A DNA stretch of 64,000 nt from Aquila chrysaetos chrysaetos. Lineage: Eukaryota > Chordata > Aves > Accipitriformes > Accipitridae. Made by a program: the position numbers and the translations under genes. Shown here piece after piece: positions 1 through 64,000 of the stretch. The stretch spans positions 28,178,858 through 28,242,857 of the forward strand of contig NC_044018.1 in assembly GCF_900496995.4 (NCBI RefSeq). Reading direction: 5' to 3'. The notes under the pieces were generated by a model, which saw nothing but the letters and a program-made list of their open reading frames with translations, had not been told where the DNA came from and did not search any database. Within the stretch, counting starts at the first letter, position 1; every line of letters begins with the position of its first letter.

Positions 1-3000
1 GGCAGCAGCTCTGGCCGGAGAGGGTCCATCTCGGGAGGTGGAGGAGGAGGAGGAGGAAGCTCAGGTCATGGAGGATTGAGCTCTGGCAGTGGCGGGTCCA
101 TCTGTGGAGGAGGAGGAGGAGGAAGCTCAGGCAGTGGAGGCTCCATGTCTGGAGGTGGCCACAGCTCTGGAGGATGGGGATCCAGCTCTGGCAGTGGCGG
201 ATGCAGCCCCCACAGTGGAGGGATGAGCTCTGGTGGGGGCAGCAGCTCTGGCCGGAGAGGGTCCATCTCGGGAGGTGGAGGAGGAGGAGGAGGAGGAAGC
301 TCAGGTCATGGAGGATTGAGCTCTGGCAGTGGCGGGTCCATTTCTGGTGGAGGAGGAGGAGGAAGCTCAGGCAGTGGAGGCTCCATGTCTGGAGGTGGCC
401 ACAGCTCTGGAGGATGGGGATCCAGCTCTGGCAGTGGCAGATGCAGCCCCCACAGTGGAGGGATGAGCTCTGGTGGGGGCAGCAGCACTGGCCGGAGAGG
501 GTCCATCTCGGGAGGTGGAGGAGGAGGAGGAGGAAGCTCAGGTCATGGAGGATTGAGCTCCGGCAGTGGCGGGTCCATCTGTGGAGGAGGAGGAGGAGGA
601 AGCTCAGGCAGTGGAGGCTCCATGTCTGGAGGTGGCCACAGCTCTGGAGGATGGGGATCCAGCTCTGGCAGTGGTGGGTCCATTTCTGGTGGAGGAGGAG
701 GAGGAAGCTCAGGCAGTGGAGGCTCCATGTCTGGAGGTGGCCACAGCTCTGGAGGATGGGGATCCAGCTCTGGCAGTGGCAGATGCAGCCCCCACAGTGG
801 AGGGATGAGCTCTGGTGGGGGCAGCAGCTCTGGCCGGAGAGGGTCCATCTCGGGAGGTGGAGGAGGAGGAGGAGGAAGCTCAGGTCATGGAGGATTGAGC
901 TCTGGCAGTGGCGGGTCCATCTGTGGAGGAGGAGGAGGAAGCTCAGGCAGTGGAGGCTCCATGTCTGGAGGTGGCCACAGCTCTGGAGGATGGGGATCCA
1001 GCTCTGGCAGTGGCAGATGCAGCCCCCACAGTGGAGGGATGAGCTCTGGTGGGGGCAGCAGCTCTGGCCGGAGAGGGTCCATCTCGGGAGGTGGAGGAGG
1101 AGGAGGAGGAAGCTCAGGTCATGGAGGATTGAGCTCTGGCAGTGGCGGGTCCATCTGTGGAGGAGGAGGAGGAGGAAGCTCAGGCAGTGGAGGCTCCCTG
1201 TCTGGAGGTGGCCACAGCTCTGGAGGATGGGGATCCAGCTCTGGCAGTGGTGGGTCCATTTCTGGTGGAGGAGGAAGCTCAGGCAGTGGAGGCTCCATGT
1301 CTGGAGGTGGCCACAGCTCTGGAGGATGGGGATCCAGCTCTGGCAGTGGCGGATGCAGCCCCCACAGTGGAGGGATGAGCTCTGGTGGGGGCAGCAGCTC
1401 TGGCCGGAGAGGGTCCATCTCGGGAGGTGGAGGAGGAGGAGGAGGAAGCTCAGATCATGGAGGATTGAGCTATGGCAGTGGCGGGTCCATCTGTGGAGGA
1501 GGAAGCTCAGGCAGTGGAGGCTCCCTGTCTGGAGGTGGCCACAGCTCTGGAGGATGGGGATCCAGCTCTGGCAGTGGTGGGTCCATTTCTGGTGGAGGAG
1601 GAAGCTCAGGCAGTGGAGGCTCCATGTCTGGAGGTGGCCACAGCTCTGGAGGATGGGGATCCAGCTCTGGCAGTGGCGGATGCAGCCCCCACAGTGGAGG
1701 GATGAGCTCTGGTGGGGGCAGCAGCTCTGGCCGGAGAGGGTCCATCTCGGGAGGTGGAGGAGGAGGAGGCGGAAGCTCAGGTCATGGAGGATTGAGCTCT
1801 GGCAGTGGCGGGTCCATCTGTGGAGGAGGAGGAGGAAGCTCAGGCAGTGGAGGCTCCATGTCTGGAGGTGGCCACAGCTCTGGAGGATGGGGATCCAGCT
1901 CTGGCAGTGGCAGATGCAGCCCCCACAGTGGAGGGATGAGCTCTGGTGGGGGCAGCAGCTCTGGCCGGAGAGGGTCCATCTCGGGAGGTGGAGGAGGAGG
2001 AGGAGGAAGCTCAGGTCATGGAGGATTGAGCTCTGGCAGTGGCGGGGTCCATCTGTGGAGGAGGAGGAGGAGGAAGCTCAGGCAGTGGAGGCTCCCTGTC
2101 TGGAGGTGGCCACAGCTCTGGAGGATGGGGATCCAGCTCTGGCAGTGGTGGGTCCATTTCTGGTGGAGGAGGAAGCTCAGGCAGTGGAGGCTCCATGTCT
2201 GGAGGTGGCCACAGCTCTGGAGGATGGGGATCCAGCTCTGGCAGTGGCGGATGCAGCCCCCACAGTGGAGGGATGAGCTCTGGTGGGGGCAGCAGCTCTG
2301 GCCGGAGAGGGTCCATCTCGGGAGGTGGAGGAGGAGGAGGAGGAAGCTCAGGTCATGGAGGATTGAGCTCTGGCAGTGGCGGGTCCATCTGTGGAGGAGG
2401 AGGAGGAGGAAGCTCAGGCAGTGGAGGCTCCCTGTCTGGAGGTGGCCACAGCTCTGGAGGATGGGGATCCAGCTCTGGCAGTGGTGGGTCCATTTCTGGT
2501 GGAGGAGGAGGAGGCTCAGGCAGTGGAGGCTCCATGTCTGGAGGTGGCCACAGCTCTGGAGGATGGGGATCCAGCTCTGGCAGTGGCGGGTCCATTTCTG
2601 GTGGAGGAGGAGGAGGAAGCTCAGGCAGTGGAGGCTCCATGTCTGGAGGTGGCCACAGCTCTGGAGGATGGGGATCCAGCTCTGGCAGTGGCGGATGCAG
2701 CCCCCACAGTGGAGGGATGAGCTCTGGTGGGGGCAGCAGCTCTGGCCGGAGAGGGTCCATCTCGGGAGGTGGAGGAGGAGGAGGAGGAAGCTCAGCTCAT
2801 GGAGGATTGAGCTCTGGCAGTGGCGGGTCCATCTGTGGAGGAGGAGGAGGAGGAAGCTCAGGCAGTGGAGGCTCCATGTCTGGAGGTGGCCACAGCTCTG
2901 GAGGATGGGGATCCAGCTCTGGCAGTGGTGGGTCCATTTCTGGTGGAGGAGGAGGAGGAAGCTCAGGCAGTGGAGGCTCCATGTCTGGAGGTGGCCACAG

Positions 3001-6000
3001 CTCTGGAGGATGGGGATCCAGCTCTGGCAGTGGCAGATGCAGCCCCCACAGTGGAGGGATGAGCTCTGGTGGGGGCAGCAGCTCTGGCCGGAGAGGGGTC
3101 CATCTCGGGAGGTGGAGGAGGAGGAGGAGGAAGCTCAGGTCATGGAGGATTGAGCTCTGGCAGTGGCGGGTCCATCTGTGGAGGAGGAGGAGGAAGCTCA
3201 GGCAGTGGAGGCTCCATGTCTGGAGGTGGCCACAGCTCTGGAGGATGGGGATCCAGCTCTGGCAGTGGCAGATGCAGCCCCCACAGTGGAGGGATGAGCT
3301 CTGGTGGGGGCAGCAGCTCTGGCCGGAGAGGGTCCATCTCGGGAGGTGGAGGAGGAGGAGGAGGAAGCTCAGGTCATGGAGGATTGAGCTCTGGCAGTGG
3401 CGGGTCCATCTGTGGAGGAGGAGGAGGAGGAAGCTCAGGCAGTGGAGGCTCCATGTCTGGAGGTGGCCACAGCTCTGGAGGATGGGGATCCAGCTCTGGC
3501 AGTGGTGGGTCCATTTCTGGTGGAGGAGGAGGAGGCTCAGGCAGTGGAGGCTCCATGTCTGGAGGTGGCCACAGCTCTGGAGGATGGGGATCCAGCTCTG
3601 GCAGTGGCAGATGCAGCCCCCACAGTGGAGGGATGAGCTCTGGTGGGGGCAGCAGCTCTGGCCGGAGAGGGTCCATCTCGGGAGGTGGAGGAGGAGGAGG
3701 AGGAAGCTCAGGTCATGGAGGATTGAGCTCTGGCAGTGGCGGGTCCATCTGTGGAGGAGGAGGAGGAGGAAGCTCAGGCAGTGGAGGCTCCATGTCTGGA
3801 GGTGGCCACAGCTCTGGAGGATGGGGATCCAGCTCTGGCAGTGGCGGGTCCATCTGTGGAGGAGGAGGAGGAGGAAGCTCAGGCAGTGGAGGCTCCATGT
3901 CTGGAGGTGGCCACAGCTCTGGAGGATGGGGATCCAGCTCTGGCAGTGGCGGATGCAGCCCCCACAGTGGAGGGATGAGCTCTGGTGGGGGCAGCAGCTC
4001 TGGCCGGAGAGGGTCCATCTCGGGAGGTGGAGGAGGAGGAGGAGGAAGCTCAGGTCATGGAGGATTGAGCTCTGGCAGTGGCGGGTCCATCTGTGGAGGA
4101 GGAGGAGGAGGAAGCTCAGGCAGTGGAGGCTCCATGTCTGGAGGTGGCCACAGCTCTGGAGGATGGGGATCCAGCTCTGGCAGTGGCGGGTCCATCTGTG
4201 GAGGAGGAGGAGGAAGCTCAGGCAGTGGAGGCTCCATGTCTGGAGGTGGCCACAGCTCTGGAGGATGGGGATCCAGCTCTGGCAGTGGCAGATGCAGCCC
4301 CCACAGTGGAGGGATGAGCTCTGGTGGGGGCAGCAGCTCTGGCCGGAGAGGGTCCATCTCGGGAGGTGGAGGAGGAGGAGGAGGAAGCTCAGGTCATGGA
4401 GGATTGAGCTCCGGCAGTGGCGGGTCCATCTGTGGAGGAGGAGGAGGAGGAAGCTCAGGCAGTGGAGGCTCCATGTCTGGAGGTGGCCACAGCTCTGGAG
4501 GATGGGGATCCAGCTCTGGCAGTGGTGGGTCCATTTCTGGTGGAGGAGGAGGAGGAAGCTCAGGCAGTGGAGGCTCCATGTCTGGAGGTGGCCACAGCTC
4601 TGGAGGATGGGGATCCAGCTCTGGCAGTGGCAGATGCAGCCCCCACAGTGGAGGGATGAGCTCTGGTGGGGGCAGCAGCTCTGGCCGGAGAGGGTCCATC
4701 TCGGGAGGTGGAGGAGGAGGAGGAGGAAGCTCAGGTCATGGAGGATTGAGCTCTGGCAGTGGCGGGTCCATCTGTGGAGGAGGAGGAGGAGGAAGCTCAG
4801 GCAGTGGAGGCTCCATGTCTGGAGGTGGCCACAGCTCTGGAGGATGGGGATCCAGCTCTGGCAGTGGTGGGTCCATTTCTGGTGGAGGAGGAGGAGGAAG
4901 CTCAGGCAGTGGAGGCTCCATGTCTGGAGGTGGCCACAGCTTTGGAGGATGGGGATCCAGCTCTGGCAGTGGCGGATGCAGCCCCCACAGTGGAGGGATG
5001 AGCTCTGGTGGGGGCAGCAGCTCTGGCCGGAGAGGGTCCATCTCGGGAGGTGGAGGAGGAGGAGGAGGAAGCTCAGGTCATGGAGGATTGAGCTCTGGCA
5101 GTGGCGGGTCCATCTGTGGAGGAGGAGGAGGAGGAATCTCAGGCAGTGGAGGCTCCATGTCTGGAGGTGGCCACAGCTCTGGAGGATGGGGATCCAGCTC
5201 TGGCAGTGGTGGGTCCATTTCTGGTGGAGGAGGAGGAGGAAGCTCAGGCAGTGGAGGCTCCATGTCTGGAGGTGGCCACAGCTCTGGAGGATGGGGATCC
5301 AGCTCTGGCAGTGGTGGGTCCATTTCTGGTGGAGGAGGAGGAGGAAGCTCAGGCAGTGGAGGCTCCATGTCTGGAGGTGGCCACAGCTCTGGAGGATGCG
5401 GATCCAGCTCTGGCAGTGGCGGATGCAGCCCCCACAGTGGAGGGATGAGCTCTGGTGGGGGCAGCAGCTCTGGCCGGAGAGGGTCCATCTCGGGAGGTGG
5501 AGGAGGAGGAGGAGGAAGCTCAGGTCATGGAGGATTGAGCTCTGGCAGTGGCGGGTCCATTTCTGGTGGAGGAGGAGGAGGCTCAGGCAGTGGAGGCTCC
5601 ATGTCTGGAGGTGGCCACAGCTCTGGAGGATGGGGATCCAGCTCTGGCAGTGGCAGATGCAGCCCCCACAGTGGAGGGATGAGCTCTGGTGGGGGCAGCA
5701 GCTCTGGCCGGAGAGGGTCCATCTCGGGAGGTGGAGGAGGAGGAGGAGGAAGCTCAGGTCATGGAGGATTGAGCTCTGGCAGTGGCGGGTCCATTTCTGG
5801 TGGAGGAGGAGGAGGAAGCTCAGGCAGTAGAGGCTCCATGTCTGGAGGTGGCCACAGCTCTGGAGGATGGGGATCCAGCTCTGGCAGTGGCAGATGCAGC
5901 CCCCACAGTGGAGGGATGAGCTCTGGTGGGGGCAGCAGCTCTGGCCGGAGAGGGTCCATCTCGGGAGGTGGAGGAGGAGGAGGAGGAAGCTCAGGTCATG

Positions 6001-6290
6001 GAGGATTGAGCTCTGGCAGTGGCGGGTCCATTTCTGGTGGAGGAGGAGGAGGAAGCTCAGGCAGTGGAGGCTCCATGTCTGGAGGTGGCCACAGCTCTGG
6101 AGGATGGGGATCCAGCTCTGGCAGTAGTGGGTCCATCTGTGGAGGAGGAGGAGGAAGCTCAGGCAGTGGAGGCTCCCTGTCTGGAGGTGGCCACAGCTCT
6201 GGAGGATGGGGATCCAGCTCTGGCAGTGGCAGATGCAGCCCCCACAGTGGAGGGATGAGCTCTGGTGGGGGCAGCAGCTCTGGCTGGAGA
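1..6290 (+). repeat. Higher-order coding tandem repeat (20 long units, about 35 inner cassettes)
   Basis: Each long unit begins with a GRRGSISGG-coding stretch, followed by a (GGA)n glycine run, SSGHGGLSSGSG, then one to three copies of an inner cassette of about 105 bp (35 residues) that contains GGHSSGGWGSSSGSG, and ends with CSPHSGGMSSGGGSSSG. Unit spacing is 234-240 bp with one cassette, 327-343 bp with two and 444-447 bp with three. All spacings are multiples of three except 337 and 343, which carry the two extra G bases. Units differ by only a few substitutions and by GGA copy number, including at silent positions, so the array is young or kept uniform by unequal exchange or gene conversion. 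Degeneration begins at the 21st partial unit near 6271. Confidence 0.95.
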
Positions 6291-6506
6291 GTGTCTAGCT
6301 CTGGATGTGGAGGAAGCTCAATCTCTCGAGGCATCGGATCGAGCCACGGTGGTATATGCAGGTCTGACAGTGGAGGGTATGGCTCTGTTTTTGGGTCTAG
6401 CTCTGGAGGAGAAGGGATTTATAGTGGTGAGAGCTGTGGAGCTGGTATATATAGTTGTGGAGATGGGCCTAGAGAATCCAGCTCTGAAGGAGGGTGGTCG
6501 TCTTGA
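1..6506 (+). CDS. 3' terminal coding exon of a giant Gly/Ser-repeat protein, probably the tail of a type II keratin (partial)
   Basis: The sequence is open in frame 1 from base 1 and continues to a TGA at 6504-6506 if two single extra G bases (in the G runs at 2044-2047 and 3095-3098) are allowed for. This gives about 2,167 residues of one exon. The product is mostly Gly and Ser with regular Trp, His, Met, Arg-Arg and Cys, arranged in 20 long units, then a non-repeat end of about 75 residues with four Cys, finishing GGWSS. No rod domain lies in the window. I infer a keratin tail from the position and strand at the head of a type II keratin cluster, and from resemblance to the glycine loops of epidermal keratins. 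Loricrin is less likely because Gln and Lys, its crosslinking residues, are almost absent. As read, the frame starting at base 1 would end at 3153. The exon start, rod and head lie upstream of the window. Confidence 0.6.
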
Positions 6507-8350
6507 GGGTGGGGTGTCAGTTTTACCTGTGGAAGTTGTTCAGGTTTTTCTGCAGGTGCTTCTTACCTATAATATTTACATTGCAGAGTCTTTCTATGGA
6601 ATGGGAAGAAGGCATTCCCTTTGGTATTAGAGGCAAGGGTGGCTTTTCTGCCCACCACTGGGTTACTGCTAGTTTGAACGTGTCACACAATTCCAAGCTC
6701 TTTTCTCCCTGCAGCCATCTCCTGAATTCTCCAGCCACACACCTCTTTTTTATGACAATATTGTGATGGTTGCTACTGTTTCCTTAGGCTTTCTCTGAGC
6801 ACTTCAACTCAGGCTGTTTGGAACCTTTGTCTTTGGCAACTAAAAGCTTGAAACCCTGCCTGTTGTGTGTGTATTGGTCTATGGGTGGGCACAAGCCTGA
6901 TGTGTATGATGAAGTTTTTGTAATAACTCTTTAAATATATAAATCAGTTTATGGAGATCTGATCCAACCTCAAGAAAAAATCAGTGATAAAGTGGAAGAA
7001 GGGGTTTACAAAAGAATGTCTGTTGTTGGGGGCCATAGGCTGAACATCTGCTGTGAAAATGGGTTCCAGGGGACAAGTCCTATTGGCCTAATCTAGCCAG
7101 TCAGCCAGGACCCATGGCCACATCTCAGTTCCATCATTCCCTCCAGGAGTCACTCATTAAAGAACCAGGGGACAGATCGAATAATCCATGTAGATTTTGT
7201 TAGCATTGCAGTTGCAGATAAAGGAGCAGAAAGTCTATGAACAACAATGTCTTAGCTTGCTTCTAGTCCCATTTTCCCCCCCTGGGGTCCCAAATCAAAA
7301 TTGGATGGTATGTAACCAAGTAAGCCTTTTTTGGCCATCTCATTCAATGGTCACTTCTATGCAGAGGAAGCAATATGTTTTCTAAATTTCTCACAGAACT
7401 TACTTTAAGTCCATTCAAAAGTTCTAATGAAGAGCAGAGAAGCTGACATTACCAGGAAAGTTTGTTTAAGAAGCTCAATGCAACTGTGTCACCTTCATTT
7501 AGCAACACTCCACTTAGATAACTGGAATGTCACAATCCCATCAGGAATATTTCATGTCTTTTGCCCAGTCGGAGGGAAGGTAGGATGTTCTTAACTGTTT
7601 TTCAAAGAAATCCAACTGTGAAGGGTCCTGGGGGTGGCAGCCAGTGAGTGAGATACTCAGCTTGGTGGGAAACCCACTGTGGAGACCCATTTGCAGATGG
7701 CCATAGAGCCATGAAAACAACTAGGGAAGGTTGACAGGGAGCCACAAAGGGCTAAATCAAACCTTTATAGTATAGTCTGGAAGCAGTTATGAGTACCCTT
7801 CATGTGGGGAGGTCTAGACACTGTATTTCAGTCAAAACTAGGTTATCACTGCCCTCATCAAATGCAGAAAGCCCCACGCAAGCTGTGAAGCAGTCAGCTG
7901 TGGTAGTGAAATCTGGAGATTGTGTTAGCAAACCCTGCTGAGATGAGCCTGTGTTTTCATCTGTGCTGGCTCGCATCCCACAGGTTCATTGTGTGGGTGG
8001 TATGAGTTTACCTTGGCTTGCAAAACGCCATGCACAGCTACCCTTCAATGGTGGGGACAGTTTATTCACCCTGTTAATGGCTGCTTCTACATCACTTGCT
8101 GAAACAGTTCAGTTCTTCAGGATCCAAGTGATAAATAAGCTGCATCATCACAACCCCATTTTTCATCTAAGAGATTAGGTAAGACTTTTCAATCAAGACA
8201 AAGCCTCCACTCTTACAATAAAAAGTGGAAGCTGTGAAAGGTAATTCTGCACACTACCAAGTACTGTTGGGCTTTAGTTTCATTGTTACAGGGTGCCTAG
8301 AGCTTCTCATCTCTAATCAGAAGAAATAAAGAATAATTATGAACACTGTG
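6507..8350 (+). other. Probable 3' untranslated region of the giant-tail gene
   Basis: No coding pattern is visible after the TGA. The best poly(A) signal is AATAAA at 8325-8330, followed by a GT-rich stretch from about 8348 (gtggtcagtctgtgggtttt). A weaker AATAAA lies at 8217-8222. A 3' UTR of about 1.8 kb is long but similar in scale to the distal sites of the other genes here. Confidence 0.45.
8325..8330 (+). terminator. Poly(A) signal for the giant-tail gene
   Basis: AATAAA with a GT/T-rich downstream element within about 30 bases. It is the strongest such combination between the stop at 6506 and the next gene. Confidence 0.5.
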
Positions 8351-11300
8351 GTCAGTCTGTGGGTTTTTTACTGATCTGTTTTGTAGAGTGAAAGGTCGAA
8401 AAGGAAGAAGGTAGAATCAATGGAGAGAAGTAGGCACTTTGGGAGGCAATTCAAAAGACCTAATTTGTGCATCTACCTTAGTACCGGGTGAGTCACCCGC
8501 TGGAGATCAGACAAACCATCTGTTTCGGTTGACTATAACAGGAGCCTGGGAGACCAGCTTAGAAAAGAGATTGCTAACCCCCAACTCCTAGGAGAGGCTT
8601 GATCAGCATTTCCACTAAGTTGTTTGAAGTACTGTTTACATGCTGGTAGTACATAGCCTTAAGTGCTGGGCTAATTTAGTGAAGGAATGGTTTGGAAGGG
8701 TATATCAAAACCTGTTCTGCTTGTCAGCTAAGCTATAATGATATCTCCAGTTTCTGGAAATGAGTGTTCTGGCACCTCCTTCCATATAAAAGTATCTCTG
8801 TTTAAGTAGGAGAGAAAAATCTCATCCAGGATTTCAGTTGTCTAAAAATATGATATTTTTAAATGCTTAATTTTGTGGTTCCTTTCCTTCAGCAGCTATA
8901 TGGTCCAACTTCTGCTAGTATCTGTAAGGAGCTTGTGTATTCAACTCTGTTAAGACCGAGGCTGAGTTTCAGGTCTTTGGACCATACAGATTTGAGCTGA
9001 GATGATCAAGCAGATGATTTTCTTTCTACCACCACGGCACATGCAAAGTGTGGAAAGTGGCTAAAAGAGGTCAACGTGGGGAGCATGGGGACATATCCAC
9101 TGCTGACTTCTTGTTCACTCAACACTAAGTTACTATTGTCAATTAGATATTGCCCATGCATTTTTGATGGAAAATGCCACAAGATAGACTGTCTAAGGCT
9201 GTGCCCAGAGACATTTTTAGTTTTGAGGTTCAGGAGCTGAACTGAAGTCATGAGAAGAAGATCATAATGTGGGGCCTTCAGATTAAAGCCAGTTAATGTA
9301 CTGGGGCACGTATTATCAATCATCACAACATTGTAAACATGTTCAGGATGTAACACTGAAAGAAGGTGTCTACTGACACCCTGTGCCTAGGCACAGCTTG
9401 AGTCTCCAAAGAGTATTGACATGATGAGCAAGATTTTAGGTATGAGGGGAGGACACCAAGGTGATGAAGAACATGACAGTAGGTCAGTTGTCCTTAAAGC
9501 TGGTGGTAAGTCTCTATCTCAGGGTTGTTTTTCTGCCAGAGGTTCATTACTGGATGCACACATATTTTACAAAACATCCCTGGCTCATAGTCAACCTTGG
9601 AGTACAAATCCATATGAAATCTCACCTTCTTGCAAGGACTGAGGACCTTGTTGCTCCATGCTGTCCTGGCTTCTAAATATTGCCCTCTACAGCTGTGAGC
9701 TAGCTCTTGCTAGTGGGACCCTGAGAGGTTTCTGAATGTTGAACTAGGAGTGAACAGGCTCATGTCACCACCAAGAACCCAACGAAGAACCCATGTGGAC
9801 AGGGAAGTTCACGATGCATTAGATACCACCACCTAGTGGGAGAAACAAGTTGTACTGTAGTGGTGTAGAGCTGGTCATTGTGCCGGCTTTCCCAGTCTCT
9901 CTCTGACTGGTGGAGTTTTGGGCTTGAGCCCTCTTTGCTGTACAGATGTGGCCAGAACAAGAAGTTCCCTCCTGATTTGCTTTGGCAAAAAGCTGTGAAA
10001 TTAGTCAGGGCTACATTGTAGCACCATGAAAACTGTGGGCCTCCTATCTTCATTGCTGGCCCTCTTTCCAAAATTCCTGGTGGTTAGAAGTAAATTAATG
10101 AGCTGTGATTACCCTGGGAGCTACTCCCCTGGTGCCCACATACACGTACAACCCTCCCTCTCCTGAAAGGGAGCTGCAGCAAACACAATTGCTCTGACAT
10201 GAATACATGAGTTCCATCAACTGGATGGAAGCAAGTGGAGAAGTTCTGTATTTTAAACCTGGAGACTGCTGTCAAATAACACACAAAAACTTTGTCTCCT
10301 GCAGCAAGTTGGGTGGGATGAGATGAAGTTGGGAGAGGAAGGCAGAGCTGACCTTGTGTTCCTCTAAACTACAGCCCGAGCTGGGCAGATGAGAACAGCC
10401 CAAGGGTTGCTTCAGGTGGCATCATCTGCCTTTTGGGGACTCAGAGTCATCAGGGGACATGTAGACTCAGAGTCAGAGGTGAGACTGATCTGGATGGATG
10501 AACGTTTCGCTATGTCTGGGGGTGTGAAAACCCAAGTTCAGAAGTTTTGCTTATCAAAGTGTATCAATGGGAGGAAAACTTTTGAAACCACCCATGACCC
10601 TGTAGGCTCTAACCACAGCAAGGAAACAAAAACTCTGAGCTAACTCTTTCTTGCTTGAAAGGAGCCAAACTCCCCTTGCTAGCAGCAGGGCCAGGCAAAG
10701 TGCTCTGAGAACACCCACCCCTGCTCAGAAGGTGTGGGAGAACCATCAAGCATCGTGGTACCTCGTCACTGGGCCCATGCAGATGCAGCAGGGGGGATTC
10801 AGTGGGAGACCAAGGAGAGACAAACTGGAAGCACAAAATGAAGACTGAGTCAGAGCAGCTCCAGGCCAAGAGCCCTCCCCCTGGGCTCCAATCCTGCTCT
10901 TCCAGCTGGGATTGCCATGGACTCTGCCTGTATTTAAGCAGCCGAGACACCCAGGACTTCAATCATTTCTGCTCTTCTGTGTGTAGGTGTAATTGATAGA
11001 GCTGTCAAGAACCTGCAATTAAGCTAGTTGTCTTTCCAGCTACTTCATACCATCAATTATCTCTCTTGCTGGGCTAAGGGCAAGCTGTTCCAGTGAAGAA
11101 CATTTGCAAATAATGAGGTACAAGAAAACTTTTGGCATCAGCCACTCTTGGAGACAGAATACCAGCAAGGTTGCTGGTAACCAGTTTTGGTTTTCATCAG
11201 CCTCCTTGCGAAAGGTGGTGAAAAAGCCCTCCAATGAGCCCAGGGAGTGAAAAAAAATATTAAAAAAATCCCTGCAAAACCAAGGAAATACATGAACACG

Positions 11301-12380
11301 TGAAATACTATCCTATTTCTTAGGAATTTGAAATGCTTAAATGTTTAATTGCCAAAAAAACACTGACCAAGGTTTGAGCCTGTTGAAAGAGCTAAGGTTT
11401 AGTATGGCATAATAGCAGGGGAAAACCATTTCTTTTAAATCATCTGAAATGAAACCCTTCACCTTTCTGTTTTGAAAGAGACTTTGGCAAGAAGCCGCAA
11501 GGACAGAGATGTAATCTTGGCTCCACCTCTGAGGTATTGTGAGGCTCTCAGCAAATATATTAAACTTATCAGCCTTTTCTTCCCCATCTGTCAAGCAATT
11601 CTAATAAATCTTTTTTATTTGCCTTGAGGTATTCCAAGGGTTTTAATTACAAACTCAAATATAAAGGATAGTAACAGAGAGTAACCATACAGCAGCTGTA
11701 TTAATAAGGTATTTTCGCAGGATACTGGTTGCTGGTGCATTCATAATCTGCCCACCAAGGCCAAGCCTACTGCAGTTTCCAATTAAATGATTAACAAGCA
11801 TCCAGCTAACAGCCTTGTGGCTGAGCTTCCTATTTTCTAAGCTATTTATTGTCTTCTCCACACGAGCGTCATTTTTCAATGTGTTCTATACAACCAAAGC
11901 CGAAAACTTAACAAGATGATACTGATACAGTAATTTATTCCTCTAAAAGTTGAGCATGCAAGTCTGAGCTGGTCATTTTAGACTTTCTTGGACTCAGTGA
12001 AGAAGACAAAGGCTCTTTGGAGAGCAATCTCTCAGACGTGCCTGTCTCTCAGCAGACCTAGCATCAAAAGTTAGAAGAGATAGGTCCTGCTCAGTCAGTT
12101 ATGGTCTTTAACAGGGGATGGTGTGTGGAGGGCTATTTATAAAAAAGAAGTATTTTGCACTCTTGTACCACCACAAGGAAATTTGTGTGTCTGGCCCACA
12201 CTATGGTTCCCAGCTTCCAAGTACCGGGCTGCCTTTGGCTGTGCCTCATGGACTTATACCACCCTTTGTGAAGGGAGTGACTACAAAAAGAACAGATACT
12301 GCAAAAATCACTTATAATTTGCTGTTCAACAGAACATTCCTTTACAGATTGTCCTTGACAGAGGGAGATACTCTTAAGGC
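8351..12380. other. Intergenic region, no supported gene
   Basis: Only short open frames without family resemblance or splice context are present. The longest is a 116-codon minus-strand frame at 9006-9356, which I do not recognise. A TATTTAA with a plausible promoter-like setting lies near 10931, but no keratin exon follows it before gene B. I see no clear transposon, tRNA or CpG island. Confidence 0.6.
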
Positions 12381-12382
12381 CA

Positions 12383-12600
12383 TTTGCTAAACTGTAATTC
12401 ATGTAAGGAAGGAGGACAAACTAAAACAAAAGAAGAATCCTTACAAAACCCAGCCCAAGGGATCCTCCAAGCTCTATATGCAAACAAAGCAATTTAAAAA
12501 CAGTAAAATTCCATAGGATTTCACAAATGTTCCGTGTTATGCATTGTTTTGCATATTTAAACCTACCTATTTAAACCTTGCCAGCTAAGGCAAACCCCAA
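12383..12600 (+). promoter_or_regulatory. Conserved upstream module of the Cys-rich keratin genes (copy at gene B)
   Basis: Three blocks also found ahead of genes C and E: block 1 at 12383-12400 (TTTGCTAAACTGTAATTC), block 2 at 12478-12495 (TGCAAACAAAGCAATTT core) and a diverged block 3 at about 12576-12598 (TTGCCAGCTAAGGCAAACCC). Block 1 lies 370 bp ahead of the start codon. The blocks keep their order and rough spacing to the TATA box. Confidence 0.6.
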
Positions 12601-12652
12601 GAAAACCCCAAATTATTCATCTGCATCAACCAAGCCCCACTTCTGAGATGTG

Positions 12653-12658
12653 TATAAA
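12653..12658 (+). promoter_or_regulatory. TATA box of gene B
   Basis: TATAAA followed by GGAGGC, 95 bp before the ATG at 12753. The reading frame is open upstream to 12648, but those codons overlap the TATA box, so the ATG at 12753 is preferred. Confidence 0.75.
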
Positions 12659-12752
12659 GGAGGCACCCAGGGCTGTTGGAGGAGAGGGGCCCGTTTTTGA
12701 CTTGCATGCTCTGCTGTCCTCCAGCATCCTCTCCTCCATCACGTCTGCCAGC

Positions 12753-15700
12753 ATGAGCCAGCAGCTGTCAGCTGGAAGGTCTTTTCATGGAAGAAAGTTC
12801 TTCTCATCATCTTCTGCTGCGAGTGGCATGAGCCAGTGCCGAAGCAGTGTTTTCCCCTCTGCTGTGCTATTTGGAAGAACTTATGAAGCCTGGAGACACA
12901 GCATCCAAAGCCTCCAAAACACAGATAGGTGCAAATGGATTTCTTCTGACCGAAGCCTCGCACAGAGGGTCTGTGGAGGCTGGAGGTGCAGGGGCATCCA
13001 TGCCAACAGTGAAGGTGGGAGTCACAGGTTAGGCTTCCACAGCAGGAGCTGCAAAAGTGAAGGTATTTGTGAAGTGCACGTCAGTGAAAGCCTGCTGCAG
13101 CCTCTTGATGTGAAGATCGACCCTGAAATCCAGCACATCCAAAAGCAGGACAGAGAGCAGATGAAGATCCTCAATAACCAGTTTGCCTCTTTGATTGACA
13201 AGGTGAGAGTTGAGACAAGACTTAAAGGAATGATGAGGTTTAAGTGTGAAGGAAACCTTTTTGTGCTCAGGTCTTCGATTCCTCTCCTCTCATCCTATTA
13301 CATGAGCTGTATGCTGGTTTTAGCATGTGTGACTCCAGTACTATGAGCTGCAAATGCAGATCTAGCTGATAATGTTATTTTAATCTGGTTTATGTGCTTA
13401 TGTGCTTTGATAAGCTGCATCTGTTTTTATTATTCATAGTGAAAGGGAGCTGTTCCTCCAAGGTATCTTACTGAGCTTCTGCACTGTTGACTTCTCTCTG
13501 TGCAGCTAGACTTTGTAAAGTTGCATTGTCTCCTATCGGTAAACGTGGTTTCCACTATCAGCCATTTGATATGCAGATTTATTTGAATATTCCATGGTTT
13601 CTGTAGCTGCCACAAAGGCTGTACTGTCTAGGGCTTACTTGGAGAATGGGAGAGCAGCATGCCTAGTTTGCTCTAGGATTATAGGATTAGGAAGACTGCA
13701 ATGCCCCCCTTTTGTCCTCTCATCCCCTTCAAACCACAATGAACCCCTGAAGCATTGACTCAGAAGATGCCTTGGCCCCCCCCCCCATTCCTTTGGTCCC
13801 CATACAATACAGCTAAGCATGTGCCTGAAGAAGGTGGCTTTGCTTTCTGAATGCAGGTACAGCATCTGGAGCAACAGAACAGGGTGCTGGCCACCAAATG
13901 GGACCTACTGCAAAAGCAGGTTCTGCCATCCCAGAAGAACACCAAGCATGTCTTCGACAACTTCATTTGCAGCCTGCAGAGGTGGCTGGACTCACTGCTG
14001 CGCGAGCAGGGGCAGATGGAACCTGAGCTGAATGACACAGAGAAGCTCGTTGAAGAGTTCAGGTGCAAGTGAGTGAGCAGAAACCATCCACAGGGCAGTG
14101 AGCTCAAACAGCTTGTCTAATGGGACTTGAATTTTTGTCTGTATTGATAGACTTCTCTCTGAGGTCCAGAAAGCTGAGATCCAAAAGCACCCTGACCCCT
14201 AAACACTCAGACAAACAAGGTCTCTGGTCTCAGAATGACCCAGTAACCAGTCTTTTCTCTTCTGCAACAGATACAAGCAGGAAGTGAGCAGACACACGGC
14301 TGCTGAGAACGAGTTTGTGTTATTGAAGAAGGTAAGGAATTAGTATGAATGGAAGGGTTGGATGCAGAGATCCAAGGACTTTCCTCTGATCTGCTCCTTG
14401 CAAAGCAAGGGTCAGGTCTTGAGAATGTTAAAAGTCATTGGACAAGTATGGATACAGAAAAACATGTCACAGAGTATTGCCAGAGAGCATTACACCTCTG
14501 CCCTTTAGCACAGAAAGGACATTTCATTCTAAACTGACAGCTTTCTAGTCCTAATGCCCAAGTCATGATGTCTTTCAAGCAAGAACTCAGCAATATTGTA
14601 TATGCTTTTGGGACCTCTCAGCTGTTGCTGTTCAGGGGAAATCTGAGCTTCCCAATGACTTTTCCTAAACAAAATTTCCTACCCTAAAAATATAATTACA
14701 TTGCCTTAGGTCTCTGTGTAGGTACCATTTTGACTTCTAACTGTCTGGAAACTCTTTTAGGATGTGGACTGTGTCTATCTGGCCAAGGCAGAGCTGGAAG
14801 CAAAGGTGGAAACCCTAAAGCAGGAGATAGAGTTCCTGAAATGTGTTTCTGCTCAGGTATGGATGCTCCTGTCCCAACCTTGCTTGATGGCAGCTATTCC
14901 TACCAGCTGCTTCTTGACTTAGGCCTGATTAAGCCAATCCATCTGGCTCTCTTTGGGAGGCAATAAGAATCCCAGATAAGGAAGATTTTGTGATCTCGAA
15001 AACCCCAAACCCTCAAGCTGCATGTGTGACCAAATCTAGTCTCCAATCCTGGGCTGTGGCTCAGGTCAGACTCTTAGTGGTGGTGTTACTTCCACTGGAG
15101 TGTGAGATAAGAAATCCAGGGACAGAGACATACTGACACCTTACTGCCACTAACACATGGCTTCTAGGAAATCGCTGAGCTGGAGAGAAGTCCCTGTGAC
15201 ACCTCTGCCATTGTGAAAATGGACAACAGCCGAGGCCTGGACATGCAGGGCATCCTCAGGAGTGCTGAGTGTTGTTATGAGGACATAGCTCAGAAAAGCA
15301 AAGCAGTGTTGGATGTGCTGTACAGAACTAGGGTAAGTTGTAGCATCCAGTGACATATCCTTAATTCTCTCACTGTCAAAAGTAGTAGTGCAAAGGTGGT
15401 GATTTTTTCTTTCTGTCTTCACTGTATAACTTCTGGACCTAATTGTCCATTCTGCTAAAATCTGTAAGTCTCAAAGTCAGGAGAACATCCCCAGACCAGA
15501 TACAATGCAATGGGACAAGACTCAGTCATGCTGGGAAGGCTGTAGGTGGGAGGTTGTAGGTGAGTTGAGCAGTGAAAACTACAGGAGGAAAGCTCCATTT
15601 GCTGCTCAAAGTCTCAGGAGCTGCAAAGTCATGAGACTTTTCTAAACCTAGTTTAATTCACTCTGGAAAGAGAAGCAAGGCTTCTATACTAGGTACACTA

Positions 15701-17500
15701 CCAGCATTAATTGCCAGGTCTCTCTTTTCTTACTATCAGTTCCAAGAGCTGGAGGAGGCAAAGGGGAGAGATTGCAATGAACTGAAGTCCCACCAGCAAG
15801 AGATTGAAGAGCTGAGTTTTGTGATCCAGAGAAGGCAGTGTGACCTTGAAAATGTGAAGAAGCAGGTATGATGGATCATATTTACTCACTGGATCCTAGG
15901 TGTAAGATTCCAAGTCACGTTTTCTACATCTCTGTGGCATTTCTTTCATCTTTATAAGAAGCATTGCCTCACACTGCTTCCATTGGTCTAGAGAAGATCC
16001 TACCAGCGCTGAGTGGGGAATAAGGATTATCTGCTGGCCTATTTACTGTTGGATCATTTTGATTATTGCAAAGAACTAATTGCAGGAAATTAGATCATTG
16101 GATTAGCTACAGCCACTCGGAAAATTGCTAAAATTGCTCCAGCAAGAATTCTGGCAGGAGGCAATGCTTCTGACACAGGTTCAAAGCATCCAATAAGTAG
16201 GGTAGAATTATGACTCACCAGTAATTCAGCACCCATAGAAACTGGTATAATTTTCAGACCATCTAATTCATTATATAGTTTATAACGGGAAGTAATGGAA
16301 AACCTTAATTATTAGTTCCAATTAGAACAAGGTATTGGTATCCTTGAAACAAGACTTAAACATAGTCTGGCAGTACAGGGACATGTCCAGCCTTTCTGTA
16401 GTACTTCAGAATTGATATTTGATTTTGGAAACATTTGGCTTTCCTAAAAAGAACCCCAATACTTCCCAATTTTAGACTCTCAAAAAAAAGTGAGAATTTC
16501 TCTTTCAAGGATAAGGATGGCAAGAAAGAGGGCAGGGAAAGTAACGACTTCTTGTGTCTCCCCTGACAGGTGTCCTCTCTGCAAACATCAGTTTGTGAGA
16601 CTGAGCAGCGCAGGGACTGTGCCCTCAAACACATCCAGGAGAAGCACGTTGAGCTGCAGGATGCCCTCCAGAAGGCCAAGGATGAGTTGGATTTCATGCT
16701 GCGGGATTACCAGGAGCTGCTGAATGTCAAGCTGGCCCTGGATATCAAGATAGCAACATATAAGACCCTACTGGAGGCTGAAGAGAGCAGGTGGGTACCA
16801 CTACAACCATGTATGGGCAGCGTTCAGTCCTTGGGACTCTTTGGCAGAGACAAGGAGGCTGGAAAATGCTAGAAATGCTAGGTATGTGAAGGATAACCTT
16901 GTGACCTTCTTCTCCTTCAGGATACGCCTTGGGAGCCCTGTGAAAGTGTGTAAGTAAGCTCCAGGTTTTCTGTTTTCCTTACAACATTAAACAGTCTAGT
17001 TCTGGTTTGCAGGGGGAGGAGGAAGGCTGAATCCTGCCCATGAGTGATTCCACCTGTGTTTTCCCATGACAGTGATCACCACCCCTTGCAACAACATCTC
17101 TGGCTGCGAAGCCAACCTGGGATGTGGATCTGGTAGACAGGCCAGAAGATGCAAGTCCTCCTGTAGTGCTGGTAGAGCATCCCTACCCAAAGATGCTAGT
17201 GCCTGCCACAGAGGATTCACTTCCAGAAGCGTTGCCAGCTCTGTAGGCAAGCAGTATATCTCTGGTGGTCCCAGCTGCATCCCTAGGAGTGAAGAATTTA
17301 GGGCCAGAGGTGGGGGCCATTCGTGCCAGAGCTCAGCCCCTCTGGGCACTGGTGGACTGTGCAGTAGGACTGCAGGGAGCTGTGGAGAGAGCTGCAGAGC
17401 TGCAAAGAGCATGGGAAACTCAGCTCACCCACAAGGGATGTGTTGGCCAGGGGTGAGGATTTCAGCTGGACCTCCATGCCCCAGGGCCACCCGGATCTAA
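12753..17500 (+). CDS. Cysteine-rich type II keratin, diverged (gene B)
   Basis: Forms the type II half of keratin heterodimers in the cytoskeleton. Nine exons: 12753-13202, 13857-14068, 14271-14331, 14761-14856, 15168-15332, 15740-15865, 16570-16790, 16921-16949 and 17073-17500; 595 codons with no break. Exon lengths of 61, 96, 165, 126 and 221 nt and their phases are those of type II keratins. The rod runs from about residue 137 (helix start [19 protein letters not shown]) to 446 (helix end [18 protein letters not shown]). The head has six Cys and the tail 13, as in hair-type keratins. The head has lost most of the Gly-loop and SRS motifs kept in C and E. The helix-end motif has Lys for the usual Glu (LDIE) and Ala for Gly (LEGEE). 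The frame and splice sites are intact, so it is probably expressed, but it is under weaker or altered constraint. Confidence 0.88.
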
Positions 17501-18252
17501 AGTTCAGCTGTGAGAGTCAGGACAACCAGGACGTAAGACCTAAAGTAGAAAAATGAAAGCCTTGCTCTACTTTCAGTGGTTAAAATGTCCTCAACTCCAC
17601 CTTACGCACAAGGAAGAGGCATCCTGGCTACAAGAACATTGTAGCCTCATGAAACCACATCAGAGAAACTCCACTGGGATCACATTAAAAAAGGGACACT
17701 TAAAGCATCTTCCTTTTGATTTCTGCTGTTTCTTTAAAGGTCTGGGGGTTGTGTTGGGGCACTTATCTTATTATCACTCAGTTTCTGCTTCCTACCAGCC
17801 TTCTTTTTTTTCCTGATTAAGCCTTTGCTATGTATGAAACAAGTTGTGACATTTAATTTAGAATCCTTTCCCTAGAGTGCTCTGGGAAGTGTTTCTGGAA
17901 ATGAGCTCTCTAGGACTCACCATTTCATCAAAGTCTGTCTGACGTAATTTTAGGCAAGTCAGTGGAGTTGTAGTGCTGAGACACACAGGGTCATGGAGAG
18001 GAGGGCCACGACTCCAGTGATGTTCTTTGTTCGCTGACTTGGAGCAGTTTGGTCATCCATATGCAGGCAGGCAAGTCATAAAGGAAATCTCAATTAAAAA
18101 AACACATTTCACCTTCTGTAGTCAGCAAAGAGTAATTACATCACTTGTGCTCCTATTAGCTTCCTTGCTTAGTGTCCTGATGTTTGCATAAATTACTGCA
18201 CCCTCACTTCTATCTTGATGACTCAAGAGCTTTAAACTTTTTCTCTTTTTCC

Positions 18253-18258
18253 AATAAA
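18253..18258 (+). terminator. Poly(A) signal of gene B
   Basis: AATAAA in the context TTCCAATAAATCTCATGG, followed by GTGTTGCC and GGGTTTTAGTGTTTG. It lies about 750 bp after the stop, matching the position of the distal signals of C and E. Confidence 0.7.
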
Positions 18259-18279
18259 TCTCATGGAGAACAAACGTGT

Positions 18280-21200
18280 TGCCACTTGGGTTTTAGTGTT
18301 TGCAAGAATACAGAAATGCCCCATTCCTAAATTGGTCAAGACGTATCTGCTCATTAGAAGCCTTAACAATTAAGCAGAAGTGGCAGGGCTGCCCAGAGAT
18401 TGTCATGTAGATCCAGTCTTTGGTTGGTGTAAATTATGGAAGCCTTTTAAAATCAGCTTATTTATGCTGATTTGCACCAAATTGGGCTCCTACCCAATGC
18501 TATTCAATGGCTGTTCTAAGATTCATAGAGAAGTCATCTCAGTCTCTTTGCATTTTTATAGCTTGTCTACCACAGAGGTGTGACGACAAAACACATTTTA
18601 TACCTCTTCAAAATCTGCTGCAATAGGGTCATTATAGGGAAAAAACTCAGGAATGTGCTTGGTTGCTTTTTTTCAACATCATTTTAGAAATCCTACAACA
18701 ACCAGTTTAGCATTTCAAAACAGATCAAAGGGAGATATTTTATTGTACATTCAAGCAGATTAAAAAAAGAAGCCAACAAATTAGTAACATAAATCAGCCA
18801 CCAAGGACTAAAGTGTTTTGCGATTAAACTGATGAAAGCCAATGAGCAGAACAAAGAAATGAAACATATAGAGGCAAGTTGGACAGATACATGTTTTACA
18901 AAAGGGACAATCCAGAGGGAAGGTCTTTCCTATCTGATGAAATAATCGTGATTCAGAATTGGAAGACCTTTTCTCTCCCCCCATAATTCTCATGTGATAG
19001 GAAGATATTTCCCAATCAAATGAGAGGAGCAAAAAAGAAAACAGGCACAATCCTCAATGAAGAAAACCACAAGAAAGATTTGAGAAGAAAAGAACAATCG
19101 AGCAGCCATAAATATTCATCAAAAGGGGTTTAAGTATCTCATAAAGGTTATGGTGTTCCCATTGAAAATAGATGATCCTGTCACTTTTTACGCAACAGAA
19201 GAATAAGTCAGGGAAATGATGTAGAATTAGGGTTGCTTTCTCGCTCCCAAAATCCCCCTCCCCCCCATTTCAAGATCTGATAAGTTAATTTAGCAAGTAC
19301 TTTACTTTAAACCTGTGACCAGCCTCTCTGAACATCACTGCTTCATGAATCAGCCAGGCATTTAATCAGAAATTCAGCAGTACATCACAAAGCTGCACAA
19401 ATCAAATAAAACATGGGCTTGGGCACTAAGGCTTTAGCGTAACAAAAGGAAGAGCTTATCTTCTGCTGGCTGAATATGCTTCCCAGGAGGACCTGACCCA
19501 CCTTCCATGGGCAATTCCTTACTTCTGTATGGCTCAGAGAACATCCGCCACCCAAGAAAACAGCTTCAGCTGGAAGGGATAAGAGCTCCTGTAGATTTAT
19601 AGGGAAGTTGCTGTAACCTAATAACAGCTGCAATATTTTTTTTTCCTTTTCTAATCTTTTTACTTTAACAGGCAGTGTGATGCCATCCCATTCAGGGGCC
19701 TGGATTCCCATACATCCCACATTCATTTCCACTGTGCAGTTCTGTGGGAGGAAGACATCAACATGAAAAAGATCAAAACAATCCTTTGCTTTGTTGCAAG
19801 CCTCAGCTTTACAGGTGCTAATCACTGCACAGAGATATGATATATGCATACATCAGGAACTGAGCAAATCTAGAGAGCGTGTGATGTTGTGTACACTCAT
19901 TAAGACTTCAAAGGTGCTAAAGAAATTTGGCGCCCAAAGGGTGGGACTAATTTCACCTAACTTTAACCATCCAGAAATGGGGCGCCTGGTCTAGTTGTCT
20001 GGTTGTCTAGACTGCCTCTGGTAGTCAATAAGAATAGAGGTAAGTACCTCCAGAGGTGGATTCCTCCCACCTGTCTTAGCTGCCTATTTTAGGATGCAAT
20101 GAATCACCGTCTGGAGATGCCTATCTCTTTCCATTAGCCATAGAGGGAGTCTCAAAGATGAAATTAGAATACAAGCCTAGTTTGATGGCTGAAGGAGGGA
20201 AGAAGGTGCACCCTGGCCCAATGTTTGATGAATTTTATGAGGAACACCCTTTGAAAATCCCAGCCTCGTCTTCTAACATAGAGCAGATGTAGGCTAATGA
20301 GAAGAAAAAATACATTACCAGATTGAATTGCTTTGGACAACTTTGGCTTTAGGATACAAGGCAATGAGGCTGCATTAATCAAATCAATTCTTTAACATCT
20401 CATGAATATCGTGAACAAGAGTCTATACAGTCCAGGAAACCATGTGTATAAAAATACATGTTACGACCCAATCTTACATCCATCAAATGTTGTTAGCATA
20501 GATAGGTTATTGCCATTGTCGTATCTGAATGCAATGAGTTTTCTATGGCTGTGGATAATTACAGAGATGGAGCATGGCTCTTTGAGACTATCGCATAAAA
20601 CATATTTTAAGAGCTAGTTCAGATTCATCTCCAGAGGCAAAAAACAAATTAGTGAACTTCACATGTTCTTATAATGAATTCCATTTTCAGCAGCACATTC
20701 AGGGAGACGAATGCTGACAAAGGGAGAGATTGCAAGTTGTCAAAATGACTCATCCAACCCCTCATAAAAATATTTTCCTTTTTTGCTTCCTCAGTCCTTC
20801 CCCTCCTTTTTTTTTTTTTGAGTAAAAAAGATGCATTTTTTCTTCAGAGTACTCTCCCATTTCCCATGTCCATACTCACAATAACAAATTGTCAATTCTT
20901 GAGGTCTTATGTACCAACAGGCAAAACACTTGTTGTTCCTTGGAAAGACCTAAAAGACATTAAGTGAACCTTCTGCATTGCTGCCTTCTCACTGGGATTC
21001 AGGAGCAGCAACAGGGATTTGGCTAACACAGAAATTTTACCCAATACTGGGCAACTTATGCCCAAAAATCTCTTACCTATCAGGAAATCGGTCACTCTGG
21101 TGAGGTGTTTTGGAACTGGGGCTGCTGCAGCACAGTTGGTTCACAGACGTTTAATTGAAGTCTGTGCTACGTTCCAGGTGTCTCCCACAGAGCTGACGTG

Positions 21201-22885
21201 TATAATGGGGTGCAGAAAGGGAGCAGTGGCACACCAGCCTTCAGTCTGAATTCTGGTCCAGGATGCAGTTTTCCTATACAGAGCTTGTAACAATTGCCTT
21301 TTGTACTCTTGTTTGGATTCAAATATGCATTTCACTTCTGATAAATCTTGTTTTAGAACTTAAAGGATGTGGGAAGTTACAAGCTTTAGCTTGAAGTCTC
21401 TAATATTTGTTTTAACTGATATTACCAATTGTGCTGGCAACCCAGTATGAACTGTGAGCCTAAAATACTATAAACAAAGGTGTAATCCAAAAGTCATGCT
21501 GTAAATATGTTGAACTATCCCATTTGTATAGAGCAAAAGTATCTGTTTACACAACTAATTTATACCACCAGCCCCTCAAACTCACATAAGTTGCAATTAC
21601 ATGTTCAATTAATAGCCTCATGAATCTCAGTGCTGTAGTCACATCCTATGGTTTCAGTGTGCATGTCTTCTTTTTAAGAACTTGATATTAGAAGGTTTAA
21701 TGTTTTAAGGGGGTTTAGCCCTGGTTTTATGATTTGCAGTGCCTGATCCTAACTCTTGGAAAATGTTTTTGGAGGGGGTTAATGATAATGAGGGAACACA
21801 GCTACTGGGTGTTTCCAGATACCATCACGTTGTACATATAACACGCAGACTTCTCCAGACATCGCTCCCCTTCAGTCAGGAAAGGCTGAGGGCATTTAGT
21901 TGTTTGCACTATAATGTCTCTTTTTTCTCCCAAACACTTTACTCTCAAAGAGCTGAAAGAGGCCTATTGTTTTGACTTTCCAAATGTCAGTTTGGAGAAG
22001 GCCCTGAGATGGTTGGCAGCTAGGTTCACTCTCTCACCTCCTTGGGGTGGTGATTAGGAGAGAGAGAGATTCATCTTGCCAATGTGAGTCAAAGCCTTCT
22101 CTGGTGTCCAGTCTAATCCACTCATTAAGACTTCCTCTGTTGATGGAGAAAGACCAGTGCCTGAAGAGAGTGAATCACTCCAGTTCCCCTAAGCACAGAC
22201 CCAGGGGCTGTTTCTCTTGGAGGTGTACCTCCATGGAGTGTCAAGGACGTGTCTGGCAGTCACCCAACTTTTAGCTGTCGCTTCTTGAATGAGATGGATC
22301 TCACCAGGCTGAAATGTGCTACTGTTCCTTTTTTGTTCCCTGTAGAGACTACCAGAAGATGGATCAGAAAGGTCTCCAACATCCAGCTTGGTAAAGGGTC
22401 CAATATAGCGAGGGCCAAAGATTTAACTGTGTTCAAATGGACTTCAGGTTAAGAATTTGCAGCATTACTCAAGTGAAAATGTCGCTGACTGCACAGAACA
22501 TAAATCTGGTAAGCAAACTGGAATATGCCACATTTCCTGGACGCAACCTGCTCTGTTTTGGTAGTGTTTCATGGTGGTAAAAGAAGGTCAGCATTGCAAT
22601 GTTTTTGGGGGGCATTTTGAGTCCTTGCAGTTGAATCCAGACCCATAACTCAGTGAATTTGCTGGTGTTTCAGGTACAGAAATGATCCATCCATCACAAC
22701 ACAACTTCCACAGTGTTTTTCCATGGTTGACTTTTTTTTTTTGGTTACTTTTCCGCACCCAAAGATTGTGAAATTACCCCCACAAAGTGCAAGTCTGCAA
22801 AACATGCCATCATACACAAAAACCCATGAGACACAAAACCCCAAACGACACACTGCAAACAAATCACAAAGAGTTTCTTCAAAAA
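18280..22885. other. Intergenic region between genes B and C, no supported gene
   Basis: AT-rich sequence with short non-homologous open frames on both strands (the longest is 154 codons, minus strand, 19385-19849, with no recognisable domain). T-runs occur near 20809. I see no keratin exon, tRNA or clear transposon. Confidence 0.6.
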
Positions 22886-22887
22886 TG

Positions 22888-23060
22888 TTTGCTAAACTAT
22901 AATTAGCGTAAGTTAGGGGAACACTTCAAACCGTAATATATTCTAAGCTAACTTGCAAACAGAGCACTTTTAGATTCCTTTTTATTTCCTCAGTAGTTAG
23001 TATTTGCTGGGCTGTTTTGCATTTTGAGGAGCATTTATTGCTGCCAGGCAAACCAAACCC
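22888..23060 (+). promoter_or_regulatory. Conserved upstream module of the Cys-rich keratin genes (copy at gene C)
   Basis: Block 1 at 22888-22905 (TTTGCTAAACTATAATTA) is identical over 18 bases to the copy at gene E. Block 2 is at 22953-22970 (TTGCAAACAGAGCACTTT). Block 3 is at 23038-23060 (TGCCAGGCAAACCAAACCC core) and differs from gene E by one base. Block 1 starts 329 bp before the ATG. Block 1 has a homeodomain-like TAATTA core; the factor is not determined. Confidence 0.75.
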
Positions 23061-23112
23061 TTAAGCGCTTTAAATTAATGTCCTGATCCTATCAAGGCCA
23101 GCTTCTCAAATA

Positions 23113-23120
23113 TATATAAG
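23113..23120 (+). promoter_or_regulatory. TATA box of gene C
   Basis: TATATAAG, 97 bp before the start codon, the same spacing class as in genes B and E. Confidence 0.8.
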
Positions 23121-23216
23121 GGGTAGCATCACTGTGTCACTTCAGCGGGATCTCTGTTCCTCTCCTGCAGAAGAGCTTCCCCTAAACTTTCATATTCCAC
23201 CTTCAAATAAGCCACG

Positions 23217-26200
23217 ATGAGCAGACAGGCGCCTACAGTGAGATCTGTCCTGGGACGAAGAGGCTTCAGTTCAGCTTCGGAGATTTGTGGTCGAAGCTAC
23301 GCTGCCTCTGCCTGCCAACCTGTCCGATGTGGAGCTGGTGCCTATAGCAGCAGGAGTGTCTGCAACCTGGGTGGAAACAGGAGAATTTCCTACGTGAATG
23401 GAGTCTGCGGTACTGGATGTCTTGGAGAGTTCGGCTTTGGAGGTGTAGGCTACGGTAGTGTTGGAGGAAGGGTTGGCCTTTGTGGCCCCAGGGGATATAG
23501 TATTGTGAGAGGTTACCCTGATCGCAAAGCTGATGGCATCCAAGGTATCTGCATCGATGAACGGCTTCTGAAGCCCCTCTGCGTTGGGGTCGACCCGCTG
23601 GAACATGAAATACGCTGTCAGGAGAAGGAACAGATCAAGACACTCAACACCCAATTTGCCTGCTTCATCGACAAGGTGAGTGCAAACCTGCTCTGTACTT
23701 GCACTTCTTTGAGAAAAATAAAACACAACGAAACCCCTCCAAAACCCCAGTCCAGCTGATGCCATGAATCACTGAGCTGGGTCCAAGCAAGGGTCCAGAT
23801 TCCCACAGAGCCATGTTGGTTCAGACTGGGATCTTCAGTACTGGGGAAGGGCTCATTTCAGCCACATGCCAGTCCTAGTATTTGCTGGTGTTTGTATCGT
23901 GGCCACAGTAGCACTGGACTTTCTTGCAGGTGTATCCTCTCTGGACAGCCTCGGTTCAAGGTTGGATTTCTCATGGCAGCCTTGTTCTAGCTCAGCTAGA
24001 AGTTACAGCCCTGATGGGGTCATCTTTCCATCCTCCATTAGACCCTTTTCCCCCTTTTGTCTTTAAATATAGCGACTGTTCCAAAAAACATTTCTGAAGG
24101 CAAAGGAGGTTAATCTTGATTCAGGCACCTAAACCTTAGATATCTAAGTCTGAGCTGTCACTTAGGATCCCTTTGTAGAAAAAACAGAGACAAACAGGTT
24201 CTACCCTCTGGGGACTCAATCTCATCCTAAAATACATCAGAGGCACCATCCAGAGGAGCCTTATTTCTATTCATTGGTGAGAAAGGCAGATTTAGACATG
24301 TGACTTTTAGATTTCTAAATAATTTAGACATGTGACTTTTAGATTTCTAAATAAGGGCAGATAATTTTATGATCATCGTGGCATATCACCTCTCACTTCC
24401 TGAAAATCCAATTCTTCCACCTGCAGTTTCACAGTGAGAGCAGACAGTTAAACCAGATGTCGAGTTATTGCATTCATCTTTTTATTTGAAGAATTGCTAT
24501 TTTCTGGCCTGCAGGTCCGATTCCTGGAGCAGCAGAACAAAGTGCTGGAGACCAAGTGGGGCCTCCTGCAGCAATACGTCCTACCAAAGAAAGGGAAAAA
24601 CCTTGAACTGTACTTTGAGAATTACATCTGCGACCTGCGGAAGCGCCTGGACTGCTTGCTATGTGAAAAGCAAAAACTGGGCAGCGAAGAATGTGCCACA
24701 AGCCAGCTGGTGGAGGAGTTCAAGTGCAAGTAAGGACCTTCAGGTCTCCTCTAGCTCTTGGCATTTCAATTCTCCTCTGGTTCATCTCAGGCAACATCTC
24801 CCAGACATGTGGCACATCCCCTTTGGGGATGTCACATTCTTCTGTCTCACTTGCAAACTCTTTGCATTGTTAATGTTGTTGTTCATGAAGAAGCTTCTGA
24901 TCTTGGGATGGTCTAATGTTTGGTCTCCAGACACTGATCTTACAGTGCCTGATGGCAGTCTCTGAGCAAGCTAAGGTTGTTATTTATACGTGATGGTTAA
25001 TGTCTGTGTGTCTGATAGTATTGCTTGCCTCAGCCCTTTTCTTCTCCTTTTCCAACAGATATGAAGAGGAAATCAACAGGCGTACAACTGTGGAGAATGA
25101 GTTTGTGGCACTCAAAAAGGTGAGAAGCTCAAAATACATGAATCGTTATACCTAAAATAGTTTTATTTGGTGTAAAGCTTGGTTGAAAAAGTGCATTATT
25201 AGGAAATGCCCAGCAAAAGTGTTATAATGTGCAGAAGGAGAGAGGCTTGTAAAGAGGCACACGGTTAGAAAAAGAGGCAAATGCAAGTAGAAAGTAAAAA
25301 TAATGTATCCTCAAAGCTTACATCATCAGCACTACAGCAATAGTTTTGTTACCCCAAGCACATTCTTGAAGCATAATGGGAAGGTGCATTTGTGGAAGGG
25401 GGACAGAGTAGGAGAGGTCACACTGGAATACCTGGTGTCTAAGACGCTGGTTATTTTCTGACTCTCTCTTCACATACTTTATACTTGGACATCAGAAAAG
25501 CAGAAATCATTTGAACAATATTAAAAAATTATGTTTAAATACTCATTAGTCAATTCTGAGTTTGTAGCTAGGTCCTAAGTAATAAATAAACTAATCCCTG
25601 TAAGTCACGTTGGAATGGTTTTGTTTTCCTTTAGGAGACACCAGGGCATCTTGACTCACCCTCTCGCACCTTTCTGCTCTTGAAATCTTGTTGAAACATG
25701 TTTCTGTTTTATTGGCACTACCTCTGTCTTCTGTGTGTTTCTCCAATGTTTTCAGCGAGATTGGGCTGGAACGTATCTCCTCTCTTTCAGGATGCAGACT
25801 GCATCTTTTTGAACAAGGAAGAGCTGGAGGTGAAGGTGGATCTGTTAAGAAGGCAGTTGGAGTTGCTGAAATGTGTGTTTGAGGAGGTGAGTTTCTCTGG
25901 TCTGTCCCAGGAGTTTGGTGGTGCTGTCTCATCCTTCAGGTGCTCCAAATTTCTACAGCTTGAAACCCTTCTTTGACATGTCTCATCCCAAGCCCTGAAT
26001 ACTTGAAAGCATGGAAGTATAAGGTTGATACAATATTAACATGATTATGCTGGAAATAGGGTGGCTCCCCCTTTCTTAATGCAGCTCCAGGTATGAATTG
26101 GCTGTGTCCCAACTCTACCCCTGAGAAAAGAGATGCATCTGTCTAGTTACTCCGGATTGCAGTTGTCTGATTAGAGCTAAAGAAACTCCCAGCTTAATCC

Positions 26201-28708
26201 TGTCATTAACATCAGTAAAGCAGCTGAAGATGACAGGATACCAAGGGTTAAGTCACTCAAATTCCTTGCCCTTGATGTGGACAGAATTGCTGCAGGTCAG
26301 CATGTAGGTCAGCAGCTGACATGTGGCAACTCATCCAGCAGGGAGGATTTTCTGCTGAGCCAACCTGAGGGACATTTCTTGACTTGTTATATCCATCAGC
26401 CGAGCAGCGTGGCTCTTTGGCCCAGCCCTTCCTTCACTATAAAGTCTGAGAATTGCTAACAGCTGACTAAGCCATTCCCCAACCCGTAGGAACGAGCTCA
26501 GGTAGATCGCCAGCTATGCGACACTTCAGTCATCGTGAAAATGGACAACAACCGAGACCTGGACATGGAAAGCATCATCAAGAATGTTGAATGCTGGTAC
26601 CAAGAAATAGCTCAGAAGAGCAAAGAAGAAGTTGATGCTTTCTACCAAACCAGGGTGAGTAAGAAGCAACCTGGCTGTCTGCCTGGCAACTTAACAGGCT
26701 GCAGGTCAAAAACGATGATTGTCTTGTTTCTTGGTTCCAGTTTCAGGAGCTTCAGGATAAGAGAGGCAAGTATTGCGATGATCTGCAAAACAACAAGTGT
26801 GAGATTTCAGAGCTAACCCGGATGATACAGAAGCTGCAGTGTGAACTGGAGAACGTGAAGAAGCAGGTAGGAGAGGCCCAGAGGCGATGTTTCCAGAAAG
26901 GGCAATGTCTTGGAGGACAGCTCAGATATGGGGGAAGATGACGCATTGGCCTTTAGTAGTCTTAAGACCTGCCCTAGGCTGTAGTTGGAAAGTGTATTGT
27001 TGAAAAGTGGATAGAGAGAAGGGAAGCTGGTGGTTTTTTCTCTGTTTGCAATTGGAAGAGCAGATTAATCCAAAACCAGAATGTCCAGGAATTAGGAAAT
27101 GAAGCCTTGAAGACACGTGCACTGTTATCCTCCCCTCTGACAGGTGTCCTGCCTGCAAACCTCCATTTGTGACGTTGAGCAGCGTGGGGATTGTGCTCTC
27201 AAAGATGCCCGGGAGAAGCACGTTGAGCTACAGAATGCCCTCCAGAAGGCCAAGGATGAGCTGGCTTGCATGCTGCGGGATTACCAGGAGCTGCTGAATG
27301 TCAAGCTGGCCCTGGATATCGAGATAGCAACGTATAAGACTCTACTGGAGGGTGAAGAGAGCAGGTGGGTGACAGAGACCTTGTCCCTTTTCTCCTGTAT
27401 ATCAGAGTCTGGAACGATTCCAGCTCCCAAGTGAATTTTGCAGCTCCAGGATCCTTCCAGGCTCACAGAAACTGGGGCTGGAGAGATGGCTGGAGGCCAT
27501 ACAGGCCACCCTTTTGCCAGCAAAAACAATTCCTGTCCTAGGGATAGTCAGACTTGTTAAAACAAGGGATTAAGTGGGCTGGTTGTACAGCTGGAAGTTA
27601 TGAGTAACGTCAGGTTTCTAGATGTGCATGCAACTGGTTAATAGGATAACGTGCATTTCTCTTATCTCCCCTAACAGGATATGTGTGGGGAACCCGGTGA
27701 GCGTGTGTAAGTAACCTGAAGATTTACAGCCGTGAGGGTTTCTCATTTTAGGAAAGACAGCTTATGGAGTAACATTACCTGTCTGCCCCAGCCCCCTCTG
27801 CTTCTGCCTCCCTTTCCATTTCAGACCAGGCTGATGTTGAAGGTTTAGTCCCAGAAATCTCAAATACCTCTGAATTTCAAAAAAATTGGCTTTTGGATGG
27901 AGGGGGAGAAGGTCAAATTCATGACCCTTTTCTACTCTTGGAGGCAACAGTGAGCTGCCCTGGTGAACCCGCCAGGCAATGCACTGATGTGCATTGAACC
28001 TGGGAAAGAATATGCCACCAGCCAGATGAGCCGCCTGGGAACCGGGAGAAACTGTGAGGGGATGTGTTGGGACATGGGGGAGGAGTTGGAAGGAGCAGGG
28101 GCTCAAATATGTTGGACAAATCTAGAGGAAATCAGGTTTGGTCAGTTCTGTCACTCATGAAACAACTTGCCTTGTGAGAGTGTTCCAGTTTTCCTCTCTA
28201 AATAATTAATCCCATGGGCTGTCTTGCAGCTGTGGTCAGCAGTGGCTACAATATCCCCGATGACTGCGGGATGCTGGCTGCAAACGGGGCTGTGTGTGGC
28301 TACGGCTCCCTGGGGAGACGGTCCGGACGACACAGCTCCCAGAATGGAGGATTCAGCTCCCGGAGCGCTGGGCTCCACCCCAAGAGAGTCATTAGCTCGG
28401 TGGCCAAGCAGTGTGTCCCAGAGGTGTATTGCCAAGCCGGAGGGGTCAACTGCAAAAATGGGGGATTCAGCTCCCGGAGCGGGGGGTACCCAGCCCGCAC
28501 CGTCATCAGCACGGGAAATGGGGGCTTGAATGCTAGGATGGGGCCTTGCCAAGCTGGTGGGGTGGTCAGCTTCGGAAACCAAGGCTGCGTCATCAGGCAG
28601 CTGGGGGGCTCTCCTGTTGTCGTTGCAAACAGCCCTGAAGTTGTGGGGTGCAACAACGGCGTGGTGGGGAACTTCGGGGTTGTCAGAGACCCATGCGTTG
28701 TTCCATAG
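23217..28708 (+). CDS. Cysteine-rich (hair-keratin-like) type II keratin (gene C)
   Basis: Nine exons: 23217-23675, 24515-24729, 25059-25119, 25791-25886, 26490-26654, 26741-26866, 27144-27364, 27678-27706 and 28230-28708; 616 codons, stop TAG. The start ATG (GCCACGATGA) begins the usual MSRQ. The rod runs from about residue 140 ([19 protein letters not shown]) to 450 ([18 protein letters not shown]), both ends canonical. The head (about 139 residues) contains [10 protein letters not shown] and about ten Cys, including PLCVGVDP, as in hair-type type II keratins. The tail has nine Cys and no terminal Lys/Ser block. Two NGGFSSRS motifs in the tail repeat a head motif. Likely role: a disulfide-crosslinked filament protein of hard cornified tissue, paired with a type I keratin. 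I give no one-to-one mammalian symbol because the sauropsid copies appear to be lineage duplicates. Confidence 0.93.
24291..24354. repeat. Perfect 32-bp tandem duplication in intron 1 of gene C
   Basis: The unit from 24291 (TTTAGACATGTGACTTTTAG then ATTTCTAAATAA) is repeated exactly from 24323. It lies inside an intron, 160 bp before exon 2, away from the splice sites. Confidence 0.9.
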
Positions 28709-29509
28709 GGCTGTCAGCTGGGGAGGTGGCACAGCCAGCAACGTTGGAGAGCAACACTGAGACACGCAGTTCCTACCACTGAGATGATGCAGGATAGTTT
28801 CTCTGCCCACTAGTAGCAACATTTGTCACCAAGCCCATTCCCACATTTATTAGCATCAGATATATACCCCACCAAGTTATGTTTTCAGAGTCCCCAACCC
28901 TAAAGACACATCTAGCAAGCTTCTCCAGCAGGTGCTCAACACAGTATTATTTCTCTGAGTTTATACTGTCTAGATTATCACAGCTTTAAGGGTTTGCTTG
29001 TTGCGCTGCCTTCGCTGGCTTTTCCCATAACGAGCAGATTCATTAACAATGTTCTTCCTTACAAGACACCTCTTTTTCTTCCAGCTCCTCCCAAAGCATT
29101 TCAGAAAAGAGAGTGATGATTTAACTTTCCCAGGAGGCACTGGGAGAACACACCCCTCCCCCCCGCTTTTTTTTTTAGTCAAAGAAGAAACCCTGAGCTG
29201 CAAAATTGAGCTTAAATTTTAAACAAGGCAATTTCAACTTTCAAAGCACCTGCTAGTTACACTGCAGCCATAGGCTTTTTGTGGAATTTGCTTACAGATG
29301 AATACGTAGTACTTTCATTTGCTTCTGCATGTTAGGGGTGGCTAGTTCAAAGCGTGCTGATTTTTAGAAGAGCTCACCCCCCATCCCTACCCCCAAAATG
29401 CCAAGGGAAGTTATTGGTGCATAAATCTTCTGAGCTGACATCTTATACTCACATGAACAGAGCTTCTTTCATTGACTGCTCAGACTTCCCAGCTTTCCAC
29501 TGCGCCTTC

Positions 29510-29515
29510 AATAAA
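29510..29515 (+). terminator. Poly(A) signal of gene C
   Basis: AATAAA in CCTTCAATAAACTGCATTG followed by TGTTTCGTCTCTGC. The same 12-base core (CAATAAACTGCA) occurs at the end of pseudogene D, with one change at gene E. Confidence 0.75.
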
Positions 29516-29539
29516 CTGCATTGAAAGTACATGTTTCGT

Positions 29540-32500
29540 CTCTGCATTTTTCCATAGATGGTATTTAAAGAAATTACAAAATGGGTGAAGAAGTACGCTT
29601 TCGCAGTTTATGGGGGAAAGAAAGAATCAAACATATTTTGATTCTCTTTAGGCAGTTTGGAGCACAGTGGCACTCAGATGCCAGGAGAGCCCAATGGTGT
29701 TTATTCTGTTTTATTTACCTCCTTATATCACACCACCTATAAGATATTTTATAGCCCAAGTAGCAACTGATGTCAAAGATTGCCAGAAACCTCCAAAATA
29801 ATTCTGAGCACTGTAAGATGTCCTCTACGACAAGTTTGCCATCCTGTAGCTTCATTCACTGCTGCAACCTCAGAACAATGTATTTGTTCGATCCTTCCAT
29901 GTCACAGCAGTTGAATGAACACAGAAGCCAACGCTGACCTGAGCTCAACAGGCTTGTGATCAGGACTGTGCACTGCCAGAGTCATATGTATTTTAGACAT
30001 AAAAACTTTTGCTTCAGTGGTGTTAGGGCTGACAAAGTGTGACATTTATCCTGTATGACTTAAAAGGCAAAGAGATATGTTGTGAGATCTCTTGGCCATA
30101 ACAGGGTGCGATTGACTTTGTCTCAGTTTTGAAGTCTCCCATGTTAAGCTCAACAAGTGAGCTGGTTGCTGGGGGCTCATTTCATGGAGAGAAACCAACA
30201 TTTCCATGGGGTTATTCATCTGACCAAACACAGGTGCCTAATTTAGTATGAAATGCATCAAGCTCTAGACTCTACTGACTGCATCAATTAGATCTCTCCT
30301 GGCTCTGCAGGCAGCCTCGGGCAGGGTATTAGCGCAAATAGAGACATCACCATGTGAGACGCCTGCATGTACTCAGACAAATACACCCTGCCTGTCATCC
30401 GCTGGATTCGCAGACATTATCATCACAGTGAATGTCTTCCTGTCTCCAGCACATGAAGTATTACAGGTCACACGGCACCACTAATCTCCCTGCTCTCACA
30501 GGGCAAAATTCTAATTGCAACCTAAAAAAAAGTGAATATTAAAGACTGATGCAAGGAAGAAGATAAGCACCTCTGGGGAAGGGCATGAGGTGTCATTTCT
30601 ATGCTGAGAGTAGAAACTGTTTCATCTAACTTTGACCATCTGCGTGTAAGAGACTGGTTAGGTGAGGTGGACAGTCCTCCACCTGAGCCCCTCTCAAACA
30701 AGGAAACCCAGTTCAGCAGTTTATATAACTTTTAAGTGGCTACAATTAGATGAGATGGAGCCCACCTAGGTGGGTAACACTGCATCTGAGCTTAATGCAT
30801 TCACCACTTGCAAGTGTAATTTGGAAAGGTGGCAAGCCCAATCCTTAGAGACCCTGCTGAGATAGTAGGCAGCTCCAGTTAATTGCCTGAATGTTGCCAA
30901 ATCCCTGCGCAGTTTCGAGATATCACTGTGGGCCACGGCCAGGCGGTGTGTGCAGGACGGCTCTCCAGGAACTACTGTGGCTCCAAGTTTGGGTCTTCCT
31001 TGTGGCTGTGAGGAGGCATGGCCGTCCCTTCACAATCCATAGCCAGAACAACTCAGCCTGGCTTTGTTTCAGAGGCCACTTTTTGCTGTTGCTAAAAAAG
31101 ATGGTTGCTTGAGAAAGAGGAGGTGGAGAAAGCCACAGGTTTGTGACCTGGGGTTAGTCCTCACCAGCTGCTGCTGGTTGACTCGACCAGTTGGTCTTGC
31201 CCTTGCTTGCTCTCCCTCCATGGCCCGTAGAAACAGGAACTGGCTTTGCATGATGTTCCCAGCCTCAAAGGGGTGAAAGCCCAGCAAACCCCAGGTTTTC
31301 CAGAGCTTTCCTCTCCTGACCATTAAAAAGTCAGGACCAAGGTTTCCCCAGATAAGAGAAGACACAAGCCTGGGCTGTCAGTTGCAGTGCCTCATTCTCT
31401 TGCTTCAGGGGTGAACTGCAGACAGGAGTCTAAAATAGCTTCCTAACATTAGCAAGGGTGACTTCTCCCATCCCAACCGAGGAAGCAGTAGGCGACTGCC
31501 TAATTTCAGTGGGAGAATAATTATCTTTTAGTGGACTGAATAATAGAGAGAAGAAAGGAAGATGATACTACCTCTTCCAAAACAAGGGCAGCTCCTTTCC
31601 TCCTCATGTTTGAGCCAACACCCAAATATTCTTAGCTATAATTTTAGCAAACCAAAGAGGAAAATGAAGGCTGCATTTATTTTTTCTCTATAGCTACAGC
31701 TGAATGGGCTAGCTCTTAAGATTTTGTCACAGTAGCAAAAGGAAAAGGTTCATCTCAAATGGTTTTCAAACTATTCATTAAAGCTTGTACGACAAGATCA
31801 GGAACATTTCCTGGTAAGTGATTGCTATTTTTCCTTCCCACTTTTCTTTTTTTTTTTAAATCTTGAGGATTGTTTTGATTGTTTTTTTGCTCTTCTTTCT
31901 AATAAAAATTATCTTAAACAAACAATTGTTTTAAGTTGGGGAACTGGATTTTCTGTCAGTTAAAAATAACCAGAGAAAACCATTTGATAATTGAGAAATG
32001 TTTCCATTCAGTTCTTTCAGTAAAAAATATTAATAATTTAAAAATACCATTCCAGTAATTTTATTCTGTTTTGGTTTTGATGTTTTGGCTGACCAATATA
32101 AGCACTCCAAGGCAAAGCCTATGACAGTCAAGGAGTTGAAGAAGAAAGTGGGAAGAAGCAAAGCCATCTAGACTAAGTGCATGGTCCAGGTCTCCTCCAT
32201 CATCCATGGAGACAGATGGGCAGCTCAGAGTGTCTCCCCTCTCCAAAAACTAAGCATGTTTTGGGTGTGTTGCAGAAAGAGCAGTATGAAGACAGGGATG
32301 ACTCTACTCCTGTGTCAGGCAACCTCTTGCAAATATGTCACCACCCTTTGTAACCAGCATTTTCCATTTCAGCCACCCTGTCCAGGGTGGAATACTTCTG
32401 CCATGAATTTGTCTTCAAAAAAGACACCCTTATCACACTGACCCACTCACTCTGAACTTAATTTATAGACTAGAAAGGGCAACTCACCTTCTCATAAAGC

Positions 32501-32680
32501 ATCTCTCTGCACTACATACACCAAGACAAGGATGTGGGAAGAGGAGGAAGAGGTGGGACTCTTACAGGAACAGAGAGAAAGTAATCTCTGAGAAAGTCAT
32601 CTCCACAGCATGTCCCTGCAGTACGAGGCAGAAGAGATGGCACAGCTGCAGCAATCAACTGAAAGAACACACTTTACAGT
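29540..32680. other. Intergenic region between gene C and pseudogene D, no supported gene
   Basis: No keratin homology, RNA gene or clear mobile element was seen. The open frames are short and lack domain features. A weak relic of promoter block 1 (TTTGAACTGGTAATTA) may lie at 32686-32701, 430 bp ahead of the pseudogene's first exon. Confidence 0.55.
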
Positions 32681-33118
32681 AAATATTTGAACTGGTAATT
32701 AACCTGAGTGCAATACATTAAACAAGGAAATGTTCTTCGAGCCAAGATTGTCATTTAAGCTTTTTCACTTGCTTATTATTCTCTCTGTGTGTGTGATAGT
32801 TACTACAATGTTTTTTCATGTCAAAAGCAGATACCAGTTACCAAACAAATCCACGCAGGCTCAAAAGACATTAATCTCATCCAGACATGCCCAACATAAG
32901 GGATATTTTCAAAGTCTGCCACTAGACGGGCTCTTTCCCTTCCTGCTCTGCCCATTTCTTCTCTCCCTACCCGGAACGAGCTAAAGATGCTAGACCTCTG
33001 CGGTCTAGCATTGGACGATGGGTCTTTGGAGCCTTTTTAGCTCAGAAGCAGCAGAAAAGGCAGAAGCAAATTCATCCAACCTTTGAATCAGTAGCAACAG
33101 CAAGAAATTTGAACAACT

Positions 33119-36100
33119 TTGCTGAAACAAGAACCCTCTTTGGTCTCTGTGCATGTCTATGGAGTCCTTTGTCGTGGACGACACACAGGATGCAGCGAGG
33201 GTGGTACAAGATGTGGACGTACATACCGTAGTTTTGGCTTTAAAGATCTCAGAGATTGCAGGGACCCCGGTGAGTGCAGAAAGTTTGGAGTTTATAGCAG
33301 CAGGAGAGGTTGCATGATGAATCATCGTGATGGTGAGCCTGGTCCCAGTCATTCTGCAAGCAGTGAAAACAGCCAAAGTATCAGCAGAGATGAAAGGTCC
33401 CAGCAATGGTACAGCTATGGGGCTAAATCATCTGGGACTATGAAATACACAGATAAGGAAATCTCAGGAGCAAATCTGCCTGCTTTGCCAATAAGGTAGG
33501 AGCAGAAATTTTGCTTTATTCTGCAGTGAATTCCTTACAGAGCCAAACTGGGAAGTCCCCAGACACACCAGAAAGATATGGTTTGGAATACCCCACTTAA
33601 AAAAAAAAAAAAAATCCACTTGTGTAATTTCAGCTTTTTATCCTAGGTGTTAAAAAAAAAGTTTAAATAGCTCAGAATTTCCTGGAGGACAGAAGTTGCA
33701 TTTTTGTGGCCTGATGAAGCAGATGTAGATCTATTACATTTTTTACCATTGCTCAGGGAATCATTATTAGGGATCATTTGCTTTTTTTTTTCCTTCAGCA
33801 ATCCAATTTTCAAGCTATGTATCCAGGTCCCAGAAAGCACAGTGGTTTTATTTCCCCTTTCTGACCCCTGAACCAAATGAGACGGTGTCTAACTCTCCTC
33901 CTGATATGTTGCTTTCTGTTCTTTAATAAACGCGCCATTTACTATAATTATTACTATATTATTGTCACTCCCATAACACAGAGGAGGCACCCAAGTGGGG
34001 TGTCTCGTGGCTGCACAGATGGGAAATCCGAGGCCATATTTTCAGGCCTGCATCTGCAGCCCGAGGAAGCGGATAGACACTTTGCACGGCAGGTGGGAAC
34101 AAACGATACCCAAAGAGCCTGCCACAAAGCAGATTGTGGATAAATACAGGTAAGAAATTAGCCAGTAATTAGTTCCTCCTGTGAACACTCATTCCTTGCA
34201 GCCAGACGGCTCCACAATCCACATTATATTCAAAAGTAAGTTGTTTCTTGTGATGTGGTCAATATTACTAACGGGAGCGAGGGGGAAGGTTTTAGTCAGA
34301 GGTCTCACTTGAAAAGGGATGGATCTCAGGGTTGGAGAAAGATATTCTGGGCTTGTGGTCCAGGCTCAGTGTGTGGGTGGAGGATTCTCCACCTCCTTGG
34401 GTACAAGCAATATAGGATTATGCTGGATTTTTCTCACCTCTGCTTAATACAACTTCTTTCCTTTTAAGGTGATTTTAATGGAAACCTCAGTTTTCTTTAG
34501 ATGCTTCAACTCAGCTGTACTAGAACAAAGTGAACGTTGGACCTTTCTGTTTGGTTGCCAAACCAAACATCTGGGTAAATTCTGACCTGGCTGTCCCTAA
34601 GCATATTTGGGGGTTCAAGGCTTCTCTTCCACATCAATGAAACCTTTTCAGGAGGTCTGCTCTTCTCAAAACACAGGCCAGCAGATTTGACTTTCCTTAT
34701 CCACTTTTTCTAGGCTTGCGTCATTGAGGTGGCTCGAGGAAACTCCTAACCGCAGACAACATGATCCGCAAGTCTGCTTAGAAGAAATGAAGGGAACCCA
34801 AACCCAAACCAGCCATGCAAACCAACTGGCTAGTTGAGTGTGAACTGCTCGGCGTCTGCATGCGGCTGGTGCTGCGTCGGCTCCCGAGGAGCTGGACGGT
34901 GCACACTGTGCCACGACAGAGCCACGGGGCAGGGCGGGTTTGTTGAGGCAGGAGCTGGAATTGCTGAGATGTGTGTTTGAAGAGGTAGCAATTCCTCCCT
35001 TTCTGTCCGCAGGGAAACGCAGGTTATGTTTTTTTCCTGGAAACACCCTCATCTTTAGCACAGCCCAGTTTAGCGTAGACAGAGTTGGGTTTCAGAGCTG
35101 GACCGTCTACTTATCCAACATATTCACTAATAGGGTTTACGTGCTAGTTGCATATGGGAACAAAAATCCCACTGATATTCTTCAGGGTTCATGTGCTACC
35201 TACATGGGGAATCCTCTGTCTATACCCAACGCTTGTTGGCCATGCTCCAGTTCAGTAGGTGGATTTATCCTTTTTCAGGATTAAAGGAGGCTTGGTATAT
35301 TCCTCAGTGATGAATCACTCCAGGTCAGATTGTAGCTGCAGGATGAAGACTCACATTATACAATTAGTTCTGCATTTCTCCAAAAGTGATGCAAATGAGG
35401 GGGAATCACTTTGGACTGCAGCTTTTTGCAACCTTTAGGCACAAGCTTTGCAACGCCTCCATCACTGTGAAAATGGACAACCGACGGGACTCAGGCACCA
35501 TCAGAAATCCCAGCATTGAACGGAGCTCAGAGCAGACATCAAAGCTTTGTACCATAAATGAAGGACCCATCAGCTACTGAATACCATTGCACAAGAGCAA
35601 CTGCCAGCTCTGGAGGAGCCCAGATGTTGACCTAGGGTGGTGTATTAAACAGGATCTCTGCTAGCTTTCTTGAAATGGGCTATTTTGTACAACAGAAATT
35701 ATATTAACAGTGTTTATTTTATGTGAAGAAAGCAAGCAGGTGGAACGGTAAAGCATGAAAAGCTTTTACATTTTAAGTTGCTCTTTCAGTTCTGGCATCA
35801 AGGAAAGAGGATTCAGTGTAACTGAGAAACAGGGTCTGAACACTCAGCATCCAAGACCTGGCTTTGGAGATGAGACCATGAGCTTGCCCTGCAGTGCTCT
35901 GCTTGTGACAGTGATGAAGGGTTTGGGTGGGAAGGAGGTGCTAAACCTCTGCAGAGCAACAGGCAATTATGTCAAACCTAGTAGCAACCTCATAAGCAAC
36001 TGGTTCTCTTTATCATGTACTCTTGGAGTAACTTGAAAGAAGTCACTCAAAGGGGGTATGATGTTTTGGGGACAGTGTGCCTTTGGTGTTTGTCAGTCCT

Positions 36101-38137
36101 TAATTGAAATGAGGACAACGAAGCCACAGTTGTCATGCTCAGTAATTAAAGGGAAAGTAAAGCCACCCGTCTGTCCTTTGACAAGTAGCCTGTCTGCAGA
36201 CGGATATTTGTGATGCTGAGCAGCGTGGTGACGGTGTTTGCAAAAATGCCTGGGAGAAAAAAACACGAAATACTCTCTACGTTAAGCCAAGGAGGAGCTG
36301 GAAGGCCATGTGTGCAATTATTAGGATGTCTTGAACACCAAGCTGTCTTTAGGTCATTGAGATTTCCACATGCAAGCCATTTCTGTATGGAGAACAAGAG
36401 AGGCAGGTGCTTAACACTCCCTGGTATCACACGCAGCGCCCAGCAGGCAGATTACCCCATAGGATATTCAAGGAGAAAAAGCAACCACATAATAACAAGA
36501 ACAAAGAGAATAACAAGGCAAAACACTGATGTGTGGATGTTGCTTCAAGAAATTATACTGGAGTTCCCCCAATGAATCTCCTCAGCGTGTGCATCCCCAC
36601 TGAGCGGAAGAGGAAGATGGGTGCCTGATTCACTCGGGATCGCCGGGGTGCAGAGTTAAGAGTAGCTGTTAAATGAAATTGTGAATTTCTAAGATCCCAC
36701 TCAGTGGAGTTTCTTCTGTAAGTTGCAGATTTGCCTAATAATGTATCTCCTTTTATCCTCCAGCAGAGCATGGCCAGGGAGTCCTGTTGGCACAGCTATG
36801 AAAAATGTATGATTCACAGGAAGATTTTCTGTTTTACATTTCTCTGTGCTGTTTCTGGCTTTTTCTTCCAGTTACTGAGTGCTGGGTTTTCTTGCAGCCC
36901 AGGTTCTCAAGTCCAGTGCAATGGACGGTGATAGTGTCCCAGTTGGATTTCAAACTCAGTATGGGCACATCTCTGGCCATGAAGGAAAGAGTTTCCTAAA
37001 AGAGGAGATTTAGGTCAAGAAGTGAAGGAATACACCTCAGAAACACAGTGAAATCAAACCATGACTTTGCATCTCTGAAGGCGTAGTCATCTTGCACGCT
37101 GGAGGACATAGCTGCAGCAGGGAAGCATTTAGCTTTGGGAGGAGGGATTACCAGTCCAGAGGTATAATCATTACTGTTGCTTACCTTTATCTCCCTGAAT
37201 GTGTGGTTTGCTAGCAATTCAGAGAGTTAATCTCTGGAAATGGAGGTTACAACCCTGTAGGCTTGCTGAGCTGTGGAAATGAAGACTGTGGTGCCCGGTG
37301 TTTCAGCTGGCTGCTCTCCAGGGCAGATAGCACTGGGGCTTTAGGTAACTTTGGAGAAGGTGTTTCTGAGTATCAGGGCTGTGATGAATAGAAGTTGGTT
37401 GCAAATTCCTCTAGGACAAATTCTGCTCTTTATCTCTAGTTAAGTCAGTGGAGACAACCATAATACAGAGCTTATGCACCAAGCTGCCACCTCTGGAGTG
37501 ACACATGGCAAGTTTTTTGCATGTTGGTGGCAAAATGAATCACAAAAGTGACTCCAACCATTCATTAGAGATAATAGGTATGTCCTCTAGGAGCTATACC
37601 TTCTAGAGGTATAATCTCCTTAATCTGAGTGTCCATCTGGAAAGCTTAATGAATAGGTGCTCATAAACACAGCATTGTTATTTCTCCTGGTTCATATTTG
37701 TCCTTCTATTTTGCTGAGGTTGGTAGCTGTGTACAGATACCACCTCTGCTTTTGGATCATGCCCCCATGGCCCTGCAAAGCGTGACTCCTTGGCTCTAGG
37801 TTCTCCAGCACTAGTGACTTTAGAAAACAATCTTTTGCTTGATGATACCAAACTCTCTCATTGACTATTCATGGAGCCCATGCCTCTAGCTTCAAACTGG
37901 TAACTAGTTTTTAGGTAGCTGAATTCAGGTAAGAGGACTCCCATGCTAGAATTGGTTTTATTCTTTTATGTTATCTTACCTGCCAAGTCATTTTTAGGAG
38001 GCCAGTAATAGAGTTTGCTCTCTACTGAACATGTCTCCTTGTCCCTCTCTGCAGAATGATGCTTGTTAATTCAACAGGGCACACAGAGATCATACTGCTG
38101 ATAGAAGTTCTGTGTTCTCTGCTCTGCTGCCAATAAA
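33119..38137 (+). pseudogene. Decayed cysteine-rich type II keratin pseudogene (gene D)
   Basis: Relics appear in the normal order. Exon 1 is at 33119-33495: a Cys-rich head with FGVYSSRRGC, ending DKEISGANLPALPIR where the family has [18 protein letters not shown]. Exon 2 is at about 33990-34149 (GCATCTGCAGCCCGAGGAAGC). The exon 4 end is at 34930-34984 (LRQELELLRCVFEE, then GTAG). Exon 5 is at 35439-35560 (SITVKMDNRRDSG). The exon 7 start is at 36186-36275 ([13 protein letters not shown]), with an in-frame TAG near its first codons. A tail relic lies at about 37231-37390 (NGGYNPVGLLSCGNEDC), and a poly(A) signal at 38132-38137. Exons 3, 6 and 8 and the second half of exon 7 are not recognisable, and there is no good TATA box or MSRQ start. 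The intron-bearing layout shows tandem gene duplication followed by decay, not a retrocopy. The closest match by eye is gene C. Confidence 0.85.
38132..38137 (+). terminator. Relic poly(A) signal of pseudogene D
   Basis: AATAAA in TGCTGCCAATAAACTGCACG, about 745 bp after the end of the tail relic, sharing the CAATAAACTGCA core with gene C. It marks the 3' boundary of the duplicated unit. Confidence 0.6.
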
Positions 38138-38159
38138 CTGCACGCAATTTTGCCCATTG

Positions 38160-41100
38160 TCTCTACTTTACTTTTTTTAAGAAACCTGTTTATAAGTTTG
38201 CAAAATTAACTCTATTACATTAACCGCACATACTGAACAGCTACTTTCTATGGTCATTATTATATATACTCATGTGCACACACAGACATAGATTTACAGA
38301 CCTATTGATGGGAACTAGTTGAAATTCAGTGGCTGAATTTCCCTCCTCCCACACTCTCCCCTTTCACTCAGCTGCTGGAGGGCATCTCTGGAGTCCCTGG
38401 TTGGCTTAGTGCATGAAAGAACATGCTTTCTGGCTAAAAAAGCCTGTATCACAGAAGAGAAGAGATGACTGTCCCATGAAACAGTTCAGCAGTATTGCCA
38501 ACCTCAAAATCTGATGTGGTTCTCATGGCTGCTTTTTACAACGGTTGCCCACCTTTCCCTTGAAAAACACTTTCAGTGCAAACCTTGTGCCCATGGCATG
38601 CGGTTGCTCTCCCTCTGCAGCGGCAATTCCCAATGCTTAGTCCTGGCTGTTGTGCTTTCATCATGACACTACCATACCAATTCCACCCCATTACTCACAG
38701 CCCTAATAGTCCATCGGCCCCGAGTGTTAGCACAAAGTTGGTCAGATGATGCAAAAGTGCCTTACAAATTCCTATGCAAAAGAGGAACGTTACAAAGGAA
38801 GGTGGCGGACACCCGTGGTGTTTGGTATGAAACCTATTTGTCTCTTGCAAAATAAGACGGTAAATAAGAACTATGAAGGAGAGCTTCTTGGCTTAGGTCA
38901 CCTGGTAACACCATCGGAGTTTTTAAACGCAGATTTAAAAAAATCCAAACAGGCTGCCTTGTGCTGCTGCTGGCATGCTGCCTACTGCAGTCAAACATCC
39001 AGAAGTCACAGAAGCTCTGACTGAAAGGTGCATGCAGCTCTGCATCCAACGCCCAGGTTTTTCATTACACGAATAAAGAACTGCCCAGAATATGACAAAG
39101 TTGCCCTGAATGAAGCACCTGCATTTGCTGTCAGGGCACCAAGTGTGGCCAGTGCATCACAGCACACACAGGCAGGGCAGACATCCAGCTCTGGCTAGTA
39201 GGTAGCTCTCCATGTTCCTTGCATGAGACATTGCCTTTGGGAGAAATACTCTCTTCTGCTTAGCTTACTGCCATAACATCCCAACATCTTCTCATCAATA
39301 CTGGTGACGTGACCAACATTGGTCACCCACAGCTCATTTTTGTCCAGCAGAAAGACTGCGGAAGGAAGGTAAAGGTTTTGGCAAGGTCTTATCTGGCAGC
39401 ACTGCAAATGCAGATGGTGCATATGGGCAGTGACCACTGATGCTCCGGGAACGGCCTGGAAGGAACCTCAGGAATTAGCTTGTCCATCTTTTTGCCCCAA
39501 AGCAGCATAAATGGCCAGGGACAAGCCAGGCTGAGGGTGAAGAGCTACTGTGGAGCAAGGTTACTGGGAGGAAAGCAAGGTGCCCAGTGGCAATGGAAGG
39601 AGCCCAGACCATCATCTCTTCCCTGGTCCCCACAAATCCACCATCTGCTTTGATGTGGGAGCAGAATCAAGCTGCAGTTAAGAGACCGGGAACAGCCACC
39701 TTTGGAGGGCTGGACCCATGAAACCAGAGGGAGATGTCCCAGGGGCCTCATTAGCCATTTTAATGGTGACTGCACGGTCCCTTTCGCAAGGAGCCACAAA
39801 AACTGCCCAGCCTGCAGGGAGGGAGAGCATCAGCATGGCCAAGCCCTGCCAACCCCATTTTCTCAGGAGAGGGTCTTAAAAAATGGTTTTCTCACTGGGA
39901 GAAGGCAGACTTGGATGGCTGGGTTGTTACAGCTGGAATCATAACAGGAAGCTGGAAAAACCCCTAGGCTCTCCCTATCTGCACAGATGGCTTAACAGGT
40001 CCCAATTTAGTAAGGTGCTTAAGCAGAATTAATTTATTCTAATGCATCTGGGTACACGTAAATCTCAAAGGCATAAGTCTCATGGAAGCCACCACCATTC
40101 TAGGCATATTTAGGGCCAAGGACCTCAGGGCTTTCCCCAGTAAATCTGGGTATAAGCTGCTGCTTTAAAGCTTTGCTGAACACCGTCAGCCTGAAAACAG
40201 TGGTTTCATCTCTTCCTTGTAAAGAGGAACGTTAGTCCCTTTCTACAGCTTTTCAAACACTATCTGACCTGCAATCAGCCAGGACAAAGCATGGAGCCAT
40301 GAAGAAGGTCTCTACGAAGAAGGTCTCTATGAAGAAGGCATTTGCGTCTGACTTGAGCCAGTGCTGTGCATGTTTGAGTCCGATGAAATAAAAACCATTG
40401 CAGTCCTTCTTTTCAGAAGACCAAATCACATCAGAGTGCTTCCTCCTTTGAAGCTGATGTAACCAGTGCTCAGGGCTTCCACCATGTGACTGCGAACCAG
40501 CTTTGTGAAAGCTCAGCAGATGGAAACCACAAGCGCTGCCCTGAACCATCTCGCTCTGATGTGCAAGGCTGGGCACCTGGAAGAAGCCACTTCTTAGGGC
40601 TGTGAGGAGGAGCCAAAGGTTGAAGCGCAGGTTTGTTGCTTTCGATCCACGGGGAAACAGCCTGGCAGCACGTTGTACGTAAGAAGGGATCTCAGGGCTC
40701 GCAGCCGGTGGAGCAACGTGGATGGCTGTAACATGAGCGGCATTTTCCCTGCCTTCCAACAAGACTAGGGACTTGGAGGGTCTAGAGCCCTCAGATGGTG
40801 TATGTATCACCCATGTGGCAAGGCACTCTACGGTGGGTGGCCGAGCAGAGATAGGGAGGATAGCAGGGACCTGATCCGAACCAGATCCAGATTTCTCACA
40901 GCTGGAAAAACCGGCAAGTTGCTACCCTCAAGGATGAAGGGCCGAGTCTTTCTTGCCATGAAAAGGAGCTGGAGCCTCTCTCTGTGCTCCTGCTGGATAG
41001 CAGAGCTCAGAGCAGTGGCTGCTCCTGGTCACTATCCCCGATCCCTCGTCTCTGCCCCACCACAGCTGCACCAAGCCAGCGTGCAGGGCCGAGGCATACA

Positions 41101-42270
41101 GAAAGCAGGACTGCAGCCACTTGTGCTGGTAATCTGACAGCCTGGCTTCTCCCTGTTTTTCAGCTTGCCCGTGGTTATGCCCACCTAAAAGAGCTCATGA
41201 AGGTCATGTTGTACGGACCTACCTAAAGGCTAAGTGATGCTTTAGCCCATCCATGAATGCCCTGATCCCAGCGAGTGCCCCAGGTTTGGCTTCAGACCAC
41301 ACACCCAGTTGTCCTCTGCAATGCTTGCACCAACACTTCAGCGCCAAATAAAATAAATTTCCAAAATATTTCCCCATTTCACTTACTAGCAAGAGGTCTC
41401 AGTGCTTGGATTACCTCAGGCAGAGTGACATGAAGGATGCAGTGCCCAAAAGCTCATCTGTTTTCTCCAACTATCTCAATCTCACAAATGAAAGTACATC
41501 TCATTGCAAGACGTGCACCCTAATATACTCAGACCAATGCAGCTACAATGGAACTACTGCATGATTATAATTGCATACAGTATTTTATAGTTCATTTCAA
41601 CTCATTATGAGACCTATAAAAAAAAAAAAAAAAGGAAGATCTTTACCTGGAGAGACTCCACAAGTATTCTAAATAATCCTAATTCCTTTGCATTATTTTT
41701 AATTCAAGACAACCTATTTCAAGTTTACAATAGCACTGACTAGGAATCCTCCCAGAACCAGTTAATTTTCCCCCGGCAAAGATGCAAAGACTTCTTAGGG
41801 CAAGCTATGCAATCACTTGTGATTCTGTGATTAGACCCCTTTGTTAAGGCAAAAAAGGAACTTTATTTGTTTCCAAGGAAATTCAAAAATCTTTTTAAGA
41901 ATTTTAATTAAGATGGTATGGTACCTTCTCATTAACAGATATTACTAGAATAATTTAACGTCAAATAGGTGTGTCACAGGAATATGAGGAAAAAAGTTCA
42001 CTCTGGCTAACATTTCTCAACCTGTCTGTAACACTTTGCTTCACTTCTTTGTTGCATCTCCAGCTATCGTTTGCGCGAATTCGCCGTGTGTGCCAGTCAC
42101 ATCACACCCAGATACTAAACACAATCCTCACCTTCCCTAGGCACATAATTCAGAAATAAATCGCTGTCTGCAGCAAAGCATTTCCCAGAAATGCCTTATC
42201 TTCAATTCTGTATATTCTAAGGGGCCCAGCTGGACCAGTGCCTTGACTTCATGTGCATGAACCCCCAATT
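38160..42270. other. Intergenic region between pseudogene D and gene E, no supported gene
   Basis: It holds several open frames of 80-185 codons, none with domain features. The longest (minus strand, 40253-40810) contains the short 15-bp repeat at 40299-40343. A run of about 17 A bases lies at 41615-41632. I see no clear mobile element. Confidence 0.55.
40299..40343. repeat. Three copies of a 15-bp tandem repeat
   Basis: ATGAAGAAGGTCTCT, then ACGAAGAAGGTCTCT, then ATGAAGAAGGCATTT. It is a simple minisatellite-like triplication in intergenic DNA. Confidence 0.85.
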
Positions 42271-42284
42271 TGCCAGAGCATCCA

Positions 42285-42600
42285 TCCCATGACCGAATTC
42301 GTCCTCGGCACCACCTCGTGCAGTTCATGCTCCATTGAGACGGAAACCACCAACCCCAACCTGCTCCGCTTACCAGCACGCGAACCGGCAAACACGGCTG
42401 CAACCGAATTGCCTACGAGAGCTCTAGCCATACCCATGAGAGGAAGAAATGAATGCTTACGAGAATGCTCCCGACAACGTCGGTGCTGTGCTTTGACAGA
42501 TACGCCTTCCTTCTCCCCTATCGCCACCGGTCATTGCTCAAGAGCCAGCCCTGAGCTGGCGAGAGACCCTGGAAGAGGCGGCATCGCCACGACATTTTGC
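42285..42600. other. CpG-dense patch upstream of gene E
   Basis: About 23 CpG dinucleotides fall in roughly 300 bp, far more than in the surrounding AT-rich DNA. Long frames are open on both strands across it, which fits base composition rather than a gene. It sits 430-745 bp ahead of gene E's ATG and just upstream of the conserved promoter module. It could be a small regulatory island; I see no recognisable protein. Confidence 0.45.
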
Positions 42601-42679
42601 AGGAGGTCCTGAAACATAATTAAACGCTGTGGTGAAACCGAACCGTAAACAAGCCATGAATAAAAACCCCTTGAATTAT

Positions 42680-42862
42680 TTTGCTAAACTATAATTACAC
42701 AATAAGGAAGCAGATTAATTAAGTAAAATATAAGTCCTGAAACTGAAGCTTGCAAGCAAAGCAGTTTATTTTAATTTCCACATTATTTCGTATGAGATAG
42801 AAGTGTTTGCTGTGGGTTTAAAATGTTGGAAGCCATTCCTTGCTGCCAGGCAGACCAAACCC
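42680..42862 (+). promoter_or_regulatory. Conserved upstream module of the Cys-rich keratin genes (copy at gene E)
   Basis: Block 1 at 42680-42697 (TTTGCTAAACTATAATTA) is 349 bp before the ATG. Block 2 is at 42750-42767 (TTGCAAGCAAAGCAGTTT) and block 3 at 42840-42862 (TGCCAGGCAGACCAAACCC core). Order and spacing match gene C. Confidence 0.75.
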
Positions 42863-42906
42863 AGTGGATAAATTAAATTTTTGCATCTCAGGCACCTCCT
42901 GAAATG

Positions 42907-42914
42907 TATATAAG
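42907..42914 (+). promoter_or_regulatory. TATA box of gene E
   Basis: TATATAAG, 115 bp before the ATG, in a context (TATATAAGGAGAAGGG) similar to that of genes B and C. Confidence 0.8.
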
Positions 42915-43028
42915 GAGAAGGGCTCTGCCTCAGAGAAGCTAAAGGAGATCTCCTTCTTTTACTCCCTGCTCCTCTCTTGCTCTTCTGCTTTGCCGTTACC
43001 GCTTCACCTCCCGTCTCCCCCAGCCACC

Positions 43029-46000
43029 ATGAGTCGACAGTGTTACACCTCCAGCTCTCTCCTGGGAAGACGGGGCTTTTCCTCCGCGTCCGCCGTCTGC
43101 GGCCTCGGCAGGGGCAACAGCAGCTCGGCCTCCGTCTGCCAGCCGGTGGGACGGAGATGTGGAATTGGTGGCTTCAGCAGCCGGAGCGTCTGCGACCTGG
43201 GGAGAGGGCAAAGGATTTCCTTCGGTGGGAGCTGCCGCAGTGGGGTCTACGGCGGCGCTGGCGTCGGACGTTGCGGCGTGGCTTACGGCGGAGGCCGCTT
43301 TGGCGTGGGCACGGTCGTAGGGTTTGGTAACTGCGGAAGCTACGGGGGCCTGGGCAGCTACAGAGGTCTCGGGGACGGCGTGGCTATCGGAGGCTACGGT
43401 GGCGGCATTGGCATCGGCCTCGGCGGAGGTAGATCCGAAGGGATTCGGGGCGTCAGCATCCACCCGGAGCTCCTCAAGCCCCTCTGCGTGGGGGTCGACC
43501 CTGAGGAGTGCCAAGTGCGGACCCATGAGAAAGAGCAAATCAAGAATCTCAACAACCAGTTCGCCTGCTTCATTGACAAGGTGAGACCCTGATTCCCTCT
43601 GCGCAGGCTGCTTGTCTCATGTCTCTAGGCTCTGATGGATGGATTGTCTCTAGAGAGGCAATGTCGGTAGCTATTTCTCCTGGCACCCTGATATTGTAAA
43701 TGTTTCTGATAGACCATGGTGGTCCTGACCTGGAGACTGTTTGGATTTAAGCCTTGCACCAAGGCAACTGCACCAGTATTGCACCTTTCGATGGTCACCA
43801 GTCTGCTAAATAGCTAAATCAGGAGTGGCTCCGGGGATACAGTAAATCAAAACCTGTGAGAGAAGGGATGGAGACACGGAAATCTAAAAAGGCGAAATAG
43901 GAAGTTTCATTACAAATGTATAATCTGACATTGCTATCGCATCTCTATAAACTCCAAAGGACTTTGGCATTTTTAAAATAGTTTGTGTGCTTCATCAAGG
44001 AGATGTAGAAAGATAGATGTCTAGCTAAAATGAGATGAACAATTTTAACCTCTCTGTCCCTCCACTCTGTGAATGAAATGATTTGGTGATTTCCTAAACA
44101 GATGTAATTTATCATTGTTTCCTTAGCTAAGCCTAAGGGTTTTCATTACTGTTTAGAGATGTGTTATAGGAAATGATTTTTCAAATGGCAGAGAAACCTT
44201 TGCTCTGTCTGATCTTGATTTTCCTCGTGAGTTGTGCAGCTGGAAAAACCAAACCCACGTAAAAGGAGCAACTCCGCTTCCTCCCATTTGAAAAATGACT
44301 TATTCATGATGCATAAAGGTTCTCAAGTACTAGAGAGCTCTTTAATCTAGAAGTGAAAGGCATGATAAATATCCGTGGTTAAAGTTTAAATCAGATACAT
44401 TCAAATGAGATCCTGGATGGAGCTTTTAGTGCTCCAGAAGACTCATTAAGGTCCTCAGCCCGTCAGGGGAGGCAGTGGATCCTCCATCAGCCAGTTATCA
44501 GGGGAAGAGGTGGTGTTTGGCTGAATGGAGCTTTGGTCAAACAGATGATTGGCCTCAACACAGAGCAAACACACCAATGTTGTTCAGCCTGTGATATGAG
44601 TCCTGGGTGGGACCAGGTTTAGCTCAGAGAAGATGCTGGTCTCACTCAGGCTGCTGAGAAATCAGCACTTAACCATTTGCATTTCTGATTTTATTTTTAC
44701 TTTTTCCTTTTGGAAGTGGAGAAGCCCAAAGCGCTTTTGCCTGGGACAAGAGGGGATTGTATGACTCTCACATCTCTTGCTTCCCCAGGTCCGGCTGCTG
44801 GAGCAGCAGAACAAGGTGCTGACCACCAAGTGGGAGCTGCTGCAGCAGTATGTCCTCCCAGCTTCCAGGAGAAACCTGGAGCCCGTTTTCGAGAACTTCA
44901 TCTGCAACCTGAGGAAGCAGCTGGAGTGTGTGCTGGGGGAGCGAGAGAGGCTGGAAAATGAGGAGCGGTGCCTCAGGGACCTGGTTCAAGAGTACAAGTG
45001 CAAGTAAGTACTATGCAGAGAGAAGCTGCAGACGGCAGTATTTGCTGGCCTGAGCGGTGTTTCTGAGCGTGAAGCCAACACACTTGCACCAGATAGGTCC
45101 AAAAACTGGGGTACAGGGAGGGAGGCAGAGCAGGGTACACCAGTACTGGGCTGGTTTCCTGTACTGGAGTCCCACTGCTGCACCTCAGATGCTGGTGATA
45201 GACTGGGAGAGCTCTTCAACCACAGTGTTTCCTTAGGGAGAGGGACAGGGAACCACTCTCCCTCTCCCTAATGCTCCTGCACACTGTCGTGGTTTGCCAT
45301 ATCAAATCTCCCACATCATCTGTGCCTGTGGCTCCCCCACATCTCATGTCCCCGGTGCCATCTGTTCCCACAAAACCCTCAGCCTATTTGTCTCCAGCCC
45401 ACGCTTTATCCACATCGTCTCCGCTGGGGTTCGTTCTCTCTTCCCAGAGGGAATGTGGGAATTGGCTTTTTAATCTAAGCTGCAGATATTCCTTAATAGC
45501 TCCCCGTGTGCTCTGCTAAGCCATGAACCAGGACACTTTGTGGCTGGTGGTACACAGCACAGGATAAAAGAGTAATCCTTTCTCCAGAGATTATACAGTC
45601 AAGTATCTCAGACGTTTTTTTTTTTTCTCGCTGAGCCACCACCGAGGAGGTCAGACTCAGAATCATAGAATCATATTGTGAAAGCTCTAGGTCCCAATTA
45701 CTTGGTCATTATGCACTGGCTTTTCTTCCTATTGCACCTGTGAGTGTCAAAGGTTGCTCAAGCTCCTGACCTCCCTTGGGGCATTTTGGCCACAGTCTCC
45801 CCATAAACACTCAGCGCAGAGTCCTGGATGCTTCAGAAAAACATCACACAAAGCAGCAGGGCTAGAAGAAGCAATCCCAGCCTTCAGCTGAGTTACAGGG
45901 TTTTGCATTTCTAGTGGTTTGGCCTGATTTACTGCCATCTCACTCCAGCCACCGATACTGCTGGCGTGGACTATTTAAAACTGCTGAACAAAGCCCATTG

Positions 46001-49000
46001 GGGAGGAAAGAAATAGCAACAAAGCAAAAATCAAAAAGGAGGTACAAAGTGAATAGGGAGAGGCTCTGGTTTTAATCACGCTTCCCATTTTCTGCACTGG
46101 ACACTTGGGTGGTGGGGATGGGACCCCCGGGGCTCAGCATCCCATCCCTCTCCTTTCCTCCTGCAGATATGAAGATGAGATCAACAAGCGTACAGCTGCG
46201 GAGAATGAGTTTGTGGTCCTCAAGAAGGTGAGTCACACTAGGGACAACGTCGGCAAGACCAGCTGAGAGTGGCAGACGTGTGGGCAAAACCTGGGCATGG
46301 GGCCGGGGAGAGAACTGGGGAGTCCTGGCACCATGACACTGCCTGAGTTCTCATCAAGTAGCCCCAAAATAGAGGCAACCCAATGAATTTGGAGAACCCC
46401 TATCAGGTTAGCATGTTAGCATGTACAATGCAAACCCAGATAGTCTTAAGGGCTGGAGATAGTGAGGTTTCCTGCAAATCTAACAGAAAACATGGGCTTT
46501 GCCACAGTCCTTGTTTCTTCACCTCTTTTCACCAAATATGTGGTGTCTCTCCAGGATGTGGACTGTCTTTACCTGACCAAGGAGGAGCTGGAGGTGAGAG
46601 TGGGCCTTCTGCGGCAGCAGCTGGAGTTCCTGAAGTGCATCTACGCCGAGGTAAGAGCTCCCGGCTCCTGCTCTGCTGCCCCTGCGACGATGCATCATCT
46701 GCTGCCACCCTGAGCTCTTACAAAACTAAATGCGGGGAAAGGTGTCTTTTCTGAAAATTCTGAAACTGCATCCCAAAAATCTATATCTCTTTATATGTAT
46801 TTAATAACAACACTATTGCACACACTTCAGGAAGGCAAAGGGAGTCCTTGGTTATCTCCTGTATTGCTGGCTGCAAAGGGAGGAATCTTTTGCATGAAAA
46901 AGCCCCTCAAATTCTAATCCAAACCATCCCTGGGAACCACTGAGACATCTTACTCTTCAAAACCCAGAGATTTTTAGTGCTTCACTTTTTAAGCTACATT
47001 AGTCAAAATATTCTGGTGAAAGTTAACACTTTTGTCTAAAATGTAGCAAGTTTTTAACAAAACACACAGGGGACACTTTATATTTGCACCTTTTCTAGCC
47101 ATACAGCTCCCAGCAGTCTGTAGGCAATGGGGCCCAAAGCGCTCACCCCTGAGGGATTCACAGCCCAGAAAACTGCTGACACAGCCAAAAATGCTGAGTT
47201 GCAGTGAAGCAACTTGCTCCACCAGGATTCCCCACCCTTCCTTAGGGAATTGCATGCAGCAATCCCATGTTGTGCCACCAAAACAAGTCCCAGCTGCCAG
47301 CTCTTGCTGGAAACCAGTCACCCACCTGGAGAACCACATGCTCTAGTTGGGTGTTAATGGGAGAACCTCCCCCAACCCTCCACCTTCTCACCAGGCCCCT
47401 CTTTGCCAGGGGTACTGGCATGCCTGGCTTGGGCTGGTTGAGGGAAGGGGACTGACATACGATGGATCTTGCAGGAGAGAGCTCAGCTGGATTGCCAGCT
47501 GTGTGACACCTCTGTGATCGTGCAAATGGACAACAGCCGGGACCTGGACATGGAGGGCATCATCAAAAGTGTTGAGTGCTGCTACGAGGAGATTGCCCAG
47601 AAGAGCAAGGCTGAAGTGGAGGCTTTCTACCAAACCAGGGTGAGTACTCACACCACCAGCACAGATGGCAATGAAATCCCTTGGCCAACAAAACTCTGAG
47701 GACCATTTCTGTCCTCCATGACGCAACTTAAAGCCACTCCAAAGAGTGCATGCACTGTAGTTTGCTAAAGAGAGTCATGCCAAAAACCCCATCCCAACCT
47801 TAAAACTGTGGTTTGAGACTTTTCTGTAAAAACAGACCACAGCAGATCACAGTCTTGCTTCAGAGAGGTCTCCTCTGTGCACACCTGTCAGCAACACCAT
47901 CCTCTTCCCAAGGGGCAAATGCTTAGGACCTACCTCAGACTGTTGCCTTGGCTGGGCTGAGGTCATGTCTGGGTGCTTCCCCGGGAGCACCAACGTCAGT
48001 GCGGCTTCAGAGAGTCACCACCTTCCCTGGAAGGGGCGATTCAGGTGCATTAACGTCATCCTTTTTCTGCGCAATAGCTGGAGGAGCTCCACAGCAGCAG
48101 GGGCAAGTTCTGTGATGACCTGAGGAACAACCAGAGTGAGATAGCCGAGCTGAACCGGATGATCCAGAAGCTGCAGTGCGAGTCGGATAACGTGAAGAAA
48201 CAGGTAGGACAAAGGGTTGAATGTTGCATGGGCAGTGGGGCGTTCAACTTCTCCAGCAAAGGGTTTCATCCTCACCAGCTCCCACCGTGTTGGGCTGCAA
48301 AGAACCCCCCCGCCCCAGCTTATGCCTATATTTGTAGCTTCCCATCTGCTGTCGATACACAAAGAAGCAGATTTATTTCTCACTTAGCAAATAAGCAGAA
48401 GCCAGTTGGTCTGGCTATAACAGAAACGGTGTTTGCTGTATGCTTCCTATCGGGGTGCAGCCAACAGGTGCCCTCCCCTTCATCCCAAACAGCTTAGCCA
48501 TCATGTGTCTAGCCTAAATCTAGGCTCTCTGGCATTTCCTAGCTGAGAAACAAGGGTGTACATGAGCAACCCTGCAGAGATGCCTCTTAATATCACCACT
48601 GTCAACCCTCTTGCCCGTTAATGTCCACAGATTGCAGCTCTGCAAACGGCCATCTGTGATGCTGAGCAGCGGGGCGACTGTGCCCTCAAAGATGCCCGGC
48701 AGAAGCTGATCGACCTGCAGACTGCACTGCAGCAAGCCAAGGACAAGATGGCATGTTTGCTGAGAGACTACCAGGAGCTGCTGAACGTCAAGCTGGCCCT
48801 GGACATTGAGATTGCCACTTACAGAACACTACTGGAAGGAGAAGAGAGCAGGTAGGCGCATCCCTGGCTGCACCTTGTAATGACAGCTGGTGAAACCCCA
48901 CAGGAGGGGAGAGAGGCGGTAAGAAATGCTGGGTGGACGTAGCTCCCCATGGGTGCAGAGGGGAGCATCACCCTTTTTCTCCCTATTGGTACAGAAGGGA

Positions 49001-49841
49001 TCATTGCCCTTGTTTCCTCCTCATCCTCCCAGGGCAGCTGGATTGCAGCACACCGAGCATGCTGCTGTCAGATCCCCTGCTTGCGGTACAAAAAGAGGAT
49101 GGGATATTAAGATGCCTGTGGGATTTGGGGATCCAATCCTGCAGTGCTTCAGTGGGCAATTTGGATCAGCACCTCACACCTGGGTGCACAGAAATGCTGC
49201 AGTATGTGCAGGGTTTCTAAGGAGGCAATGGCTGCGCATCACATCTATTTGCTTGTGTATTTGAGGAATATTTCCCTAAATACATCTTTGAGACATTTAT
49301 TTTCTTAACAGGATATGTACCGGCAACCCTGTGAGCGTAGGTAAGCGTTCCCTTAATTTCCTTACGAGTCCTTTAAGCTTATAAGTTTCTTTATAAGCTG
49401 GGTTTTAGCTGCTCTGGGAGTGACTGAGCCTGTTTTAATCCCACAGCTGTGGTCAGCGGCGGTGGCACCGTTGGGGAGTGCCGATCCCTATCTGGAATTG
49501 GAGGGAAATGCGCCGTCAAGACAGGAGGGGCCGGTGCGGGGTTAGGGGTGGTCTCCTCCTTCGGCGTCGGCGGCGCCGGCTTTAGCACCCGGAGCGTAGA
49601 TTGCCTCCCCAGGGTTGGGGGTGGATTTGGGGCGAGGAGCGCGGTCAGCTGTGTGGGGCGAGAAGTCATCTCCGGTGCGGAGGGGGTGCAGTGCGCCACC
49701 GGCGTGGGCAACCTGGGGAACGTGATGTGCGCTGGCGTGGAGCAGTGCAGCCCAGCAGCCGTCATCATTCCCGGGGCAGGGGTCTGTGGCACCGGGAGCA
49801 GGTACAGCACAGCTGTGCGCGTGGTCAGAACAACCCGGTAG
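43029..49841 (+). CDS. Cysteine-rich (hair-keratin-like) type II keratin (gene E)
   Basis: Nine exons: 43029-43580, 44789-45003, 46167-46227, 46555-46650, 47475-47639, 48078-48203, 48631-48851, 49312-49340 and 49447-49841; 619 codons, stop TAG. The start sits in a strong Kozak context (GCCACCATGA) and begins [10 protein letters not shown]. The head, about 170 residues, is longer than in C because of a Gly/Tyr/Val region (residues about 70-140). It carries [18 protein letters not shown] and PLCVGVDP, with about ten Cys. The rod runs from about 171 ([19 protein letters not shown]) to 481 ([18 protein letters not shown]), canonical at both ends. The tail of about 138 residues has eight Cys, contains [11 protein letters not shown] and ends VRVVRTTR. 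Exons 1 and 9 are GC- and CpG-rich compared with the introns. It is the best-preserved member of the Cys-rich group and probably forms disulfide-linked filaments in hard cornified tissue. Confidence 0.94.
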
Positions 49842-49891
49842 AGACCGGAGGGCAGCAACACAACATATTTTAAAATAGTCAGCATTTCTGC

Positions 49892-49897
49892 AATAAA
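49892..49897 (+). terminator. Proximal poly(A) signal of gene E
   Basis: AATAAA in TTCTGCAATAAAACAG, only 51 bp after the stop, followed by a CT-rich stretch. Together with the distal signal it suggests two 3' UTR lengths. Confidence 0.5.
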
Positions 49898-50528
49898 ACA
49901 GTATTCCCCTTCCTTCTGACAGCTATAGGGATCACACAACCATGCGCTGCCCATGCCCATGCAATTAGGCTAGTCGCTCTGCCAAGAACTCTTTGCATGA
50001 CCAAAACCCACCTTCTCTTGCATGTCCTTCTTGGGGAAACTTACCCCCACGGTCTCAGCCAGGTGAAAGTTTCATTTCAGAGAGTCCACACCTGTCTTCA
50101 CGCATCATCTTGGCTCTTAAATCAGTCTTTTCTGCTTGACCCCTTTTCAGCAGGGATTTTCTTTCCCTAATGCAGCTATTGCAAAGGGATGAAAAATTTG
50201 GTCATCCCAACTTCAGAAAGAGAAGCCACATTTTAATTGTCCGAGATGGAGCTGCAGCTATTATTTAACTTCTCTAATGACACCAGAAAATCCCATTTTT
50301 CCTGTTTGCGAGAGGGTTGGTAATGCTTATGTAAATTGGTCCAAGTTGCTACACCAGGTTTGGTAGAGCAGATTTTAATTACACACCGATGAGCACCTTA
50401 TATTTCTGTAGTTAAATGCATGCGTTGTTTTTCCTGTGTGTGTACTAGATAAACGGATTTAAAGCTTTTAATGTGTAAGTGAACAGAGTTGATTATCCTT
50501 CGCTTACTCCAAACTTTCAGCTACCTTC

Positions 50529-50534
50529 AATAAA
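50529..50534 (+). terminator. Distal poly(A) signal of gene E
   Basis: AATAAA in CTTCAATAAACTACATGC, followed by TTTGCTTCACGGGTTTT. It is homologous in context and distance to the signal of gene C. Confidence 0.7.
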
Positions 50535-50569
50535 CTACATGCATAATTCACACTTTGCTTCACGGGTTT

Positions 50570-53500
50570 TATTTCCCTCCCTGATAATACAAAAGCATAG
50601 ATATTTTCTCAAACATGAATCTCCAAATGGGTGGGGTTGGTAGCTTGCAAGAAGTGGAGTTTTAACAAAGTTTTTTTGAGACTTTGTCTGCTCTCCTTCC
50701 TGATGCACTTTTGCATACCTTTATTCCAGCCAGAGATTAGTGTGGCCACAAGGAAGTCTGGAAACGCAGTGTAAACCAGGATATTTAACTGCTCGTGGGA
50801 TGTGCAGCTCACTTGGGATCTCTCACACTGTCTGGGATCTCTGGAGGGAGAACAAAAAAGCAGCCAGGCCCTTGTTTAAAGAAATCAGTCAGAACCAGCT
50901 CAGGTAGTAACAAAAAGAAAATAATCCCACACCCCACCCCTGAAACCCTCTCACAAGAGTAGGCTAATTTTAAAAGAAAGCAAGAGAAAAGCGTACCTTC
51001 CCAAAACACAGCATCAGGGCCCTTCTTCGTCAAACGCCCCACCTTCCTTAAAGCACATGACCTCATACGAAGAGTAGAGTCTGTAGGATGGACGTCCCCC
51101 TCCAACGTCCCTTGCAGGGAGGGGAAAACCCTCTCCCATCATTTTGGGAGACTGGGATTTAGGTGAGATCAGGCTGCCCCCTCCCTTTTCTCTGCGAGGG
51201 TCCCCAGTTTCCAAGGGATGGTGACCCGCTGAAAGGTCTCTAGAACACGGCTGGGAAGGGCTTGCCATGGTGGCACTCATCACAGCTGGATGCACAGCTG
51301 GATGCTGGGAAAAACAGCCGGCCCTGCCTGCTTCTTCCCTCCCACAGCTCGCCTGGGTGCAGCCAAAAGCCCCTGAGACAACTTTGCTCTGAACTGCCCT
51401 TTGGAGAAATCTGTCTCTCCTCACCCAGTCTGGAAGCAGCACAGAGAGTGGGCAGGTTAATTTACCCCATGAAAGCTACACCGAGGACTGGGTGTCATAA
51501 TTTATTGCCCGACGTCCCACTCTACTTCCTAAACTTCACTGCTGACTCAACGGCTTGTCCAACCCAACCTCTCCATGGTGGGTGGGTGAGTTCAACCATC
51601 CTGCCAGGCTCGGTCTGTCCATGCCGGCATGGTGGTGACGAACCCACCACTGGCTGAGCATCTGCCTCTGCTTCTCTCCCAGCACAGAGGCCGCACCAAG
51701 TCCAGTGGATTCAGGCTCCTCAAGTCTGCAGTGCTTTTCTGATGGAAAGCAAGATGGTTTATTGGATGTGATCAGCAGGTAGCGGATCACTAATTATTTT
51801 TTAATAAATGACATGCCTTAGCAACACTGTCTGGGCTGGGGGTGGTGGTAAAAGCCAAATGGATCAGCCCTTGCTGAGAAGGCAAAACCCATCCACCTAA
51901 AGAGGATGTTTTTTGAAATAGTTATCTTCACCTTTTCTGTCTCAATGCATACGGCTCGGACTTCATCTCATTTGTATGTAAATAACAAGCAGAAACACCT
52001 GAACGAGAAGCTTCCAGTGCCCCAACAGCTCATAATTTATGTTGATCAGCCCCCTGCAAAACAATAACTGCACACCGAAAACCAGCCCGCTCCCCAGGGT
52101 ACCAAAGCAGCCCAGCAGCTCTTGCATTTCTGGGAGAATAACTTTAATCATCCCTGCCCTTCTCAACCTCCGAGTATTGCAAAATCCATATTTTCTGCTG
52201 CCTGCCTGAAGATGTTCATGTAGAGCAGGCTATTTTGGAGCATGATTTTGGGGGCAGTTTGGAGGCCAAATCCTGCTCAGTGTCACTCTGGACATGGCCC
52301 TTGGTAGATCAACAGAGCCTAGTAGAGTTGATCCAAACTGACAGATGCAAAAAGCCACATCTGCCTCTGAGTATGTAGCCCACCAACCTCAGCTCCTCCA
52401 CACAATAAACCAGCCCGGTAAAGAAATGGTGCATTTTTCACCCAACCTTTGCATCACTCACATACCTTGTGGACAGTGGGCTGAAGGAAGAAGAGTGTAG
52501 GAGCCTAAAATGACAATTCCCTCTTTCTTCTTGGCAGCCCCACCTTTAATCCCATTACATTCATTCAGCTTTAATATCTGATCCGAACCCGTTTGTCAGC
52601 TTCAGGACAATCTGCCTTTACTGGGGTCAAGAAAGCATGAAGACAATCTCATTTTCCCATCGCACCCAGGCTTTGAATTTTATGCAAATAATCAAGGCAA
52701 TAGATGTTCATGAATTTCAAGTGACATCCCAGGCAGATTCAGATCAACATTTTCCAAAGAGAAGCAAGCCGACCTGTACCAACCGGGAATTTCGCACTGC
52801 AATGGGAAATTCTATTTGAGTGACCCAACTCTCCCAGTCTGAGCCTGCCTGGCAGCATTTCTCCAAGGATAATCAGATATTTGGTCTTCTGTATTCAGTA
52901 GAACACGAAGCACCTGCTTAATTTTTCTTCCAGAGATGCCAGTGGGATTTTAACTCATACTTAATGGTTTTGTAGCACTGGGGCACATGAATGTATTTTG
53001 AAGGGCATGTAGAGTCCTGTCCTGCAAATACGTTTAAGCTCCAGTCATGTGCACAGCACGAGCAATGCCACCAGGACAGCAACATGTTGAAAACGAACTG
53101 AGCTCTTAAATATGAAGACTAAAATACTCTAAACATTGCAGTTCCACAAATTCTAAGATGCCAGAAAATGCCACCACACCCTATTGAATTTGCTCTTTTT
53201 CCCAAGGACTCCAGGAAGTAAAATAAGGAGAATTTGAGGGAGTATTTTTCATGCTGGTTAAATCTTTCCTTTTGGCAACATTTTGAATGGAAAAGTTCAA
53301 AAGTCTTTAAAAGAAATCACAGATGTAAAGAGCTAGAAACTCAAGACTGATTACGTCTTAATGTTAACATGCAAATAGTACCATTCCACAAAGCTGGGCA
53401 AAGTGTTTTTTCAGCAAATCTGCCTCTTTCATTGAAATGCTTTTTAGATCAAGATGAAAAATGCATCGATCACATCATCAGTCGGCTGGAGACATTGGAA

Positions 53501-54230
53501 CAGCACCCTCTGGGTGGGATGGAGTTGTCCTCTGGAGATGCCAATATCTCTAGAAAGGAAACCTAGGAAATCTGCCATAGACTAAATACCTAATACTAAA
53601 TGGCCAAAATTTGAGGTGACATTTAAACATAGTGTCTCAGAGGAAAATCATGGATCAGGACCTCTTTGCGCTAGTCAGCTCAAAAAGATGGTCTCTGCCT
53701 AACAAGCGTGAACAGGCAGACTGGATAAATTAGAGCCCTGAAAGAGATGTCAGGCTTCATGAACATCATGCCCGCACTCTGCCTTCAGGTGAAGAAGCCC
53801 TGTGAAATATTTTTCTTCAGATTTAGCTGTTTTACTCTCACTGCCTTTCACTCAAATTAATTCAGAGGACTCTCCACTAAGCTCTATACTGATCTACTGC
53901 ATCTTATAAGTACTGTTAAGCGTATCCAGGTAGCTATTTCTCTTTTTTCACCCTTTTAAATTTCTTTTCTTTTGCTTTGCAGCTAGGAAATAAAATAATA
54001 CATCTCTCTGCAAGCATACAGAGGCTTTAGACTAAGGCTGAGCTCTCCGTGCCAAAAATCAGGGAGTTAGATAACTCTTCTAGCTGAGCAGATTCGCACC
54101 AGCTCCAATAGGTGTGTTGGAGTGCAATCAGTGTTTAACAAGTTTCAATAAGACAGCTGGCTGCCTGGCACGTCAAAACCATGAAGGCACTAAATTGATC
54201 ACTGGACTTCCATGCAACCAAGCCCAGATC
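50570..54230. other. Intergenic region between genes E and F, no supported gene
   Basis: No exon series or mobile element was recognised. Open frames are at most 142 codons (minus strand, 51014-51442) and lack domains. An isolated GCCTCTTTCATTGA at about 53421 resembles the end of keratin exon 1 but has no supporting context. Confidence 0.55.
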
Positions 54231-54239
54231 CCCAGAGGG

Positions 54240-54247
54240 ATAAAAAG
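54240..54247 (+). promoter_or_regulatory. TATA-like box of gene F
   Basis: ATAAAAAG within GGGATAAAAAGGGC, 94 bp before the ATG. The three upstream blocks shared by B, C and E were not found here. Confidence 0.6.
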
Positions 54248-54333
54248 GGCATCCTGCACTCCCTTCCATCGGAGAGCTGCACTCTCTCAGTTTGCTGCTT
54301 CTCCCCAGTGCTGGGCTGTTATCTCCTGCTGCA

Positions 54334-57300
54334 ATGAACCGGCAAACTTACAGCATGAGAGCGGGAGGTGGAGGCAGATCTTACAGCACTGCCTCAGCTA
54401 TTATTCCAAGTGGCAACAGGGCTGGCTTTAGTTCGATGTCTGTGGCACGATCTGGAGGAGGTGGAGGTGGTTTTGGAAGGCTCATCGGAGGAGGTGGCGG
54501 TGGTGGTGGCGGTTTTGGCAGCAGAAGCCTCTACAACCTTGGTGGTAGCAAAAGGATATCCATCGGTGTTGGAAGCAGCTTCCGAGCTGCTTTTGGGAGC
54601 GGAGCTGGTGGTGGCTCTGGCCTGGGAGGCAGCGGTGGTGGTGGCTGTGGACTTGGTGGTGGTGGAGCTGGTGGCTGTCTTGGACTTGGTCTTGGTGGTG
54701 GAGGTGGTGGATATGGCTTTGGTGGAGGTGCTGGTGGACTTGGCTTTGGTGGTGGACAGGGAGGTGGTGGAGGGTTTGGCTTTGGTGGAGTAGGGGGGCT
54801 GGGAGGATTCAGTGGAGGGCTGGGTGGTGGCAGGAACCCAGCGGGATTTGGTGGTGGCCCAGCTGGAGTCGGTACAATCCAAGAAGTGACTGTCAACCAG
54901 AGCCTCCTGGCACCACTGAACCTGGAGATAGATCCAAACATCCATCAGGTGCGAAAAGATGAGAAGGAGCAAATCAAGACCCTCAACAACAAGTTTGCTT
55001 CTTTCATTGACAAGGTGAGACTTTATCAAGTGCTGTGGAATCATGATAGAGAGGGAGCGAGACAGTCTTGTAGCTACAAAAATACGACTTCATAGATCTA
55101 CAGCCTATTGCATATTTCCTATCTGCATGTCTTCATTAAAGTAATCAAAAAAGAACACTCTTCTAAACAGTTACAAGGCAGAAAACTAGACTAGAAACTA
55201 GTAATAAGAGGATTAGATCCAGGTTTTGTGCCTGAGAAATAAGATATATTAGTTTAAATGGAGTAAGCCAGTTTCAGGTCCAGACCTAGCTGCTTAGCCC
55301 AGCTCTCTCTGTGGGGAATCACAGCAGATATGTTAGTCCTTAGTGCTGTATTGCCTGCAAGCTAAAGTCCTCTGTATATTGACTCAACTTAAGTCCTTCC
55401 TTGGCTTTTACTTGGGTAAGTATGTAGTATACATGAGCAAAAGGAAAGATAATTAAGTACTTGTCTTTTAACCTGTAGTACTAAGATCTTAGCTTTAATG
55501 AAGGAAGATAAATATCTCTTACAAAGAAAGAAAAACCAAAGGATGTTAAAGAAAGCAAGTGATGAAAGAGCTGAACCCACATTTTCTAATGATTGCTCAT
55601 TGGCTTGCTAAATTAAATTGACTCTAAAGAGAACTGTCCACTGAGGGCAGATTTGCTTAACTACTGGGTGAGCTAACACAGCCCTAGATAATCTGGAGGA
55701 TATTCACCACTGGATTTAATACTCTTGGTTTGGGATTTCCCTGGTTTGTGCTATGCTTCCGTCCCAGTTACTGATTATTGGCCATCAGCATGCTGCCAGG
55801 TATCTTCTGCTAAGCTTCTTTTGCTTCCCAATGCTCAGGTTCGCTTCCTGGAGCAGCAGAACAAGGTTCTTGAGACCAAATGGACCCTCCTGCAGGACCA
55901 GGGTCAAAAAAACAACTCAGGCAAAAACAACCTGGACCCACTCTTTGAGGCTTACATCAACAACTTGAAACGGCAGCTGGCCAACCTGCTCAATGAGAGA
56001 GGACGCATGGACGGGGAGCTGAAGAACATGCAAGACCTCGTTGAGGATTTCAAGAACAAGTGAGTGCCTGTTAGCAGCACATCCAGGTTCCCTGGGGTGA
56101 AGCAGGATGCAAACGGTTCAGCTTAGCGTTAGGCAGTAGGATTAATCTCACTTAAATTTAGCTTTCTGAAAGTCAAACATCTAGCCTGTGAGGTATCTCT
56201 CCCTGCAGAACCCCTGTCTTCCTTGACAGCAGCAGAAAGGTGGTCCATTGACATTTTTCCAATTGGAAAATGCAGATTCAGCCAGGACACAACAAATCGT
56301 GATGATGCTTGCAAAGGAAAATCATCTAAACCAGCTTTACACTCCTTGTTCCATCTGCATTATGTCAAAATGACATTTAAACCCTTTGAGAAATGAGATT
56401 CTCACAAATTTGAGCTAGGCAGTTTCCAGGAGATTGTTTTGGAAATGCCATACCCAGCCCAGATAACCTTGCGGTCCTACCTGTACAACTTTTCTGCTTA
56501 CCGAGGTATGATCCAGCATGTCTTTCCCTTTATCCCTACAGATATGAAGAGGAAATCAACCGTCGCACAGCAGCAGAGAATGAATTTGTGGTGCTGAAGA
56601 AGGTGGGTGAGACAGGAGGTGTTACGGATGCTGAGCTAACCCTAACCATTGCACAGGCTGGGAATGTCCTAAAGGATGGGAGATCTCATGGAGCTGCATC
56701 CTCATCCTTTAAAAGCTGCCATTTGGATTGTGGTTTTGGGGGAAAGGAATGGAGAGGCTTGGAGGATGGAAGTAAATTCTTGTCCCACAACAGACACACG
56801 TGCTTGCCTGGGCAAAACAGACCATGTAGAAACAAAGATGGTCAGTAGTGTCAGGAACCCTGGGTACCAAGGCCAAATGGCCTGCACCCCCTCCTTATCC
56901 ACTAAGTTACATCCAGCACTTCTTTTGGCCAAGAGATGTCCTTTTGGTGTTCTTCCAGGGGGATGTGCCCAGCACAGCTGCTCCAGTCAGGCAGCACCAC
57001 TGCAGCTGTGAAAGGGGCAGCCTCATCTCCAGGCTTGGCCAGTTCTTGGCTGAGCTAAAGAAGAGGTACCAGGAGCTGCAGATGTCCCCATGGTTGCTCT
57101 TTTCCAGGATGTGGATGCTGCTTACATGAATAAGGTGGAGCTGGAGGCCAAGGTGGATGCTCTGACCGATGAACTCAGTTTCCTCCGAGCCCTCTATGAT
57201 GCGGTACAGACACCCTCCTCCCCTGATTTCTGCCCTGTTGCCACCCCCTGGACAGTGACTGCCATCATTCATGGCATTTGAAAAGGTAAGTGCAGCTGGC

Positions 57301-59177
57301 TGAGATCCTGTATGCTTCCTCGCAGGAGCTGGCTCAGCTCAGTGCACAAGTGTCCGACACCGCTGTCATTCTGTCAATGGACAACAACCGGGACCTGGAC
57401 CTCAGCAGCATCATAGCTGAAGTCAAAGCTCAGTATGAAGACATTGCTAACAGGAGCCGGGCCGAGGCAGAGGCTTGGTACCAAACCAAGGTGAACAGAC
57501 CTATAGATGCCATGGACACATTTCTGGGGAATTTTTCCTGTATGCTGTCCCTATATGAGGCTGTTTGAGCCACATCTTGTCCACCTGGACATCTCAGACT
57601 GTTTACTCTTCCTTCTGAACCTCAGTTCGAGGAGCTTCAGGCCACGGCTGGGAAGCATGGGGACGACCTGCGCAACACAAAGGGGGAAATCTCTGAGCTC
57701 AACCGGCTGATCCAGAGGATCCGGTCAGAGATAGAGAACACGAGGAACCAGGTAGGAATAGCAAAAGGAGCCCACGGAGCCCTGTTCTGTAGTCCCTTAG
57801 CACTGCAGTTCTTCTTTGCTGACTGGGGATGTTAGCACAGAGTACGATGTGCCTCATTAAATGTGTTGAATTGCCTCCTGAAATGGTACCATGCTGTAAC
57901 ACGTATTAAATTATTCTTGCCAGGCTGGCATTTCAACTCCAGCAACATTAGCTATGGATGAACGACCTCGGTCATAACTTTTTTCATTAACACCCCAACC
58001 AGAATGATTTTCTTCCTTGGGTGACTCTTACCCAAAAAGAAAAGCAGCATTTAGGAGTCCCAATCCCTCCTCTTGCAGTGTGCCACGCTGCAGACAGCCA
58101 TCGGAGACTCTGAGGAGCGTGGGGAGCTGGCCCTCAAAGATGCCAAGGCAAAGATGATCGACCTGGAAGATGCCCTGCAGAAAGCCAAAGCTGACATGGC
58201 TCGGCAGCTCCGTGAGTACCAGGAGCTCATGAACGTCAAGCTGGCCCTGGACATCGAGATTGCGACCTACAGGAAGCTGCTGGAGGGCGAGGAGAGCAGG
58301 TGGGAGCAAAATCCCTGCAGGAATAATAGCGACTATTGCTTTGTCCAGCAGTTGGTCCCCCTGCCTGCCTCCTTCATTGTGCTCTAACCTCCCCTTTATC
58401 TGGTCTCCAACAGGCTGAGCGGAGAGGGACTGAACCCCATCAGCTACTGTAAGTATCACAGTGTTTGTCTTGCTTTGTGCCCAGTGGGAGCAGAGGCTGT
58501 GAGCAACCTTGGGAAAAGTGAGGTTTTGCCCAGTATAAGACGTTCAGAGCCCTCCACCAGCATTAGTGGCTTGCACAGAGAACAGAAGTTGGGTTCAAGT
58601 CCTGTGGGTCAAGGTCCTGATGATGGTTCTTTCTGGAACTGGGCGACTGCCAAGCAGATGTCCAACCCTCTGGTTACTTTTTCTTGCAGCTGTCATCAGC
58701 TCCAGCTCTGGCATGGCTGGTGGAGCTGGGTTAGGAGGAGGATTCGGTGGACTGAGCCTAAGCGGAGGAGGCGGCGGAAGCAGTTTTAGTCTTGGAGGAG
58801 GCGGTGGAAGCGGTTTTGGTCTTGGAGGAGGCGGTGGAAGCGGTTTTGGTCTTGGAGGAGGTGGTGGAAGCGGTTTCGGTCTTGGAGGAGGCGGCGGAAG
58901 TGGTTTTGGTCTTGGAGGTGGCGGCGGCGGCAGTGGAGGCTACAGCTTTGGAAGCGGAGGAGGACTTGGACTGGGGGGTGGTGGTGGTGGTCTCGGCATT
59001 GCAAGTGGTCTTGGCTACGGAGGTGGTGGCAGCAGCGGTCTGAGCACTGGCGGAGGGAATTTCAGCTCTGGAAGTGCAAAGGGCACCAACCCAGGTGTGA
59101 AAATTGTCTCTAAAACCTCCTCCAGCAAAAAGAGCATAAAAAGCCAAAGCCTGAAGAATGCTACACAGCCCGAGTAA
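54334..59177 (+). CDS. Epidermal-type type II keratin with glycine-loop head and tail (KRT75/KRT5/KRT6-like; gene F)
   Basis: Nine exons: 54334-55014, 55839-56059, 56542-56602, 57108-57203, 57326-57490, 57626-57751, 58079-58299, 58414-58448 and 58690-59177; 697 codons, stop TAA. The head (about 213 residues) has [36 protein letters not shown], a long Gly loop, and [20 protein letters not shown], the H1 signature of KRT75/5/6. The rod runs from about 214 ([19 protein letters not shown]) to 526 ([18 protein letters not shown]), fully canonical. The exon 8 peptide is [11 protein letters not shown]. The tail has five perfect-frame copies of a 10-residue Gly-loop repeat, then a Ser/Lys-rich end ([13 protein letters not shown]), and lacks the Cys of B, C and E. 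At 697 aa it is longer than mammalian orthologues because of the Gly loops. It likely forms epidermal or appendage-sheath filaments with a type I partner. KRT75 is the favoured relation because mammals also keep KRT75 beside the hair-type genes, but the side differs. Confidence 0.93.
58771..58920 (+). repeat. 30-bp x 5 coding tandem repeat in the gene F tail
   Basis: Five units of exactly 30 bp starting at 58771, 58801, 58831, 58861 and 58891 encode [10 protein letters not shown]-type decapeptides (the first reads SSFSL). It is a small-scale version of the glycine-loop expansion seen in gene A. Confidence 0.92.
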
Positions 59178-59376
59178 AACCAACACCAGACCCTCCCCAA
59201 AACCACTGCTCCCACATTGCTCCTGCATCACTCCTGTATCCTTCCTGCACACCACCATTCCCTCCACCCACCTCTGTCCTGGCTCTTCGCACCGTATTTC
59301 TTAAGCATTTGGATCACAGTTCAAGCAAGGCAGCGGAGCACGTGTTGACCAGCTCTCTCAAAGTACCTGAAACAGG

Positions 59377-59382
59377 ATTAAA
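59377..59382 (+). terminator. Possible proximal poly(A) signal of gene F
   Basis: The ATTAAA variant, 200 bp after the stop, followed within 45-70 bases by a strong T/GT tract (TTTTTTTTGTTGTTGTTGTG). The distance is typical of keratin 3' UTRs. Confidence 0.45.
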
Positions 59383-60763
59383 AGGAAAACATGGGCCTAA
59401 GTGAATTTCTGAATGGGAAATTGTTTTTTTTGTTGTTGTTGTGTGCTTTTAATGAGGCTGAGCAGCTTGTTTGTAATTGTGGCTAGCTGACAGTCATCAG
59501 CTGAGACAGATCAAATAGCAGTGAAGATGCAATAACTTGGGTTTTTAGCTCAGTTCTGGCCCACAGAAGCCCAGGGATGGGCTGGGAACTTGGCTTCAGC
59601 TCAGTCTGCTTTGCCTTCACTGCTGGGATGAACCAAACTCACTCCTTCAAGTTAAGCAACTCATCTTTATCAGAGATGTGGGTTATTTTTCTGCTATGTA
59701 GAAATACCCCGGGAGGTTGCTGAAAGATCCCAGGCAGTGGTTTGCAAGTGTGGGGCCCCTCCTAAAATATCCCTTATTATGGGACCACAGAGCCCGTTAG
59801 GAGTAATTTCTGAGTCACTCGAGTGTGATGGAAAATCCCTCTTTTCCCCATTCACAGCCAAGCTTCGAAAAACATGTTTCTTCCAGATGTGCTGAGCATT
59901 GCAGCTATGTGAATTCAGGCACACGAGCCTGGCCAGTGGTTCAGAGCGTAATATTAGGAAAGCAATCTGAGATACCTCCATCTGAAAAGTACCACCCACA
60001 GCGATGCGGATTCAACTTGCAACAAGCTTATCTAAAAGGAAGCCCAAACTACTCTCCCGTTCCTGTCCTTTCTCTTCTTAAATGAAAGTTTGCCCAAAGC
60101 GGCACCTTACCGTAATCTTGTGGGTGTATTTTGTCAGAGGAGCTATCAGTGACTGATCCAAAGCATATGGAAAAGGGCTTGTTTTCTAAATTATAGGATT
60201 TTTAAATTCTAAATAATAACTGAGCCAGAGAGTTCTTCAAAAGCAAGATCAGCATTTGCAGTTAAATGGGGTTGCTGTCCTGTCTCATGCTAGGTTTTAT
60301 TGCAATGGTCTAAAAAAATGCCCAAATAATCCAACAGTCCAAGTCTTGCTGACTTTCCCCACTGTCTTGGTAGCAGCAGTTGAGGTGAAAGTCTGAGACA
60401 GCGAAAATTACACTGAAAAAACTGCCTGAAGGGCCATGTCCACACCGTTCCTGCGGGTATTTCAGCATTTCCACTATGTGTGGGTTTCTCTGCCAAAAGA
60501 CAGACATTTGGTAAACTGAAAAGTGCAGTCAGGTTTCAGCCCAGCACATGGGAAATGAGGCAATTGGGAGCAGGAGCCCAATTGGGCACACCAGTGCCCA
60601 AAATCTATCTTCCCCTTTCTGATGGAATTTACCCCTTTAGCCTTCCACCACATCTTTTTATTTTTGTGAAAATACCATTTTAAAAAAAATTGCAGCTTTT
60701 TATACTTCAGTGATAGTGATATGACGCTGTGTTTTCCTTCCTCTCTCTTTTTGGAACATGTCC

Positions 60764-60769
60764 AATAAA
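60764..60769 (+). terminator. Possible distal poly(A) signal of gene F
   Basis: AATAAA in CATGTCCAATAAAACTGG, with T-rich sequence after it. It is about 1.6 kb after the stop and resembles the CCAATAAA context of the other genes. Confidence 0.5.
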
Positions 60770-60789
60770 ACTGGATTGTAATTTATTTG

Positions 60790-63700
60790 CTCCTACATCT
60801 TTTTATTCTGAAACAGAACCAGTAGCACGAAACATTCCAACCTTCAGCAGAGTGAGCTGGAAGGGGCCTTTGCTTTACTTTGGGGGAAAAGTTTCAAAAT
60901 TCTGATAAAATTATAATGAAAAGCTTGAAATCAATTGTCCCAAAACAAATTGAAGAATCGAGAAAAGAGGAGGAGGAGGTGGCGGGTGGGGATTTATCCA
61001 TTAAGCGACAAAAAAATTAATCACCCTTCATTTCTTAACATACGATTGGGGTTAATCCAAAAGCCTTTATTCCATGGAAGGGAAGGTTTTGCACAGCTCT
61101 GCTAGCTTGGGCAAACCCCCAGGATTTAATTTTTGCTTTCTTAAAAAGTCGTAGCAAAACAAAGCATATACAGGGCTCTGGGCGAGGATTTTATCAGGAT
61201 GATCTAGATTAGAGGATGGGTTTCGGTGAGCTGGAGCACAGCAACTCTCCAACCGATGCAGGTATTTTGGTCAGCCATCATTGCAAAAGGAGAATAAAGA
61301 AGAAAAAGGGGAAAAAAAACCCCTCAGACAAACACTCACACCTTATTGCATTTCAAAGAGTCAGACACTTCGCTCTTCCCTGACCGCTCAACATCCCGGC
61401 TTTACATAACTCAGTGCAGCAAATGGGAAGGAGCAAGCAAGTACACGCCAGCCCAGCAGGTTTACAGGAGACGCTCACAACCGCTTCAGGAAAACCTCAC
61501 TGAAACCCAGATGCACCGAAACACGGGAGCATCAACTCTCCCTTCACCCAGAAAAATCAAAGAAGCCGCAGCAAGAAAGACCAAAGTCTGGGGACAAAAC
61601 CCAACTCCTTGGTCCCTGCTGTTGCAGAGGATGTTGCAGACAGAGAGGCCAAAAATTAGTGAAGGTTAAAAATAAACTCTGAGTCACCTCGATTTCTGTA
61701 CTCACCTGTGAAAACACTGAATTACACAGCACGGGTGTAAGGAATTAATACGGCTAATGACAACCTAACCTTAACTAACCTTAAAAGTTTTGAATGTCTT
61801 TCTTCCAGCCTGTGCTGAAAAAAACTGCAAAGAACAGTCCACGAGTGGTGCTCACAGGCAGCCGAGCTCCTGCAAACATCTCAGCTGGCCCCATTCCTCC
61901 TCCCTTTGCTCTGCATCCGCAGCCCACCCACCACCCCCAGCAGTGCCCTCATCCCCCCAGGCAACCCCTCTAGAACAAATCCTGCCTCCCAAACTGACAT
62001 CCTCTCTGCAGGCAATCTTCCTGTCTGAGGGGGCAAATGCAGCTCTGGACAGCTTCAGGAGGACGGTGCATGTGAGCGACACAAGCCAAGCAAAGAAACT
62101 GTGTGGGACTGAGAGATTCTGCAAGAATTTCCCTTGTTTTGGTGCCTAAACCATCATTTGCTTTACTCCTCCAAATCCTTTGTAGTATTCCACTTAATTA
62201 CCGTTGTCTGCAGCAACAGGCTTTCCTAGAAGAGCTGGGAGGTAATGACTGCCTTCAACATGAATCCTTTCTCTTTGCTTTAATTAAAACATTTGCAGCC
62301 TGTGCTCTGGTTCCCAGGTGTGACTTTGCATAGCTCTTTGGAAGTCAAAGGCAGGCTCCCTGCCTGGCCCCCATCCACAGGATCCGGCACACATGTGCCA
62401 ATTCACATCTGCAGGCTTAGGAAAGCAAATCTCCATACATTTGCCATGCTTGTAACAGATTTTATTTATTTTCAATATCAGCATAACCCCAGTGGTGCTA
62501 TTACTGAGGTTACCTGCTGCTACGCATCACCTGTGAAATGGGGGTTCATTGCTTCTGGCCGTGCGAGCGTGGGTGCAGTTTTCCCTGCAAAACTCTGCAT
62601 TTCCAGCACCCAGGAGGTTCCCACGTCTCCACTCCCGAGGCGAGAGCACCCCCTTGCTACCGCCCAGCCATCTCCCTTTCAGCGGGAGGGTGCCTTGCAA
62701 CAGCCCGTCCAACGATCGGCTTCCCGATAGCTCGCCCGAAGGCGCTGCGGGTGCGGGTGACGCACGCTATTGGCAATGAGCAGCGACAGGAGTGCTTGCA
62801 GGAGATGATAGTTGTGAGCACTGGCTTTTTCTGATTGCAAATGAGAAAAAAAAACCAACAACCACCAATACAAAACAAAACAAAAAAAACCCCCTTCTGC
62901 TCACGTTCTTTCAAGTTCCCAGACAGAGAACACGGCAGTTGGAAACACATCAACAGAAACAAGCTATGAGATGCAGCAGATACCCTTAAGCTGCTCATTT
63001 TGGATTAAGCTCCTGTACTTATTGCTCACGTAGCCGATTTCAAGAATCTTTTTGATTTAGCTGCTCGGGGTTTCATCTCTCTGCCCTGCACTATTATTTT
63101 ATCTGACACGTAACATGACCGAGGTGGGCAGCCCTCGTGGTACAAGGATGCGGCTCGGCAGAATCCAGTTTACAGAAGTATTTTGGATGGGAGGGAGGGG
63201 ATATCTTCTCTTGTAACCAGTGTCCAGCTCTTCATGGACACAAGAGAAGATGTCCCCAGCTCTCCTGCCTTTACGCTGTCTTAAAGCATGACCCAGCCTC
63301 AGCATGGGGATTGAAGCTCCTGGGCGAGGGTTCACCCAAGAGCCCAAGATCAAGAGGCAAAAGCTATTTTAGAAAAAATTTCGAATTGAATGATCTCAGC
63401 CGAGTGAAGAAGGGGATGGGCGGGAGCTGGCAGAAAAGCGGGTGAATTCCCCTTCATAGAACGCCTTGGAGAGCCAGCAATGACGTGGAAACTGCTGGTT
63501 AAATACAGGGGGGTGGAAAAAAGTGATAAAAATACCACTTCACAGGGAGCTTTTGAACCTTGAGCCTGACAAGGAGATTCAAAAGAAGAGCAATCATTTC
63601 AAGCAACTTTTTAATAACTATTTTATAAGCCTTGTAGTACTATTTAATGTAATTTGAAGTTATTTTGGAAAAGGGATTAACTTGCTGTTAGCCATGCTAA

Positions 63701-64000
63701 CTAATTTCTCAGTTTCCCCTGCAACAAGGGGAGAGAATTTTTTTGGTAAGATCCCAGAAAATACTGCCACGAGACAACTTCCACTCAGCTCATCTCTGCA
63801 AGCCCGTGATCATTCAGATCCCTTTTCCAAAATAAATCAAAAGAGCTGCGCTGATAAGTAAAACCACCTTCAGCCCCAGCTTTCCCAAGCCGACAACAGG
63901 ACATGCATGTCCAGTCCCAGAGCTGGCAGCCTTGGAAAAGCCCCTATTTATGCTGCCCTGTTTGCTCTCCAACGTGTTAAACCCTAAACTTCACCTTGCA
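60790..64000. other. Intergenic DNA downstream of gene F, no supported gene
   Basis: No keratin exon is present before the window ends. Frames up to 145 codons near 61790-62730 are non-homologous. The stretch 62690-62790 is locally CpG-richer. The last 60 bases (TATTTATGCTGCCCTGTTTG) may approach another promoter, but nothing decisive is visible. Confidence 0.5.

Follow-up and report, generated by a model that had tools for sequence, protein, structure and literature searches.

A glycine- and serine-rich repeat of the eagle keratin cluster as the probable terminal exon of the long-tailed keratin KRT78LT

The repetitive DNA at the start of the analysed eagle window (64,000 nucleotides, C15:28178858-28242857; positions without the C15 prefix are counted within the window) is probably the terminal exon of KRT78LT, a keratin whose rod would lie in filaments and whose tail would serve as an elastic matrix and disulfide cross-linker. 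The gene is a real one of a known kind, with a tail longer than the published minimum. KRT78LT (K78 long tail) has been reported by Ehrlich et al. (MBE, PMC7086170) as a K78-like keratin of the American alligator, "conserved in archosaurs", with a tail that exceeds 1,700 residues and contains over 50 cysteines, 66 for the alligator according to a figure legend. In that work, the gene borders the HBS cluster at the end opposite to a KRT5-like gene, mammalian K78 is named as a relative of the HBS keratins, and premature stops are recorded in the chicken and Chinese alligator assemblies. A beak proteome study (PMC12821399) describes KRT78LT as strongly enriched in the chicken embryonic beak in relation to the egg tooth, and its authors regard it as a largely uncharacterized protein whose tissue distribution has yet to be established. 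The preliminary description of this stretch had proposed a possibly undescribed structural protein, a claim that fails because KRT78LT is described in these two papers (PMC7086170, PMC12821399). In the searched open-access literature, the names K78LT and KRT78LT were found in no other paper, a search for the largest, giant or longest keratin gave nothing relevant, and the literature on other long-tailed keratins offered, for the tails, only the filament cross-linker hypothesis.

In the window, the forward strand from 1 to 6506 is a near-continuous Gly/Ser repeat with regular Trp, His and Cys. As had been noticed earlier, and as the frame reading bears out, the repeat is already underway at base 1. 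Frame reading, unit analysis and the upstream gene model together define this segment as the in-window part of a KRT78LT-type exon 9. The whole exon covers C15:28176369-28185363 (8,995 nt) and begins 2,489 bases 5' of the window. Within the window the array can be divided into 20 whole higher-order units, each 234-447 nt long, after which come one incomplete unit and a short stretch of unique sequence. Each unit combines a Gly-rich module, which bears a Trp/His motif, with a Cys-Ser-Pro-His module, a typical one reading GSSSGRRGSIS(G)8SSGHGGLSSGSGGSICGGGGGGSSGSGGSMSGGGHSSGGWGSSSGSG[G/R]CSPHSGGMSSGG; the longer units carry one or two additional copies of the Trp/His module. The array sequence was matched on C15 only, with at least 32 matches, in a search of the genome (1,233,704,830 bases in 144 contigs).

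The repeat gives way to a non-repeat C-terminal tail end of about 70 residues (6285..6506, + strand, from the frame reading), which closes with the stop TGA at 6504-6506. Pfam searches returned no families at E<=1, either for 6270-6503 or for the third frame segment at 3099-6503. A candidate ATTAAA at 7156..7161 (+), the sole AATAAA/ATTAAA in 6501-8000, is a possible poly(A) signal. A tRNA scan for lineage-specific SINEs gave 0 genes. Open stretches of the minus strand, such as one of 1,165 codons at 6294-2800, were considered as an antisense gene and judged to be by-products of the repeat.

The rod was sought by tblastn in the 40 kb upstream of the window with a human K5 rod sequence, and keratin matches were counted above 26 bits (above 28 bits in the search for neighbouring genes). 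A type II rod lies directly 5' of the array on the same strand. Its eight exons, all on the + strand, are located at C15:28170632-28171225 (exon 1, 594 nt), C15:28172616-28172833 (exon 2, 218 nt), C15:28173463-28173523 (exon 3, 61 nt), C15:28174147-28174242 (exon 4, 96 nt), C15:28174602-28174766 (exon 5, 165 nt), C15:28174852-28174977 (exon 6, 126 nt), C15:28175285-28175505 (exon 7, 221 nt) and C15:28175701-28175729 (exon 8, 29 nt). They have AG..GT borders and no stops, and encode 503 residues of head and rod. The protein matches Pfam Filament over positions 1-313 of 313 (E=2e-90) and Keratin_2_head (E=9.5e-21), and the highest-ranking of 30 PDB sequence matches belong to vimentin and to type II keratins 1 and 5. 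The nine-exon pattern of a type II keratin is thus present, with the internal sizes of 61, 96, 165, 126 and 221 nt that also occur in the four neighbouring genes inside the window. The preliminary description had predicted precisely these sizes and a short exon 8 upstream, within a normal intron distance; the complete head and rod, the 29-nt exon 8 and an intron of 639 bp before the repeat exon are what was found.

Between exon 8 and the repeat there are four AG sites with a strong pyrimidine tract. When joined to exons 1-8, three of these acceptors lead to a stop after 2, 2 and 8 residues, while the acceptor at C15:28176369 alone stays open, for 1,880 residues, and enters the frame of the repeat. 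The case for the predicted gene rests on its rod, its splice phase and its position.

Read piecewise across two frameshifts, the tail encoded by the whole exon 9 comprises 2,996 residues, in which 29 unit starts were counted and 28 units are whole, and is about six times longer than head plus rod. The earlier expectation of a tail that dwarfs its rod is borne out, with roughly 3,000 residues set against 503. Over 2,995 residues the tail has 48.0% Gly and 33.7% Ser, with 106 His, 80 Arg, 60 Cys and 49 Trp; Lys occurs twice and Gln once, at tail positions 21, 24 and 110. In the third frame segment, 19 of the 24 gaps between successive cysteines span 32-94 residues. That segment, 1,135 residues long, contains no Lys, and its seven longest tryptic peptides measure 94-148 residues, so that a digest with trypsin by itself would leave most of the tail undetected. 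The whole protein on the same piecewise reading would have 3,499 residues, about 299 kDa and 67 cysteines.

The window part alone, also read piecewise, gives 2,166 residues (48.1% Gly, 33.9% Ser, 76 His, 44 Cys, 36 Trp). The single open frame of about 2,167 residues first put forward for this terminal exon is ruled out by two frame changes: the repeat starts in frame 0, passes to frame 1 at about 2040 and to frame 2 at about 3094, and keeps the latter until the stop at 6504-6506. Both changes coincide with an additional G in a run of G, as site counts indicate. The first, at 2044..2047 (+), turns GGC-GGG into GGC-GGGG; of the 32 equivalent sites that follow GGCAGTGGC in the whole array, 31 have GGG and this one has GGGG (1 of 23 within the window). 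The second, at 3095..3098 (+), turns GAGA-GGG into GAGA-GGGG, and here CGGAGA is followed by GGG at 27 of 28 sites of the whole array and by GGGG at one (1 of 20 within the window). By comparison, the constant G runs of the whole array are invariant, those of four in 47 of 47 cases and those of five in 29 of 29. Apart from one edit, the unit with the first shift is the same as the unit at 1054, and the unit with the second shift is the same as that at 820. So close a match to intact units means that neither frameshift is old.

A literal reading of the assembly, begun at the rod, meets its first stop (TGA) at 3151..3153 (+) and yields a protein of 2,383 residues. Its tail would have 1,880 residues, of which 1,510 are in frame and about 370 are out of frame and rich in Arg and Trp. 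The longest literal open stretch that reaches the final stop has 1,147 codons (3063-6503). Programmed frameshifting at both sites was judged out, GGG being read in frame in identical contexts 31 and 27 times. The extra bases would fit recent or artificial insertions, as far as the comparison of units goes, and base-calling or assembly errors, or an individual allele, are more likely than old decay. An additional G in a run of G is a common error type of single-molecule reads.

The open frame of the repeat was also considered as a trace of selection. The lengths of 26 of the 28 units are divisible by three, which could result from slippage of GGA codons alone. In a codon-position test on the first modules of 20 window units, no signal of purifying selection was found: variable columns fell at codon positions 1, 2 and 3 in the ratio 5/4/4, and one of the five is likely an artefact of gap placement. 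A long open frame is expected even without selection because the units are so alike. With few variable places and no third-position bias, the open frame is therefore weak evidence for selection.

The repeat exon opens onto a row of keratin genes that are all on the + strand, in the order long-tail gene, HBS3, HBS2, HBS1 and K5-like. The HBS3-type gene (12753..17500, nine-exon model, 595 aa) has 30 Cys and matches the chicken primer HBS3-s at 20 of 20 bases; the HBS2-type gene (23217..28708, nine-exon model, 616 aa) has 37 Cys and matches HBS2-s at 20 of 20; and the HBS1-type gene (43029..49841, nine-exon model, 619 aa) has 35 Cys and matches a chicken HBS1 antiserum peptide at 15 of 19 residues, located at 49638, the next best match being 8 of 19. 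All three are Cys-rich type II keratins and exceed the 20 cysteines by which HBS keratins are recognized. The K5-like type II gene (54334..59177, nine-exon model, 697 aa, 3 Cys) was identified by keratin match and gene model. Position, direction and neighbours of the long-tail gene agree with the published layout of KRT78LT, and none of the six neighbouring keratin models has a stop in exons 1-7.

Ten published chicken primers, eight of them for keratins, were compared with these genes. HBS2-s and HBS3-s each match perfectly within a single gene. HBS1-s matches the gene at 43 kb at 20 of 20 bases, yet the K5-like gene at 19 of 20, so it does not discriminate between them. HBS2-a (2 mismatches) and K5-s (3 mismatches) fit the expected gene best, and HBS3-a is closer to HBS1 (1 mismatch) than to HBS3 (5). 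HBS1-a, K5-a and two caspase primers had no match within five mismatches. As a control, the best match of 20 shuffled primers had five mismatches (7 of 20), the others having more.

Some features of the neighbouring genes were noted in passing. The head of the HBS3-type gene (12753-13202) is open, lacks the head motifs of HBS1 and HBS2 (SSRSVC, RRIS/QRIS) and looks scrambled, and its rod is the most diverged among the three HBS rods. A 32-bp unit is perfectly duplicated in the first intron of the HBS2-type gene (24290-24354), and the tail exon of the K5-like gene holds a tandem 30-nt repeat of 5.5 copies (58764-58927). Further upstream, two tandem type II keratin genes (C15:28141821-28146000 and 28150747-28155000) have rods that are 98% identical and differ in head and tail lengths. 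Their tails are ordinary, they bear a K78-like label by position only, and their rods share 66-70% of residues with K5 rods and 49-59% with HBS rods. Between this pair and KRT78LT lie two degenerate, isolated fragments of keratin rod (C15:28158127-28158339 and 28161037-28161171), which are probably the remains of a lost gene.

Kinship was assessed with a tree of eight rods, each represented by the last 40 residues of exon 1 and exons 2-7 (the K5 probe by 330 residues), heads and tails being left out. HBS1-3 form a clade with a support of 100. In the same tree, which was built without any K78 of known identity, the long-tail rod has a long branch (0.61) and no resolved sister, with pairwise identities of 43-53% to the remaining seven. 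The long-tail gene and HBS1-3 have in common an exon 8 of 29 nt (C15:28175701-28175729 in the former; 16921-16949, 27678-27706 and 49312-49340 in HBS3, HBS2 and HBS1), whereas this exon has 35 nt in the K5-like gene and, as a candidate, in the two upstream genes. The 29-nt exon may be a shared derived trait, and this coincidence weakly suggests a common origin of the long-tail gene and the HBS genes.

Two other explanations concern the gene itself. The array could be a separate gene or non-coding satellite DNA that follows a keratin rod by chance, as might be supposed from a window that by itself contains no rod for it and from repeat variation without codon-position bias. This is extremely unlikely, since exon 8 and the sole frame-keeping acceptor yield exactly the repeat frame and the published gene at this place, KRT78LT, is itself a keratin with a very long tail (PMC7086170). 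It is also improbable, though less strikingly so, that the frameshifts are real and that the locus is a young pseudogene or encodes a truncated protein, its tail in frame for 1,510 residues and out of frame for about 370 more. Two independent single-base insertions in one exon, a literal ORF of 2,383 aa and a repeat without purifying signal would agree with such an outcome, as would the premature stops reported for the assemblies of chicken and Chinese alligator (PMC7086170), given which decay in several lineages is possible. However, both changes are of the type that single-molecule reads commonly introduce and both lie in a highly repetitive stretch; the head, the rod and their splice sites are intact, the C-terminal end remains open past the second shift, and the otherwise perfect match of each shifted unit to an intact one shows that neither is old. 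Moreover, KRT78LT protein has been detected in chicken beak despite the stops earlier reported in the chicken assembly (PMC12821399, PMC7086170).

With an intact KRT78LT as the preferred reading, the question becomes how its tail would work. The rod would pair with a type I keratin and enter the intermediate filaments of cornifying cells, and the tail would stay disordered and project from the filament. Its roughly 60 cysteines could link it by disulfides to other tails, to the Cys-rich HBS keratins of the adjacent genes and to further corneous proteins, which would make the tail a built-in elastic matrix and cross-linker; its length probably changes by unequal exchange among near-identical units. 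Transglutaminase cross-links would play little part, because the tail is nearly without Lys and Gln. In PMC11816140, with reference to Parry and Winter 2021, long repeat tails of sauropsid keratins are put forward as cross-linkers of filaments. This, together with the recurrence of cysteines along a tail encoded beside a cluster of Cys-rich HBS keratins, stands against a different role for the same gene product. In that role the tail would condense, in the manner of loricrin or trichohyalin, into a Trp/His/Gly matrix held by weak contacts, and disulfide tethering would be minor. This is unlikely, but it draws on the composition of the tail, in which Gly makes up 48% and Ser 34% and the 60 Cys are set beside 106 His and 49 Trp, and on the "glycine loops" anchored on large residues that have been proposed for such tails (PMC8072682). 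Most likely, then, the rod joins filaments and the Cys-bearing, nearly Lys- and Gln-free tail would tether them through disulfides.

The near absence of Lys and Gln gives a directly testable prediction, namely that the tail is cross-linked by disulfides rather than by transglutaminase. The 9-kb tail exon, contiguous and accompanied by its rod, its splice sites and the structure of its units, also provides a template for long-read and proteomic work on KRT78LT. This would be a filament protein with a matrix of its own; it is little covered in the literature searched, and premature stops have been reported for it in some assemblies. More tentatively, and with some doubt, we suggest that the eagle may have an intact keratin of this type, which at about 3,500 residues and about 299 kDa would possibly be the largest on record and would unite filament and matrix in one polypeptide. 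The length of such a tail, set by how many near-identical units it has, could evolve and could adjust the stiffness of beak or claw horn from species to species.

Among known systems, mouse K78 also has a long Gly-rich tail, the mammalian K78 tail being much smaller than that of the eagle. The KRT78LT of the alligator is, like the eagle gene, a type II keratin beside the HBS cluster with an unusually long, Cys-containing tail. The eagle tail of about 2,996 residues, read piecewise across two frameshifts, compares with a published description of more than 1,700, and the 67 cysteines of the whole eagle protein compare with 66 in the alligator legend, a similarity that may be chance. Set against the published lower limits of 1,700 residues and 50 cysteines, the piecewise eagle reading gives 2,996 residues and 67 cysteines in all, and the literal one 1,880 residues, about 370 of them out of frame. 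Premature stops are common to the literal eagle assembly and to some assemblies in which KRT78LT was reported. The chicken KRT78LT shares with the eagle gene its name and its class, in a bird. Finally, the common wall lizard has a long-tailed "potential keratin filament crosslinker" (Parry and Winter 2021, as summarised in PMC11816140), with an unusually long repetitive tail as in the eagle gene.
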